This document shows, piece after piece, positions 1 through 64,000 of a DNA stretch of 64,000 nucleotides; the first letter of the stretch is position 1, and the number at the start of each line of letters is the position of its first letter. The translations under genes and the position numbers were made by a program. The notes beneath the pieces are model-generated. The model was given only the letters and a program-made list of their open reading frames with translations. It did not search any database and was not told where the DNA came from. Source of the stretch: Tubulanus polymorphus (Eukaryota; Nemertea; Palaeonemertea; Tubulaniformes; Tubulanidae); contig NC_134031.1 in the NCBI RefSeq assembly GCF_964204645.1, forward strand, positions 20,271,307-20,335,306. The letters are read 5' to 3'.

Positions 1-118
1 CACCATGGAAATAAATTTTTCCAAACAAGTTATAGAAAAGTCTGACCGATTAAGGAGGAGTCTACTGCACTGAAAATCAGGAATAGTAGGAAGCTCATCA
101 TGTTAAAAGTTTACTTAC

Positions 119-3100
119 ATGCGAATCTTGTTGAAATTCAAGCGATGTTTCTCTTCGACGTCTGCTAAGCGATCCATGAGCTCTTTGTTATCTTCATTTT
201 TTGCTTTAATCATCTCGTCCTGTTGCCCGACGAGCTCGTTACACTCGGTTAACAGCATTTCCTTCCGTTCCAGATCGGATCTCATCTTATCCGCGACATC
301 GGCTTTTTCTTCGTCGCAACACTTCAGTTGTTTTTTCAAACGTTCGATTTCATTTTCGAGACCGTCTTTCTGTAACAGCTGACCGCGCAGTATGTTCACC
401 TCGCCCGCTAATTCACGACGATCAGCCGCTTCCGCGCGCAGCGTATCGTAACCGCACAGAAGCTGCGATTTTTGCGCGATTTCCGATTTCAAGCCGGAGA
501 CTTCGGCGATGAGTTTCTCGTTGGACCGTTTTTCGTCGGAGAGTTTTCGATTCTGCTCGTCGAGCTGTTCGACGAGGTCTCGCGTGTCTCTTTCCAATTC
601 GTGAATCTTGTTAATATCCGCATCTACAAATAACAGAAATCAATTATTATTTCATTGTTAATCGTTTCCTTACTGAAAGCGTTAAAATGGACACTCACCG
701 CGTTGCCGCGTACTGGCAAGTTGATCTTCCAGTTGTTTTTTCAAATGTTCGTTGGTATTTATCGTTTCTTCCAGTCTGAGTCTCAACGAACGAATACCGT
801 TCAAATGTTCCTGCAACGTATCCACGTGCGTCGCCTCGTGATGCGTCGACGACGAACTGTAACCGACGTTCGTCACTTTAAACGATTCGTACAGCGCCAC
901 TTCGTCGCGTAGCGTATTGTTCAAATCTTCGGCGGCATGCAGCCGCGAACGCAACAATCCGATTTCTCTACGCTGAAATTCGAATTCGTCGTTCGGCGAC
1001 GAGTGAACCGATTTGCTCGATCCGCCGGAGTATTTCGCGTTACGATCCTGACCAGACGATTTAACGATTCCGCGTTGATCGCGGTGCGAATAAACCGGAG
1101 TCGTCGGAATCTCCTTCCGTCCGTCTGCTGCGTACGAGGAACCGTCCGCGGATTGCGACGCATTATCCTGCGCGGATAATTTAAAACGGTCGGTTCCGCG
1201 ATGATCGTGAGAATAAACCTCGGTCGAGATTCCCGTCCGTACGTCTGCTGAGTAACCGTTTGGCTTCTTTTCGGATATATATTTTTCGTTTCGTTCCGTG
1301 TTGCTAAACGGACGACGATTCGAATAGGAGTCGAATTCGCCGTTTTCGTAAAGATCGCCGCCCGATACATCGGTCAACGTTCTCCGCTGCTGCAAGTCCG
1401 GAGCGATGTATCCGAACGAATAATCGTCCGGATACCGAGACGAGATACCGCCGTGATCGACATCTAGTTTCGTCGGAACGCTCGACGATAACGTCGACTC
1501 GCTGTCCTCCGATAGATAGTCGACGACGCTTCTGTTTCTCATCGGGGAAAACCCGTTGCTATCGTCGTGACTACTACGCGTTGTTTTATGGCGTAGCTGC
1601 TCGCGTGAATCGTTCTGTAGTTCGAGCGTCGCGGGATCGAAGTCGTCGGAGTCGACTGAATGATAACTGTAATGATACGACGATGACTCTCCCTTGTGAC
1701 GTCGGTTTTCTTTAGTCAGTTTCTCGGCCACGACGGAAGATGAACGCGATGAATTGGGATTAGTGTCGGCGAGCTCTTGACAACTCTGAAGAATAAGAAC
1801 ACATCACGTAGCAGTAATCATAATTGATCTGACCCTAAAACAGGGCGGCGACTTTTATTTGATGTGCCTTTTCCCCGACTATTCCTTGAAACGTAGGTTG
1901 TTGTCCCTGAACTGATCTGCTAAGGAACTGTTTTACTCACAATCTCAACAAATTTCCCTGACTTTTACCTTATTTCTAGCTTTTTTTCTACAAAATTCCC
2001 TGCATTTTTTAAAAGAGAAAAATCCCCGTTCAGTTTTTCCTTATTTCCAGGTAAGCAGCCACACTGTCAAATGATTTTACGAAAAATACCCTTGATAATA
2101 AGGATAATAATCCAGAATTGTTTGAATACGGGTATTATTTTACTATACATGAATATAGATGGTTGTGAAATGTGAAACACGAGCTTTAACAAGGTTGCTC
2201 ATAAACTGGATTAATTTCATTGGTCCCAAATGATCTGAATCAAGGAGGGTCTAATGTATAACCACATCACTCAACCGATATCAAATATTTCATTTAAATT
2301 AGAGGCTATTTTATGGAAAAGTTACTGGTACAAAATGTATGTATTTTTCCATTTGAACCATAGTGCGAGCATGCAATCTGAACAGATCAACAGTGATAGC
2401 TAAATAACAGTTCAACAGTGATTCAGATCTAAGTTACAAAGTGCCACGTAAGAATCCACACTAAAGTGAGTGGGTTATAAAAATTTACTGAATCATGAAT
2501 TAGACAAATATGGTGACATTGAAACTGTGTATCTTCCATATTGCTGGTAATCAAAAACTCTTACGAGGGAAGATGATGGGTCTACAAGTAGTTGTAGTCG
2601 GTTTAAGACTAAAGTCAGGCTTAAACTAGGGTTAGTAAAGGGTTAACGCTGTGAAACATGTATTTGAGTCTGGCCTCGATGGCACAGCCGGTAGGGCATT
2701 AAGCTAGCAAGTCTCCAACGTTGGGTTTTAGTTTCGCATCCCAATTTTCTCGAAAACCTGCTTAAATTTACTAAGTTCAACACCCTTGTGGATGGGTAAA
2801 AGGAAGATCGGTTATTGGGATGAACATTAACCAGCAAACAGTGAAGTTCAAACTGTTACTAGGAAGGATGCGACGCATGTTAGTGGTAAAACAGAAGGTG
2901 ATGTTGGTCGCAGTGTTTAATCTAACAGTGACAAATTACCGCACCTTGCGTACTCGATAGCGATAACATTTGATCTCGGCCTCAGAATCGCTGCTATAAT
3001 CTCGTTCAAGCTACAAAAACAGACATTATCATCACCGCACTGTAACACTGTATTAATCAAACAACAATCTTTAAAAGGTTTTATACAAGGCTGTAATAAC

Positions 3101-6100
3101 ATAGCGGAATAAACAAGGCCTTTTTATTATGGGTATCTTCTCAGTTTAGACTACTGGTATGCCTTTTTCTTTGCGGGTAGCTTCTAAATTAATAACACAG
3201 ATTTGCCTTTTTGATTACAACAAACCGGCTGTATTACATGGCGATGATCTAGGAATGAGCACTTAGATCAGCAGTGTCGCCATCTATAGGGACAAGTTAT
3301 ATCTAGTGGGTACCAGATAATACATTTGTACTGCTCTGCAATAATACTACACGTATATAGACAGTGCCATCTAGCGGGTAACAGACTGCTTTCACGATGA
3401 CATAAAGACAATGTTGCCATCTGTATGGTGAAGGCAAGTTTGTAAATACGGGACAGTATCGCCATTTGATGGTTTAGTTCAATTATAGCAGACAATCCAT
3501 TTGTTTCACTAAGCAAACGCAAGTGAAATCCTAGAAAAGTACGAACGATTCCATTTATTTCATGAACCTTACCGCGACATCATTATGATTGGTGTACGCA
3601 GTTCTCGGTAACGATCTCGAGCGTTCTGGATGATGCTGCTGATTTCTTGGATTCGAGAGGTAGGTGGCGCCACCGTCGTCTTCCTCCGATTCATCGACGG
3701 GAAGTCTTTCCGATGGATTCAACATTTTCACGCGCCGTTTCAACTTATCGATCAGTTTATTCTTGACGTCGACTTTTTTACACAACCTAAACGCGAACAA
3801 AATCCGGATAAAGGTTTGATCAATCGGTTTGATAGAATGATTCGATATGGTAGAGCAATGAATTCAAATTCAGATCAAATTTGACAAATTTGACACCCGC
3901 GTCCGGTTCCACGGTTGTGAGTTATTGTTAACTCCGAGTTAGGATCAGTTCATTTTCGATGAGTTAACTCAGAGTTAAATTTTAACTCATAACTGTGGAA
4001 CTGCAGAATTCTTTTTCAATGATGAAGAAGAATGAAGTTTATTTAGACACAAAAGATCAGTACAAAGGTCAAGAGAATACAAAAAATATGCAAATATAAA
4101 CCACTATTAATGTACAGTAATGTGTCAAGGATTTATCCCAAGCCAAACAAGGCTGTACTCAGAGAGGTACTCAATGATTTAGCCCTCAAAAATAAATTGC
4201 AAACCCGTTAGGTCTTGCTTCTGACTTGTTCTCACTGTAAAAAGTAATAAATATGTGTTTACTACTGACCTGGATAGTTCATCTCTAGTACGATCGGCGT
4301 CGTTCTGATTTTGTTGCAATAAAGCTTTCAGAGTTTTCGTTTGATCGATTCGACGATTTAATTCTACGTGGAAACGATTAATAGCTTCGTCCAGTCGAAC
4401 ATTCTCCTCGGTCAATGACTGTAGCTTATCTTCTTTTTCGGTTATGCTGCCTTTCAGAGCACTGCGTAAATACAAAGACATTAGCAAATATTAGTCAAAG
4501 ACTTGAGAAATTTTAGTTTCCAATAGAAAATTGAGAAGTTTTAGATTCCAATAGAAAATTGAGAAGTTTTGATTTCTGATAGAAAATTGAGAAGTTTGAA
4601 ACAGAAAATTATCTATCAAGAATTCACAACCTTCCGGAGTCTCTCTAGAGACCATTTTCAGGTATTGATACTGACTATCTCCAAAAATAGTCAGAAATCG
4701 ACAAATTTTTCAAAATAATCACTGATTTTTTTAAACAATTAAATTATATTTTGAACAACAAAATCGTATCATTCAAGAATTTAAAAAAAAGTGCAAAATT
4801 CCTTGAAATGGAAATTTATTAGTTCAAGGACTTTCAAGGACCCGTGTGAATCCCGAAGACTAATTTTAAAAACTTAAGCCATGACTCTACAACCAATCAG
4901 CTTTTAATCAGATGTCGGGTAAAAAAAAATGAGAAATGTATTACGCAATTTACTTTGTAAACGAAAACCACCCCCAAATATATCATTGCCATCGAAATTC
5001 AAATATATTTTCTATTTAGACTTGATTCTCTGTTCAAACATTTGAGTATTTGATTTAATTGGGTCGACTGATTATGTTACTCTTAGTTTCATAGATTTTC
5101 TAAACCGTCCCCAAACAATATCTAGTATAATTCTAATAATGCTCCAGTAAATACTAAGTTGCCCAAACCAAGCAGAGCATTAGTTGTAGTCACTGATCAT
5201 TTTAACCATTGAAGCCTCAGACACACCGGGCAGGGCAGGGCAGGGCAGGGCAGTTCAGTCGGGCGAGTCAATCACCGGCCATACATTTGTCACACCAATA
5301 TATTTTTGTTGTGTTGTTATGAATCATTATAAATGTACCAAAAGAAATAGTATTCAATTAGGATGTAACAAGATCTCCGACAGGTACACTGCAGGTACAG
5401 CTACTCGGATGAGACAATGCACCAGTACATGGTCGTTTCTAATCAATGCAATTTGAAAGTTAGTTGCATGCTGGTATATATAAATAGCCCTCTGCCGTGC
5501 TTCAGAGTGTGGGCTAATGGAATTGTAGTATATCACTTCAAATCATTTCCTATGTTGATGAAAGCACTCGCGTGTCATACCAATTTATAGCTATGAACCG
5601 GCACATGTTCAATACATTAACTCAAAAAACGTGTATCGCCTTCTTTCACTCTGTAACGAACTTACCAGGAAACTGTGGCATTTCTTCAATCATTTACTCG
5701 TCATTTTGTAAAATTTGAAGTACTCGATACAAGGATTACGAACGTAATGATCAAGCTTGCCAATTGATGTTGACAATGTACATATATATATAACAAGTTT
5801 CATACAAATCATGGACAACTTTAAAAATTTCGAATTTTCAGAAAAATCATCAATTAATTTCTGTCCTAATGCAAATTGAATGGAAATTGGAAAAAATGTA
5901 GCGTCTCTACATATTACTGATATCTAATCAGTGAGGACTTGCCTGCAAGGTGTGCACTTTTATCATCGGCTATTATTGCGCTAAAACAATCTACCTAAGA
6001 CTGCAATGACTTCGAAAGTGAATATCAGGGCTGCCAACCTCTGAAAAGTGCTATCAGTAACAAATGGAATTCTTTTCAGTAACATTTCATTGCAATATGA

Positions 6101-9100
6101 AAGAAAATGTTGAAATAAATCAGTAATCAACAGTAAGACCCTCAGTAACATCTTTTATATTTTTGTATGGATCAACCAAATCAAATCAGTATTTCTCGTT
6201 GAAAAATAGTAACAAATACTGAAAACCAGGAATAGTTGGTAGCTCTGGAATCAGTAAAATCATGGACTTTTAGAGTCCTTGGTCAAATAAATATCTAAAC
6301 GCAGCCTTTGCAAACTCATTACGGGACTATCGCGAATAGTCTTAAAGGTTGTTTACGGAGTAACCATGACGATAATGAGTCGCGGGACTGCTGGAGTCTT
6401 GAAATTGAGTCAATAATGCAGTATTACACCAGCAAACGTAAAATCAACTTTCCGTGTAAGCACCCCATCAATCAACCATATTTAATCAGCTCACTAGCTG
6501 CAACTACTACCTATCATTGTAATTCACCGATGGATATATAGATATGCTCTACTTGTCGATCGGATTCATTTCATTCAAAACCGCCAACAATTTTGTGCAA
6601 ACTACTAACAAAAGATTGCTTGAATTTTGCACTTTTGAATCTGAATTCGGAATAAATGCGAAAGCGAAAAAAGAAGAAGCGATTATCGCGATGAATAGAG
6701 ATCAATTAGATATAACAATCAGTGTCTCTGAAGTATATAGAGAAGTGTCAGCATAATGAGATAATTTACAGTTATAATAAGTGAAAAAGCATCAGGTTTA
6801 CTTCCATGCAATATGCACGCTATGACTGGAAAGGAACTTATTCAAAAACATGATGAAATCAATATATAGATAGAGCTTTTATTTCCAATTAGAAACTGAT
6901 ATCATTTATTCCGCTGATCCACTGACAATATATATCTGTTCTTTGATTTCTGACATCCTGCTTCATTCCCGGCAGGTGTGGTGGGTTTGACATTAGACAC
7001 CAAATCATATCAAAATCAATCTATCAATCAAACTAATACCCCTTCACTAACTGAAGTCAGTCTGATTACTCCAAGCACTAATATAGCAGAATTTCAATGA
7101 AAAACAAAAACTCATATAAACAGTTAATTCAACAGCTGTTGAATACAAAGAATGCCAATCATTATCAAAAATTAAATCTTTTCTTGAGTCAAATTTATGA
7201 GAAAAATTATGGTTGTTGGATTCAATAAATCAGCTAATTTAATTCAGATCATTGTAACCATTTGACAAATGATTACTCCAACACTCATGAATAACTGTTT
7301 TGTAAATACAATCCAGATTAAACTGACCACGTCTACTACTGAACCAATAGAATTATAGTGAGCAGACCTCAAGATAAACTCCACCAAAGTTTTCATACAA
7401 TTCAAAACTTTCCATTGAATTTGATTAGCATTGTCGTCAATTCATTGATGGAATAATAAATATATCAACAATCCTACCTGATAGCTATCTCGTGTCAGGC
7501 ACGTGTGCGTCAACCGAAGCAAATAACCGTTCAAAGGATATCCGTTCACGCGAGGCCAGGAACAACTGTAAACCATACGTTCTGGTGCCCTCAATCGATA
7601 CATCTCCCCTCCTCCCCCTCTCTCCCCTCCTCCCCCTCTAACAACCCTTCTCCACTCAACAATCTTTTTTTCTAATGGTAAAAATATTGATTGTGAATAC
7701 TTGATTAACTAACAATACGATCGTAACGAAAAAAGGTTTTCCTATTCTCATCATATCCTCTCAATGGCTATCCAGCATTAACCCTCCGTTTGAAAAAATT
7801 TTCACTTTCAAATAATTATGTCACCAGTCCATCAAGTTTTGTTGATTATTGGTTTTTAGTGGAAAACCGTCAATTACAAAGTATCTGACTTGAAAAGAAT
7901 GTAAGGCTAGGAGTAAAAGTCTAGAGTGCCTGTTACTGGTTACAAAAGGGTTAAACCAAAAGTAATAACAACGGAACAAATCTGAAATATTGCTGCAGCA
8001 TTTTCTATAGCATCTGGTCGATTGTCGATTGTTGGATTGTTTTCTAAGCTTTAAGTTTTTTTTAAACATAGATCCATTGAACCTGTCATGATTCCACTCA
8101 AGAGTTCGTATGCAGTGTTACGTTAAATACGCGTACATGAATAATTGACAATTCTCAATACACTGTATCTGCCGTATGATTAGTCACATAATTACTTATC
8201 ACATTATTACCCGGTGAAAAAATATATACATGAAAAATAATGCAAAACATCGGGAAAAACCACAAACATATAGAAGTACATAGGGTAAGAAGTGATCTCC
8301 ACAACAGGTTTTAGGGGAGCATACACCCCTTTCATCTTTACATTATGCCCTATGAAAATCAGCCACCCTTATAAAAATTCTGCTTCCCCGACCAAAGTGG
8401 TTGTCAACATTCTGCTAATTGATAATTGCTTTGAAATATATTGAGCTAATTTGTCAAATAGAAGATTACACCAAGATTAAGCTTTTCTGTAAGATTTTCT
8501 GAATTTTTGGGGGATCGTGGACTTGCTACTTCGGCAGCCACGATGTCACAATGAGAGCAGCCCTTTAAAAATTCAAAGATTCCAGATTTCTAAGAGGCTG
8601 TCTGTATATAGGCCTTCTTTGATGACAAATAATATATATCAGATACATGTATATCAGATATATCACAGTATATCAGATATATCACAGTATATCAGATATA
8701 TCACAGTATATCAGATATATCACAGTATATCAGATATATCATGTCTCTCTTTACCTTTCAGTAGTCTTCATCTGCTCTTTCAAGTTTTTAATGTCCGTTT
8801 CTAGTTTGTGACATTGTTCTCGCCAATCGTCTGTAAATTCCTCAATGTTTTCAGTGTCGCAGGAAGAATCTGAAAATTCGAAAAAAAACCTAATATAGCA
8901 AATTACAAAATAAGAATTCTAAAGTCTAGATTATTATTATCGATGAGAACCCATGATCATCGGGAGGGATACATCTGGGTATCAAAAATTTACAAACGTA
9001 ATACCCGGTAATTTGAATTGCGCGACCCCTCAAGTCAACTTCAACAGTTCTGGTATGCACAAAATAATTCTAAACTTTAAATTTTACCTTTAAAAAGCTC

Positions 9101-12100
9101 GGACAAGATGGAAGCCGATTTATTCGCTTCTTGTAGTTTCGATTTGATCTCGCTCATATCGAGTTCATCGGGTTCGTTGCGACGCGGAGCTGTATCGATA
9201 TACGCTCGTAGACTCTCTAATAGTCGACACACGTGAACGCACGCGTCGCCACCGGCCGCGATTCGACTTTTCAACAACGCGTTCTCTTCCGCTAAACGAT
9301 CGCTGATCGATGATGATCTATCACGCTGCTGGACGAACGTCGTATTTTCGGCCGCGATGCTCTGCGTTTCTTCGTGTAACTGATCCTTCAAGCAGTCGAC
9401 TTGATTTCGCAATCGACTGAACGCCTCGCGATTCGACGCCGTGAATCTATCGATTCCCGGAGTCTTCGGTTCGTCGATCGCGTTATCTCGCGTGCCGGGC
9501 GGCGTACACGGAACATTACCCGACGACGGGATCTTTTCTGATTGCCCGCGTAGAGATTTCAAAAGCGCGTTCAAACGCTGAACTTCGGCTTCCAGTTCGT
9601 GTACACGTGTACTTGCTTTCAGTTCGGCGGAGCGCGGTGGTGGAGGTCTTCCGCTCGTCCTGTAATCCGTAAAAACGTCATTCGCACAATTCTCGTCATC
9701 GCACGAGAATTTCTCCATCGTCTTCGTCGTTTCAGGAGCAGACGGCAACAGATTCGTTTCGCTCATGCTGCGAATCGGTAATTTCGACGTCAGAATTCCG
9801 TGCTTCGTCAAAACGCTGCGATAATGTTTGATCTTTTGACCTTGAAGATGGACGGTCGACTCGGTGGAACGAAGTTGTCGCTCGAGTTGTTCGCGTTGAC
9901 TTTTCAACGCCTCGATCTCTCCGCGCATACCACGAGTTTCGCCGGGCGCCGATTCGTCTTCCTGAGACGCGGCGCGTGGATGACTCATTTTCGAAGTGGT
10001 GTTTGTCCGTTTTGAAGCTGCAGCTTTCGAGGCTGTTTCGACATCGCTATTATCGATCACCTTGTCGACGCCCTTTCGCAAAACCGGGATGAAACTTCTA
10101 TATCCCGCGCCCGGAATCGGTGGTTTTCCCGTCGTTTCGCAACTTTCCAACTCTTTAATCCGCGATTGCAACTGGATGAGTTCGTTTTGAAGATCTTTCA
10201 AACTGGGCGCGTCGCGGGCGTCGGCGTTAGAATCGACGCCGAGTTTCGCGCGTAGAAGTTCGTTCTCAGCGGACGTGCGTTCGAGATTTCGCTGGCACTG
10301 TTCGTATTGGCCGTGCAATGTTGACAGTAAGTCATCTGCTTGTCCCGAACACATGTTACACATCGCCGTCGTGCTGCTGCTACCACTGCTGCCCCCTTCT
10401 GGCTGTTGTTGCAACCGATGTTGCAGACGGTTGTTCTCGTCGCTCATCTTCATTATTTCGTGTTGTAAACTCTGAACGCGCGAGTTCAATGAGGAAATTT
10501 CCTAAAATGGGAGGTTTTATTCTATCATAACTTTTGGCTCCCTTTGAGTCTATGTCTAACTTTCATTCAAGTGTCAAATTTTTCATTGTGTTACAACTTG
10601 ACTGAATATTAAACCTCGATAACATAAATTTTTCAGTCTTCAAAACCAAATTGATAGGTTCTAGTCGTTGGCGACTTATCCAAATAAGGGCTTACACTTT
10701 GATATAATAAATACACAAAACTCACTGGACTCAAAAATAGTGACAACTTTAGTAATGTGAATAATCCAATCACTAGGTCCAAAAGCGGTCATAAATGTTA
10801 AAACTATTCTTTAGATTGGCTATAGAACTAAGATGGTCTTAAATCTAAGCTATGACTGCGCCACGAGAAAAAATCCTTAAATCAAGATAATATAAATCAC
10901 ATATATGTATCTGTACATAAGAATTATTCCTTCTTTACTATTCCTTAATTCAAATTCTTTTACCTTTTGAGCCGAAGCGTCTTGATCGATGGCAAACAGA
11001 GCAGCTTCCAATTCTTGCTGTAGTTCGTCGTTCAACCGGCGAGAATCTTGTAAATCTCGTCTCAACGAATCCGCGTGAATCGACGACGATGACGCCCCGA
11101 AACCGTTATCGGCATCGAGACAATTTTCACCGGGTATAACATCTCTTCCGAATTGCGTCTACAAAAATGGAAAATATCGAAATGCTGATTTATTCAATTC
11201 TGAAAATCTCACCACATTCCCTTATGAGTGCATCCAGTTCAGTGAGTCCAAAAACTCAAGTCATAAAAATATGAAAGATACATTTTGGATTATTTTACTG
11301 GGGAATTCCTTGCAAGTGCTTTCCAGTTCGCGCCAAGACTGAACTGAATTCATAATCTTGGCTAGGCAGGAGTATCACGGTAAATCAATAAGCAATCAAA
11401 TTTGTGATACTAAGCGACAAAACAGTCGCTACAAAGTTGCATTCAATCTCGCCTATTCAGTCTTAATGAATCGGGGATTAACAAATCAATATCAATTACG
11501 AGGTATTTGTATCGAAGTTAATTCAACCCTGACGTTGCTAGATTTAATAGAGAATTAATTGGCTTAAGTGTAAAGTCAGGTAATCAGTCGTTAACATTCG
11601 CAACCGCGCAACAAAACCGCGTAGAAATAATGACGTGAAAAGTTTCAGATGAATTCCTCCTTTTCAATGACACAATTATATACCCGGGTAAGCTTAAATA
11701 TATATAGGGAGGTTGCTTTTTTCCTGACTATTCCCTGACATGCACAATGTTTTCTCTGACTTGATCTTCTTAGAATCCAATCAACTAACGCAGTCTAATA
11801 CAACAGGGCTGAATTTGTCTAAGTACATCGTAAGTCCTCTTATATTCATTCGAAATTGAAAATTCATTGAAAAAAAGAATATCGAATTCATTTCTGATAA
11901 TACGCCAATGAAATAACGATGACGAAGAAAACCACGTGGCCTTCGGACTACGGCGTGTGAGACAATTTTCACCCTTAATTCAAAATTTCACAAAATAAAC
12001 GATTCAACTTACGAAAGCGGCATCGAGTCGTTCGCGCAACGCCAGATTCTCTTCTTCCAGCTTCTTCATGACGACTTTCGCGTGCGCGAGTTCGCGTCGT

Positions 12101-15100
12101 AGCTCGGCCGGAGACAATCCCGTTAAGCTCTTACCGATCGTCTTTTCGAGCTGCGGGTCGGCGTACTTCTCGGGCGTCAGATGAATCGACGCGTACGTCG
12201 TGAAGTTCGATAAACCGAGCAGTGGATATTCGGTGTTCGTCGCGCCGGACGATCGCGACGACGCCCCCGAACGCGTAAACTCACGCTCGAGTTTTTCATT
12301 TTCTCCCTTTGTTTCATCGAGTTTTTCCTCCAGTTTTATGCGTAATTTCTCATTGTTTCGCAGACCTTCCTCGTAACGCACGCGTAAATCGTTCAGTTTC
12401 GACAACTGTTCATCGAACAAATGCTGGTTTTGACTGAAAATCAAATAAGATGCAGTAGAATCTCAAGTCTAGATTTTATTGAAAAGTCAATTGAAAAAAA
12501 ATTTTGAAAAAAAATGAGAAAATTTTATTCGTGAAGTTACCGGTACTAATAGGAAATTAACCACAAACTAGGGTTTTACACTACATTTTTAAAAGTCTCA
12601 GAATGCTCTCATGATTGTATGTATGTATATACCTGTTGAATTCCGGTTGATTCATGTTCGTATAAACTTCTTTTTCTTTGATCAACGTTTCTTTCAAACG
12701 ACCTGCTTCGGCTAACTGATCCTGAAGCAACTGATGAATCTAGAATGAAATCAGAATTTTCGAATCAACGTTTAAAAAGAATTACTGGCAAGCAGTGGAT
12801 ATCACGCGGATGGCACATCTCAATTGTTACTGATGTTGCAAATGCGCATAAAGGGACTCGAGAAAGTATTGAAGAGAAATAAGTGAAAAATCCGGGCCCG
12901 GTTTCATAGACTGAGTATCAAAGTTATCCCTAGGGATAAATCCTCAATCTGGGTGACAACCATTGTAGTAACAATGAGAAACCATGGTTATAACTGACAA
13001 ATTTCAAAATGTTCCCATCGACTACCTTTCTTCCACCTCTATGAAACCCAGCCCTGGACTCGATCCACCTACTGCGTGCTAGCACTAACTAGCCCATCGC
13101 ATCTAACTGCTGACAATCGTGTTTTCATTATTAAACCTAACTGTTATTACCCTTAAACCTTACTCACACCGTATTCATAGAACTTTATTCTAAACAAGAT
13201 GAGGTCGGTAAAATAGCTTACATGAATATGAGTGTCTCCTCCATTAGTCGTTATTTTCTCAGCAGCGCTTTCTTTTTGAGGCAAATTCAACTGCTCCTTT
13301 AGTTTAGCCTGAAAAAGGGAATATTCACAAGAACATTCGAATGCTGAATGTATCAGTTTTTTAGGCAATTTTGGAAATAAGAATTTCAAGAAGTCTCACC
13401 AGTTCCTCCCTGGCTTTTCGGTCTGATCGCAGTGCTTCGGTTAACAACTAAAATAGACAACGATGTTTCAAAATACTGGAACATTTCGAAAGCACGATTC
13501 GTGAAACGTTTCGCTAACCTGATTTTTCTTGTTTAGTTCCTCACTAAGATCGAGCAAGTCATCGGGATGGTTTTTGGACAGACGTTCCAGGTTACTTTTC
13601 AGCCGAGTGATCAAACCTTCAAAACCGATAAGTAGCACAATGTTCACATGAACTTTTGAAAATTAAACTGCTAATACACTGCACCGCATTGTATCGATTT
13701 GATTATAAAACGGCAGCAACTCAAACATTGTGTAATATAAGAAACTAATGATACACCGTACTGCGGTGTAGATGCACTATAGCGGAATGCCCATTATACA
13801 GCCCCAACCATTCAAATTATCTCAAGTGCTTTACGGTAAGAATTGGTCAGCACTGAGAGTTATCAAGTTACCTATCAAACATTTACCAGAATGTTAAAGA
13901 TTTAAACAGGGATTAAACTCAAAAAGCACCCAAGCTATAAAAGCAAACCGGTCCCTATATTTTGCAAGGGTTGAAATAGAGTTTACCTTCTTTCGTTAAC
14001 AAGTCATTATTCAATCGATCGACTTCGTCGCGCAGGTTTTGAAGCTCGGCACCGCGACTTGAGCTCGGTCCGCCGTGATGACGCATCGATTCTTGTAACT
14101 GGTAAAACATTCTGTCCTTGTCTTTGCTGCTCTCGACGAGGGCCTAAAAACGAATGATTACAACTACGATTTAATAAATTATCAAAAATTAATAAATTGG
14201 AGTAATACTGAATATACGAAGATCATGAATACACATAGAGCTCGGCCTCATAGCATTCAAACTGAAGTTGATTGATATATTACAGTTAAAGAATTCGGAT
14301 TCATTGTTTTCTCAATATCAGTGTACCTCGATAGTTTTGTCTTTTTCTTTCAAGGCAGACCTCATTTTATCCATCATGATCTGGTGTTGTTCTTCCATCC
14401 AGTTACAACGACTTTCCAAACACTGAAACAGGAAACATGGAATTCGATATTTTGCGTCTGGCAGACAACATTGAAACATAACTTGTAGAAACATTCAGCT
14501 TTTAGAAGAAATAATCCACTTTGATAGAGCGACATTTCAGAGGACCCAATTACACAGTTATTAAACTTAAGGTTTCTGAAGTAAAGCTGCTTCAGCTAGC
14601 AACAATGCATAAGAAACGGATGATTTGTCACTTTTCAGCAGCAAAACAAGAGCAATTCCGTAAAGCATTTTTTTTGTACCTGGTATTCATATTCTCGTTT
14701 ATTCATATCCGTCTGTTGTTGTTGTAAACTCTTGTTCAATTTTGTCAACTCTTCATCATGCGCGACGCCGAGTTCCTAGGTATCATATATCGCATCGTAA
14801 TAAACCAACAAGTTCTTCAAACAATTTAACCTCTAATTCAATGAGGTCTTTTCAGCCTCCCATATTCAATCAAAAACAATGATTTCATAAGAGATTTTCT
14901 AAGCCAATAACAGAAATAATAAATGCAGGAATGCAATAATTTTGATATTCTTGGAGCTACCCCTATTGATACTGTAACTTTCTTTTTACCTGATTGTCCT
15001 TGTCTTTCTCTTGGAGTTTGCGAAGAAAATCGTTTGTAGCCTTTTCGTGGTCGACCGCCGTTTTGTTCTGTTCTTTAACCATTTCCTAGTAACAGTAAAA

Positions 15101-18100
15101 ACGTCGCGTATGAATTTTGCAACTCATTCCATGATTAATGAAAGCAGCAGACAGCAGCAGACAGCAGACAGATCTCATTCATCATCTGTCTAAACCACAA
15201 CCACGGAACCAGTTCCTCTCTATAAATCATTTCCTACCTCAAGCATTCGATCCCGGTCTTTAATCTGTTGGCGTAACTGTTCTACGAGTCCATTATTTCC
15301 GTCTGTTGAATTATTCAACATCTCCTGAAAAACCGATTTATGTCTAATGTTTAGAATAACAACCAAATACTAAATCAGTGATAGAAGCTGAAAAATGTTC
15401 GATCCACATTAAGGTGAAACTCAAGGGTTTGATATATAGTTAAGAGATATCTTGTAGTTACGAATTTACCTCCAAATATTTCTCTTTGTTTGCGATTGAT
15501 TTCTGAAGTTTTTTGATGATCGCGTCTTTTTCTTCGATACAGTGAACGTGATTGTCTTGTAATTCCTGGAAAAAATCACAAATAAAAGAATTTTAGTCTT
15601 CATGTAAAACAGGACATTTTCAACCCTCCAGATCAAAGAATTTCCCTCATCTCACCTCATACGCCCTCTGTTGAGAACGAAGCGCATTACCCAGTTGTCT
15701 GATATTTTGTTCTTTTTCTTTCGCTTCTCTTTCTAACATCTACAAAAGCAATTCATGTCTTTATTTCATCAAGCAGCCAACAAGACTGATCTTAGGTTGT
15801 AAGATTAGCATCAGGATAAAGATGTGTTCAGGTACTTGGCCATAGAAAACCAATTCGAAACCTAGCAAGATATTATATTTTTTGAAAACTATATACTTAC
15901 GTCTATAGTCTCCTCAGCGTTCAACAAAGCCTCGTTTGCGCGTTCGATATCTCTGTCTTTTTCTCGTAACGCCGACTTCAACAAACGGATTTCATTATCT
16001 CGTTCTTCCAATGATTTAAAATGACAATTGGCAGCTTCCTAAAAACGAACGTTCGAAACTATAGAAATGACAATTGTTACATATGACTTACTAATACCCT
16101 GAAGTGCTGGAGATGATCTGAAAACTGGAAATATGGCATATTGCTATAGTATGTCTACACTGCGGTACGGTGTATTGTTAGTTACTAATATTTCACTATA
16201 GCAGGCTCTGCCATCTTTCGATGGAGGTAAAAACTAATAACTAATCACATCAATACACCGCTATGCATTGTAAATCGCAGTGTACTTGCGAAGTTCATCG
16301 TTGATTGACATGCGCTGAAAATGTAAAAAACGTTTCCTTTTTTCGCGTACCTCCAAAGCTTTCTCTCTCTCCTTCACGCGTTCGCCGAGATTAGCTATGA
16401 TTACGTCTTTGTTTTGATCGTTCGGTTTCGCAACATCTCGCATCATTTCGATGTACTGTTGTAACTGATTGTCTTTATCCTGAAGTCGTTTGGTCAACTG
16501 CTGCACAAGTTTGTCCTTACCTTCCAGTTGGCGATTACTTTCATCAAGCAACATCTGTGCACAGAAAAATGCCATTTAAAATGAAAAGAAACATAGAAAT
16601 CCATTCTGCCATCTTAGGCACAATCCCTTTATATTTCTAAGTTGCAGTTTTATTTGGGCCCGAGTCTGATTTGGCTCAACCTTTAAACCTAAATATCAAG
16701 GCGTACCCGATATTGATGTTCAAGTTCGTCGGCTTTTGATCGCGCTTTTCTCTTCTCGTCGTCTAGTTTATCGTCGAGTAGATGAGCGTCATCCGTCTGT
16801 TGTTGTAACGCGTCCTTCAATTGGCCGGTTTGTTTTCGCAGCTCTTCCAGTTCGCCGTCTTTCTTTTCATTGAGCCGAGCTAGATGCTGTAACGTGAGTA
16901 AACAGACCGTCCAAAATTACCAGTCACTTAGGTGCACTTAAGTGGTCTTAAGTTTTAAGACTCATCGTCATCTATTAGATTAGCTATAGAACTTAAATCT
17001 AAGCCATTAAATGTGCAACTGGCCTCAGGTTCTTACCTGATTTTCGAGGTTTTTCTGATGAACTTGATCCTCTAAGTCGGCCAGTTCAGTATCTTTGTTC
17101 ATCAGTTTCGCGTCGACATTTTCCTTATGCTACAAAGTTTTTTGAATACGTTATGGAGTTAAGTTGAAATCATTTTAAAAGAGTTTTCAAATTTCAGCTC
17201 AGAACTGTCAAACTGGCTGTGAAACAAAGTACAAGAAAACATTGAGATTACCTTGTATTTCGACATTTGAAATGAGTGAAGATTTGTCTGCGCTTCGTTC
17301 AGCGCAGTTTCCATCTGTTCTAATTTTTCGCACAGTTCTTGAACCTTAAAATATTTCGATGCATGTCCCGAGTCAGATTAACCACTCTAAATTAGAGTTG
17401 GATCTAAAACGTTAAAGATCATACCGACCTCTTTGCCTTTATCATGCAGGGCTTGAGTTAGACCTTGTATCGCTCTGTCCCTTTTCTTCACGTTGTCCTT
17501 GTTCAATTTCGCCAATTTATCGTATTCCGTCTTATTCTGTTTTGCAGAATCCTTCAAAGAGAAATTTTCTTCTTTAAAACAAATCAATAATTGATGAAAG
17601 GATGAAATTGAAATAGGTCCATAAAACATGCAGACATTAAGCCACTGAATAGATACGTATTGCTACGTCAGCAGCGCTGGATTTCCATGATTTTTTTCTC
17701 TAGGGGCCGGTTGTGCAGTCATAGCTTAGGTTTAAGACCAGTCTACAACCATCTTAGTTCTATATCCGATTTAACAACTAATAACCAGTCTTAAGATATA
17801 ATATCACTTATTGACTTTACTTCACAACTGTGCAGAACTTTTGATACCTAACACCTAGTAAGGAAGGCAAATGGATGTCAAAAATCATTCAAGCAGATTC
17901 AATACTAGAAAGCGATGATTTGTAGGTAGATTTTTCAGCCACGGTTACCGTACCTCTTTAACGACGGTGATATCGTGTAATTGTTCTCGTAACTCGCCGA
18001 CGAGTTCGTCTTTATCTTTCATTTCGTTCGTAAGCTGATCAAGGACGATCTCGAGCTCTTCGATCCGTCGATGATGTTCTTCGGCGTCTTGTTCGTGAAT

Positions 18101-21100
18101 CGGTTCGAGTTCATTCGACGACGTCTGCAAACAGAGACCGAAATAACATTTCTGTCGATTCCGCTACATAAGGTAAGTATGTTATAATTCGGTAACTTTG
18201 AAAGCGCCGGTCATGGAACTTAGTAGCTCTCGCAGGCCCTGCTGTCCTAACAGACCACACGGTGCATGACGCATCTAACTACAACCAAATCAATGAAGAA
18301 ATAGAATAAAAAAAGATTTTAAATCTCTAATAAATACCTGACATTCGGCGTCTGTTTTGATCATCTGCTGTTGTAAATTCGCGATACGCAGTCGTAGTTC
18401 TTGTATCGACGTCGCGTTATCGGTTTCTAGTTGTTTTATTCGTTCGTCTTTTCTGAGCAGCTGCTCCTGCAGTTCGGTTATAATCCTAAACAAAGCCATT
18501 ATTACAACAATAATCACATCAGTGTTAAACGAAGTGACGTGAAGAAAGTGAATGCGAAAGACACAGCGCGCTAGTATAATATAATGTCATGTATTCACTG
18601 ATGACCAACCGTAAACTACTAATATTTACTCGTTAAACAATAAGGACAAACTTTCTAAACCCAAGCATTAACGTAATCATGAAAGAAAATTGTGAATTTC
18701 AAAGTTTGTCTCACATGTCTGAGAGGAAGTCATTGGCCAAAATCGGAATAGTGCGACACTATCCCAATCCTATACTATGTTGGGTCTAGTTGTTCTGATG
18801 GAAGAAACTGCTTGAATATAAATTTTTTCCGATTCAAAGAGTTTATTGAAGTTATCCAAATATTGAAGTAAGATCTTAATCCATTAATGTATTAAACTGT
18901 AGAAACGAAACATAGAGTTTTGAATATTCATTCACAAAAACACAAGTGCTCATATTCTCATTACTCGCTAAGGTATTTCTTTCCAATCTTCTAAATTGAC
19001 CGATCTAAGCTACAGAAGGTTGTAAATTTACCACAAACCTCAACCTCTAAGTCTTGAAATACGAGGAGATTTTTAGAGAATAGTCTAGACCATTGAAGTA
19101 TGTCAAAATGATTTTCTAACCTAATTTTGATAATTTGAAAAAAAATTCTTACCGCTCTTTTTCCTGAGCTGAGATGATTAATTCTGCCTTCTCGGCTTCT
19201 AATTCATTTCCCTGAGACTCGCCGCTGCCTTCACCATCTCCATGTTTCCCTGAGATGATCCGTTCGCTGGCTTCTTCCAGAGCCAAACGCAAACCTTCAC
19301 AATCCTGAAAGAGAATTTCAACAATTCATCGCATGAACAAGAAAACTAACGTCACGTAAAAATCTATTGACGCTTTGGAAAATCATATACAATATATAAT
19401 GTTTGACAATGAATATGATATAAACAATATAATATTAAGAATCATAAAATAAATTTGAATATATCGACAATTGAATTGAATTGACCGGCAACCAGTCTAG
19501 CCCCAATATTGATTACGTAGTATACATATCCTCTCAAAGATTCATTATCAAAAAGGCATGAAAATTCTCCATCAGATCACAGAATCAGATAGAGATGGAT
19601 TCTACTCTATCCTATCATCATCCATGTATAAATTTCTTACCTTTTCGATATTCGCAATTTTCGCGTTGTAATTTTCTTCTTTAACACGAAATTCATCTTG
19701 TAGTTTACGTCGCGTTTCGGCTAAGTCGGCCTGCTGTTGCACGTTGATGCTCTCCAAAGCAGCTCTAAAAAAATTATCGAAAAAAAGTTAATTCGAAAAA
19801 GTGCATCACATTTACGAAACCGAGAGAGGATGCAGTCAGTGTTCAGTGTTACTTACGAAGCTTTTTTGAGTAATTCTTGTTTCTCTTGAACTTCTTTTTT
19901 CAAACTTTCGCAGTCGACTTTCAGATTTATATTCTGAAAGTTGAATCACACACCATTAAAGTCATTCATCATAGAATATCGAGTTTAAGCCGCGATCACA
20001 CAAGCATTTTTGGTCCGGGTCAAATTTGGCCCGGTCAAAGATGTCAGGCCAGGTGCGAGCCAAATTTTGGCACGGGTCAAATTGTCTTTGCATCATCACG
20101 GCTCTAGTTGTCAGTCAGGTCTATGTATTATAAGCTTTGATTTATTCGTAAATTACCGTTTTAAACAGTTCCTCGTCTCCAGTATATCGGTTCTGCACTT
20201 TCTCCTCGAGGAAATAAATTCGCAATTTCAAACTGAAATTCTCTTTCTTCAATTCGGCCAGGCCCTGAAAAAAAAACAGCATTCATCAGACGCACCTTGA
20301 CACCATTTTCTGATTGGAGACGTCCTGCAGTTCAGGTCACCATTCCGCGATACGGTGCTGCTACGGGTTAGGGCTAGTTTAGGGAAACTAAAGCTAAGCT
20401 GAACTTCAATTATTGTGATTTAATTTGATTACAGCCTAAATCTTAACTGAAATCCAAGTTAGGCTGGAAGGGTCCCTGACCCTGGACTGAAAATTTTATG
20501 ATTATATCTTAGATATCTTCTGTCAGGGGCTGATTCTTTTCAAGTGGTTCCACGTGGCACTCATCAACAGCAAGACACTAAAATTCGAATCCCCTACTTA
20601 CATCCCTGCAAGTAGGGCATTGCTGTTGCTCCTCAAAAGCCATCTTGATTTACTTTTTATGATTAGGTATTATCGTGAATATATTATCGCTATAGGCTAG
20701 TAAATGTCAACTATAGTATATCTAAGAGTTAACAGACACAGCGAGCGCTATCATTCATTTCAAATTCAGCCAATAAAAAAGGGTACATAAATTCAAGCGA
20801 TTGTTTTCATGGTTCATTGAATCGGCCAGCAAGTCTTATACACGGCGCCGATCATGGATTAAGCTTGAGAATTTATTCACAATCGCGTGTAATAATATTA
20901 TAATACGGTGAACACGTTACGAGTCATTAATTCATAACAGCCACTGAACCATTGTACGACTACGGAGGTATACAACATCAGTTTTTATATATCGATACAG
21001 CGCTCTATATCATAATGTCTTTCTGGGTTCCGTTTATTTTTTATCGTTTCACATGTCAACACTTTGACAGGTGAAACGATGAAAGTGTTTTTCAACCGGG

Positions 21101-24100
21101 ACGGCTCTAGTCATATCTCTAGTTTAACGCGCGTAACTAGTAACTCAAACACGGAAAAACAATTAACAAGCTTCTCAACCGTAGATTGGAAAATTCTTAC
21201 GCAGAGAGATTTTGATATAAAACATACAAATCAAATTCATTTCAGAGTTTAACCTTTTTACGAATCAGGATACTGCTGAATGCTTTAAGGTGTTTTGATA
21301 TTAGAAATTTAATTATTTTTTCGTTATTGAAACTGGGACACTGAATGAGTACACCGTGTAAGATACTAACCTGGTCATATTCTTTCATAGTACGGGCGCG
21401 TACGGGCGACATACGCCCGCTGTTAGCCTTCGTCACCGCTGAAATATAAACAACAACATATCATCATCTAGTGATGAAACAAGTGAAAATAGTGCATCGA
21501 GTTTTGTGAAGCTACATATTTTTTTTTCTCGAGATATCTGATCTTTATTTACAAGGAAATTATAACCAAGTTATACAAGTTATCCATAGCTATCCATGAT
21601 TAAACCACATCCTCCTCCGCGACAGGGATTCGAACCTGAATGCATCGCTAGATTTAGCCGCGGCACGAAACCCTTTCACACTAGACCGGGTGCGCAGGTT
21701 TCGTACCGTGGCGAGTCTCGATGCCATCAGGTTCGAATCTCTGCTGGGTGAGGAATGATCAAATCTTGGAACAACCATCCACTTGGTCGGAACTGATACT
21801 CGTTCTGTGGACTCTTACTAGGAATTGATCCATCAGGATATTCGAGGTGTGAACCAAATGATACATCGGCTAGAGATTCCGGTTGTGACCTGGAACAAAA
21901 AATATCACTTTCAATGATCGATGATGTGCTGTGATTAGAATGCAGAGTTTCGTACTGCACATGGGTGACCCCCATGGGCTATAGCGCCCTATTCATGGGC
22001 CTTAGTGCCCTATCTCAAATGAGAAAAATACTTTTTACTTCATCAATTATGCAACGTTTCCACTATGACAAAAATTGAGACTTGAAAAATAGTACATTAT
22101 CGAGAAGGACGACAGCTTGATCCTCTAAGTATAACGTTAGTTCGTACTATTTGGCCCTTTTTGAGAGAAATTCAAACCCCCACTTAAAATATCCTGGGTA
22201 TTGTCCACATGCAGCAGCAGTCTAACAATAATTTAAGGTTAAATCCCTGCGAGGACAATGAGTTCCGAGATACATTGAATTGAAAACGATCTATAGCATA
22301 TCTCAAATAGATTGAGATCTGGATTAAACTGATCTGGATTAAGTAGGTTTGACTTCGTGATACAATAAATATACTATAAGTAATGATGAAAATGACCATC
22401 AGCATCTGGATAAATGATCTGGCCTGCGCGAGCTTTAAACAGAACCTTCAAGAATATCCAACCGGCATGCACAAAATAGTTACACAACTTCTAGGGATGG
22501 CACCGCCAAATTCATTTTCATCTGATTTATTCTAATGCAACTAAACTCTCACGTTTAAACAATAATAGAATCATTAAGCAACTCACATCTCTAAAAGTGC
22601 AGGAAATATTTCAAATGCTGCCTACTGAGTGGCTCTTACAGGAGTATATGTATATTTTTTTCATTTTAATAATTGATGCGGTATCTGACGGTATCTCTGA
22701 CTGTATCTCTGACTGTATCTCTGACTGTATCTGTACATGTTGTAAACGCTAATGAAATCAAATACATACTTTATTTTAACACATCCCCATTTTATCGGCT
22801 TTTCTTTCACGAGGCTGTTTCATAGTTAATGAAATTGGACGAGTGCACTTTACTAACCGGGGCCTATTCAATCAGCATCGGACAATATATCAAATATGTT
22901 AGTTTTTGATGCAGACAAGTCACTGATTCAGTTTATAAAGTCGCTCGTAGCGCTTGATTTCAAAACGTTCAGGTCCTCTTACAGTTTTTCATCAATTGCG
23001 GGTTTTATTCATCAATCGATATCAAATATGTTGAATATTTTGCCTCAGTTCGCCCAGGGCTAGTAGTGTGCTAGTAGTGTGCTAGTAGTGTGCTAGTAGT
23101 GTGCTAGTAGTGTGCTAGTAGTGTGCTAGTAGTGTGCTAGTAGTGTGCTAGTAGTGTGCTAGTAGTTATCATTGGCCTGGCAATAACCGCAAAATTGTGC
23201 GTCAGGCTTTACAAAGATATTTCATACTAGACTCTGTGTAACTTGGTACACATTACTGCAAAACTCTGAAAAGTGCTATCAGTAACAAATTGAATTTTAT
23301 GTCAGTAACGCTTCATTGAAATATGAAAGAAATGACATTAAGACCCTCATTAAACCCTCAGTAACATCTTATCGATCGCAGACGATTCGATCGGATCCAA
23401 GTGCAACCAGAATTTGGCTTCATATCTCTACAGTCATAAACGTAGTCAACAATTTGTTACATATGTTCTACTACTCTACAGGTATTTCAATAAATATGCG
23501 GTGACCTCATCATACACGGTTTAAGGACGAAGATAAGGAGACCACTTATAAACATTGCTGGTAAAATCAAGAGAATTTACATAACATAGATTTCCTATAC
23601 TAACAGGTTTGTTACAGGTCAGCCCTGTATTGAATTGTTTCACAAATACTGACAGGAAATACTGATGTGTCACCGTTTTAATTAGTCATGATGCTAATTT
23701 AAGTACCTGGTAGTACACATGAACACACGTGAACTGATCTCTCTAGGGAAATTAAAAGGCAATGGAAAATTCTCGGATACACGAAGAAGCATTCTTTTAA
23801 ACATTTTTCTTAAGAATTAATTCGGATCAAATGAAAAACCTTTCGTATAGGGTAGATTGAGAAACATATTTTTGTTAAATTTGAAGCAAAAAATAAAATT
23901 AAAAACGAATGAGTGAAAATATAAAAATAAAATAGCAATAACCGAACAATAATGGAAAAAAAATGTTCATTTAAAAAAAAAAAAAACTGTCTTCACTCGG
24001 AACCAGGAATTCTTTTCATCCTTCATTTCTTAGTTGAATTGAATCAAGCCCCAAACAACCAAATCAGTAAGGTCCCTAACTGTCATGGGTCCCTAAGGTA

Positions 24101-24341
24101 AGGTCCCTAACTACATGCTTCATAAGAAGAATAACTCAGGGTTGTGGGGGTTGAAACTGGAGGGTTCTTCCACGCGACGCAATCTTCTCCAGTTAAGCCA
24201 CAAAAGTTTAGAATAAAGAGCAGTTGAGACCAACCGGATCTTGAATTTTTCAAAAATTCTTGGTTCATCAGGAGCGGCCGACTAAACGAATAGTTCCAAT
24301 CAGTAGGGGGGGGGGGGGGGTACGTACCTGTATCGACGCAT
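119..24341 (-). CDS. CDK5RAP2: CDK5RAP2/myomegalin/centrosomin-like centrosomal scaffold, 34 exons, 3' end beyond window
   Basis: Members of this family recruit and activate gamma-tubulin ring complexes at centrosomes and Golgi. Coding exons in transcript order (high to low) are 24328-24341, 21819-21889, 21371-21438, 20157-20264, 19857-19933, 19641-19764, 19153-19304, 18338-18485, 17954-18124, 17429-17551, 17252-17344, 17037-17129, 16707-16886, 16351-16554, 15901-16038, 15656-15739, 15470-15565, 15238-15324, 14990-15085, 14680-14775, 14327-14422, 13987-14143, 13519-13616, 13400-13447, 13222-13308, 12633-12739, 12013-12433, 10964-11158, 9088-10501, 8755-8869, 4270-4461, 3573-3786, 699-1785 and 119-623. 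Every junction is GT-AG and phase-compatible, giving about 2,320 residues. Family marks are the CM1 motif (residues ~38-87), KKRDRAIQGLTQAL (~334) and IRSLRLRLEETINTNEHLKK near residue 2,120, all closely matched in human CDK5RAP2 or PDE4DIP. The last exon ends in an open donor at 117-118, so the C-terminus (CM2) lies outside. Exon 10 uses a slightly unusual donor, GTCGGT. The 14-nt first coding exon is the least certain part. Confidence 0.9.
699..1785 (-). other. Ser-rich linker plus conserved coiled coil, penultimate visible exon of the CDK5RAP2-like gene
   Basis: This 1,087-nt exon encodes about 362 residues. The first ~230 are Ser, Asp, Tyr and Arg rich with little predicted structure. The last ~130 are coiled coil and contain LQEHLNGIRSLRLRLEETI followed by NTNEHLKKQLEDQL. 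The same block in human myomegalin and CDK5RAP2 reads EHLGEIRNLRQRLEESI and HIQEIRTLRKRLEESI. This anchors the orthology in the C-terminal half, independently of CM1. The exon starts in phase 0 and ends in phase 1, joining 119-623 to make Asp. Confidence 0.9.
1838..2045. mobile_element. dispersed CCCTGAC-type repeat copy
   Basis: CAGGGCGGCGACTTTTATTTG, TTTCCCTGACTTTTACC and AAAATTCCCTGCATTTT correspond to the blocks of the copy at 39703. Lies directly upstream of exon 699-1785 (about 50 bp from its acceptor). Confidence 0.4.
2671..2832 (+). mobile_element. tRNA-like SINE copy
   Basis: GGCACAGCCGGTAGGGC resembles an A box (GCxCAGTCGGTAGAGC type) and TTTTAGTTTCGCATCCC a degenerate B box, spaced as in tRNA heads, followed by an unrelated tail. 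Lies in the CDK5RAP2-like intron between exons 3573-3786 and 699-1785. Confidence 0.5.
3268..3480. repeat. degenerate GCCATCTA-containing tandem repeat
   Basis: GTGTCGCCATCTATAGGGAC, AGTGCCATCTAGCGGGTAAC, TTGCCATCTGTATGGTG and ATCGCCATTTGATGG recur at intervals of 50-90 bp, an eroded array upstream (in transcript terms) of exon 699-1785. Confidence 0.4.
3906..4002. mobile_element. ~97-bp palindromic MITE
   Basis: GTTCCACGGTTGTGAGTTA at the left and TAACTCATAACTGTGGAAC at the right are inverted copies. A second copy is at 59897-60005. Confidence 0.65.
4504..4600. repeat. ~31-bp tandem repeat, three copies
   Basis: The unit TGAGAAGTTTTAGATTCCAA plus TAGAAAAT is repeated three times with minor changes, starting 40 bp from the acceptor of exon 4270-4461. 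Confidence 0.7.
4909..4982 (+). pseudogene. decayed copy of the 3' end of a GPCR gene in a CDK5RAP2-like intron
   Basis: GATGTCGGG, then a short A-rich stretch, TTACGCAATTTACTTTGTAA and AAACCACCCCCAAATAT match 49689-49755, the last codons and first 3' UTR bases of the plus-strand GPCR. The copy has a one-base frameshift and has lost the stop codon (AAACGA for AAATAA). Homology appears to fade out within ~75 bp on both sides. It lies antisense to the host gene, in the intron between exons 8755-8869 and 4270-4461. Confidence 0.7.
5228..5252. repeat. (CAGGG)5 microsatellite
   Basis: Five uninterrupted GGGCA units in an intron. Confidence 0.8.
6010..6250. mobile_element. MITE copy, CTGAAAAGTGCTATCAGTAAC family
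   Basis: Shares CTGAAAAGTGCTATCAGTAA, CAGTAACATTTCATTG-like and AAGACCCTCAGTAACATCTT blocks with 23265-23370. Its right end (CTGAAAACCAGGAATAGTTG) recurs at 69-92 at the window start. Inverted ends GGGCTGCCAAC and GTTGGTAGCTC bound the copy. Confidence 0.55.
8637..8740. repeat. 19-bp satellite next to a splice donor
   Basis: About five copies of ATATCAGATATATCACAGT end roughly 14 bp from the donor of exon 8755-8869 (minus strand). Confidence 0.8.
9088..10501 (-). other. largest exon of the CDK5RAP2-like gene: coiled coil with disordered linkers
   Basis: This 1,414-nt exon encodes residues ~1145-1615. Coiled-coil stretches (for example SLQHEIMKMSDENNRLQHRL and VHELEAEVQRLNALLKSLRG) alternate with Ser/Thr/Pro-rich linkers. 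A CNMCSGQ stretch near the start has a CxxC pair. KIKHYRSVLTKHGIL may correspond to the ELEKYRVMLTG segment of myomegalin. It starts in phase 0 and ends in phase 1. It is far longer than the ~100-nt exons of the 5' half, so the gene changes from many small to few large exons at about 12.4 kb. Confidence 0.85.
10770..10870. mobile_element. MITE copy, GGTCTTAA...TAAGCTATGACTG family
   Basis: Shares AGATTGGCTATAGAACTAAG, GGTCTTAAATCTAAGC and TATGACTGCG with copies at about 16915-17030 and 17705-17835, all in introns of the CDK5RAP2-like gene. Termini are imprecise. Confidence 0.45.
11700..11805. mobile_element. dispersed CCCTGAC-type repeat copy, partial
   Basis: GGTTGCTTTTTTCCTGACTA, TTCCCTGACATGCACAATG and AGAATCCAATCAACTAACGC match the 39703 copy. 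Confidence 0.4.
12893..13056. mobile_element. MITE with GGGTTTCATAGA termini
   Basis: Left end GGGCCCGGTTTCATAGACT and right end CTCTATGAAACCCAGCCCTG are inverted repeats around a 120-bp AT-rich core (GTTATCCCTAGGGATAA near the left). Lies in a CDK5RAP2-like intron. Confidence 0.6.
13675..13795. mobile_element. MITE copy with ACACTGCGGTACGGTGTA-type ends
   Basis: CACTGCACCGCATTGTAT on the left and ATACACCGTACTGCGGTGTA on the right are inverted; a second copy is at about 16150-16285 (CTACACTGCGGTACGGTGTA and CAATACACCGCTATGCATTG). Confidence 0.5.
16150..16285. mobile_element. MITE copy, same family as 13675
   Basis: Left ACACTGCGGTACGGTGTATT and right AATACACCGCTATGCATTG form inverted ends around an AT-rich core. 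Confidence 0.5.
16915..17030. mobile_element. MITE copy, same family as 10770
   Basis: Contains ATTAGCTATAGAACTTAAATCTAAG and GTGGTCTTAAG arms; lies between exons 16707-16886 and 17037-17129. Confidence 0.4.
17705..17835. mobile_element. MITE copy, same family as 10770
   Basis: Begins GCCGGTTGTGCAGTCATAGC and ends CACAACTGTGCAGAAC, with ATCTTAGTTCTATATCCGA in between. The inverted GTTGTGCA termini support a palindromic element. Confidence 0.5.
19988..20103. mobile_element. short foldback MITE copy in a CDK5RAP2-like intron
   Basis: Starts AGCCGCGATCACACAAGC and ends GCATCATCACGGCT, with GGTCCGGGTCAAATTTGG and GGCACGGGTCAAATT arms. It fills much of the intron between the exon for CM1 (20157-20264) and exon 19857-19933. 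Confidence 0.65.
20157..21438 (-). other. CM1 (centrosomin motif 1), split over two exons of the CDK5RAP2-like gene
   Basis: Exon 21371-21438 ends with SPVRARTMKEYDQ and exon 20157-20264 continues in phase 0 with GLAELKKENFSLKLRIYFLE. Together they reproduce the vertebrate CM1 core (SPTRARNMKDFE followed by ITELKKENFNLKLRIYFLEE). The next exon (19857-19933) encodes INLKVDCESLKKEVQEKQEL, also conserved in CDK5RAP2 and myomegalin. CM1 is the established gamma-TuRC binding and activating segment, so this end of the protein is predicted to do microtubule nucleation work. The key Phe (NFSLKLRIYF) is present. Confidence 0.95.
21598..21752. mobile_element. inverted pair of tRNA-like units
   Basis: Two B-box sequences face each other: GGGATTCGAACCTG (minus-oriented, ~21623) and CAGGTTCGAATCTCTG (plus-oriented, ~21728). 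Between them ACTAGACCGGGTGCGCAGG gives an A-box-like element on the minus strand. The arrangement forms a foldback of two diverged tRNA-derived units within an intron of the CDK5RAP2-like gene. Confidence 0.5.
21819..21975 (-). other. alternative in-frame start of the CDK5RAP2-like protein
   Basis: Exon 21819-21889 is preceded by a good acceptor (ATATTTTTTGTTCCAG), but its reading frame is also open through that acceptor up to an ATG at 21973-21975. A transcript starting just upstream would encode MGVTHVQYETLHS... and read straight into SQPESLADVSF without splicing. The spliced form instead joins the short exon at 24328-24341 (Met-Arg-Arg-Tyr plus AG of Arg). Which is used cannot be decided from sequence. 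Confidence 0.35.
22681..22735. repeat. 12-bp tandem repeat (GTATCTCTGACT)
   Basis: Four to five head-to-tail copies, in the intron between exons 21819-21889 and 24328-24341. Confidence 0.75.
23060..23166. repeat. 11-bp tandem array (CTAGTAGTGTG)
   Basis: About nine and a half perfect copies of CTAGTAGTGTG, with no mismatch seen, indicating recent expansion. Confidence 0.85.
23265..23370. mobile_element. second copy of the CTGAAAAGTGCTATCAGTAAC element
   Basis: Matches the left two thirds of the element at 6010-6250; the right end is lost. Confidence 0.5.
24306..24320. repeat. 15-G homopolymer beside the first donor
   Basis: Fifteen consecutive G on the plus strand; in the CDK5RAP2-like transcript this is GTACGTA followed by 15 C, starting at intron position 8. 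Confidence 0.85.
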
Positions 24342-27300
24342 CTTAGAACTCTATAATACCTCACCAGTCATCACCATCACAGATGGATTAAAGTTTCCGC
24401 GTTATCAGTCACTCTATCCTCGATAATATATAATCAATAATATTGTACATACTCTATACAGGATTCATCTATAGAGGAGACACGCTAACTGGATCCTGTT
24501 GGTTGTCCGTAGTAATATACATCCATCTATTCAAATATATCGCTAATTCGCTTTCAGTGCGAGCTGTCAAACGACTTCATGTAATCACAGGAGGCTGAAA
24601 TTTCAACACCTCTCAACTCTAACCCGCAGTGAGTCGAACTATTCGTATGTATATAGATATGTGTGATACATTCGTAAGTACTGACAGACCGATCGACCGA
24701 TGTGCCACAAAACTCTGAAAAAATCCACTAAGTTCAACAGTGTTTTTATCGCTTGAGACGTTGTTTTCAACTTGAGATAAATCTACTCGCGTTTTAAAAG
24801 TGTTTCGTATCGGGTCGTAAGATAAATCCTTTTAGTCACATTTCATTATTGCGACAACACGTCGACCGAATGAAAATACCATAACTAAACTAAATACTCT
24901 ACATCTAAATAGAAATGATCGCAGTCAACGACAATTACTGGAGTTAAGCATTCGATAGAAACCGCGTTAAAAATGGAATTTCAGAAATCCAAAAACTAAC
25001 GAATCACTTAAATCATCGCACAGAAGCCAAATCCAGATAAGTAAGAATGATAAGATCCAATTCCTCCAGTGAGTACCAGTAGAATTTCAGAAATACCGAA
25101 ATAGATCTTAAAATGTCCCGAGAAATTGTTGTTGGCGGCAGACAGTAAGGTAACCTCGAAGTACAAAGATCAAGACAGTAACTATAAACTGCATATACGA
25201 AATCAACGTGATTTCCAGTCAGTGAGTTCAATGATTAATTAATATCACAGCGCTGATAGCCTCTCATAAATAATCAATAACCAATTGTCGTAGTATGAAA
25301 TTCCAATCGTTTCGAAGGTAATAAACTTGTTTTAGTTGTGGCTTTATCGAATGAAGGTCTTCGCGCCATCGCTACGAGTAAACATGACAAAACTAGAATG
25401 AGGGGCACCCCAAAATAAACCATATAATTTAAAGGGTACCCCTAAAGGAAGCTCATCGCAAAACATCAACTCATTTCTAGAAATACAGAGAACAAACAAA
25501 AATGAATTTAAACTGTTTCACGTATCAGTTTAATATCTTTAATTTTACCGTAAAATTTCAGGGCAACTATTTTGATTGGGTTTTAATTTCAGGGTTTTCA
25601 GGGAAAATTTTATCGATAAAACTTTAGTCACAAGCGTGGAATTTTCATTTTCTGTTTCAATAAAAGATCGCGATTGCTATCGGCTTATGTGGGTTCCGAC
25701 TATTCAGTTGTAAACTTTCTTCGACGATAAGATAATCGATAACCGCTTAACAAAGTTCAAATATGAATGTTATGGTTTGGAGCCTTGATACCTGCGCGAA
25801 AACCAAAATAAGGATTCGGTGAAGAATACCATCGAACAGACAGATGCCACAGATGAACACTAAGATTGGACAAAATATCAATTTAAAAAAAGGAGAAATT
25901 ATGACTTGACATGCTCAATATTTACTGTGTAGAGTCATTTAACTATGACTAGGCCTATCGTGAATATTGTTTACTTACACCAGAATCCTTACCCAAATAA
26001 CATTTGACTGTTTTATTGCGTTTTGAAAATTTCAAAAATTGAAATCACAGTTACTGCGCTTACTCCTAAGATTTTGAATCCATATTGCTGTTATTGCTAA
26101 GCGTGGCACTGTGTGCTATTTATACAGGAACTTCCACATCAGAGACGTAATATCAATCTGAACAAAGATGATAAACGTCTAATGAAATGATTCTGCAGCA
26201 GCAGCAGCAGCAGCAGTGAACTGAGGAGTTTGCCTCTCTTCACACGCATGCAAACATGTGCTATGATGATAAAAATAACTTACAAACATTACTATGTTAT
26301 GACTGACTTGCAATTTACGGATGAATGCTAAAAATTAGGAATTAGCTGAAATTTCGCTTCTTACAGATACATAAAGAGACATTTGCTCATTAGCGAATAC
26401 CAAAGAGGAAAATCTAGGCTGGTTTCAATAGACAAGTGACTGTCTAATTCAAATGAATCGATGTAGTTTTGAAAATGATCTAAGTCTGATCAAAAATGAA
26501 AATAGTTTAAAAACGCTTAATTCTATAAAAGAAAATGTGCTGAACACATCTTCAATCTACGAATGGTTACTTACGACATTGATCTGTAATTAGTACGATC
26601 TCGGAAATAAAAAGGAGACTAGGCCTAACCAGACATTCATAGAATAGATTTCTGTCAGTATAAACTGACTTCTTGATTACTGTAATCCCTGACAATCAGG
26701 GCCCCACCTAAACAGATATACTGTAATTATCTATTTATTGATGATGCAGTGTCTGTAATGGTCATTAGCGTTGACAGGTTTTTGACACAAATAGACACCA
26801 CTATTGCAGTGACTTGTTTTCAAGAGCGCCCATTGTACACCTGACCATGGAAAACGAAAGCTCAATAACCTAGACACAGTTCAAATTTCCAATTTGATTT
26901 CCGACATTGTTTTCATATGATCTCAACTGAAGATACATATTTCGTGTGGAGCAAATTCTGCGAAAGTCAAATCTTAAAATATTATCTTGAAATCTTAGAT
27001 ATAAATTGACCAAACAGTTGAAAAAAACAGATGCTTCTAACAATAAAACAGTAGATTCATCAATGATCTATCATTCTTCAATTCTGATTTCATCATTTAG
27101 GGATGTAATATTTTCTTTCTTTTATAGACTATACATAGGGCCTATATTTTTTTCTTGGATATGAATAGATTTCTGATGTAAGAGCAGCAGCAACAGCAGC
27201 AGGTGTAAATTGTCCTGAATAAATTTTTCAGAAACCTTTTGGAAGAATTTTAGAAATAATCTGAATATGAATTATCTCTCTCTGATCTAAGCTAAGACTG

Positions 27301-29750
27301 AGAGATTATCTTTCAAAGCCATCACTAGCTCAAACGAAATACGCCATACCTCAAATTCTGTACAGATTGATGAACGGGTCTCCAGTAATCCATTCGTCTA
27401 ATGACGACAACAAAAAATCCATCGATTTAGAAATAACGATTTGAATAATACTCCACCTAAAGAACTCAAATGGCAAGCCATATACTTTTCATAGTGTACA
27501 TTGAAAGTGTAGCTAGTCAAATGTCGAGGAATATAAGCCAAGTATTTCACCGAAGGACTCATTGAAAAGTTATCAGAAAAACCATTCACGTACCGGGTAG
27601 ACAGTATGGAGAATACATTTTAAGCAGGGACGTCCTCCAGACAGATCTGATGTAGGCATAGTTAGAAAAAATCAACCCTTCGGCTCTGCTTTATGATAAG
27701 GCTACAAATCGATTTTGAATACTAAATTCCATTCTTGCCAGAAAACTCATTCGATAGGTGTTTTGTTTTTGCGAGAAACAGCTACGGAAATATATTTTCA
27801 GTTGACTTTACCCTACTTGAATATTTCACTGAGGATCAGCAAGGAAATAGGGTTAAAAATAGATATAAGTTATAATTACCAGACTTGAGTTGGCCTAAAA
27901 CAGTTTATGATATTGTTAAGGCCTCTTAGCTATTTACAAAATTGAAATAGGACATTGAACAACATCATTTTACAAGTTTAATTTATTGGTGAATATGTTA
28001 ATTGCCTGTAATGAATATACTTAGTGACATCCTAGGCCTTAGCCTGAAGCCTAAATCAGCACAAAATTAAATAGCTAATTCTATTTAGGCCAAAGTTATC
28101 AAAATATTTAAGTATAGGTTCATATTCAGACTAATTATAACAAATAGTTCGACACTGTTGTATCCAGTAAAAATTAATATTTCCTCGCTTTTGTTTTGTA
28201 TCACTGATGTAAGCTTATAAACTTGAATTATAGTTGGTTATGAGGCCATGGAGGGCCTATATGGTTCAGGAATTTGGATTGTTTGTAGGCCTAAATGTCA
28301 TAGGCCTACTACAGGCTATACACGGTACCATCCTAATAATTTAAAAAAAAAACAGCAGTGAAAATGGCAGACAGGAAATGCATTGAACAACCAGGAAGTA
28401 TCGAAAACTAAACTAATTATCAAATGCACCATTAATAAAAAGGCTGATCGATGCATACCATTAATTACCCAACCTCTATCAAGCCCTTGCCCTACAAACC
28501 TAACCAAACCACGATAGGGGCCTATAATAGGCTGTTTCACCCTGATGCTGTTTCGAGATAGCTTCCATAAACCGATCCAACTGGAGCTGTAACCATAGGG
28601 CTGACCCTAATAAAAGCCACACTCAAATTCAATCAATGTAGGTATATACAGTAACTGTGATGTTTTTAAGTCAGACTTCTGGGCACCAACAGTTAATAGA
28701 GCCAAGGCTTTACATGACTAACAAAATAACCCAGAATAATCAATGGGTTTCAATCAGTCCCAAACACAATCATACAGTGTTTACCCATCGCCTCCTCACT
28801 CAAGTGCATGCCATAATGGTATAAAAAGTGACATTGAAAAAAGACTACTATTCTCAGCTAGAGAATTCAATTTAGCACTTACATTCACAATAATACACAA
28901 CCATCTAAGGAAAACTAAATCGCAGTAACTCCAAAATTATCCACGATATATCAACTGATATAAAATTGACTGTTTATTTGAACGGTCTCTACTCAGACTC
29001 CATCCATCTCTCATTCTCATCATCAACCGATTTTTACTTCCGGGTTCGGGACGTTTCAAATTTTCCGATTCAGAGTTGAAATAAACGCTTGCCTACCTTT
29101 CAATCGGGTCATTAACTACGTCATTCGTCTCTACATTATGTTTACCGTCGCATAAATCCATATTGACGCCTTTAAAATTGATAAAACTAAGTCATTTCGC
29201 AGATTTAAAATCAGAAATTTTTAAAAATTCCGCTTCTTGATTTAGGAAATTGCACCATGTCGCAAGAACGCTTCTAAATCGGAGAATGCGGGGTGGCTCC
29301 GAGAATATGCAAATTAGGGCAGGCATTTGCAGCCCTTATCTTAATTGGGCATACTCCATTGATCGATGCAGGCACAATTTATCTCGTGGATGCTGAACAC
29401 ACAACCTTCCTTCTGACTACTGGACCGAATATTCATTTTGATAATGTAGCTGTATTTCGAAAAATAAAATACTCAAGTACTAGATAAATTGGTCGTGGCA
29501 CAGAAAGGTTTTAGTTTGTTCGACTTATGCAATTGCAATACGACCTAGATAAAACTGTCGGTCGATAACTTTATAAAAAGCTTGGTAAGCCTATGCTGAT
29601 AGTGAGAAGAATCACCGCGTTGAACAGGTGTCGAAACATCGATAAGTAATAAACAGGTACCGATGTACAATGTAGTATAGGTATATAAATTTACCATACA
29701 TATATATTATTTCAGCATTACATTTTTTGGTCGATTATGAAAATATTGAG
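24342..29750. other. 5.4 kb without recognisable coding exons
   Basis: The interval lies between the first coding exon of the CDK5RAP2-like gene and the transporter gene, and is probably its 5' UTR intron and upstream region. I see AT-rich sequence, a (CAG)n stretch at about 26198-26217, another CAG/CAA-rich spot near 27183-27201, and an excess of AGGCCT palindromes from about 25.9 to 28.6 kb. Several open frames up to 85 codons here lack splice or similarity support. A GAAAG|GTAGGC donor-like site at about 29096 on the minus strand may be a further 5' exon. Confidence 0.5.
26198..26217. repeat. CAG trinucleotide repeat
   Basis: Six to seven uninterrupted GCA/CAG triplets in non-coding sequence. 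Confidence 0.8.
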
Positions 29751-29756
29751 ACTCAC

Positions 29757-29830
29757 CTGTCGAGGCCGCCACTGTGTATTAGGAATCACGAACTTTCGCT
29801 ACTAGCGCGTGATAGCAGGTAAATGGAGAG
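29757..29830 (-). other. possible non-coding 5' exon, minus strand
   Basis: The minus strand reads GGCCTCGACAG followed by GTGAGTCTC, an ideal 5' splice site with the donor GT at 29755-29756. No ATG-led frame is evident. It could be a 5' UTR exon of the CDK5RAP2-like gene, whose first coding exon lies 5.4 kb downstream on the same strand. It sits about 200 bp from the start of the plus-strand transporter, so a bidirectional promoter is plausible. The upstream limit is arbitrary. Confidence 0.3.
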
Positions 29831-29950
29831 ACAACAGTATTTATAGGGTGACTCTGAATACATCTGTACAGATCCAGTCGAGGAATCCATGATTTACGTA
29901 TAAATTACACAATTTATTTGCCAGAATAAGGTTTTAATATCGACTTTGAG

Positions 29951-31787
29951 ATGGCTTCATCAATCGTTGACGAAGCAGCAAAAAATGGGAACTCGAATCT
30001 ATTGGAAACAATCATTGTCATATCTGCCGGTTTGATCTCTTCGTTCATCGTTGGAGGTAATTATGTCGATGGTATTCTGGTAGCGGAATGGGTGGACTAT
30101 TTTCATCAGGGAAGTGGTGTTACCGCTTGGCTCGGTACAGCTATTATTGGAATCAGCAGTTGTGGAGGTAAGTTCCTATGACAAATATATTTGAAAACTA
30201 GAACTCGTATCTGTGAGATCACTGTGGAGATAATTACCTTGATGTTTCTTTTCACATGAAGCACCTATCGCCACTTTATTGATAAAAAGATTTGGTTTTC
30301 GCAAAGTATTTTTCTTCGCTGCAACGATCAACGCATCCGCTTTAGCTCTGACGTCATTTGTATACAATATATACCTGGCTATAGCACTGCGAGTTTTAGC
30401 AGGTAAACTTCAATTACGACAGGTTTCAATTGGACGTATTCCGGAATAAGATCATCAATTCCGTATTTCAAACTCTCGTACCAGCCATGCTATTCCGGAG
30501 TAGGGAGAGCGTATTCTGAGGAGTATCCCAGAATCGGTAGAAACCAATCGAAACCTGCTTTTAGTCTATCACCTGCCTACCTCGCCTTGCCTACAGATAC
30601 CAGTTATACCGGTATTCAGTACCTCACTTCAACTGACAGCTCTTCGGGATTTATATTCAAATCAATTCATAAATATCGATATCTTGTCTTATTTCAGGGT
30701 GTAGCGTGACTTTCCACCTTTGTAGTATAGGACCATATTTGGCTAATAGATTTCCAAATCAAGTTGCTATTGTACAAGGTTTAAGGACAGCTAGCGGTTC
30801 GAGCGGTATTCTCGCTTTTCCGTTTATCATAAACTACTGTTTGAAACAGTACGGTTGGCGCGGATGCTGTTTGATTATCGGTGGTATCGCGTCTCAACAG
30901 TGCGCTCTAGGACTTCTATTTCGTCACTGGTCAAATAAACCCCTTCCAAAACACGAGGAAAACCAAGAAACGCTACTGGAGCAGAACAATGGTGATAAAA
31001 CCAGACGATTTCGCGATCTTCATCAATTAGATCTGTTTAAACAGAAAATGTTCGTAGTATTTATGATACATATTTTTATCATAGACGCAGCATCGTCTGT
31101 TATATATGTACACATCGTATCTGGAACTAGAGTTTTATTAGAAATTTCTCCTGAACAAGCGAGATTTACTTTATCAGCGATAGGTTTATCAATACTCTTT
31201 GCGTGCATCGTCGTTTCATTGATAACCAAGCATCCCATGATAGATACATTCACGTTATACATGATAATGAACACATTACTAGCGATTCAAGTTTGTGTTA
31301 TACCGTTTATGAAGGGTTATGTAGCAGCCCTGACAGTCAGCGCTTCTATAGGCATTCTAATGTCCGCCCATGCTGCCTTACATTTGTTGATGCTTTTGGA
31401 ACTATTTGGAAGCGAATATCTGTATATGTCTTATTCGTATGGTTTTTTCAGTGGAGGATTTGGATATTTGCTCGGTGCTCCTGTTGCAGGTAGGTCTTAT
31501 CTACGAGCAATAATCTCAAGTTGCGATGATGCTCCTAGAGGTTTCATGAATGGAAACTTGTCTAATTAACGCTTATTTAACTAGTTGTCTATTTATTTTC
31601 AGGTTGGATTTACGACGCAACGGGAAACTACGCGATCTCGTTCTATTTCTGCGCTGGTTTATTGATTCTATGTGTTTTGATACTGATTCCAGAATGGATA
31701 AAACATATCAAAAAACCGAAACAAACTGATGAAAATACAATAGAGCCTGTAACTCCAACGCGTAGCGAGTCTTCAAAATCTATCTAG
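29951..31787 (+). CDS. monocarboxylate transporter-like (SLC16/MCT) major facilitator
   Basis: This is a membrane carrier of the major facilitator superfamily, probably for monocarboxylates or related small molecules; the substrate cannot be read from sequence. Exons are 29951-30167, 30262-30402, 30698-31489 and 31603-31787. All junctions are phase 1 with clean GT-AG sites, giving 444 residues, normal for an MCT. Family features are VTAWLGTAIIG in the first loop/TM2, IKRFGFRKVFF (the RFG-R motif after TM2), LCSIGPYLANRF, AFPFIINYC in TM5, a short cytosolic middle loop (HEENQETLLEQNNGDK) and GWIYDATGNYAISFYF, the typical last-helix signature. The TM1 PDGGWGW-type motif is not conserved (GGNYVDG instead), so this is a divergent member. 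Start ATG follows a TTGAG context; AATAAA lies 70 bp past the stop. Confidence 0.88.
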
Positions 31788-31856
31788 GATGCAAAAACTA
31801 TTTTTAAAAAACTAAGTCTTATGACGTTGCCAGTCGCCGGTCAGCCAAGGCACGAC

Positions 31857-31862
31857 AATAAA
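31857..31862 (+). promoter_or_regulatory. polyadenylation signal AATAAA of the transporter gene
   Basis: A canonical AATAAA lies 70 bp downstream of the TAG stop at 31785-31787 and is followed by a T-rich stretch (TTTTTCTTGTTTTTG). Confidence 0.6.
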
Positions 31863-33210
31863 GATTACAAAATGTTTTTCTTGTTTTTGTTTTCTTGTGA
31901 AAAATGAACTTTCTTCTTCACGAAACGACGATATGAATTCATTCATCAGATTTCATTTCTTTTTGATTCAATTTTACTTTTACTAGAACAAAACGACCAG
32001 TAAATAAATAATAACGGATATCTTAAACCAACGACTATAAATCGTTTATAGGCCATGCGTTTTAAAGTGTCTTCTAAATGTTTTATAACTGATTTCACAT
32101 TTGATTGAACATAAGCCCGAAGAAACCAAAAAACAAACTCATCAAATCAATATCATTTCTGTAGTGCTTCAAAGCCCAGTTTCAGACAAAAAGATGTATT
32201 ACATAATCGTGTTGTCTCACTGAGTTCTTCATTCCAAACACGTGATTCCAAAGGGCAAGTTTTTGGATTCTGGTGTGATACGATCGAATTTGGCATCTAC
32301 GCTATCGGTATTTTTGGTTACTCCAGCTGGTTTTGGAGGAAAAAAGATCAAGTTGACCTGTATAAATCCACAAAGCAGATACTACTAACCAATAAGACGA
32401 GTCGAAATAATACTGAACCTCTGAACTTGAACAGGCAGCCGCCAGTCTATTTTAAGCGATTTGATTCGAAAATATCCTGATACGCATATTTCGCGGCACT
32501 TGTCCTGTCCCGACCCGGATATTACCCGGCGATTTGGATATGAGATAGCTGCCGCGATATGGAACCCCTGATTTGGATATTCTCGGAGCATCCCATTAGT
32601 GCTCAGAACTATCTAGACTGGTCGCCTGTCCAATTCTGCGCCACCTGCATTCGCAGGCAGAATAGCGGTCTCTATCTTCAATGAATGGGACAGACAACCA
32701 GTCTACATTCGCTGTCAGAATCCGGCAACCAGTCTAAGAGCTAGCCTCTATGGGCGTACTCTTTTATGACTTCCAGAGTCGCATGAAATGACGTCATCAG
32801 TGGGATTTCGGAGAATACCCCTCGAAACACTTCCGGGTTTGATAAACAACAACTTTCCAACTTTTACCTCGTCAACCCTATGTCCCAATTTCTGACTTAT
32901 GAGATCTGACAAAATAAAGATGAATTAGTGACGATGTTTGTTTCAACAATATTGTTAGGTTTTGATAATTCGAATTTCTGAGACTGAGCGTCCACTCTGT
33001 GACTGACTCGGCAAAAAGTGGTTTGTCGTTTTTTTGTTGGATTTATTGGAGTCTGACTCCTGACTGACTTGAGTGAGAGGTGAGTGGGAGAATTAGGCTA
33101 TCTTGAAGTGATCAGTTCACTTTTGATGGTGTTACTCTGTCATTCATGAATCAGTCTAAAATATCTCATGCATGTGGTTTTTGTGTGTATTTTAAGAATT
33201 CGGACTCGCA
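31863..33210. other. intergenic region with a palindromic repeat
   Basis: No coding exon is seen. Around 32610-32740 a MITE-like inverted repeat is bounded by AGACTGGT on the left and ACCAGTCT on the right, with internal Cys-free GC-rich stems (CCTGCATTCGCAGG). A related GGCAACCAGTCTAG end occurs at about 19487. The last ~250 bp are presumably the promoter and 5' UTR of the next gene. Confidence 0.5.
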
Positions 33211-36200
33211 ATGAATCATCCACGGCGAGCGCAAACCGCTATCAACCGCAATTCTAGAGCACGACCTCTGAAAGAACATGAAGTAAGTTATGGAAAGTCC
33301 GTTTTTCAAAAACAATTCAAAAGCACAGTTGGATACAGCTGCTAAGTTAATGGTTAAGTTTAACTGAAGAGTAAAGTGTCCAATTTCAGTCTTAATGATG
33401 ATAATTGATTTGAGAATTTGCACAAAGGCCTATGACAATGCTAGAAGTGCTTCTTAAATTACTTTCAGCCATCACCGTTCCTTTTCATCGGAAACATGAA
33501 CGCAGACGATGACTATGACAAATTCAAAAGGAAGTCATCAGGTGCGTACAGAAATGATACTAATTATGTAATTATTGTTAATTACATAATTAATTAATTA
33601 ATTATAAACATTAATATTACATGTAATCTAAACATCCAGTAGGCCTAATAATTTATGTGCAAAATGTGTCTTATAATGTTTACATTCAATCGGTAAAGTT
33701 TGACTTGATGTATTTTGCAGTGCCCTTGAAAAATAAGAAGAATTCTACAACGAAATTCAAGTCGCGGTCAGCCCCGCCATCGAGGATAACTGCGCCATTA
33801 AACAGGTAGGCCTACGAATAGTTGTTATTTGTAGATTCCATTTTGAAAGATTATTCGTGACGACAAAATGTGTCTTCTTTTACTCAGAAAATTTGGTTCT
33901 TGATAGACTCCTATTAATCTATGTTTATGTATTGTCAAACTTGCTAAATTTGTCAAAGTTAGACAATCATTATGTTAACGACTTATCAAAATAACAAAAA
34001 CAAATAGGGATTAAGTATTGTGACCCGATGAATGGAAAAGTTTAGGTTGTTTACTCTTACAGATCCATAGAACATTGATTCTTTTATATTTGCAGTGAAT
34101 CCGCTGAGGAGAATCCTACGCAGCGATTCTTGTACAACAATGTCGGTCCTTCATCTTCAGTAACGATAACCAAAACTCCGATTCCTGCATCACCTCAACG
34201 GAACGTGAACTACCGAGTCAAAACTCCCTTCAAACAATCAATTTACAAACCAAAATCTCAGGTAACTGGCTCAGCTAGATATTTCAAAAACAATTTTTTT
34301 TTTTAAATTCTCAGTACGCCTGATGATGGCTAATAGTCTTTAGCCGAAACGTTGCGCAAATATATATATATACTCTTCTATTCAAGTTTCTCTTTTATGC
34401 TGAATTTATTGTGGGATTTCTCTCGTGTACATAGTTAACTCGGCCTTTAACTCTTTGCTCGCCAGACACATACTTGTACAGATACTTAATCTTTACGGTC
34501 TTCACTTTTTGGCATGATTTGTTCTCGAACCAATTTTCTCCATACAACAGAAACCTATACCATTTCCTGGAGAAGAACTCCGTGAACGAACGTTGATTGC
34601 CATCGAATTGGCGCAAGAAATTCTAAAAAGACAACCGACCCCGCCACCGAAAGAAAAACCGAGGAAAGGAAAGTTATGGAAAGGAAGGTTTGTACAATTG
34701 ATTTTGTGTCTCAATTGAGTTTGAGGTTGGAGACTTTTGTACCGACTAATAATCACACAACTAGTGTAGAGGAGAGCTATGGAGGAGCCCCACCTGGTCT
34801 CAAATAATCAGTAAATGTGGAGACATGAATCTAGTCACTCATAACCCTCGTCATTCAGTATTCTATAATTCTGTAATGTCATTCTCTCTATAAGGCTAAA
34901 AGAATGATACCTTGTTTCTCATAATTGGCCAGGTCACTTTGGTGAACTGTGATGAAATTAGTAATCAGCTCATTTCTATTTCTGCCGGGTCTGTTATTGT
35001 TATTTGATCGTGATTTTCAAAAACAGAAAGGTGCAGGTTATATAGATGGCCGGCCGAGTCAACGTCTTTTAGGAAGCAGAAATGAGAATCAAGGTATCAA
35101 TTGCTTTTTAACCCTAAATCCTGTTGTTTCTGAATTTACCCGATGAAGCTACTATGCAGTAGAAGTGAACTAAGTTTAGTTTACCTTCAAACAAATAATG
35201 TGGCCATTTTATTTTTGCAGATTAAAGCCGATGTACCCGGTGAATATTACTGGTCCATCAATTTACGATTGTCTCGGAGTACAACCAGGTATAGATAATA
35301 AAATTTATCAAAATTGTATTATAATATGTATTGCTTGGGGGTTTTTGGCTTGAGGATTAAAGTTTTCTGCCTGTAGCCTGCATGCATGTAAACTATCCTC
35401 AGAACAAGGATACTGATTTGTACAACACTGATAGAATTGAGAAAAATGATTGAAATATCCTATTATTCTCATTCCATTTTAGACAGACGTAAAGTGATGC
35501 GTCCGAGCAACACGCTGATTCGCCGTCGCCAGATCATGCAACAATATCCGGAGATCATCGAACAGTACACTTTACATCGTTCGGAAACTAGGCAATCGCT
35601 GGTCGAATCAATCCATAACACGTCACGAGCGTCGAGTGTTAATAACGACGACATCGTCGACTATGATCTGATGTAAGTGCTCGGTTAACCCATCTGGAAT
35701 CTTGTCAGACGCGGATCTCGCAATGCCATGGCAGCAATTGTTTACCGATCAATTTACGAGATATTTTAACACATTTGCTGCCATGGTTGCCATTCTTCGC
35801 GAGTGTCTATTACTACTATGAGGTTTCTCGTGGTTGGCAACAGAGCTATTTCATACCATAGTCAGCCATTGTTGGGCTTGTTCTTGCAACACATTAAAGA
35901 TAGATAGTCCGCCAATAAGGAACTCTGTCATCTCTAACCTACGACTGAAACTAGATCCAAATTTCCTGCTGATTTTACTTTTGTTTACATGTTTTGTTAC
36001 AGCGATGATGAACTGAATGATAATGAAGATGATGAGTTACTGTTTAACGAAGACGACAGAAATAGCGGTAGCGCTAAATTTTCCGGCAGTCCGTTGAGCC
36101 GCCCGGTTTCATCGGATCCACGTAAATCATCGGCAAAATCGGTCAGATTCGCGAACGATCCTTCGTCGGTCGTTGACGATCCGATCGGAGAGCGAGTCAT

Positions 36201-39200
36201 GGAAACCGTGATTCACGGCGTGAAGGTTCGAATATCGACGACCCCGAGTTCAAGGTCGCATTCTGCTTTGTCGTCGTCACGCGGCGTTCCGAAAACGCCG
36301 TCGCCGATTAGCGACGTCGATGCGCGACGACATCGTTTCGAACCGATATTCAAAACGGAACCACCGAACCGAGATAATCGCTTCGAGATATCGGCTTCTA
36401 CTTTGTCCGGGGGCGGGGACGATGAACGAGAGGAAAAACTTTGCGAAGATGATCGGAAAAACGTTGAGAAAAACGGTTTAGACGAAGCCGGTGATAGAAA
36501 TCCGACTTCGACGAAAGCAGGAACTGACGATTCCAACTCGTCTTCTTCTGACTCCGATCTGGAGGATGAAGAACGCCGGATGCGTAGACATCCTCCGACC
36601 TCGTGTAAATACGAGGCCCGTTTGACGTCTTTATACGACAGAAATGATGATGAAGATGACGGCGATGATGGCGATTTACTTTCGCGAACTAACGGCAGTC
36701 GTCGAGAAAAATCTCCGTCGTTAAACGCAGAGCAGACGCAAGCGGCTAGCGACGGTCAAACTCATAAGACGGCGAACGCTGATGAAAAACCGGATGATTC
36801 CGAAGTCACCATCAATGAACGAGCAACATCGTCGGAAAGTTCTCCAGGTGCTGGTGGTCCGAGTGGGAAATCTCACGAAGATTTCGAAAGAGCACTGTCG
36901 ACGCGGCGCGAATCAGTCGTCAGTCGCCACGAACGCGATGATTTGTTCGATGAATTATTCATGGAGATAACTAATAGTACAACGATAGCTAATAAGAATA
37001 GCGATCTATCCGATCGTAAAAGCGTCAGGCAAAAAGCGAAACGTAGAGCGCAGTCTGCTAAAAAACATTCGAAAAATGAAAGAGTAAATCCCCAGAAAAA
37101 TATTCGTCGCCCGCGAAGCGCTAACTCGTATATTTCACCCTATTCGCAGGTGGCTATTAAGAGGAGTGCTTCTACTACGAGTTCGTCGAATAAAACTGGC
37201 TTCATTAATGATTCTAATTCGAATAGAAATGAAAAATCGAAAGAAGCATCTGCTTCGAGAAAGGAACTATCTGCGTCAGAATCGGTTGAGAAATCTGACG
37301 AAGCGGGATTTTCTGAATGTTCCAAATACAAAGAAATGAATACACAGCCGTCCGGCGAATCAGAAATTCAAATTGCTGAGGATGTAACGTCTACTTCATT
37401 GGAAAACCTGTCCGAAACGATCTCATCGATTTCCAAGAGTATACGCGAACTTTACTGCGATATTTGTGGTCTAAACAGCAAAACCTGCGTCTGCCCAAAC
37501 GCTCATTTTTCATCGGCGAAGATCAATTCAGAAGAAAACAAGTTGCTTACTTTTGACGAACTCGACAAAGTGCTTTCTTCAATTCAGTCCGAGTTACAGC
37601 TCGAGAATGAAAATGCAAAGTCCACGCAGCAGACGGATTTTACGGCAGAAAATAAACCGACTATCAATGACCTTCAAAGTTATGTCGAAAAACTCGAAAG
37701 CCTAGATCTCTGCTGTGGTCAAATTAGCTCGGCCCTCACCGATATCGATGAGTTCAAAAAGATGTGCAAGAAATTTGCAATTGAGGGGCATCGATTGAGA
37801 CCGGGGTCGGCTACGTCTAAAGGAAAGTTGTCGCGTCCATCGTCGGCGGTGAATCGCCCGAAACCAGCATCGGGAAACGATCACAACTCGATCGTTAAAA
37901 GTAATCGCTTGTCAGCGTCTGCTCGAATCAGACCGGGGTCGGGTAAAGCTAGATCTACGCGTTGCCGCAATGATCTGGATTATTTGGAGTTGACGGATTA
38001 CAATCTCGGAGTGGAAGTAGATAATGAAAAGGATGATGATGATGGTGAAACAATTGAAGCAGTGGTAGAATTTAAAGCGAATGCTCGTGAAAGTGAAAAT
38101 CTGGTGGGTGAAGAAATTTCCAGGGTAAACTTACCTACTTTCTTATTTCTCCCACGAGTATTTGTATTTCATATAGGCCTAGCTAAACTCACTTTAAGAC
38201 CAACATCATTAATGCAATAATGTACAGTAAACCCTAGTCCGAGTTCAGGGTAAAAAATACAAGTCTGGAGTTGGTCGTATCTGAGTTAAGCAAGGTTTAC
38301 TGTATATACGTTTTTGTATATAAGTTGACCATAGATAATCTCTATTGTTGAGATCACATATTTAGGATGTGTCCAATTTTAAAGATTCACAATATTTAGC
38401 AGATAAAAAATGTATTTATCTATTTCAGGATATGACCCCTGAACCAAGGTGAGTCTTTATTTTTAGTTTAGATTTTTCAAAAATTCCCCCTAACTAGACA
38501 GATGAGGTGGAATTCAAATTGCGATATTCAAGCAGTTTTCCTTCAAATAATTTGTTGTTGCATTTACAGGGAATTGGAAATTCTCGCTACACAGAAACCG
38601 ATGTCAAAGACAAAGTAAGTTCTTCATGATGCTTCATTCATAACTTCAGATTTCTATGCATTGAAAGGACCAACTGTACTGATATAAATTAGACTCCTCC
38701 TTACTCTGACTCAGATTCAAATTGGGCTAAAGTCAGTTAATTTTACAAAGATTTTCCCTCGATTCTCATCTCAGTAAAATGATTATAGTCTCAATGAGTG
38801 AGGCCTAGAGTCTAGAAATTAACATGTTCTTTTTCATCATTTCAGGGAAGATATCTGCACTCGTTACAAACCAAAGCAGCCGGTTGCGCAATGTTTCCCA
38901 GTTTGTTTTCACATCAATGCGAAACCACCGGCGGGCAAACTTTACTATTTCGCATATGGGTTGACTATGAACTGTAGCAGGTATGTAACAAGCATGTGTA
39001 AATTCGTGTCAAATTTTTTTGAGAAATTCTTTCATTAAAGTTATCTTTGAATTATGTTCTTAGAATGCAGTCATATTTACAAAGAGAAGTGTCTGAGCGA
39101 TTTTGGGCCATCTTATTCGGGTTTTCATTGGTATTCAACAAAAAAGGTCAGCGAATAACTAAGACGATTTCCACTCAGATCAAAGCAAAAATATCGAATT

Positions 39201-40064
39201 TTATGATTTCTGATTATCAATCTTTGCATTTCAGGATTAGATTTGGAAGCTGGATCATTTCCGAATATCGAGTTCAACCCATACAGTTCTGTGGAGGGCT
39301 GTGTTTATGCGATTACGCCAAAAGAATTAGAAGTACTCGATCACTGTATGGGCTGCCCTAAGGTACATTTTTGCTATCCAAAGATTCTGGGAGACCAATT
39401 TCAAAGGATATTTGTAGAATTATTTTTCAACAAGCGACTTTTGCACATACTTGCTGCCATAGTTTCCACTGCCAGCAGTTGATAGAACCAGGGAGGTTTG
39501 AAAAAATCATGTACTTCTCTTTATAGTATTGTGTACGAGCGGCATTTCCAGTTTGGTTACAGAATGCACAAGTTCAGACTGGGGGTGAAGATCAGTTGGG
39601 CGTGGCGCAATACTGCGTACCGGCAGTAACTTACATCGCGCAAGATGATTGGACAGACAATGGTGAGTCCATGAAATTCATTTAAGAGGAAAATTGAAGA
39701 AAAAGGGCGGCCACTTTCTCCCTGACATGTCAGTTGTTTCCATGACATGATCTACTACTAAGAATCCAATCAATCAACACAGTCAAATATGTAAGACATA
39801 GATGGAAAATGTTTGTATAATTGTTACACACAATTTAAATATCTCAAAAAATTTCCCTGAAATTTTTCAAGAAAAGAAAATTCCCAGACTTTCCGCTAAG
39901 TGGCACTTCCATGAGAGATTTCATCATCACATTTAAGTGATATCGATCTGCGTTTTTCAGAAAAGTCCAGCGTCCCCACGGAGGCGACGTTCGAAGAATG
40001 CTGGAAAAGCGCCGATGTTCTGAGTCCACAATATAAACAGTATCTTCTACGCATAATAGGATAA
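33211..40064 (+). CDS. large disordered protein with C-terminal gamma-glutamylcyclotransferase-fold domain
   Basis: Fifteen exons, all GT-AG and phase-matched: 33211-33282, 33469-33541, 33721-33805, 34096-34261, 34551-34687, 35221-35288, 35483-35672, 36003-38124, 38429-38448, 38570-38614, 38846-38980, 39064-39146, 39235-39362, 39527-39662 and 39961-40064. The product has 1,187 residues. Residues 1-260 are basic and Pro/Ser/Arg-rich with short ordered islands (RTLIAIELAQEIL, YPVNITGPSIYDCLG, RRRQIMQQYPEIIEQYTLHR). The 2.1-kb exon encodes ~700 acidic, Ser-rich residues, then a helix (SLENLSETISSISKSIRELY) and a Cys cluster at 749-765. Residues ~1024-1187 are a GGCT/AIG2-like fold beginning YYFAYG. 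I do not recognise the N-terminal 1,000 residues. The domain probably binds rather than cleaves gamma-glutamyl substrates, because LDxxEG has become LDHCMG. Exon 9 is a 20-nt microexon. Confidence 0.85.
34318..34370 (+). ncRNA. hammerhead-ribozyme-like core in intron 4 of the GGCT-fold gene
   Basis: CTGATGA (34320-34326) is followed by a perfect 6-bp stem GGCTAA/TTAGCC (34328-34333 with 34340-34345) and then GAAAC (34346-34350). This is the conserved hammerhead arrangement CUGANGA, stem II, GAAA. Downstream TTGCGCAA can form a short stem III. Such motifs occur in Penelope-like elements and retrozymes. A TATATA run follows. Stem I and the cleavage site were not resolved by eye. Confidence 0.5.
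38938..40064 (+). other. GGCT-fold domain, probable pseudoenzyme
   Basis: The domain starts with LYYFAYGLTMNCSRMQSYL, matching the YFAYGSN start of gamma-glutamylcyclotransferases. It continues through FGFSLVFNKKG (a basic beta strand as in GGCT FKLDFG) and VEGCVYAITPKELEVLDHCM (the GVVWKMNKSNLNSLDEQE region). The family's catalytic Glu in LDxxEG is Met here (residue 1104), and YGSN reads YGLTMN. The end has the usual PQYKQYLLRI helix (human PPSPQYKKII). Fold call is firm; loss of activity is inferred. Confidence 0.8.
39703..39890. mobile_element. dispersed CCCTGAC-type repeat in the last intron of the GGCT-fold gene
   Basis: GGCGGCCACTTTCTCCCTGACA, AAGAATCCAATCAATCAACAC and AAATTTCCCTGAAATTTTTC also occur, diverged, at 1838-2045 and 11700-11805. 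Short pieces with GTGGCCACC are seen near 42400, 43525 and 57830. Confidence 0.45.
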
Positions 40065-41360
40065 CTTTACCAATTACGAGAATTGTTGCTGGATTATGTC
40101 TGACAAATGATTCACCGGGTATCGACTGAACGAACTGAGAATTTTGGAATCGGCTCAAACCAGAATGTTTATAGACGTCAAATACCGTTTTTATCTGGAT
40201 TCTAATAAAACACTGTCCAGAGTCAGTTCCGCAGTTTATGAGTTAGATTGAAAGATTTTCTTCATATTTCAACCGAGGAAGTATGATGCTAGGCTGGGTA
40301 CTCATATAATGTTATGATCTATATAATCAAAGGCAGGTGTAACCGAACCGGCCTACAATATATGATATATCGTCATTGCATCTAAAATCAATACCATTTT
40401 CAGTTTTATATCCGCCAGTTTTCTAACCAACTTCAATAATATTCTGTTGTTAGAACTTAACTGCCGCTCATTGCTGTGATTGTTACTTTAAAGATCTCTA
40501 TCAATATCCTCTTACTAAACCTTATTAATATCTGAACCACTTTGCTGTGTTTCAACTATTCATTGAATGCTATTCTTTTTTGCTGTGATATGCATCGAAC
40601 TTCTTAAAATGTTGCTTTTTTACAAAATACAATTTTTACGCGTATTTTCCAACTTCTAGTGGCCAACTATCATGCTTACAGTAGATATGTAGGTATGGTA
40701 TTCATTATTGTATCATTTTAGTTGCTCTGATGATGGGGTTTAAAAGTAATCCCCGAAACTGTTAGAAAATAAACTTTTCTACGTATCTACTGCGGGTTTT
40801 TATTTGTTAATGCTAACAGATCTTTGATGGATTTTCATCAATAGTCGTGCTTTGCTTATCGAGTTTAGATCGAAGTATAGTCCAAGCCTTATTGTGAAAA
40901 TATATACATAGTTAGTTAGTCATATATTTCTGTACTGATTCATGTATTCAATGTTTTCTTATTTGCTTCATCATATATTTTGTGTTACGTGTAATATATG
41001 TATGTACTCATCATGGAATACTTGAAAGTAATTTTATATACATTTTACTGGGTGCCATGTAGGGAATACAAAAAGTCCGTCCAATGTACCGAGGAAGTCC
41101 CCTTATGTGATATGCCCTATTTAGGGGTGCACCCCTCCCTCAATCAGATCCTAGATCCACCACTGAATTAGTCGATACACATAATTTGATTTTAAGGTTT
41201 ATGTAAACTGGGCCCGGATATTGTGAACGAGGTTCAGCTAATTCATTGTTTTCGCCAAATCTGTCCATGCCGTATTTTTTATAACTGACAACTTTTTGAA
41301 TGACATTTTCTGCTCTTTTTGTGATTGCTTTTTTATAAATAAATGTGCTATATCTCTCAA
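40065..41360 (+). other. probable 3' UTR of the GGCT-fold gene
   Basis: AT-rich sequence between the stop at 40062-40064 and the opposing DARS2 stop. AATAAA signals occur at 40768-40773 and 41338-41343. The second leaves only ~130 bp to the minus-strand DARS2 stop codon, so the two genes are tightly tail-to-tail and their 3' UTRs may overlap. Confidence 0.5.
40722..40790 (+). ncRNA. second hammerhead-like core in the 3' UTR of the GGCT-fold gene
   Basis: CTGATGA (40727-40733) is followed by GGGG (40735-40738) pairing with CCCC (40751-40754) across a short AT loop, then GAAAC (40755-40759). Architecture and orientation match the copy at 34320. AATAAA follows at 40768-40773, so the same element may supply an mRNA 3' end. 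Stem II has an internal mismatch, so this copy may be decayed. Confidence 0.4.
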
Positions 41361-41496
41361 AAATGATTGTTTCTTGATTTCAATTAGACTAGTTGAGAGA
41401 GCATCAATGGGCTATAAGTATGCAGCTTTCAACAATAAGTACGTCTTGAATTTTATATGAAATACACTTATAATTTCCTCCTATAAAACATTTCCA

Positions 41497-44400
41497 TCAT
41501 CGACAATCTTCGTCGAATATTTTGATTTTATAATGTTTTAAGTCTTGTTCGCTTATCGGCGCCGGCGCATCGCTCATCGGGTCTCTCAGCTCCGATTTAG
41601 GGAAAGCGATCACGTCTCGGATGCTCGGCGCTCCGACCATGATGGACAACAGACGATCAAGACCTAGAATCAAGATACACAAATATTTAATTCACTAACT
41701 CGATGCATTATAGACGAATAACGTCTGTAAGTTTCTAATACACCAACAAACAACAAAGGTAACATCCCAGTCGACTAGTTTTATAGATTAGCTTGAGTTA
41801 ACCTGAGGGTCCAGTCAATCATAAAAAGGATAAACTTCAAAATCGATAAAGATAAAATGAAATAATGAAGAAATTCAATTGCAGCTCTTAAATCGAAATC
41901 AGTCTATAAAACAGCCTACGGGGCCCATAATCTTGCATTATTGGATATCCGATGTCTTTGATTGCTCTTGTTAAGGAAGGGGAAGGGGTTAGTGCAATGT
42001 GGACATTCTATGGAGATGGGGAGGGGGTAAAAATTTAGCAATTTTGTATGGACGTCTTCAATGGACAGTTCCTATATAACCCTTAAGTAAACGGCAGGTG
42101 GTTTCAGCGAGTCGATTCTGGAAGAAGTGGTTTTATCAAATATTCATAAGCAGTTCATACACACCGAGCCTGAGCTGTTTCTCTCATATCATACAAACGG
42201 ATTACATACAATAAACACTGAATGACATACCTAAAGCGATTCCACCGTGTGGCGGACATCCATATTTGAATGCTTTCAAAAGATGCTCCAACTGACTAGA
42301 ATTTTCCTGTAAAAAGGATAGAAGATTGATGTGTAACTAATTATCACAGCACAGACTCCTATGTTTTCCCTGATTTGTCTGATTATCTAAGTTTTCTAGG
42401 CCGGTGGCCACCCTCTAACCCTATCTATGAAGTATATTCCACCCAACTTGGGTGATGCTCTCAAATTGTGCTTGTGTGATTTAGTCAAAAAGATTCGACT
42501 TGATTGGAGTCTGCTGTATTGCAACTTGGAGCGATAAGACTGATTACTCCAAGATTGCAACAACGAGCCATTGCAAGCGATAAAAATAAACCTTTTTTGA
42601 GAAGACCAGGCACCCCACTGAAAAATCGCTAATTTTTCTCATGATTCTTAAGGTCCAAAAAGTTCCAACTAGGGAAGCGTTTAGGCTAGATACATAGATA
42701 ACCCAAATATCAAGATATCAAGGCATGTTGAAAACTTCCCAATGAACTACTGACCGAAAAATAAATGCCGTAGAAAATAAAAGAAACAGAATTTTACTTT
42801 TAAACAATGGTGAGGAACTATGAGTTATTTGAAGTATCTTACCTGAAGTATATTTTCTAAAATGTGTTTCTGCAGATTTGAATCATGAATTCTTATCGAA
42901 CCTCCACCGATTTCAGCTCCGTTTAAAACCAGGTCGTAATGTAAACTTCGCACCTGTTAATAACGCATTGAAAATAGAAAACAATCGTTATTATCATAAT
43001 CATTAAGGAAACCTGTGTTTAAAGTGCAGGCTCGAGTGATGCTTAGCAGGGTTGAGGGTGTATAGAAATGAACAAAGAAAGCAAATAAGATCCCACTCCA
43101 AGGTCGTCACTTTTAAACTGATTTTGATCTTGAGTAAAGAAAAATAGAAAAAAATTTATAGTCTATAGTAGTAAAAGATATATTTAATAATAATCATAAT
43201 TAGTGTTTTATATAGCGCTTAATCCAGCTCATAAAAAAAGAGCGCTTCACATAAAAGCCTCATTAAAGAGGAAATGTTTAAGTTTAAGTATTAGATTAAG
43301 ATTTGTATTTTGAACGCATGTGAATTTCCATGTTGAAACATTCGCCGTATAATATGTCTGCAATTTTATTCTGGAGACTTAGGTTGACACATTTAGGTGA
43401 ATTTTGTGCAAAGACTGATAATCGCAGAATAGAATCAATGGATCAAATGATCACACGTAATTCAACATGTGTTTTCTAGATTTTTCTGATTCCCCTAGTT
43501 TTCCAGGTTTTCAAGGTCAGTGGCCACCGTGAGGGACTTAACATACAGCAATAATATCGAGCATGTTTGATTCATACAGATTGATTCTTGGCATACTGTG
43601 CAAAGTTTGGTGAAAATTGATTTGCCGATGAAATCAACCGAACCACTAAACCACTGGCTTTAGAACTTACTGATGCAACACTTGATATCATCAGCTATAT
43701 CTATTTTACCTTTTCTGGATTTTTTTGAAGTAGATGTTCATCCTCTGGATGTGGAGCGGTGAAAGGATGATGAGTTGACTCTAAACCATCTGTAATTATA
43801 AATGAGTTATACAGATGTGCACGAGTGACTTGTTAGGGATGATAACTTCTAAAACCACGAATAAGAGGCTGCTCATTATGCAGCCCAAACCAGACCCCCG
43901 GATGAAAATGTTTACCTAATCACCACTTGAACAATTTTTTTGATCATCTACACTTCATTTGTGTTTAGGACACCTTCACCCCAAACATTATTATATTGTA
44001 AATGAACTAAAAACACCAGAAATTAGACATTTCTTGACCACACAATCAAAAAGTGTCTGTCAATATTTCACACCTAACAATAACAAATGTATAAAAGGGC
44101 TAGTTTCAGATCGATCCCTGCATTAGTCCATAGCAGACCTGACTAACTGTTAAAAGAGTAATATCAATAGTAGAAAGGTCTGCTATCATCTTTGAATCAT
44201 AGTTTACGTTCAGAAAAATCCATCGTAAAATGTGTTTTAATCAAATTAAAATGCGATAATTCCAGCGTTACGATCACATTAGTGAATGACGGCACAAAAT
44301 AATTTCATTATTTCTCTTTCTAGACAAACTGCTAAAGTAAAGACTCCTGCGTGTATGCTGCAGGGATGATCTTCAAATCAGATACTCTCATACCTTCGAG

Positions 44401-46339
44401 GCTCAGAACAAATCAGACTAAAGTGACTAAGTTAGTTATCGTCTCGTCTGTTGTTACTCTACGATACTCTCAACTATTTTTGCATTCATAATTCCTATAA
44501 ATGGCTATTGATTTATTACGCACACGTATTGGAGAGGCGCATCGAAAATTTCAGAGTATCTCGAAATATCTGGGTATCAGTTTTAGCCAATAATTGCGGT
44601 ACCTTGGAGGCATCGATATCATCAAATACACCGATTTCACCGGCATCATTTTGACCATTGCCTCAACGTAGCCCCAACGAGATAAGCTAGCCTCATAAAG
44701 GTGTCCGTGGTAATAGCCAAAAATGTTAACTCCAGTGCTCCTGATGAATTCTAACAATACCATACATGTCACAAATTCATTCATTGTCTAATTCATGCAC
44801 ATATATACATTATCTTTTGAAAAAATTCACCAAGTAAAAGGAAGATCAATTTGCATAACAACAGATGTAATGAGCTTGTGAGTATCGATAGAAATATATA
44901 CTCAGTCCCTCGACGCAAATGTGTCAATGTCAAAAATTTATCCAAGGTCCCAAGCTGTAACACTGGAGAATTATTAAGTATTCTATACACATGACGACAA
45001 TGATGTATATTACGATGAAAGCCACCAGTGATTTGTGAACAGCTCTCTCCCCCGACAACTTAGTTATTAAAGCATGACACTTGTACTAAATCGTACTGGC
45101 AACCCGTTGATGTCCACACTCAACGATGACTAGCTAGGAAAAAAATATTCCGCAAGGCAATTGTATGGAAATGCAGAAGATTTACGCAAAAATCTTTGTG
45201 ATCAAGGTGAAGGTTAATTCTGAACACCTCGCTATATCGATAACTAAAGGTTAGTCGCTCAAAAACTGGTACAAGTTAACCAGTGGGTAATCTGCATCAT
45301 GGTACCTGAAAAAGTTTACTCCAACCAAACTTTGAACAACTGTCCTCAGGCAGTTTTCAGGGCGTATGGCTTCTTAATCTCTATTGCCAGCATTTTGTGA
45401 AAATGCTGTCCAATGCTTAGTCAGGAATACAGAATATATCACAGTCCTTGACAGAGTACTCGGTTCCCAGTGTCTCATCATCAGAGGTAAACTTAACATC
45501 TTCAAACGTACATTTTGTATATACAGGTCTTCAACACACAAGAGCGAATTGAATTGAATTGATGCACGCACCTGATCCATCTTCTTTTTGGTCGAACAAA
45601 GGGAAATCTTCAACCCATACGAAATTGAAACCTTCCTTTTCTTTAAGCGACCGGCCTGCAACGAAATTTTTGATGAAATGAAAAAAGTTCTAGCGAAATG
45701 GGAATGTTTGAAATAAGGGAAATAGCATACAGATTAGATCCTCTAATTGACAGGATGGACTCATAAAACTATTTGACTCAAAATGTTTGTTGAAATATTT
45801 TCCTGACTATAAATGAATTATACGCAATCGAACTCTGATATTGCGCTCAAGCCGGACGAACGTCCACGGTCCTAAAAGATGGCCTGCCTTAAATTCAGAG
45901 TCTATTGTTGATATAATGGACGTAGTAATGTTTGTTATTACTCGTACCTTTCAACTCTAAATTCTTGATACAATCAACCCGTACTCTTCCCATCAGCTTA
46001 CGCTGAAAATAAAGCAACGTGACTTTATATAAACATTTGTTATAGAGTCCATGAGAAAACATGGACGTATATATCAGGGCTCCGTGAAGAGACCAGTCCA
46101 GTAGACCATTGACTCTAAAATTCATTTAAGAGTTAATGATACATGGATGTTCCAATATGAGACCAATAGAACTAGTAAACCCTCACGGTGTCTGAGTGAG
46201 ATCCAACGCTGATTATAATAATGTCGCCAACTTCTGCTTGTAAATGATCGATAAGTCTTTGTTTCACGTTTTCGCTGAAGTGTTTGGCAAATTTACCTTG
46301 CCACGTTTCTGCACTTTTCAACTGTAGAATGTTGATCGT
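41497..46339 (-). CDS. DARS2: mitochondrial aspartyl-tRNA synthetase, C-terminal half
   Basis: A class II enzyme that charges mitochondrial tRNA-Asp. Exons in transcript order are 46187-46339, 45948-46002, 45572-45655, 43710-43789, 42843-42953, 42231-42306 and 41497-41663, phase-matched throughout, giving 241 residues to a TGA stop. Human DARS2 has about 645. Matching segments include [61 protein letters not shown] (motif 3, with the ATP-binding Arg) and [11 protein letters not shown]-like [13 protein letters not shown]. The most upstream exon corresponds to the bacterial-type insertion region ([14 protein letters not shown]). It has a good acceptor (TTTTGTTTTCAG), so at least one more exon must lie upstream. 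The anticodon-binding domain and motifs 1 and 2 were not found between 46340 and 64000; they may lie beyond the edge or in exons I missed. Confidence 0.9.
43030..43080 (+). mobile_element. SINE tail fragment
   Basis: GATGCTTAGCAGGGTTGAGGG matches the tail of the SINE at 52421 (GGCGCTTAGCGGGTTGAGGG). Only the 3' end is present. It lies in a DARS2 intron. Confidence 0.4.
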
Positions 46340-48817
46340 CTGAAAACAAAAGAATTCGACGAAATGATTAAGATATAAACCCATTTTAAGAAGATGACGA
46401 TATTGCCGGGCGTCGTAGTTAAAAAGCAATGCCAAATCGATTCGATTATATCACAAATATCACCACAAGGCAAGTTGCTAATAATGTATAGCACTGAACT
46501 GAAGAAAAGATGAGATTAGTTAAATTCAATTGTTTTAACTCCGCTCATATCTGCTGGCAGCAACATTTCAAACGCAATAATTGTATCTACCGGCAACAAA
46601 ATTTGAACGTTTTCATTCCTCGAACTGCGACATTAATTTGGCAGTTTTATTTTTCCCTCAAAAAAAAAAAGGAAGAGCGACCAGAGTAACTGTGCCGCCA
46701 CCAGGATTCGAACCGGTGATCCCTGGATTGATGAGACCAGCGACCCGATGCTTACACCACTCGGCCGATACTCATCTCTACTCGAACTCATCAGATTTTT
46801 TTCCAAACAAATAAATTGAAAATATCAAGCATCAATAATCGGACGGAGTTACACGATGAGAATATCTCCGAATCGAAAGACTGAACTCGCTGCTTCGTCG
46901 CGCGACAACACTTCATCCAGTTAATGCCGAATGTGCGCTTAATCGGCTTGCGCGCAGGAGAGAGGGGGAAAACAAAAAAACAGTTTTCATTCCCGAAAGG
47001 AATTTCGCGTCGCCGAGTTCTTAGCACAATGACAGGAAAGATTAGATCGACGTTCTGGTGAAATATCGACAATCAATAGCCGCGCGCCGTCGACTAGTTT
47101 ACAGGAGCAACTGCGATCTTAGGACATGACGGAAAACTGACCATAACTTAACTGCGGAAAATCATAGCAAAATGTAAAGACTTTCGGTAGAGAGTCCAAT
47201 ACTGATCAATAAATCCACAACAGAATTGCAACTTCCTCGGTATAACAAAATTCATCCTTGAAAATACTATATTACAACATGATCTTACAGTAAAATGCTT
47301 TACAGTCACACCTATTATATGCGTTTATCTTTCATTCATATTCTCACATGTTGTTTATTTCTGCTGCTTATAAAGTTCATTCCATACATTATTCTACCTG
47401 TTGAGGCTGAAGTGACTCGGCGAAATCAATCGTACTTTCAAAGATGAATTTTGTTACAAGGTACATTTTGAGAAAATATTTGCAATCAAAGTTACATACT
47501 TTGGAATTCTGATAGCTTCCTGGGCTTTATGGAATTCAATGCAGATTTAGTTTCATGATCTTTTCAAAAGGTAACATTTGCCTTAACCGCGCATAATATC
47601 AAATACTGCACAAGTCTATATAACTGAATGATATCTGACGATGAAACCACATCAGTTGGATTCATTCCGGGAAATCCATAATCATAATCTGGATGTTAGA
47701 TCCACAGATTAAAGATAAATCCAGAGTCTGATTAAAGTTCTTTGTTGTTAAAAAGAAAGAAGATCTATAACCACCAACATCTGAAACATTGTGGTTGGAT
47801 TGATGATACCTGCAAAATGCTTCCATCATTTTGACTGAGTTGGCCCCCCTCATATCGGCTGCACAATTGAGGTTTCTATTTTTATGCATTTCTTACTAGT
47901 CATTACACCTCTGAAAACAGTTTCCTTACTTTAAGCACAAATCCCAGAATTCTGCAAAAATCATCAAATCAACAAAAAATGTTCTTAAGTCCTTCGTGTT
48001 TTCATCAAAATTTTTCAATGATAAAAAATGTCTTTTTGACAAACCTGTCTTGATTAAGTAATGTTTATGTTCATTTTCAATCCTTTGATTTGCAAAGAAG
48101 TTTTTTCAATTCTCCCATCATTTGAATCCAATTCATCACAATTTTCACTTCTTTTTATAATTTTTTTGCAATCCTTGCAAGGTTTTAATCACTCGAATAA
48201 TAAAAAAACTTTATTTCTATTTTTCCCTGTTCCCTTCCAGTTTAAAATGCCCAGCATAACAAAAAGAAATCTTTCAATTTTCTATTCGCCCTCCAACATT
48301 TTGTTGAAAAAATCTGTACTCCAGAAAAAGGCCAAGTTCAGCCAATAGCTTAAACTGTGCGAGGTTATTCAGTCATAGTTTTCCTTGTCAATAATATGAC
48401 ACGGACTGGTGTAAACTCAACAGGCTCAACTCAACTTTAAAATCATATTTCTCTTTTGCAACATGTATATTCATTTGTTTATTTTTAAATTCAATGTTTG
48501 CGGGTGCATTAGGAGATAATTTGTACAAATTGACGAAACAAGCGGAACCTCTGCATATCAAAGATTCAACACAAATTGACAAAGAGAAAAATAGCATTTT
48601 AAATCGACTTTATTAAATTAAATCTCTAAAGATGCGAGCGAGGTGAACTATTCGTAAACCCAAAATTCTAAATGTATATATCGCCAACAGGGATTATCAG
48701 TTAATCTTTACAGCTCTTTGATTTGTTGATATGTTTTGAAATAAATACACGAACATCTCATTTGTTTTTCATTGTGAATTCAGACGCTGAAGAAAATCTC
48801 CTCACGGCTGCTGCGCG
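46340..48817. other. non-coding interval upstream of the visible DARS2 exons
   Basis: Contains a minus-strand SINE (46679-46790) and a CpG-rich stretch at about 46820-47100 that could be a promoter or unrecognised exon. The remainder is AT-rich with only spurious open frames. The final ~100 bp (48720-48817) are the leader of the GPCR gene. Confidence 0.5.
46679..46790 (-). mobile_element. tRNA-derived SINE, 5' head
   Basis: On the minus strand GGCCGAGTGGTGTAAGC (A box) is followed by CAATCCAGGG and GGTTCGAATCCTGG (B box), then GTGGCGGCACAG and CTCTGGTCGC. The CAATCCAGGG-B box-CTGGTGGCG part equals the SINE at 52421. The flanks cannot form a tRNA acceptor stem, so this is a SINE and not a tRNA gene. 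Confidence 0.75.
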
Positions 48818-49738
48818 ATGAATTTTCTTCAAAATTCGTCGTCTTCGTATGTTACTACAAACTTTTACTTTAAACTTGTAGTAAGCCCAACAGAGTTGCG
48901 TGGAACATATTATTTGTGGTTTCATCTTCCGTTCTTGAGTCTCATTTTTATTTTCGGATTCATCGGTAATTTACTGATTGTAATCATTATGTTACAACGT
49001 AAACTATGGCGACATTCATTTAGCCGGATGTTCATTCAACTAGCGATCAGTGATTCTATCGTTCTCTGCATATATTTCTGCGTATTTATGAATGTATTGT
49101 CTGATGTGTTATATCAGTCTGTACTGATCAAACCATCGACACGATTTCAATGTATGTTCTACGAGTATTTCGCAATATCTTCTTTTACAATCAGCCCATG
49201 GATGTTGGTTCTAATAGCTACCGAGCGAATGTGCGTGGTTTGTTTTCCGTTTAGGGGTCCTCGTTTCTGGACAGTGAATACGGCTTCTAGATTGTGTTTA
49301 TCTGTTGTGTGTCTAGTGGCCCTGATTTACAGTTATCAGTTTGTGACTGTTGATTTCACCGTCGACGTTGGTTGTACGAGCAGCCAACGGAGCCCAATGT
49401 TTCGAATAATGCTCTTGTCTTTAGTTCCATTTTGTTTTCTAGTCACACTTTCATCGGTAACATCTGTAACTTTATTCAGAAGTCAGGAAAACAAAACTCA
49501 TGCATCGAAATACTCAAAACAAGTAACCAAGATGGTGTTTTTACTGTGCATGTTCTTCATGGTCACAACATTTCCCACTACTATTCTTGCCCCTTTTGTC
49601 TGGAACAATAACCAATTAAGATACATCTTCGGGGCTGTTTCAGACGTCCTTATGCTGAATTATTCATTAAATCTCTACATATATCTGATGTCGGGAAAAA
49701 ATTTCAGAAACGCATTACGCAATTTACTTTGTAAATAA
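48818..49738 (+). CDS. orphan rhodopsin-class GPCR, intronless
   Basis: A 306-residue seven-helix receptor at the cell surface; the ligand is unknown. Class A landmarks are a glycosylatable N-terminus (NSSSS), GFIGN in TM1 (N51), LAISD in TM2 (D79), C112 at the top of TM3 and C186 in ECL2 for the disulphide. TM3 ends ERM instead of DRY, followed by CVVCFPF. TM6 has TTFP with no CWxP Trp, and TM7 has LNLYIY in place of NPxxY, followed by a GKNFRNAL helix 8. ER-M with NLxxY resembles lineage-expanded peptide-type receptors of invertebrates. The single exon suggests an origin by retrotransposition or an old intronless subfamily. The 3' end has a decayed copy at 4909-4982. Confidence 0.88.
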   Translation: MNFLQNSSSSYVTTNFYFKLVVSPTELRGTYYLWFHLPFLSLIFIFGFIGNLLIVIIMLQRKLWRHSFSRMFIQLAISDSIVLCIYFCVFMNVLSDVLYQSVLIKPSTRFQCMFYEYFAISSFTISPWMLVLIATERMCVVCFPFRGPRFWTVNTASRLCLSVVCLVALIYSYQFVTVDFTVDVGCTSSQRSPMFRIMLLSLVPFCFLVTLSSVTSVTLFRSQENKTHASKYSKQVTKMVFLLCMFFMVTTFPTTILAPFVWNNNQLRYIFGAVSDVLMLNYSLNLYIYLMSGKNFRNALRNLLCK

Positions 49739-49878
49739 AAACCACCCCCAAATATGCTCTAGGCAGCCAACTGGTAGTAGTACACTAACATGCTTGATTC
49801 TAAAATAAGCACCTGAAATGCAGGTATGACATGTTCTCAAGCTGTGATTCAGATCCATAATTGCTCGGGACGACTATA

Positions 49879-50089
49879 GCCGCGATCACATGGAGACAAT
49901 TTGGCCCGGGCCAAATTGGAACGGGACAGGCTCGGGCCGAATTTGCCCCGTGCCTAATTAGAGAGCGCGTTCACACGTAAACCATTCACTCGATACTAAA
50001 CAATGCTCCTAAAAAGCGAAGTGGATCATTTCCGGTGCCAGTTGCAATCCAAATTTGGCCCGGGCCAAAAATGCTCGTGTGATCCCGGC
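49879..50089. mobile_element. foldback MITE with GGCCCGGGCC stems
   Basis: Begins GCCGCGATCACA and ends TGTGATCCCGGC, with inner arms ATTTGGCCCGGGCCAAATT on both sides. Four relatives occur here: 19988-20103 (short copy in a CDK5RAP2-like intron), 52335-52785 (interrupted by a SINE) and a remnant at 61565-61660. Confidence 0.7.
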
Positions 50090-51320
50090 TTATAACTCTA
50101 CATGACCAGTCACAAGAAATCGTTTGGTACTATTTGAAGCGGCTGTTAATGGCATATTGCGCTCGGGTCAGGCTTATTCCAGGAGTTTTGAGAAACTGAC
50201 TGCTTAGGATTCAAGGAGCACAACAACATTTTCGATATTACGCCGGGTATTATTTTTTCATCAGGGCCTCCTGCAGTAATAGCAATCGCGATATCCGATT
50301 ACGCTGAATTGACACTAGAAAATCACTAGGTAACCCACTACATCAACGTGGTAACAGGCCTAAAAGATCTTCAGTTGTTGAGACCATATTTTCTCCATTG
50401 CACGGTTCATTTTGCCCATACAACCATATTGAGTCGTTTTCAATGGTGAATGTATAACAATGGAAAGGCTATAATAGTAGTAATAATTCTAATATTTGCT
50501 GTAAAATGTCACAAGCAGTTAATATCCTTGTCCAGCTACATCGAGTCATCACAAAAAGTCCTCGGATGAAGAAAAAAGGTTCTGAATGCTAGGCTTTCAG
50601 GCTATAGAAAATGTTGTCGTCCGAAAGTGAAATCTCGTTTTAAAGAACGTATCATCGAAATACGAAAGATGTTCAAACTAATCCAGGATAACCAAATCAT
50701 TTAAAGAATTCTGTGCGATAAAAAAAATGCAGTATTACTCTGGTCAAAATGGTCACAAATACTGAAAATGGGTGTTTATATTCTTTCCGCACATCTTTGA
50801 AATCACCATAATCATTGAAAGTCTGATGCGGGTTAATGTTGTGACCACTGCTTATATTAAACTGGACTAAATCTAGAACGTTCTAAAATATGCAGTGCAA
50901 ATCAGGATTTATCATTTTTCGAATTTGCTTACAACACGACGGACAGACAGCTTCATAAATATTAAACCACTCGACGGGAATGAAATTTTACCCTTCGCGA
51001 GGACGACGACATTTCATAACTTTCGTGAAAAACGCGTTTCCGAAGTTAATGTCTCTCGGTGCCATTTCGCTGTCACGTGATAAATCTCTCGAGATGAAAA
51101 CCGGATGATACTCGCTTGTTTGTTCTCCGTGGTTGAAAAAAAAATATGCGCGCCGAAACTGGAAGCTTACCACGTGTACAAATAATTGCTTTAGAAAATC
51201 CCATTTATTCCGAGTGTGTGTGTGTATTGCAAAAGCAGAAACGGTTTGTTGAGATTGGGTTTTTACAGTCGGTTTACCTGTTGTAATCATCTACACTATC
51301 TTTCATAGAATATCTCAATG

Positions 51321-51825
51321 TCTCTCCTCTCTCTCCCCCTCTCTTCTCTCTCCCTCTCTCCTTTCCCCTCCCCCTCTCTAATCTCTCCCTCTCTCCTCTC
51401 TCCTCTTCCCTCTTTCTCCTCTCTCCCCCTCTCTCCTCCCTCTCTCCTCTCTATCTCCTCACTCTCCCTCTCTCCTCACTCTCCCCTTCTCCTTTCCCCT
51501 CCCCCTCTCTAATCTCTCCATCTCTCCTCCCCCTCTCTAATCTCTCCCTCTCTCCCCCTCTCCTTTCCCCTCCCCCTCTCTAATCTCTCCCTCTCTCCTC
51601 TCTCCTCTCCCCTCTTTCTCCTCTCTCCTCTCTATCTCCTCTCTCCCTCTCTCCTCCCCCTTCCCTCTCTAATCTCTCCCTCTCTCCTCTCCCCTCTTTC
51701 TCCTCTCTCCCCCTCTCTCCTCTCTATCTCCTCTCTCCCTCTCTCCTCACTCTCCCTCTCTCCTTTCCCCTCCCCTCTCTAATCTCTCCCTCTCTCATCT
51801 CTCCTCTCTCTCCTTCTCTCCATCA
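51321..51825. repeat. ~500-nt pyrimidine-rich tract without G
   Basis: The plus strand is almost all C and T with sparse A and no G. Higher-order units such as CTTTCCCCTCCCCCTCTCTA and ATCTCTCCCTCTCTCCTCTC recur at about 70-130 bp. Strand asymmetry of this length favours triplex (H-DNA) formation. Confidence 0.9.
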
Positions 51826-52334
51826 GAAATAAATGCCAAATCACAAATGCCCACGCGCTGTCATCTGCATGCGTAGCCACCATTTAAAGGTCGATCGATG
51901 TAGATCTCGATCAGGAAATGAGCTCAGAATTCGTGAACAGAAACCTAATCTAGTTTTTATTTCGTCGGTGAACAAACAAATGTCACCGGTCCCCGCTAAG
52001 TTTGTTGTCCGCAAACGCGGCCTGTTGACTCAACGCACCGCGCGAACTTGATTCTAGCGCGGAACGAAGAAGAGATCGCTGTACGAAGTTTGATGGAAGA
52101 TGATAGCAGCTGATGAAAGCACTTAATTCCAATTAGCAAATACGATCGCGATGATTGGGGGAAGATCATCGAAGTTGATATGTTGTATTTTGCAAGAGAC
52201 GGTTTTTCATATTCCGATCCGTCAACTTCGTGTTCGTCTTGTTTCGCCGCTAACGAACGAACGTAGAGAGAATGTTTGAAACATACATTAGACAATGGTC
52301 TGAACACACTGTGTCAGATATAAGGTCCAGGCCA

Positions 52335-52785
52335 ACTGATCACACATGATGCCAAATGGGCCCGTGTCTGTTTGACACGGATCAGGCCCGAGCCAAATTA
52401 TAGGGTTTAAATCATTGCGTCAATCCAGGGTTTATGGGTTCAAACCCTGGTGGCGACAGAGTTTCTTGGTCGAAGGTTCTTCTCTGGTCTCTCCCCCCCC
52501 CCATTCGGAAGAAGAAACATCGAACCGGCTTATAATGCCCTGCGTGGCGCTTAGCGGGTTGAGGGGGTAAAAGAAAAAATCATTGCGTTCGAATTGTGAA
52601 TGGTTCCGGGAAGTGGCTCATTGTTTATTATCAAGTGAGTGATTTACGTATATTAAATGATAAATTGCTTAAACTAATCGAAGTGAGTCACTCCCGGAAC
52701 CAGTTGCAATTCACTGGAAATCATTCGACCCGTGCTAGAATTTGGCTCGGGCAAAAAAACATTTGTATCATCGCGGCTTTTGTAT
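52335..52785. mobile_element. foldback MITE copy interrupted by a SINE
   Basis: Left end CTGATCACACATGATGCCAAATGGGCCCG and right end GGCTCGGGCAAAAAA...ATCATCGCGGC belong to the family at 49879; internal AGTGGCTCATT and GTGAGTCACTCCCGGAACC form arms. The SINE at 52421-52576 splits it. Confidence 0.65.
52421..52576 (+). mobile_element. tRNA-derived SINE inserted in a MITE, with 12-bp target duplication
   Basis: The body contains a pol III B box (GGTTCAAACCC) followed by CTGGTGGCGAC, a GTTCTTCTCTGGTCTC segment and the tail GGCGCTTAGCGGGTTGAGG. It is flanked by AAATCATTGCGT at 52409-52420 and 52577-52588, an exact target-site duplication. The 5' (A box) part of the tRNA head is missing, as in a truncated insertion. 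The host MITE continues on both sides. Confidence 0.8.
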
Positions 52786-54351
52786 CACATCATCGCTGAA
52801 GCCCGCCCAATTGATAAAAACAAATTTGAACTAAATTTGGCAACCACATCCGCGGTTAAAGGGTTAATCGATATAAAAATTGATCCGAATAACGATTAAT
52901 ACACAAACATACACAGATTGTAAACAGATGACGATAAATTGATGATGAAATAATGATCCATAACTAAAGAATCAGCGAGCAGTGAGCGGTTAGTGATTGA
53001 TGATGTACGTTCGTCGAGAAACGCAGGATATCGATTTCTCAGTTCGGATAATCAACTGACCGATATTAAAGAGGGCGTGACCTGTTCGCGACTAGAAATC
53101 TCAACCCATCATCGGTTTGTTCGTTTCGACGACCACTTTGGAAAAATGGCGATTTATTCACATTCCAACCATTTCCAGCATACATGGAGCAAAACTATAT
53201 ATAAGTATTTACAAATATTTACAAAAAATCGAAAACTTTTGAAAATTAACAAAGTAAATGCAGTTGCGGTACTGATACTTTTAAATACTGATTGAATTTT
53301 CAAATATAGCAACAAAATTTCTAATTTTTGTTCTAAGACATAAAGTTGAATGCCTCTGTCAACCTCAACACAGGTTTCAGTCCTCATATTAACCTTATTT
53401 TTAATAAGTTCTAAACAAATTTCTAGGCTTTACTCAAGTCAAATTATAACCATGAAAATTTGTCCCATTTACGAGCTATATCTGAGTTAGATGGTGATTC
53501 ATATATAGGAGTGGAAAAATTGGAATTCTCAAGAGAACCGATCTTACGGTAATCTGAGTTGATCAGATCAAATTTTGAACGAAGCCCAGTGGATGGAATA
53601 CGCACAGTTCCAAGACATGAAACTGACCAGTCCATGGTGGTTTAGGTGATCTGTATGACGCATTAGTACCGGCTGCCATCGCGACTGATGTGATGGATGG
53701 ACTCAGTCACCTGTTTGTTATAGCATTGAACCGATGAAAGCATCTGTCATCAGGAGACTGCACAAATCTGTCCCTCGCATGGCGCAGATAACCATTACAT
53801 CGAAGAGCAACGACTCTCAGGTCCTGACTCCGGTTATTGCGTGTGTCCGCAGCTTAATTACTCGCGGGGATCAGAAAGATCTGTCTATGTGATTAGCTTT
53901 ACCCTGGTAACCGACAGACAATACTTCATCGGTTCCTAACCTAGACTAAACTTAGTTACGAATAATGACTTAAATGTCAAATAAAAAATTTAGCTGCAAT
54001 GCAGCGATCAAGGGTTTTTTGCCTAACAGCATCACTAATATGCGTATCTTTGTAATATGTAAACCTGGGTGGATTATTACCTAGATTCTTTACAAACCTA
54101 TACAAATTACATTAGACCCAGGGGGATGATCTGAGGGGGTCAATGAGTATTGGGTTAAGTAAAATCCTAGAAGATTTGGTTGAAATCCATAAAATGATAA
54201 TCTAAATCTAAGCTTGATCCACCCCTGGTAATCCATTTAAAAACAAATCATTGATAAATTTTGTATGATTTATGATTTGTATGATTCATTAATCATAAAT
54301 ATCTATCAAACATTTTTTTGAGTTTATGACAGGTAAACTTGAAATCAATGG

Positions 54352-55296
54352 TTATTTGCCAGAATTTCTACAGCGGATTTTCATACAGAAATATTCACGA
54401 ATTTCTCGTCCCAGTAAAAGGTATACGTAAAAATTTACCACGTAGTTACCAAGTAAAAACTGAACAAATATGTCATGTAGAAAATCTCTCTGTTCCGTTG
54501 AGATTGGTAACAATGAAGTAATAGCAGATGGAAGTGTAAATATAGCAAATGCGAGTGAAACTGTTACAAGCATTATTGTTGTACATTTTGATTTTGTTGT
54601 TTTCTGATCGGAAGAAACCATTTTTGAACCTCTGAATAACTGAACTATTATAATAGAATTTGATGTTATGATGAAAGATAAAGGTAAAATAAGAATGTGA
54701 ATGACAATTATGGAGAAAAGTGTTATTTGGTCTGATAATTTGTAGTAACATCCGAAAAACTGGTCAGAAACATACATCGACAAAATAGGTGTGAAACATA
54801 TCAGCAGTACATTTACTGCAGTAATTATCAGTATAATGAATCTAGCGAATGTCGGTGTACATATCAAACGAGATGTGAACGGAAAGAGAACAACTGCCAC
54901 TCGTTCAAGAGATATCGCTACTATCAACCACAAACTATTACAGGCTGCAAGGTCCATTATAAATTCATAGATTTGACAACTGATCAGTGAATTCATCATG
55001 AATATAGGACCATCTTTAACGTGCGAGAGAATAAACTGTAAAATAGGCATCAGTGCAACATTTATACAGTGTATGGAATCACTGATTGACAAAACAACAA
55101 GATAGTTAGCGTAAGATAAACTGCGGAATCTACGACTTATCATTATGAGGAAAGTAGCTGAATTTCCGAAGGCTCCAAACAGGAATGGCAGAATGACCAG
55201 TGTCACAGTACGGTAGATTCCAGACTTGTTCACCACAGACATTAGAACGATGTAACTGTTATAAGATCGACCGATCTGAATCTGAGTTGAATTCAT
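54352..55296 (-). CDS. second orphan rhodopsin-class GPCR, intronless
   Basis: A 314-residue seven-helix receptor, start ATG at 55294-55296. Landmarks: N-terminal NST and NKS sites, FGAFGN in TM1 (N45), LSISD in TM2 (D73), C107 and C183 for the disulphide, TM3 end LERVAVVLFPF (ERV instead of DRY), TLP in TM6, NFYVY (288-292) in place of NPxxY, and a GREIREYF helix 8. It shares ISDSI and ER..VV.FPF with the receptor at 48818 on the opposite strand, so both probably belong to one divergent subfamily. Its leader overlaps a degenerate CTGACTGTCTGAGTGTG-type repeat (55325-55475). Confidence 0.88.
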   Translation of the reverse strand: MNSTQIQIGRSYNSYIVLMSVVNKSGIYRTVTLVILPFLFGAFGNSATFLIMISRRFRSLSYANYLVVLSISDSIHCINVALMPILQFILSHVKDGPIFMMNSLISCQIYEFIMDLAACNSLWLIVAISLERVAVVLFPFTSRLICTPTFARFIILIITAVNVLLICFTPILSMYVSDQFFGCYYKLSDQITLFSIIVIHILILPLSFIITSNSIIIVQLFRGSKMVSSDQKTTKSKCTTIMLVTVSLAFAIFTLPSAITSLLPISTEQRDFLHDIFVQFLLGNYVVNFYVYLLLGREIREYFCMKIRCRNSGK

Positions 55297-55324
55297 GATT
55301 AATGAGGATCAAATGAGTATGTTG

Positions 55325-55475
55325 AGTGTTTAGGTGTCCTAGCTGACTGAGAGTGTACTGACTGGACTGTCTGAGTGTGCCGACTGTCTGAGTGTGCTGA
55401 CTGTCTGAGAGTGTGTTGACTCTCTGAGACTGTACAGACTGCCTGAGAGTGTCTGAGACTGTTCTGGAACTGACA
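55325..55475. repeat. degenerate ~20-bp repeat upstream of a GPCR
   Basis: CTGACTGTCTGAGTGTG and related CTGAGAGTGTCTGAGACTG units fill the region just upstream of the receptor start at 55296. Confidence 0.65.
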
Positions 55476-55761
55476 ATGTCTTCCCACGTATTGGAAAATT
55501 AATCCAATTTCAACATAAAGAAATCATTATAAAGTCTACAGTGTATTTCTAAGATTTATCATTGACAGCGAATAGAAAATGAATTCTCAGAAATAGACTC
55601 AGATTTCGTTAAAGTTTATTATCACGTAAAATATAAATATAACTTGATCACATATAGATATACATTATACAAAATATCTAACAGTAAAATATCTGAACAC
55701 CTCGGAAAATGTCTATTAGTTCTATACAGAGAAAACACAGGTGACAATAGCATCAGTTCAT

Positions 55762-56093
55762 GAGAGAAATCCCACAATAACGAAGCCAAGATTGAAAAAT
55801 TCTATATCAGAATGATGTACAGTACAGAATGATGTACAGTACAGAATGATGTACAGTACAGAATGATGTACAGTACAGAATGGTGTACAGTACAGAATGG
55901 TGTACAGTACAGAATGATGTACAGTACAGAATGATGTACAGTACAGAATGGTGAACAGTACACAATGGTGTACAGTACACAATGGTGTACAGTACACAAT
56001 GATGTACAGTACAGAATGATGTACAGTACAGAATGATGTACATTCTGATATAGAATTTTTCAATCTTGGCTTCGTTATTGTGGGATTTCTCTC
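55762..56093. mobile_element. TIR element packed with a 17-bp satellite
   Basis: Perfect 53-bp terminal inverted repeats (55762-55814 and 56041-56093, starting GAGAGAAATCCCACAATAAC) enclose about 13 copies of ATGTACAGTACAGAATG with single-base variants. The outermost TIR bases recur alone at ~34406-34424 (ATTGTGGGATTTCTCTCGT), so a family is present. Long open frames inside are artefacts of the repeat. Confidence 0.8.
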
Positions 56094-56384
56094 GTAAACA
56101 TCATACACGGATATTGTGTATCTTCTCCTCTAAGCATCAGTTCATTATTCGACCACATTGCGGGAGAAAGAGTGAAATGTGAAAAAAAAGGAGTACGTAG
56201 ACTAAAAGATAGAGAGTGAGGTTCGGGAGGCGGTGTCTTATCGTCGGACTAAATCAGTGTGATAAAGTGCAAATAAGATTGTTTTTATAGATCAGTCAAG
56301 CGTGTTCTAACATGTTTCGCAGATGCCGCCGTTAATCCTTTGTTTCGTACAAATGTCACGGATTCTGCCGGCGACGCTTTTTAG

Positions 56385-56532
56385 ACGACATCCGTGTTTA
56401 ACTATGTCGACCGCTGGAACGCGATGATTATCAGACTTCATCAGTCTTACACCGACGATGACCAACTACATTACGTTCGTTTCATCAAAGGTCGACTTCC
56501 ATCTGAGTGCATGAGAACAAATAGACTAATAG
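56385..56532 (+). other. possible isolated coding exon
   Basis: A frame open for 49 codons lies between an acceptor-like GACGCTTTTTAG and a strong donor AATAG|GTAAGTCG. It would encode TSVFNYVDRWNAMIIRLHQS followed by YTDDDQLHYVRFIKG. An internal ATG at 56424 has G at -3, so it could also be a first exon. CpG content matches the coding exons of the other genes. No partner exon or family was recognised. Confidence 0.25.
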
Positions 56533-56737
56533 GTAAGTCGTGATGAGTTTTTCTCGAAGCCGTGAAATGCAATCCGGTTATCAGATATTCGATGATTCCC
56601 ACTCATTCACAAACGTTATTATCCTATCCATCCTTTTTAGAGACAAGCTTTGCGATATGATATTATCAGTACTGGTCAAGCAACTGGTTTTCAATAGCTG
56701 TATGTAATACGGGACCTGCTTCCACACTTTTCTTTTA

Positions 56738-57011
56738 AGTTTGAATCTAAAGACTGACCAGGGAGGTGGGAGTCACTCCCCAGTTTGAATCTAAAGACTG
56801 ACCAGGGAGGTGGGAGTCACTCCCCAGTTTGAATCTAAAGACTGACCAGGGAGGTGGGAGTCACTCCCCAGTTTGAATCTAAAGACTGACCAGGGAGGTG
56901 GGAGTCACTCCCAAGTTTGAATCTAAAGACTGACCAGGGAGGTGGGAGTCACTCCCCAGTTCGAATCTAAAGACTAACCAGGGAGGTGGGAGTCACTCCC
57001 ACCTCCCTGGT
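56738..57011. repeat. 44-bp tandem array ending in a perfect palindrome
   Basis: Six copies of a unit starting AGTTTGAATCTAAAGACTGA and ending GGTGGGAGTCACTCCCC, nearly identical. The last copy runs into ACTCCCACCTCCCTGGT, so 56977-57011 is a 17-bp-arm palindrome with one central base. Confidence 0.9.
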
Positions 57012-57137
57012 CTGACTTGGCGTATGTTGACTGCACACTGATTTCCAGCAATTGAGCTCGATCCAGCCAGTTGCTTTCTGATCACTTAGACAATAAACTT
57101 AAATCATTACGAATATACATATTTCAACTGGTACAAT

Positions 57138-57260
57138 CTTGTTGGCAGTGATGCTGAACTGGTCGTATCAATGTAGGGTTCACCGGTTCTACTGCGGGTA
57201 GCGTCAGAGTTCTTCTCCGGGCTTTCAAAGAAGAACCATCAATAAAAGAAGAAGACACTT
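57138..57260 (+). mobile_element. diverged copy of the same SINE family
   Basis: Shares ATCAATGTAGGG, a B-box-like GGTTCTACTGCGGG, GCGTCAGAGTTCTTCTCCGG and an AAGAAGAACCATC segment with the element at 52421, in the same order. It is clearly older than the other copies. Confidence 0.55.
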
Positions 57261-59514
57261 TGAACTTGTTAATACCGATACGACGACTCAACGGCCTGAC
57301 AGAGATCCGAAATAAAAAACACTCCATTCCCAATATCGATATAATGACGACGAAGAAAAAAGAAAGCAATAACTCTTAGTATTTTATGAGAAAAACGACT
57401 TCAGAAGTCGACGATCAACTGACAACGAGATATAATCTATGATCAATGATCGTCGCAGAGACACAACATGTCAGATCAGTTGATTGTATTCTAATACGGA
57501 TCGCGGAGAGTTTAAGCGTTCATTGTCATTCTCGAGCTGATATTTGATTAAATATCCGTCGTTCGACGTTTACGCCAAAATCTTCGCGTCGAATTCGTAC
57601 AAGATTCACGCGTTTATCGTTAAATCAATGACAGCGTTTCGGGTTTCATTTAGAAATTCCGTGAGTTTTCTCTGAATTTTCCATGTTATATAACACAAAA
57701 TTGCCAGACTGAAAATCGTAGAATTTCGTCGTTATATATTATGATTCATTTATGAATCGTGTATTGATTGATAATGAAACGAGCGGTCAATAATATCATC
57801 CAACTTCCCAGTTTTCCGGGACAGTGGCGCCACCCTGATTGAGCTTTACCATTTTTTCTCACGTTTCTCTGACACAAAGAAAATTCCGGTTTGGTTTGGT
57901 TGATAACTTTTCGATATTTTTTTGCTAAACCTTATTTTCCGGAACTGCGTCCTCAAATTCTATTCTAATCGCATACGATTTCCATATCAACAGGAAATGG
58001 TAGCGTAGCGATGACACGAACATTTCGAGATTTCATCTTTCCGATTAATTATCAACGGATTGCCAGTCATCGGCAACTGAATATCTACCCATCGTCGGTC
58101 CATCCATAACCGGAGGAAGTGAATTTCATCAATTCCGCTTTTTGAAAACGATATGCCACACAGGACACTTTTGAATATAACCATTAGTCAGTTTGGTGGT
58201 ACATACCTGATATAGGTCTCGATAGGACCACACTGGACCTGCACTAAAACATTGACTTTTAATCCATTCTAAACAGTATTGAAATAATGGCAAAAAAGTC
58301 TAGACCAGCCGATGACGTGACCTGGCAAAACCTTATTCATCAAACAATGATTGAGTGGATTCTATCATGTCTCGTGCCCTTCGGAAAGTCTAAAAAAATT
58401 ATCACCGGTACAAATTGTATTTACAATCAGGAGGGGTCTACTCATCCAATAAGACCCGATGATTAGATTTAGGCGGTGGGACACGTAACTAACTATGTTA
58501 GCGAACTGGTCAACGAATGTTCAGTAATCACTGGGGTAAAGAATATTCTTTGCGGTGATAATAATCGTCTGATATAATTTCTCATAACCTCGTCGTCCGC
58601 AGTCGTCGGTTAATTCACGGAATATAGCAGAGTGGAGAATCCTGCAGGCCGAGGTTTCTTTCTCTCTAAGATCGTTAAGAGTTAGAAGACCTGAAATACT
58701 GATTTGGTTCATGGTTGCCCTCTGCACGTAGGAAGATTACAACCATTCTCAGGAACCACGGAGAGCAAACCATGTTCAGGGTCTTGCACTTGACAAATAG
58801 GGACAGAATACCATTTTCAACTATTTTCGGGATCTTGTCCTCGAATACCAGGGTCAGCAAATCATTTTCATGGTCCTGATTAAACTTCTCAACACTTAAC
58901 TAGCATTTAACCTTATAAACAGGGGACGCTAAACTTCAATGATGATTTCCGCGCCACATGGAATAGTTACAGTCGTCACTCACTCGGTTCAGCCGGTGCG
59001 ATGAGGCAGGGACGTATAACGCCTGCGCGGTATTAATTTGTAATAACCTGCTGGGTCTATTCCGTGAGAAAATTACCGCCACGACAGAAGACCGAACGAC
59101 CATAATTGGCGACGGAAAGAATGCGAAATGCAGATTTAATTGATAGTGTGGAGAGGCGAGTTTATTCATGAAACTAATAATAATGCTGAGAAAGTGTCTG
59201 ATTTCTCCCATAAGGTACGTATGTACTGTCGCGCATAATCATCACATTTATGTGCAAATTGTCCTCAGAGGGGCGATTTATTACATTTGTTTATTTATGT
59301 CCCATGAAAGCAAAGTAGCTGTTAACGCCGGGAAATCTTGTTTGGTCGATGTTTTTGTGGTATATCCGGTATGCGATACATCAAAAAGTTACCAGTCGCT
59401 ATTGGGAAATTAGTTAAACACACTCTCGACTATCTCTCTCTCTCTATGATTAGCCAGTTGATTTCTCACTGAGAACTTTGTTGCGATAGTTCCTGCCGCA
59501 GAGATACTCACCAG

Positions 59515-60150
59515 AAAAAACCTATGTGGCTGGTTTTATTAACGCTTTTCTACAATTACAGCCACAAGGATTTCCGAGATTCACAAAGAACTTTGAGGTT
59601 GGTATAATAATCACTATCCTTCTAGCGTAGCCGTATTGAAATAAAAAAGGTTCATCGAGAACCTACGCGCTTTTTTCAAACTCCTGCCACAGCCACACGT
59701 ACAGCTCTTACGTTCAAACAACGACCTTCTCATCTCTAACCTCCTGAAATACTACGTTTCCTCAAGAACTTTATGACTCTTATCATCGCCAAACTCATTA
59801 CACTGTCATAGGTTCACCAAGAACCCATGTGGCTTTCTAATCGCTACTCCCTTGCATAACTGTTACACGGAGATGAACCTTGCTACCTAATCACCAGGAC
59901 CCAGTTCTACAGTTGTGAGTTAGAGTTAACCCTGAGTTAAAGTTAGTTCATTTTCAATGAGTTAACCCATAGTCAAATCTTAACTCAGACCTGTGGAACT
60001 GGGTCCGGGATCATACCACAAACTAGCCACACACATGGACACAATACAGTTCAATGGTTTCACCACAAACTACGTTGCTGTTCTATTTATCACAACCCTC
60101 CTGCTATAAGCCCATAGACGTTCACCAAGAACATTCCACTTTTTCAACAC
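59515..60150. repeat. diverged repeat units with GGTTCACCAAGAACC core
   Basis: ACTCACCAGAAAAAACCTATGTG, GTTCATCGAGAACCTACGCG, GGTTCACCAAGAACCCATGTGG and GTTCACCAAGAACATTCCAC recur every 130-300 bp, each followed by a T/C-rich stretch. A palindromic MITE is inserted at 59897-60005. Confidence 0.4.
59897..60005. mobile_element. second copy of the ~100-bp palindromic MITE
   Basis: Bounded by GACCCAGTTCTACAGTTGTG and CTGTGGAACTGGGTC; the interior (GAGTTAACCCTGAGTTAAAG) matches the copy at 3906-4002. The ends extend a few bases further into the palindrome. Confidence 0.65.
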
Positions 60151-61564
60151 TTTTTTAATACAGTCACTTAACTCAAATGGTTAAGACAGAAGCGAGAAGA
60201 AACCAGAGTGGCTTCTGAGTGGCACGGAGAGCTGACTGAATGATCCCGCGGTTCTGTAAAAAGCTTCTGATGATTGTCATTAGCTTTTTCAAAATTCGCT
60301 TTATCGGAATTTCTCGGTAATTCCGTTCTTCAATAAGATACAAGTTCGTCGTCGTGTTACCGAAAAATAAAAAAACATGAAACGTATCTTTCCGAAACAT
60401 AAATGGCGAAATCGTGTTCTTTCCGTCATCAAACAATGCCCCAACGCTGCATAGACGATAAATCTTCTTACAGATGAAAAATTCCCTCGCGGTCAATGAG
60501 CGAAAACTAATAATACAATATACTACTTCATTACATGAAACGATAACATTAAGACGACCGGGCGATCGTGTACAGAATTTGTTTTTAATATCCTCGGAAA
60601 TGCGTGTGTTTCCGCGACCCGGTCAGCATTTCCTGAGATATTCGAAATGCTGCGTGTGTCATAATAACGGACGACGCATAAATCTAGTCCTGAGACGACT
60701 TCATAGAATACCAATTATCTCGACGAATCAAGCGAAAAACATATAAGATCACGAGAAACGACGAATGACTGAGAAGGAAGAGTAGGTATTCAGAAGGTGT
60801 TCCGGTCTGATCGCGAGCCTGTCTCTAACTCTGCTAAGTCAACCGCGCACGAGACGGACGAAGCATCTCGCTAAACAGAATTATCTGAAGCACCACATAC
60901 TCGATAGAAGATGCTTTTGTAAACCGGTAAAAAGTCGTACGAGTTTCTGTAAAACCACGAACTGTCACGTCTTGTTCGTTGATACGACATTTTTCTAAAT
61001 GCGCTCAGATAGGTCTAAAACTGATTATACCATCGAGTGCTCGGTGCAATCGAATAAAGATTCAGAAATTCAACTCGTAAATTCTATCGAATAAGTTGAT
61101 ACGAAACAATCGAATTTGAACCTGAAATCTAGTTCAGCACGATCTCATGAAGTAAAAGATATTTTTGTAAATTCTGTCGAATGCTTAGTCGGCTTGTGGC
61201 AGACTAAGCAAATTTCATCGGGTGAATTGATTTTTGCCAAAATAGCGTCGTGCCAATACACGTGATGTGAATCTTTCAAGCGAATCAGTTCACACATATC
61301 AAACATGCTGTAGATATTGCCACCAAATTTCAATCCGTGATGCTAATTTCGTACGGTATTTTAGCAAAGAGTTAATACACTGTCCCTAATGTCTATTTCA
61401 ACTTTCAATACAGTTTCAAATGGATTAAAAAATGATGATTTAGGTCGACTGCCTGTCCTTTCTGGTCCTACTAAGACCTTAATCAGGTATGTACTACCAA
61501 AACTGACTGAGCTAGGCCACCCGGAATGCTCTCAAGTCAGGTTGAAATAGACATTAGATCATAG

Positions 61565-61660
61565 CCATGGGCTGAATTTGACTCTGGTCCGGGTCCATTT
61601 GGCACCCGTATGAACAGTCGTTCCGGGCCTTCATTCAGCACGAGCTGATGCGATCATATA
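61565..61660. mobile_element. remnant of the foldback MITE family
   Basis: GAATTTGACTCTGGTCCGGG, CCATTTGGCACCCGTATGAA and TTCCGGGCC match the arms of the family at 49879, but the termini are worn. Confidence 0.35.
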
Positions 61661-62720
61661 TACCGGGGTAGGATAGTATACCATTCATAAATTAGATCGG
61701 AAATATATTTCAACAAATAAACCAAATCTCTGAATTGATCGGATCCGACTCGAGTGGAGCCTTAACTGTATAAAAGATAGATTCACGCTCGATCGTTTCT
61801 TCAATTGTCGATTCGTATCTCGTGTGAAGAGAGAAAGAGCTGTTTCAGCGGGTATAGAGCCCTTTACCGTTGAAACCACTCGAGGGACAAGACTTCGAAT
61901 CGTCGCGATCGTCGTCTGTGCAGCCGTATATGAAAAACCAATAAACAGGCTTAAACGGTAAAACTGCACCGGTGTTTCTTCACTCATCAGTTCTCATAAC
62001 CGGTTAGCGATGCAATTTAGGATATCGACAAAATTTCATAAACATCGGTTTCATCGGTTTTTACTTTCGAGTACCGTTGAACTATTTCCGTGGAAATTTG
62101 TTATTGACAAAAGTTTTAAGAATAGAAACTTTGCTCATTAGAAGCCTTACGCGCAGAGGTTTCATCTTAGATTTCTTCAACAATCTATCCTGAACTGTTT
62201 TATTCAAACAATTTGGGGTGGAGCGAGGATTTTAGAGGAGGTAATGCTTCCTTGTACGCATACAATACACTACAACCTAAATCAGCAGGAAGGATGGTTG
62301 TTTCTGCTCAACTCAGAAAAACGATCAACTCAGATGCTTAATGTTAAAATATTCTTTAATGAATCGAATTATATGCCATATAACTCGGATATCGCTGTCA
62401 AGTCGGACAAATTTCTAGGAAAAAAGTCCAACTAAACAAAGATTAAACAGTAGCCAAAAAGTTGTGGTTCAGTGAAAATATGTTTATCGCCGATATCAAC
62501 ACTTAAAATATAGACTCTGAGATAATTACTAACTAAATTTATAAAAAGATCTCATTCGCCATACAACACAAAAAATAATGAATCATCAAGAATTTGTTGA
62601 AACAGCGTTTGAAAATTGCTTAACATAAAAAAATTCATCAATTTCAACAACGCCTTTAGTTACGGAGAAAAATGTGAACGGTGATTTAACACGGTGAACA
62701 AACAAATCTATAATGATTAA

Positions 62721-62977
62721 CCTGCATCGAAACAGAGACAGAGAAATGAACATTTCATTCGCCTCATAGATTTCACAAACGACGAAACTGCACGAAAAGA
62801 AAGTGTTTTGATTGAAAACCGTTTTTCGAAAGATTTAATTGAATCCTGCGTCTGCAACTTGTGTCAACGCGAAACGAGCCGAGCATCTACATCAAAAACA
62901 CACACGACATTCAAACGGAAATCAGATGAAACATGTTTACATTCGTCGTCGTCGACTACGACAACACCTTCCACTGA
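62721..62977 (+). other. possible terminal coding exon
   Basis: A frame without ATG is open for about 85 codons to TAA. Inside it CATTTCATTCGCCTCATAG at ~62769 is acceptor-like. The product would include SKDLIESCVCNLCQRETSRA, with a CxCxxC cluster, and end in a Ser/Thr-rich tail (SSSSTTTTPSTEY). The composition looks protein-like and CpG-rich, but there is no matched upstream exon and no family. Confidence 0.25.
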
Positions 62978-64000
62978 ATACTAACTACATCTATGAACAT
63001 TTTTCCACCGGGATCGTAAATCGGGTATCTCCAAAAATACAGAATGAATTTTGGTGTCTTCGATAGTGAAAAAGGATTCTGAGTTTGCGTGATCGCGACT
63101 TTAATGAGGCCCCATAAAGTCCACCAGGCCTGGATTGTTTAATCTAGATTCTTCTAGTGTAGATGCCAGTCTAGAGCCTGATTTAAACCTTTAAATGTTG
63201 CCATAACCCAATCAACCTTAATTCCATGTATTCGCTAATCTAAATAGATATCAATTCAGATGTCATAAATGAATAAACTTCAAATGCACTCGCACCATGC
63301 CCAATGCACATTTTCCCGATTGTTACTGAAACCACCAATGGCCAGCCAGGTCAAATGGCAAAAACCAAGCACTGGAAAAGATGGTAAATTTTGCCACATC
63401 CTGCGACTGTAGATGATACAGGAATTGTTTGATATTTTGATGGTTCATTCGCTGAAAAGGTTTGGAACTGAAGAAGTCGTCATTGGAAAAACCAGGCCTG
63501 CAAAATGCGGACAAATTTTGAAGATGACTGTATTTATTATGCGGACAAATTTTGAAGATGACTGTATTTATTAGGTTATAGTTGAAACGTTGAATCAATT
63601 AATCATTAGCTTTAAGGAAACTTTTCCGACTTCATCTTTATCACTGCGGGATTCTCTTCATAAAAACTGGAAAAGTTTTCATTTGAACTTGGCATAATCT
63701 TTACCGATGAAAGCTTGAACTGAACACACTTCCTAATCGTATTTCAGTAAAAATAAGTAGCGCAAATAAATGAAAATCTCCATCAAAGAAATGAAAATCT
63801 TCATCAAATATTGAAAAATTTGATTGAAACATTTTCTGAAAGCACACGAAAAAAGGTCTGATCAAATAAAGAGAAACTAATACTATACAATATTAATAGA
63901 CTAAGTTGATTTCACTTTCACCTGCTAATCAAATTTCTCACTGTTCGCCTGTTCATCCCGACAGTGTCAGTCGGATTATGAAATCCAGGCTTGCTCAAAG
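62978..64000. other. right edge, nothing recognised
   Basis: AT-rich sequence with the 34-bp duplication at 63505 and short AAATGAAAATCT-type direct repeats near 63770-63810; no gene or splice pattern seen. Confidence 0.5.
63505..63572. repeat. 34-bp perfect direct duplication
   Basis: A unit beginning ATGCGGACAAATTTTGAAGA occurs twice in tandem without mismatch. Confidence 0.85.

Follow-up and report, generated by a model that had tools for sequence, protein, structure and literature searches.

We found that a gene in the genome of Tubulanus polymorphus (GCF_964204645.1, NC_134031.1, 20,271,307-20,335,306 of the forward strand; this whole stretch of 64,000 nt is called the window here) probably encodes a pseudoenzyme, in which a C-terminal domain of the gamma-glutamylcyclotransferase (GGCT) family would serve as the binding head of a long disordered scaffold. 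Proteins with the GGCT fold are best known as enzymes that break down gamma-glutamyl compounds and glutathione. If this reading is true, a catalytically stripped member kept in a large protein would mean that the GGCT fold lends itself to reuse for binding, would add one more family to the list of pseudoenzymes, and would offer natural pocket substitutions for probing what this fold binds without turnover. It would also be a caution that a Pfam match alone is insufficient to annotate such proteins as cyclotransferases.

Gene model and the join between its two parts

An earlier note on this DNA had placed the feature at 38938-40064, which spans the domain, whereas the gene model starts at 33211. 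The exon chain it had proposed was borne out on rebuilding: 15 exons (33211-40064, plus strand; 3,564 nt) read as one 1,187-aa frame with a single terminal stop, and all 14 introns are GT-AG. The features are as follows.

33211..33282, +, exon 1: start codon, residues 1-24; open frame, GT donor, in-frame stops upstream
33469..33541, +, exon 2: residues 25-49; GT-AG, phase match
33721..33805, +, exon 3: residues 49-77; GT-AG, phase match
34096..34261, +, exon 4: residues 77-132; GT-AG, phase match
34551..34687, +, exon 5: residues 133-178; GT-AG, phase match
35221..35288, +, exon 6: residues 178-201; GT-AG, phase match
35483..35672, +, exon 7: residues 201-264; GT-AG, phase match
36003..38124, +, exon 8: residues 264-971; acidic, Ser-rich, mostly disordered; 2,122 nt open
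38429..38448, +, exon 9: 20-nt microexon; puts exon 8 in the frame of the GGCT exons
38570..38614, +, exon 10: 45 nt; skipping is frame-neutral
38846..38980, +, exon 11: linker and YYFAYGLTM, residues 993-1038
39064..39146, +, exon 12: residues 1038-1066; weak acceptor
39235..39362, +, exon 13: residues 1066-1108; contains LDHCMG
39527..39662, +, exon 14: residues 1109-1154
39961..40064, +, exon 15: residues 1154-1187, stop
38943..40064, +, GGCT-family domain: residues 1026-1187, exons 11-15, introns inside the span; PF06094, profile, hhalign

The small phase-matched exons described earlier ahead of the domain were recovered as exons of 20, 45, and 135 nt, whose phases agree and which follow the 2,122-nt open exon (~707 codons). 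Splice sites were scored with a simple matrix that had not been trained on this genome. On this scale, the acceptors of exons 2 and 3 were mediocre (equalled by 13% and 11% of AG sites in the window, respectively), and that of exon 12 was poor, with 30% of window AG sites scoring equally well. Despite its weak acceptor, exon 12 contributes Leu1055, Leu1060, Phe1062, and Lys1064, which match family columns that are at least 90% conserved. The donor of the exon 9 microexon, by the same matrix, ranked among the best 0.1% of GT sites in the window.

That the disordered part and the GGCT domain belong to one gene, as had been claimed, was upheld by frame logic only: the 20-nt microexon is required to reach the GGCT frame. 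All six candidate acceptors for a direct join run into a stop, and skipping exon 9 leads to a stop inside exon 11. The route through exons 9 and 10 scored 20.8, and the runner-up among the routes scored reached 15.7. We infer that the two parts form one transcript.

A GGCT-family domain with an altered pocket

Judged from its sequence, the final stretch of ~160 residues is a true GGCT-family domain. The fold signature noted earlier, YYFAYG, starts at residue 1026, and family models match: the sole Pfam match is GGACT PF06094 (E 9.3e-07, 29.9 bits, cut-off 22.8), a GGCT-family profile gave 70.6 bits over residues 1026-1184 (best of 2,000 domain shuffles, 5.3), and hhalign gave a probability of 99.1 (E 7.8e-19). 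Human GGCT scored 98.9 bits on the GGCT profile. The family profile was built from 85 prokaryotic and phage relatives (rows L021-L100 and P0001-P0005; 114-241 residues as read here), gathered by a pattern requiring [SA]N, so that the Ser and Asn columns are biased and provide no independent test. The five closest relatives share 31-35% identity with the domain. In PHROGs, it matched a gamma-glutamyl cyclotransferase family (E 3e-06) and two weak families without known function, and all three plasmid tblastn matches, though weak (E 0.004 to 0.3), are annotated as gamma-glutamylcyclotransferase. No match to ChaC PF04752 was listed up to E 10 (most matches above 0.1 are removed by the filters), and none of the NCBIfam models matched the domain. 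The only PDB sequence matches were S100A8 chains (E 1.3), which we took as chance. Among pattern matches in the prokaryotic and viral contig collections (19 and 2, respectively), no close relative of the domain was confirmed, a result with no bearing on animals.

The same genome holds a separate GGCT that retains the catalytic Glu (LDIQE), although its first exon (YFAYGSN) was not found in the 13.8 kb examined, and a GGACT that retains LDILED. Identity between the GGCT-like domain and the own-genome GGCT is about 20-23% (20% over 114 columns). On the GGCT profile, the only one used for this comparison, the domain scored 77.7 bits versus 34.1 for the own-genome GGACT. In a tree, the own and human GGCTs join at 99/99 and the GGCT-like domain stands apart (AU p 0.0215), its placement being unsure on a long branch (1.81 and 2.61). 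A genome search with the domain recovered its own exons alone, with no close sister, and likewise missed the own GGCT. Searches with two bacterial family members returned nothing in one case and a match on another contig at E 1.5 in the other; since neither recovered the domain or the own GGCT, they do not show absence.

Both active-site changes reported earlier were found as described: the catalytic Glu is replaced by Met1104 within LDHCMG, and YGSN reads YGLT (residues 1030-1033), which departs from the YGS[NL] motif of the enzymes. That account was right on these two motifs and understated the change, as two conserved pocket tyrosines are gone as well.

38961..38966, +, Leu1032-Thr1033: replace Ser-Asn of YGSN (human GGCT S24, N25)
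39348..39350, +, Met1104: replaces the catalytic Glu (human GGCT E98), which is Glu in 84 of 85 relatives
39530..39532, +, Cys1110: replaces a pocket Tyr (Y105 in human GGCT) that 83 of 85 relatives have; Tyr1109 adjoins
39987..39989, +, Thr1163: replaces a pocket Tyr (Y139 in human GGCT) that 83 of 85 relatives have

The E98 column was located with human GGCT and chain 3cry; the latter carries Gln at that position. The Ser of YGSN, here Leu, is present in 83 of 85 relatives, with the bias of the search pattern noted above. An SPQYK near the C-terminus was considered as the GGCT PSPQYK motif and dropped, since in the family alignment it falls on the LPxxYxxxL helix further along; Y139 is therefore lost rather than kept. 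Three of seven pocket positions are retained, namely Tyr1030, Gly1031, and Tyr1144, the last taken as ChaC2 Y109; Tyr87, Tyr109, and Tyr144 of ChaC2, named in a passage of PMC7022552, were mapped to columns by us from order and conservation, and His39 on the same list was left out as it has no clear column. Outside the seven named pocket positions, 15 of the 17 columns that are near-invariant (at least 90% conserved) are kept (N25 is counted among the 17 and lost), against three of seven inside; decay thus appears concentrated in the pocket (Fisher p 0.038, a small test with columns assigned after the alignment had been seen; p 0.11 at a 95% conservation cut).

Under the definition given in part of PMC10211241, a pseudoenzyme lacks a conserved catalytic motif by sequence, as this domain does. 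The pseudo-GGCT assignment made earlier is supported at the sequence level, with Met in the Glu column and three further pocket positions (Ser and two Tyr) changed. Mutation of E115 inactivates CHAC1, according to a passage in PMC12756093, and human ChaC2 can reportedly use either of two Glu, as stated in part of PMC7022552. E1096 or E1098, just upstream of Met1104, might be recruited as a substitute, and Tyr1109 could stand in for Y105 through a one-residue shift. Overall, cyclotransferase chemistry has likely been lost from the domain, and we infer that it is inactive.

Disordered region, proposed role, and alternatives

The long disordered partner described earlier agrees with the composition and with a low-confidence AF2 model of the exon 8 product (mean pLDDT of 43.5, some helices present; a single-sequence model and hence weak evidence), except that residues ~723-859 look helical. 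The exon 8 product contains another helical stretch at ~554-617, as well as RPxSA motifs (three seen versus 0.03 expected, 0 of 5,000 shuffles, for a motif chosen after the sequence was viewed). Exon 8 had no match in Pfam and none by sequence in PDB at E up to 1. Matches of the N-terminus to Lipid_DES in Pfam (E 0.035, 14 residues) and of the N-terminal 264 residues to thioredoxin in PDB (E 0.91) were taken as chance. An N-terminal query against the own genome found its own exons and two further matches (E 4.9 and E 9.1) that we regarded as noise, and none of 30 matches of an N-terminal piece in the viral contig collection was confirmed.

Since the catalytic residues are gone, the fold is probably reused as a binding module and not as an enzyme. 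We hypothesize that a single gene yields a 1,187-residue, presumably intracellular protein, in which ~1,000 mostly disordered residues with short motifs and helical stretches precede a GGCT domain of ~160 residues that would fold. Along the lines of the binding or scaffold role put forward earlier, the folded head may bind a partner, which could be a protein or else a gamma-glutamyl-like terminus that is retained and not turned over, and the disordered chain may recruit others, as in pseudoenzyme scaffolds. More tentatively, and with a good deal of doubt, the protein could represent a second animal GGCT-domain lineage, apart from GGCT, GGACT, and ChaC, that abandoned catalysis to become a scaffold's binding head. 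The 20-nt microexon could then decide whether the head is attached: inclusion of exon 9 would attach the pseudoenzyme, and skipping would cut the protein short in exon 11. From its RPxSA motifs, our guess is that such a scaffold would sit on cytoskeletal or ciliary structures.

It seems rather unlikely that there are two separate genes, one for a disordered protein that stops in or beyond exon 8 and the other for a short pseudo-GGCT whose start would be Met973 or Met989 (exon 9 or 10). Both methionines are in frame, read-through of exon 8 meets a stop at 38218-38220, and the donor of exon 8 scores only moderately (equalled by 4.6% of GT sites in the window), but neither AATAAA nor ATTAAA occurs in 38125-38845, between exons 8 and 11, the introns there (304, 121, and 231 nt) leave scant space for an intergenic region, and the microexon route is by far the best of those scored.

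Alternatives that accept one gene concern the domain itself. A divergent yet active cyclotransferase, with its catalytic residues moved and a new substrate, would fit the retained fold signature, YG, and Tyr1144, the second Glu described for ChaC2 in part of PMC7022552, and the pseudoenzymes with migrated residues mentioned in a passage of PMC10211241; we judge it distinctly unlikely, as the change covers four of the seven conserved pocket residues at once, Ser and Glu becoming hydrophobic Leu and Met. Least probable of all is a duplicate of an enzyme gene decaying without selection: it would account for the lost catalytic residues and the long branch, but the 1,187 codons contain no stop or frameshift, the near-invariant columns outside the named pocket are largely retained, and the domain query found no close sister in the genome. 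The pseudoenzyme head on a disordered scaffold is the reading we favor.

Comparison with known systems

Among the matches listed in open literature, none described a pseudo-GGCT or a GGCT-disordered fusion in an animal. Human GGCT (C7orf24; 2PN7, 2RBH, 3CRY) shares family and motif order with the GGCT-like domain, and one profile matches both nearly full length; it is, however, a 188-residue chain with YGSN, E98, Y105, and Y139, where the T. polymorphus protein has Leu-Thr, Met, Cys, and Thr and ~1,000 additional residues. Family members from prokaryotes and phages likewise keep the catalytic Glu with one exception, in contrast to Met here. The GGACT/AIG2-like group (3JUC) is the one whose Pfam model matches the domain, yet the GGACT of the same genome keeps the Glu that the domain lacks. 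An ALPH phosphatase of Moniliophthora roreri, described in part of PMC8220851 as carrying a gamma-glutamyl cyclotransferase-like domain, resembles our protein in the fusion of such a domain to an unrelated eukaryotic protein and differs in its phosphatase partner and fungal host. The pseudo-ART of TASOR, as presented in a portion of PMC10211241, offers a parallel in its degenerate active site, retained fold, and multidomain setting, although its fold is unrelated and it was studied experimentally, whereas the role of the GGCT-like protein is proposed from sequence.

Gene structure and the single-protein reading

The genome containing the window spans 268 Mb in 77 contigs. Rebuilt from splice sites, the gene comprises 15 exons separated by 14 GT-AG introns, and its 3,564 nt encode 1,187 residues with a sole, terminal stop. 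The residue numbering of the earlier note carries over to this protein, with Met1104 lying within LDHCMG, and YYFAYG begins at residue 1026, the start of the C-terminal GGCT-family domain (hereafter the window domain). At the N-terminus, a signal peptide was not evident by reading alone. The relevant parts of the gene, and other features observed in the window, are as follows.

33211-40064 (+): exon chain of the predicted fusion gene
36003-38124 (+): exon 8, predicted to be mostly disordered
38429-38448 (+): exon 9, a 20-nt microexon
38570-38614 (+): exon 10
38846-38980 (+): exon 11
682-1803 (-): frame of a seemingly CDK5RAP2/centrosomin-like gene (Pfam CC_CDK5RAP2, E 1.4e-08), with further long frames to 12462 (-)
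9077-10501: sub-threshold Cep57_MT_bd match within the same stretch as the CC_CDK5RAP2 frame
30673-31569 (+): MFS_1 transporter frame (Pfam, E 4.7e-11), upstream of the fusion gene
42225-42305 (-): downstream, convergent exon piece with a motif resembling that of an aspartyl-type class II aminoacyl-tRNA synthetase
48791-49738 (+): long, open rhodopsin-type receptor frame with a 7tm_1 match
54352-55308 (-): a second such frame, also long and open, with a 7tm_1 match
55758-56129 (-): frame in which a CTVHHSVLY-like unit recurs, seemingly as a short tandem repeat

Because exon 8 finishes in phase 0 whereas exon 11 requires phase 2, the two cannot be joined directly, and all six acceptors scored in 38600-38950 run into a stop in such a join. 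The necessary frame shift comes from exon 9; its donor scores among the best 0.1% of window GT sites by a simple splice-site matrix not trained on this genome. The 45-nt exon 10 is frame-neutral. The route using both exons scored 20.8, compared with 15.7 for the runner-up among nine two-exon routes and 11.7 for the top of seven one-exon routes (exon 9 alone); skipping exon 9 leads to a stop inside exon 11 and loss of the window domain. The domain could instead belong to a short separate protein starting at Met973 or Met989, and the weak acceptor of exon 12 (same matrix) counts against a single protein. Neither AATAAA nor ATTAAA occurs between exons 8 and 11 (38125-38845), and the first AATAAA 3' of the stop codon lies at 40204. 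Frame and splice logic make a single protein encoded by exons 1-15 the more probable reading.

Family placement of the window domain

Only one Pfam family matched the window domain, GGACT/AIG2-like PF06094 (E 9.3e-07; 29.9 bits, above the 22.8 cut-off). With the window domain, tblastn found three plasmid records (E 0.004 to 0.3), all annotated as gamma-glutamylcyclotransferase, and two phage hypotheticals (E 0.7); these five sequences seeded a family profile. Prokaryotic genomes gave at least 592 pattern-matched loci, at least 423 of them encoding a relative, and the best 80 of these completed an 85-sequence profile. Against it the full protein scored 70.6 bits, whereas 2,000 shuffles of the window domain reached at most 5.3; the domain alone scored 77.7, human GGCT 98.9, and the GGCT fragment, GGACT and ChaC of the same genome 64.8, 34.1 and 7.4, respectively. 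In the PDB, a profile of 17 of these sequences matched human GGCT (E 1.9e-29) and a chain named UPF0131 protein ykqA (7.5e-19), with GGACT and AIG2-like chains far weaker. By these profile and PDB scores, the window domain seems closer to the GGCT branch than to the GGACT or ChaC branches, though the matching Pfam model is GGACT. In both phage loci fetched (L019 and L020), the GGCT-like gene adjoins an annotated amidoligase gene.

The genome also carries GGCT at one locus (C3), GGACT as a tandem pair (C6) and ChaC at three loci (C1). Exon-by-exon reading shows LDIQE retained in the GGCT, LDILED in one of the GGACT pair and LDKRE in one of the ChaC loci. Searched against the whole genome, the window domain matched nothing beyond its own exons; an N-terminal query found two matches (E 4.9 and 9.1) besides its own exons, and a 228-aa stretch from exon 8 matched itself alone. 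By eye, neither of the two introns seen in the genome's GGCT lies at a window intron position. A tree built from 35 relatives plus three animal rows grouped this GGCT with human GGCT at 99/99, and the window domain fell elsewhere, in an unresolved part; the three were united in 0% of 200 bootstrap trees, and an AU test gave p 0.0215 against uniting them, although the test shares the long-branch pull. The domain sits on a long branch, of length 1.81 in the first tree and 2.61 in a repeat, and its true placement is unsure. The data do show that the window domain did not arise by recent copying of the genome's own GGCT.

Exchanged pocket residues

A ChaC2 crystallographic study (PMC7022552) gives the conserved GGCT-fold pocket as Tyr6, Gly7, Ser8, His39, Tyr87, Tyr109, Tyr144 and the catalytic Glu. 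We mapped these to columns by order and conservation, post hoc to the alignment, omitting His39, which had no clear column. Tyr1030, Gly1031 and Tyr1144 (of the YIA strand) are retained; Leu1032 replaces Ser, Met1104 the catalytic Glu, Cys1110 human Y105 and Thr1163 human Y139. The loss of the Glu proposed earlier is thereby upheld, as is the altered YGSN, in which Leu1032-Thr1033 stand for Ser-Asn. Among the 85 relatives (five seeds and the best 80 of at least 423), the replaced columns hold Ser in 83, Glu in 84 and Tyr in 83 and 83; relatives were gathered with a pattern demanding [SA]N, which biases the columns for Ser and Asn but not those for Glu and Tyr. The sole Glu-less relative, L087 from an Acidobacteria MAG, has Thr in LDRSTG.

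Among columns with 90% conservation or more, 15 of the 17 that lie outside the seven pocket positions are retained in the window domain, against three of seven within (Fisher p 0.038), the two lost outside being the YGSN Asn and a Gly (Ser1170); at 95% or more, the counts are 8/9 and 3/7 (p 0.11). Compensation within the pocket is conceivable: Tyr1109, adjoining Cys1110, could substitute for the pocket Tyr, and E1096 or E1098, near Met1104, may stand in for the lost Glu, since ChaC2 is reported to possess an alternative Glu (PMC7022552). Mutating the equivalent E115 inactivates CHAC1, according to a review (PMC12756093).

Probable disordered partner and known systems

Residues 1-264 and exon 8 had no accepted Pfam or PDB match. 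The composition of residues 264-971 (18.5% Asp+Glu, 15.5% Ser) bears out the acidic, Ser-rich partner described earlier, and four of six stretches fall on the disordered side by charge-hydropathy, the exceptions being 736-870 and the window domain. AlphaFold2 gave exon 8 alone a mean pLDDT of 43.5 (below 50 in 529 of 707 residues), weak evidence of disorder as no alignment was used, with better-scored helices near protein residues 554-617 and 723-859. Three copies of RPxSA, a motif picked post hoc, are present, where shuffles give an expectation of 0.03. Also within exon 8 is a CxxC...CxC cluster, which could form a small metal knuckle:

37453-37497 (+): residues 748-762, YCDICGLNSKTCVCP

The predicted protein is best read as a disordered scaffold bearing a pseudoenzyme head. 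The window domain has exchanged pocket residues yet retained most other near-invariant family positions, the pattern expected of a domain kept for binding, and candidate ligands would be a gamma-glutamyl terminus, a peptide or another protein. Pseudoenzyme scaffolds are an established kind (PMC10211241), and fusions of GGCT-like domains to other proteins are already known, as in a fungal ALPH (PMC8220851). Among the matches listed in the open literature, none described a pseudo-GGCT joined to a disordered protein.
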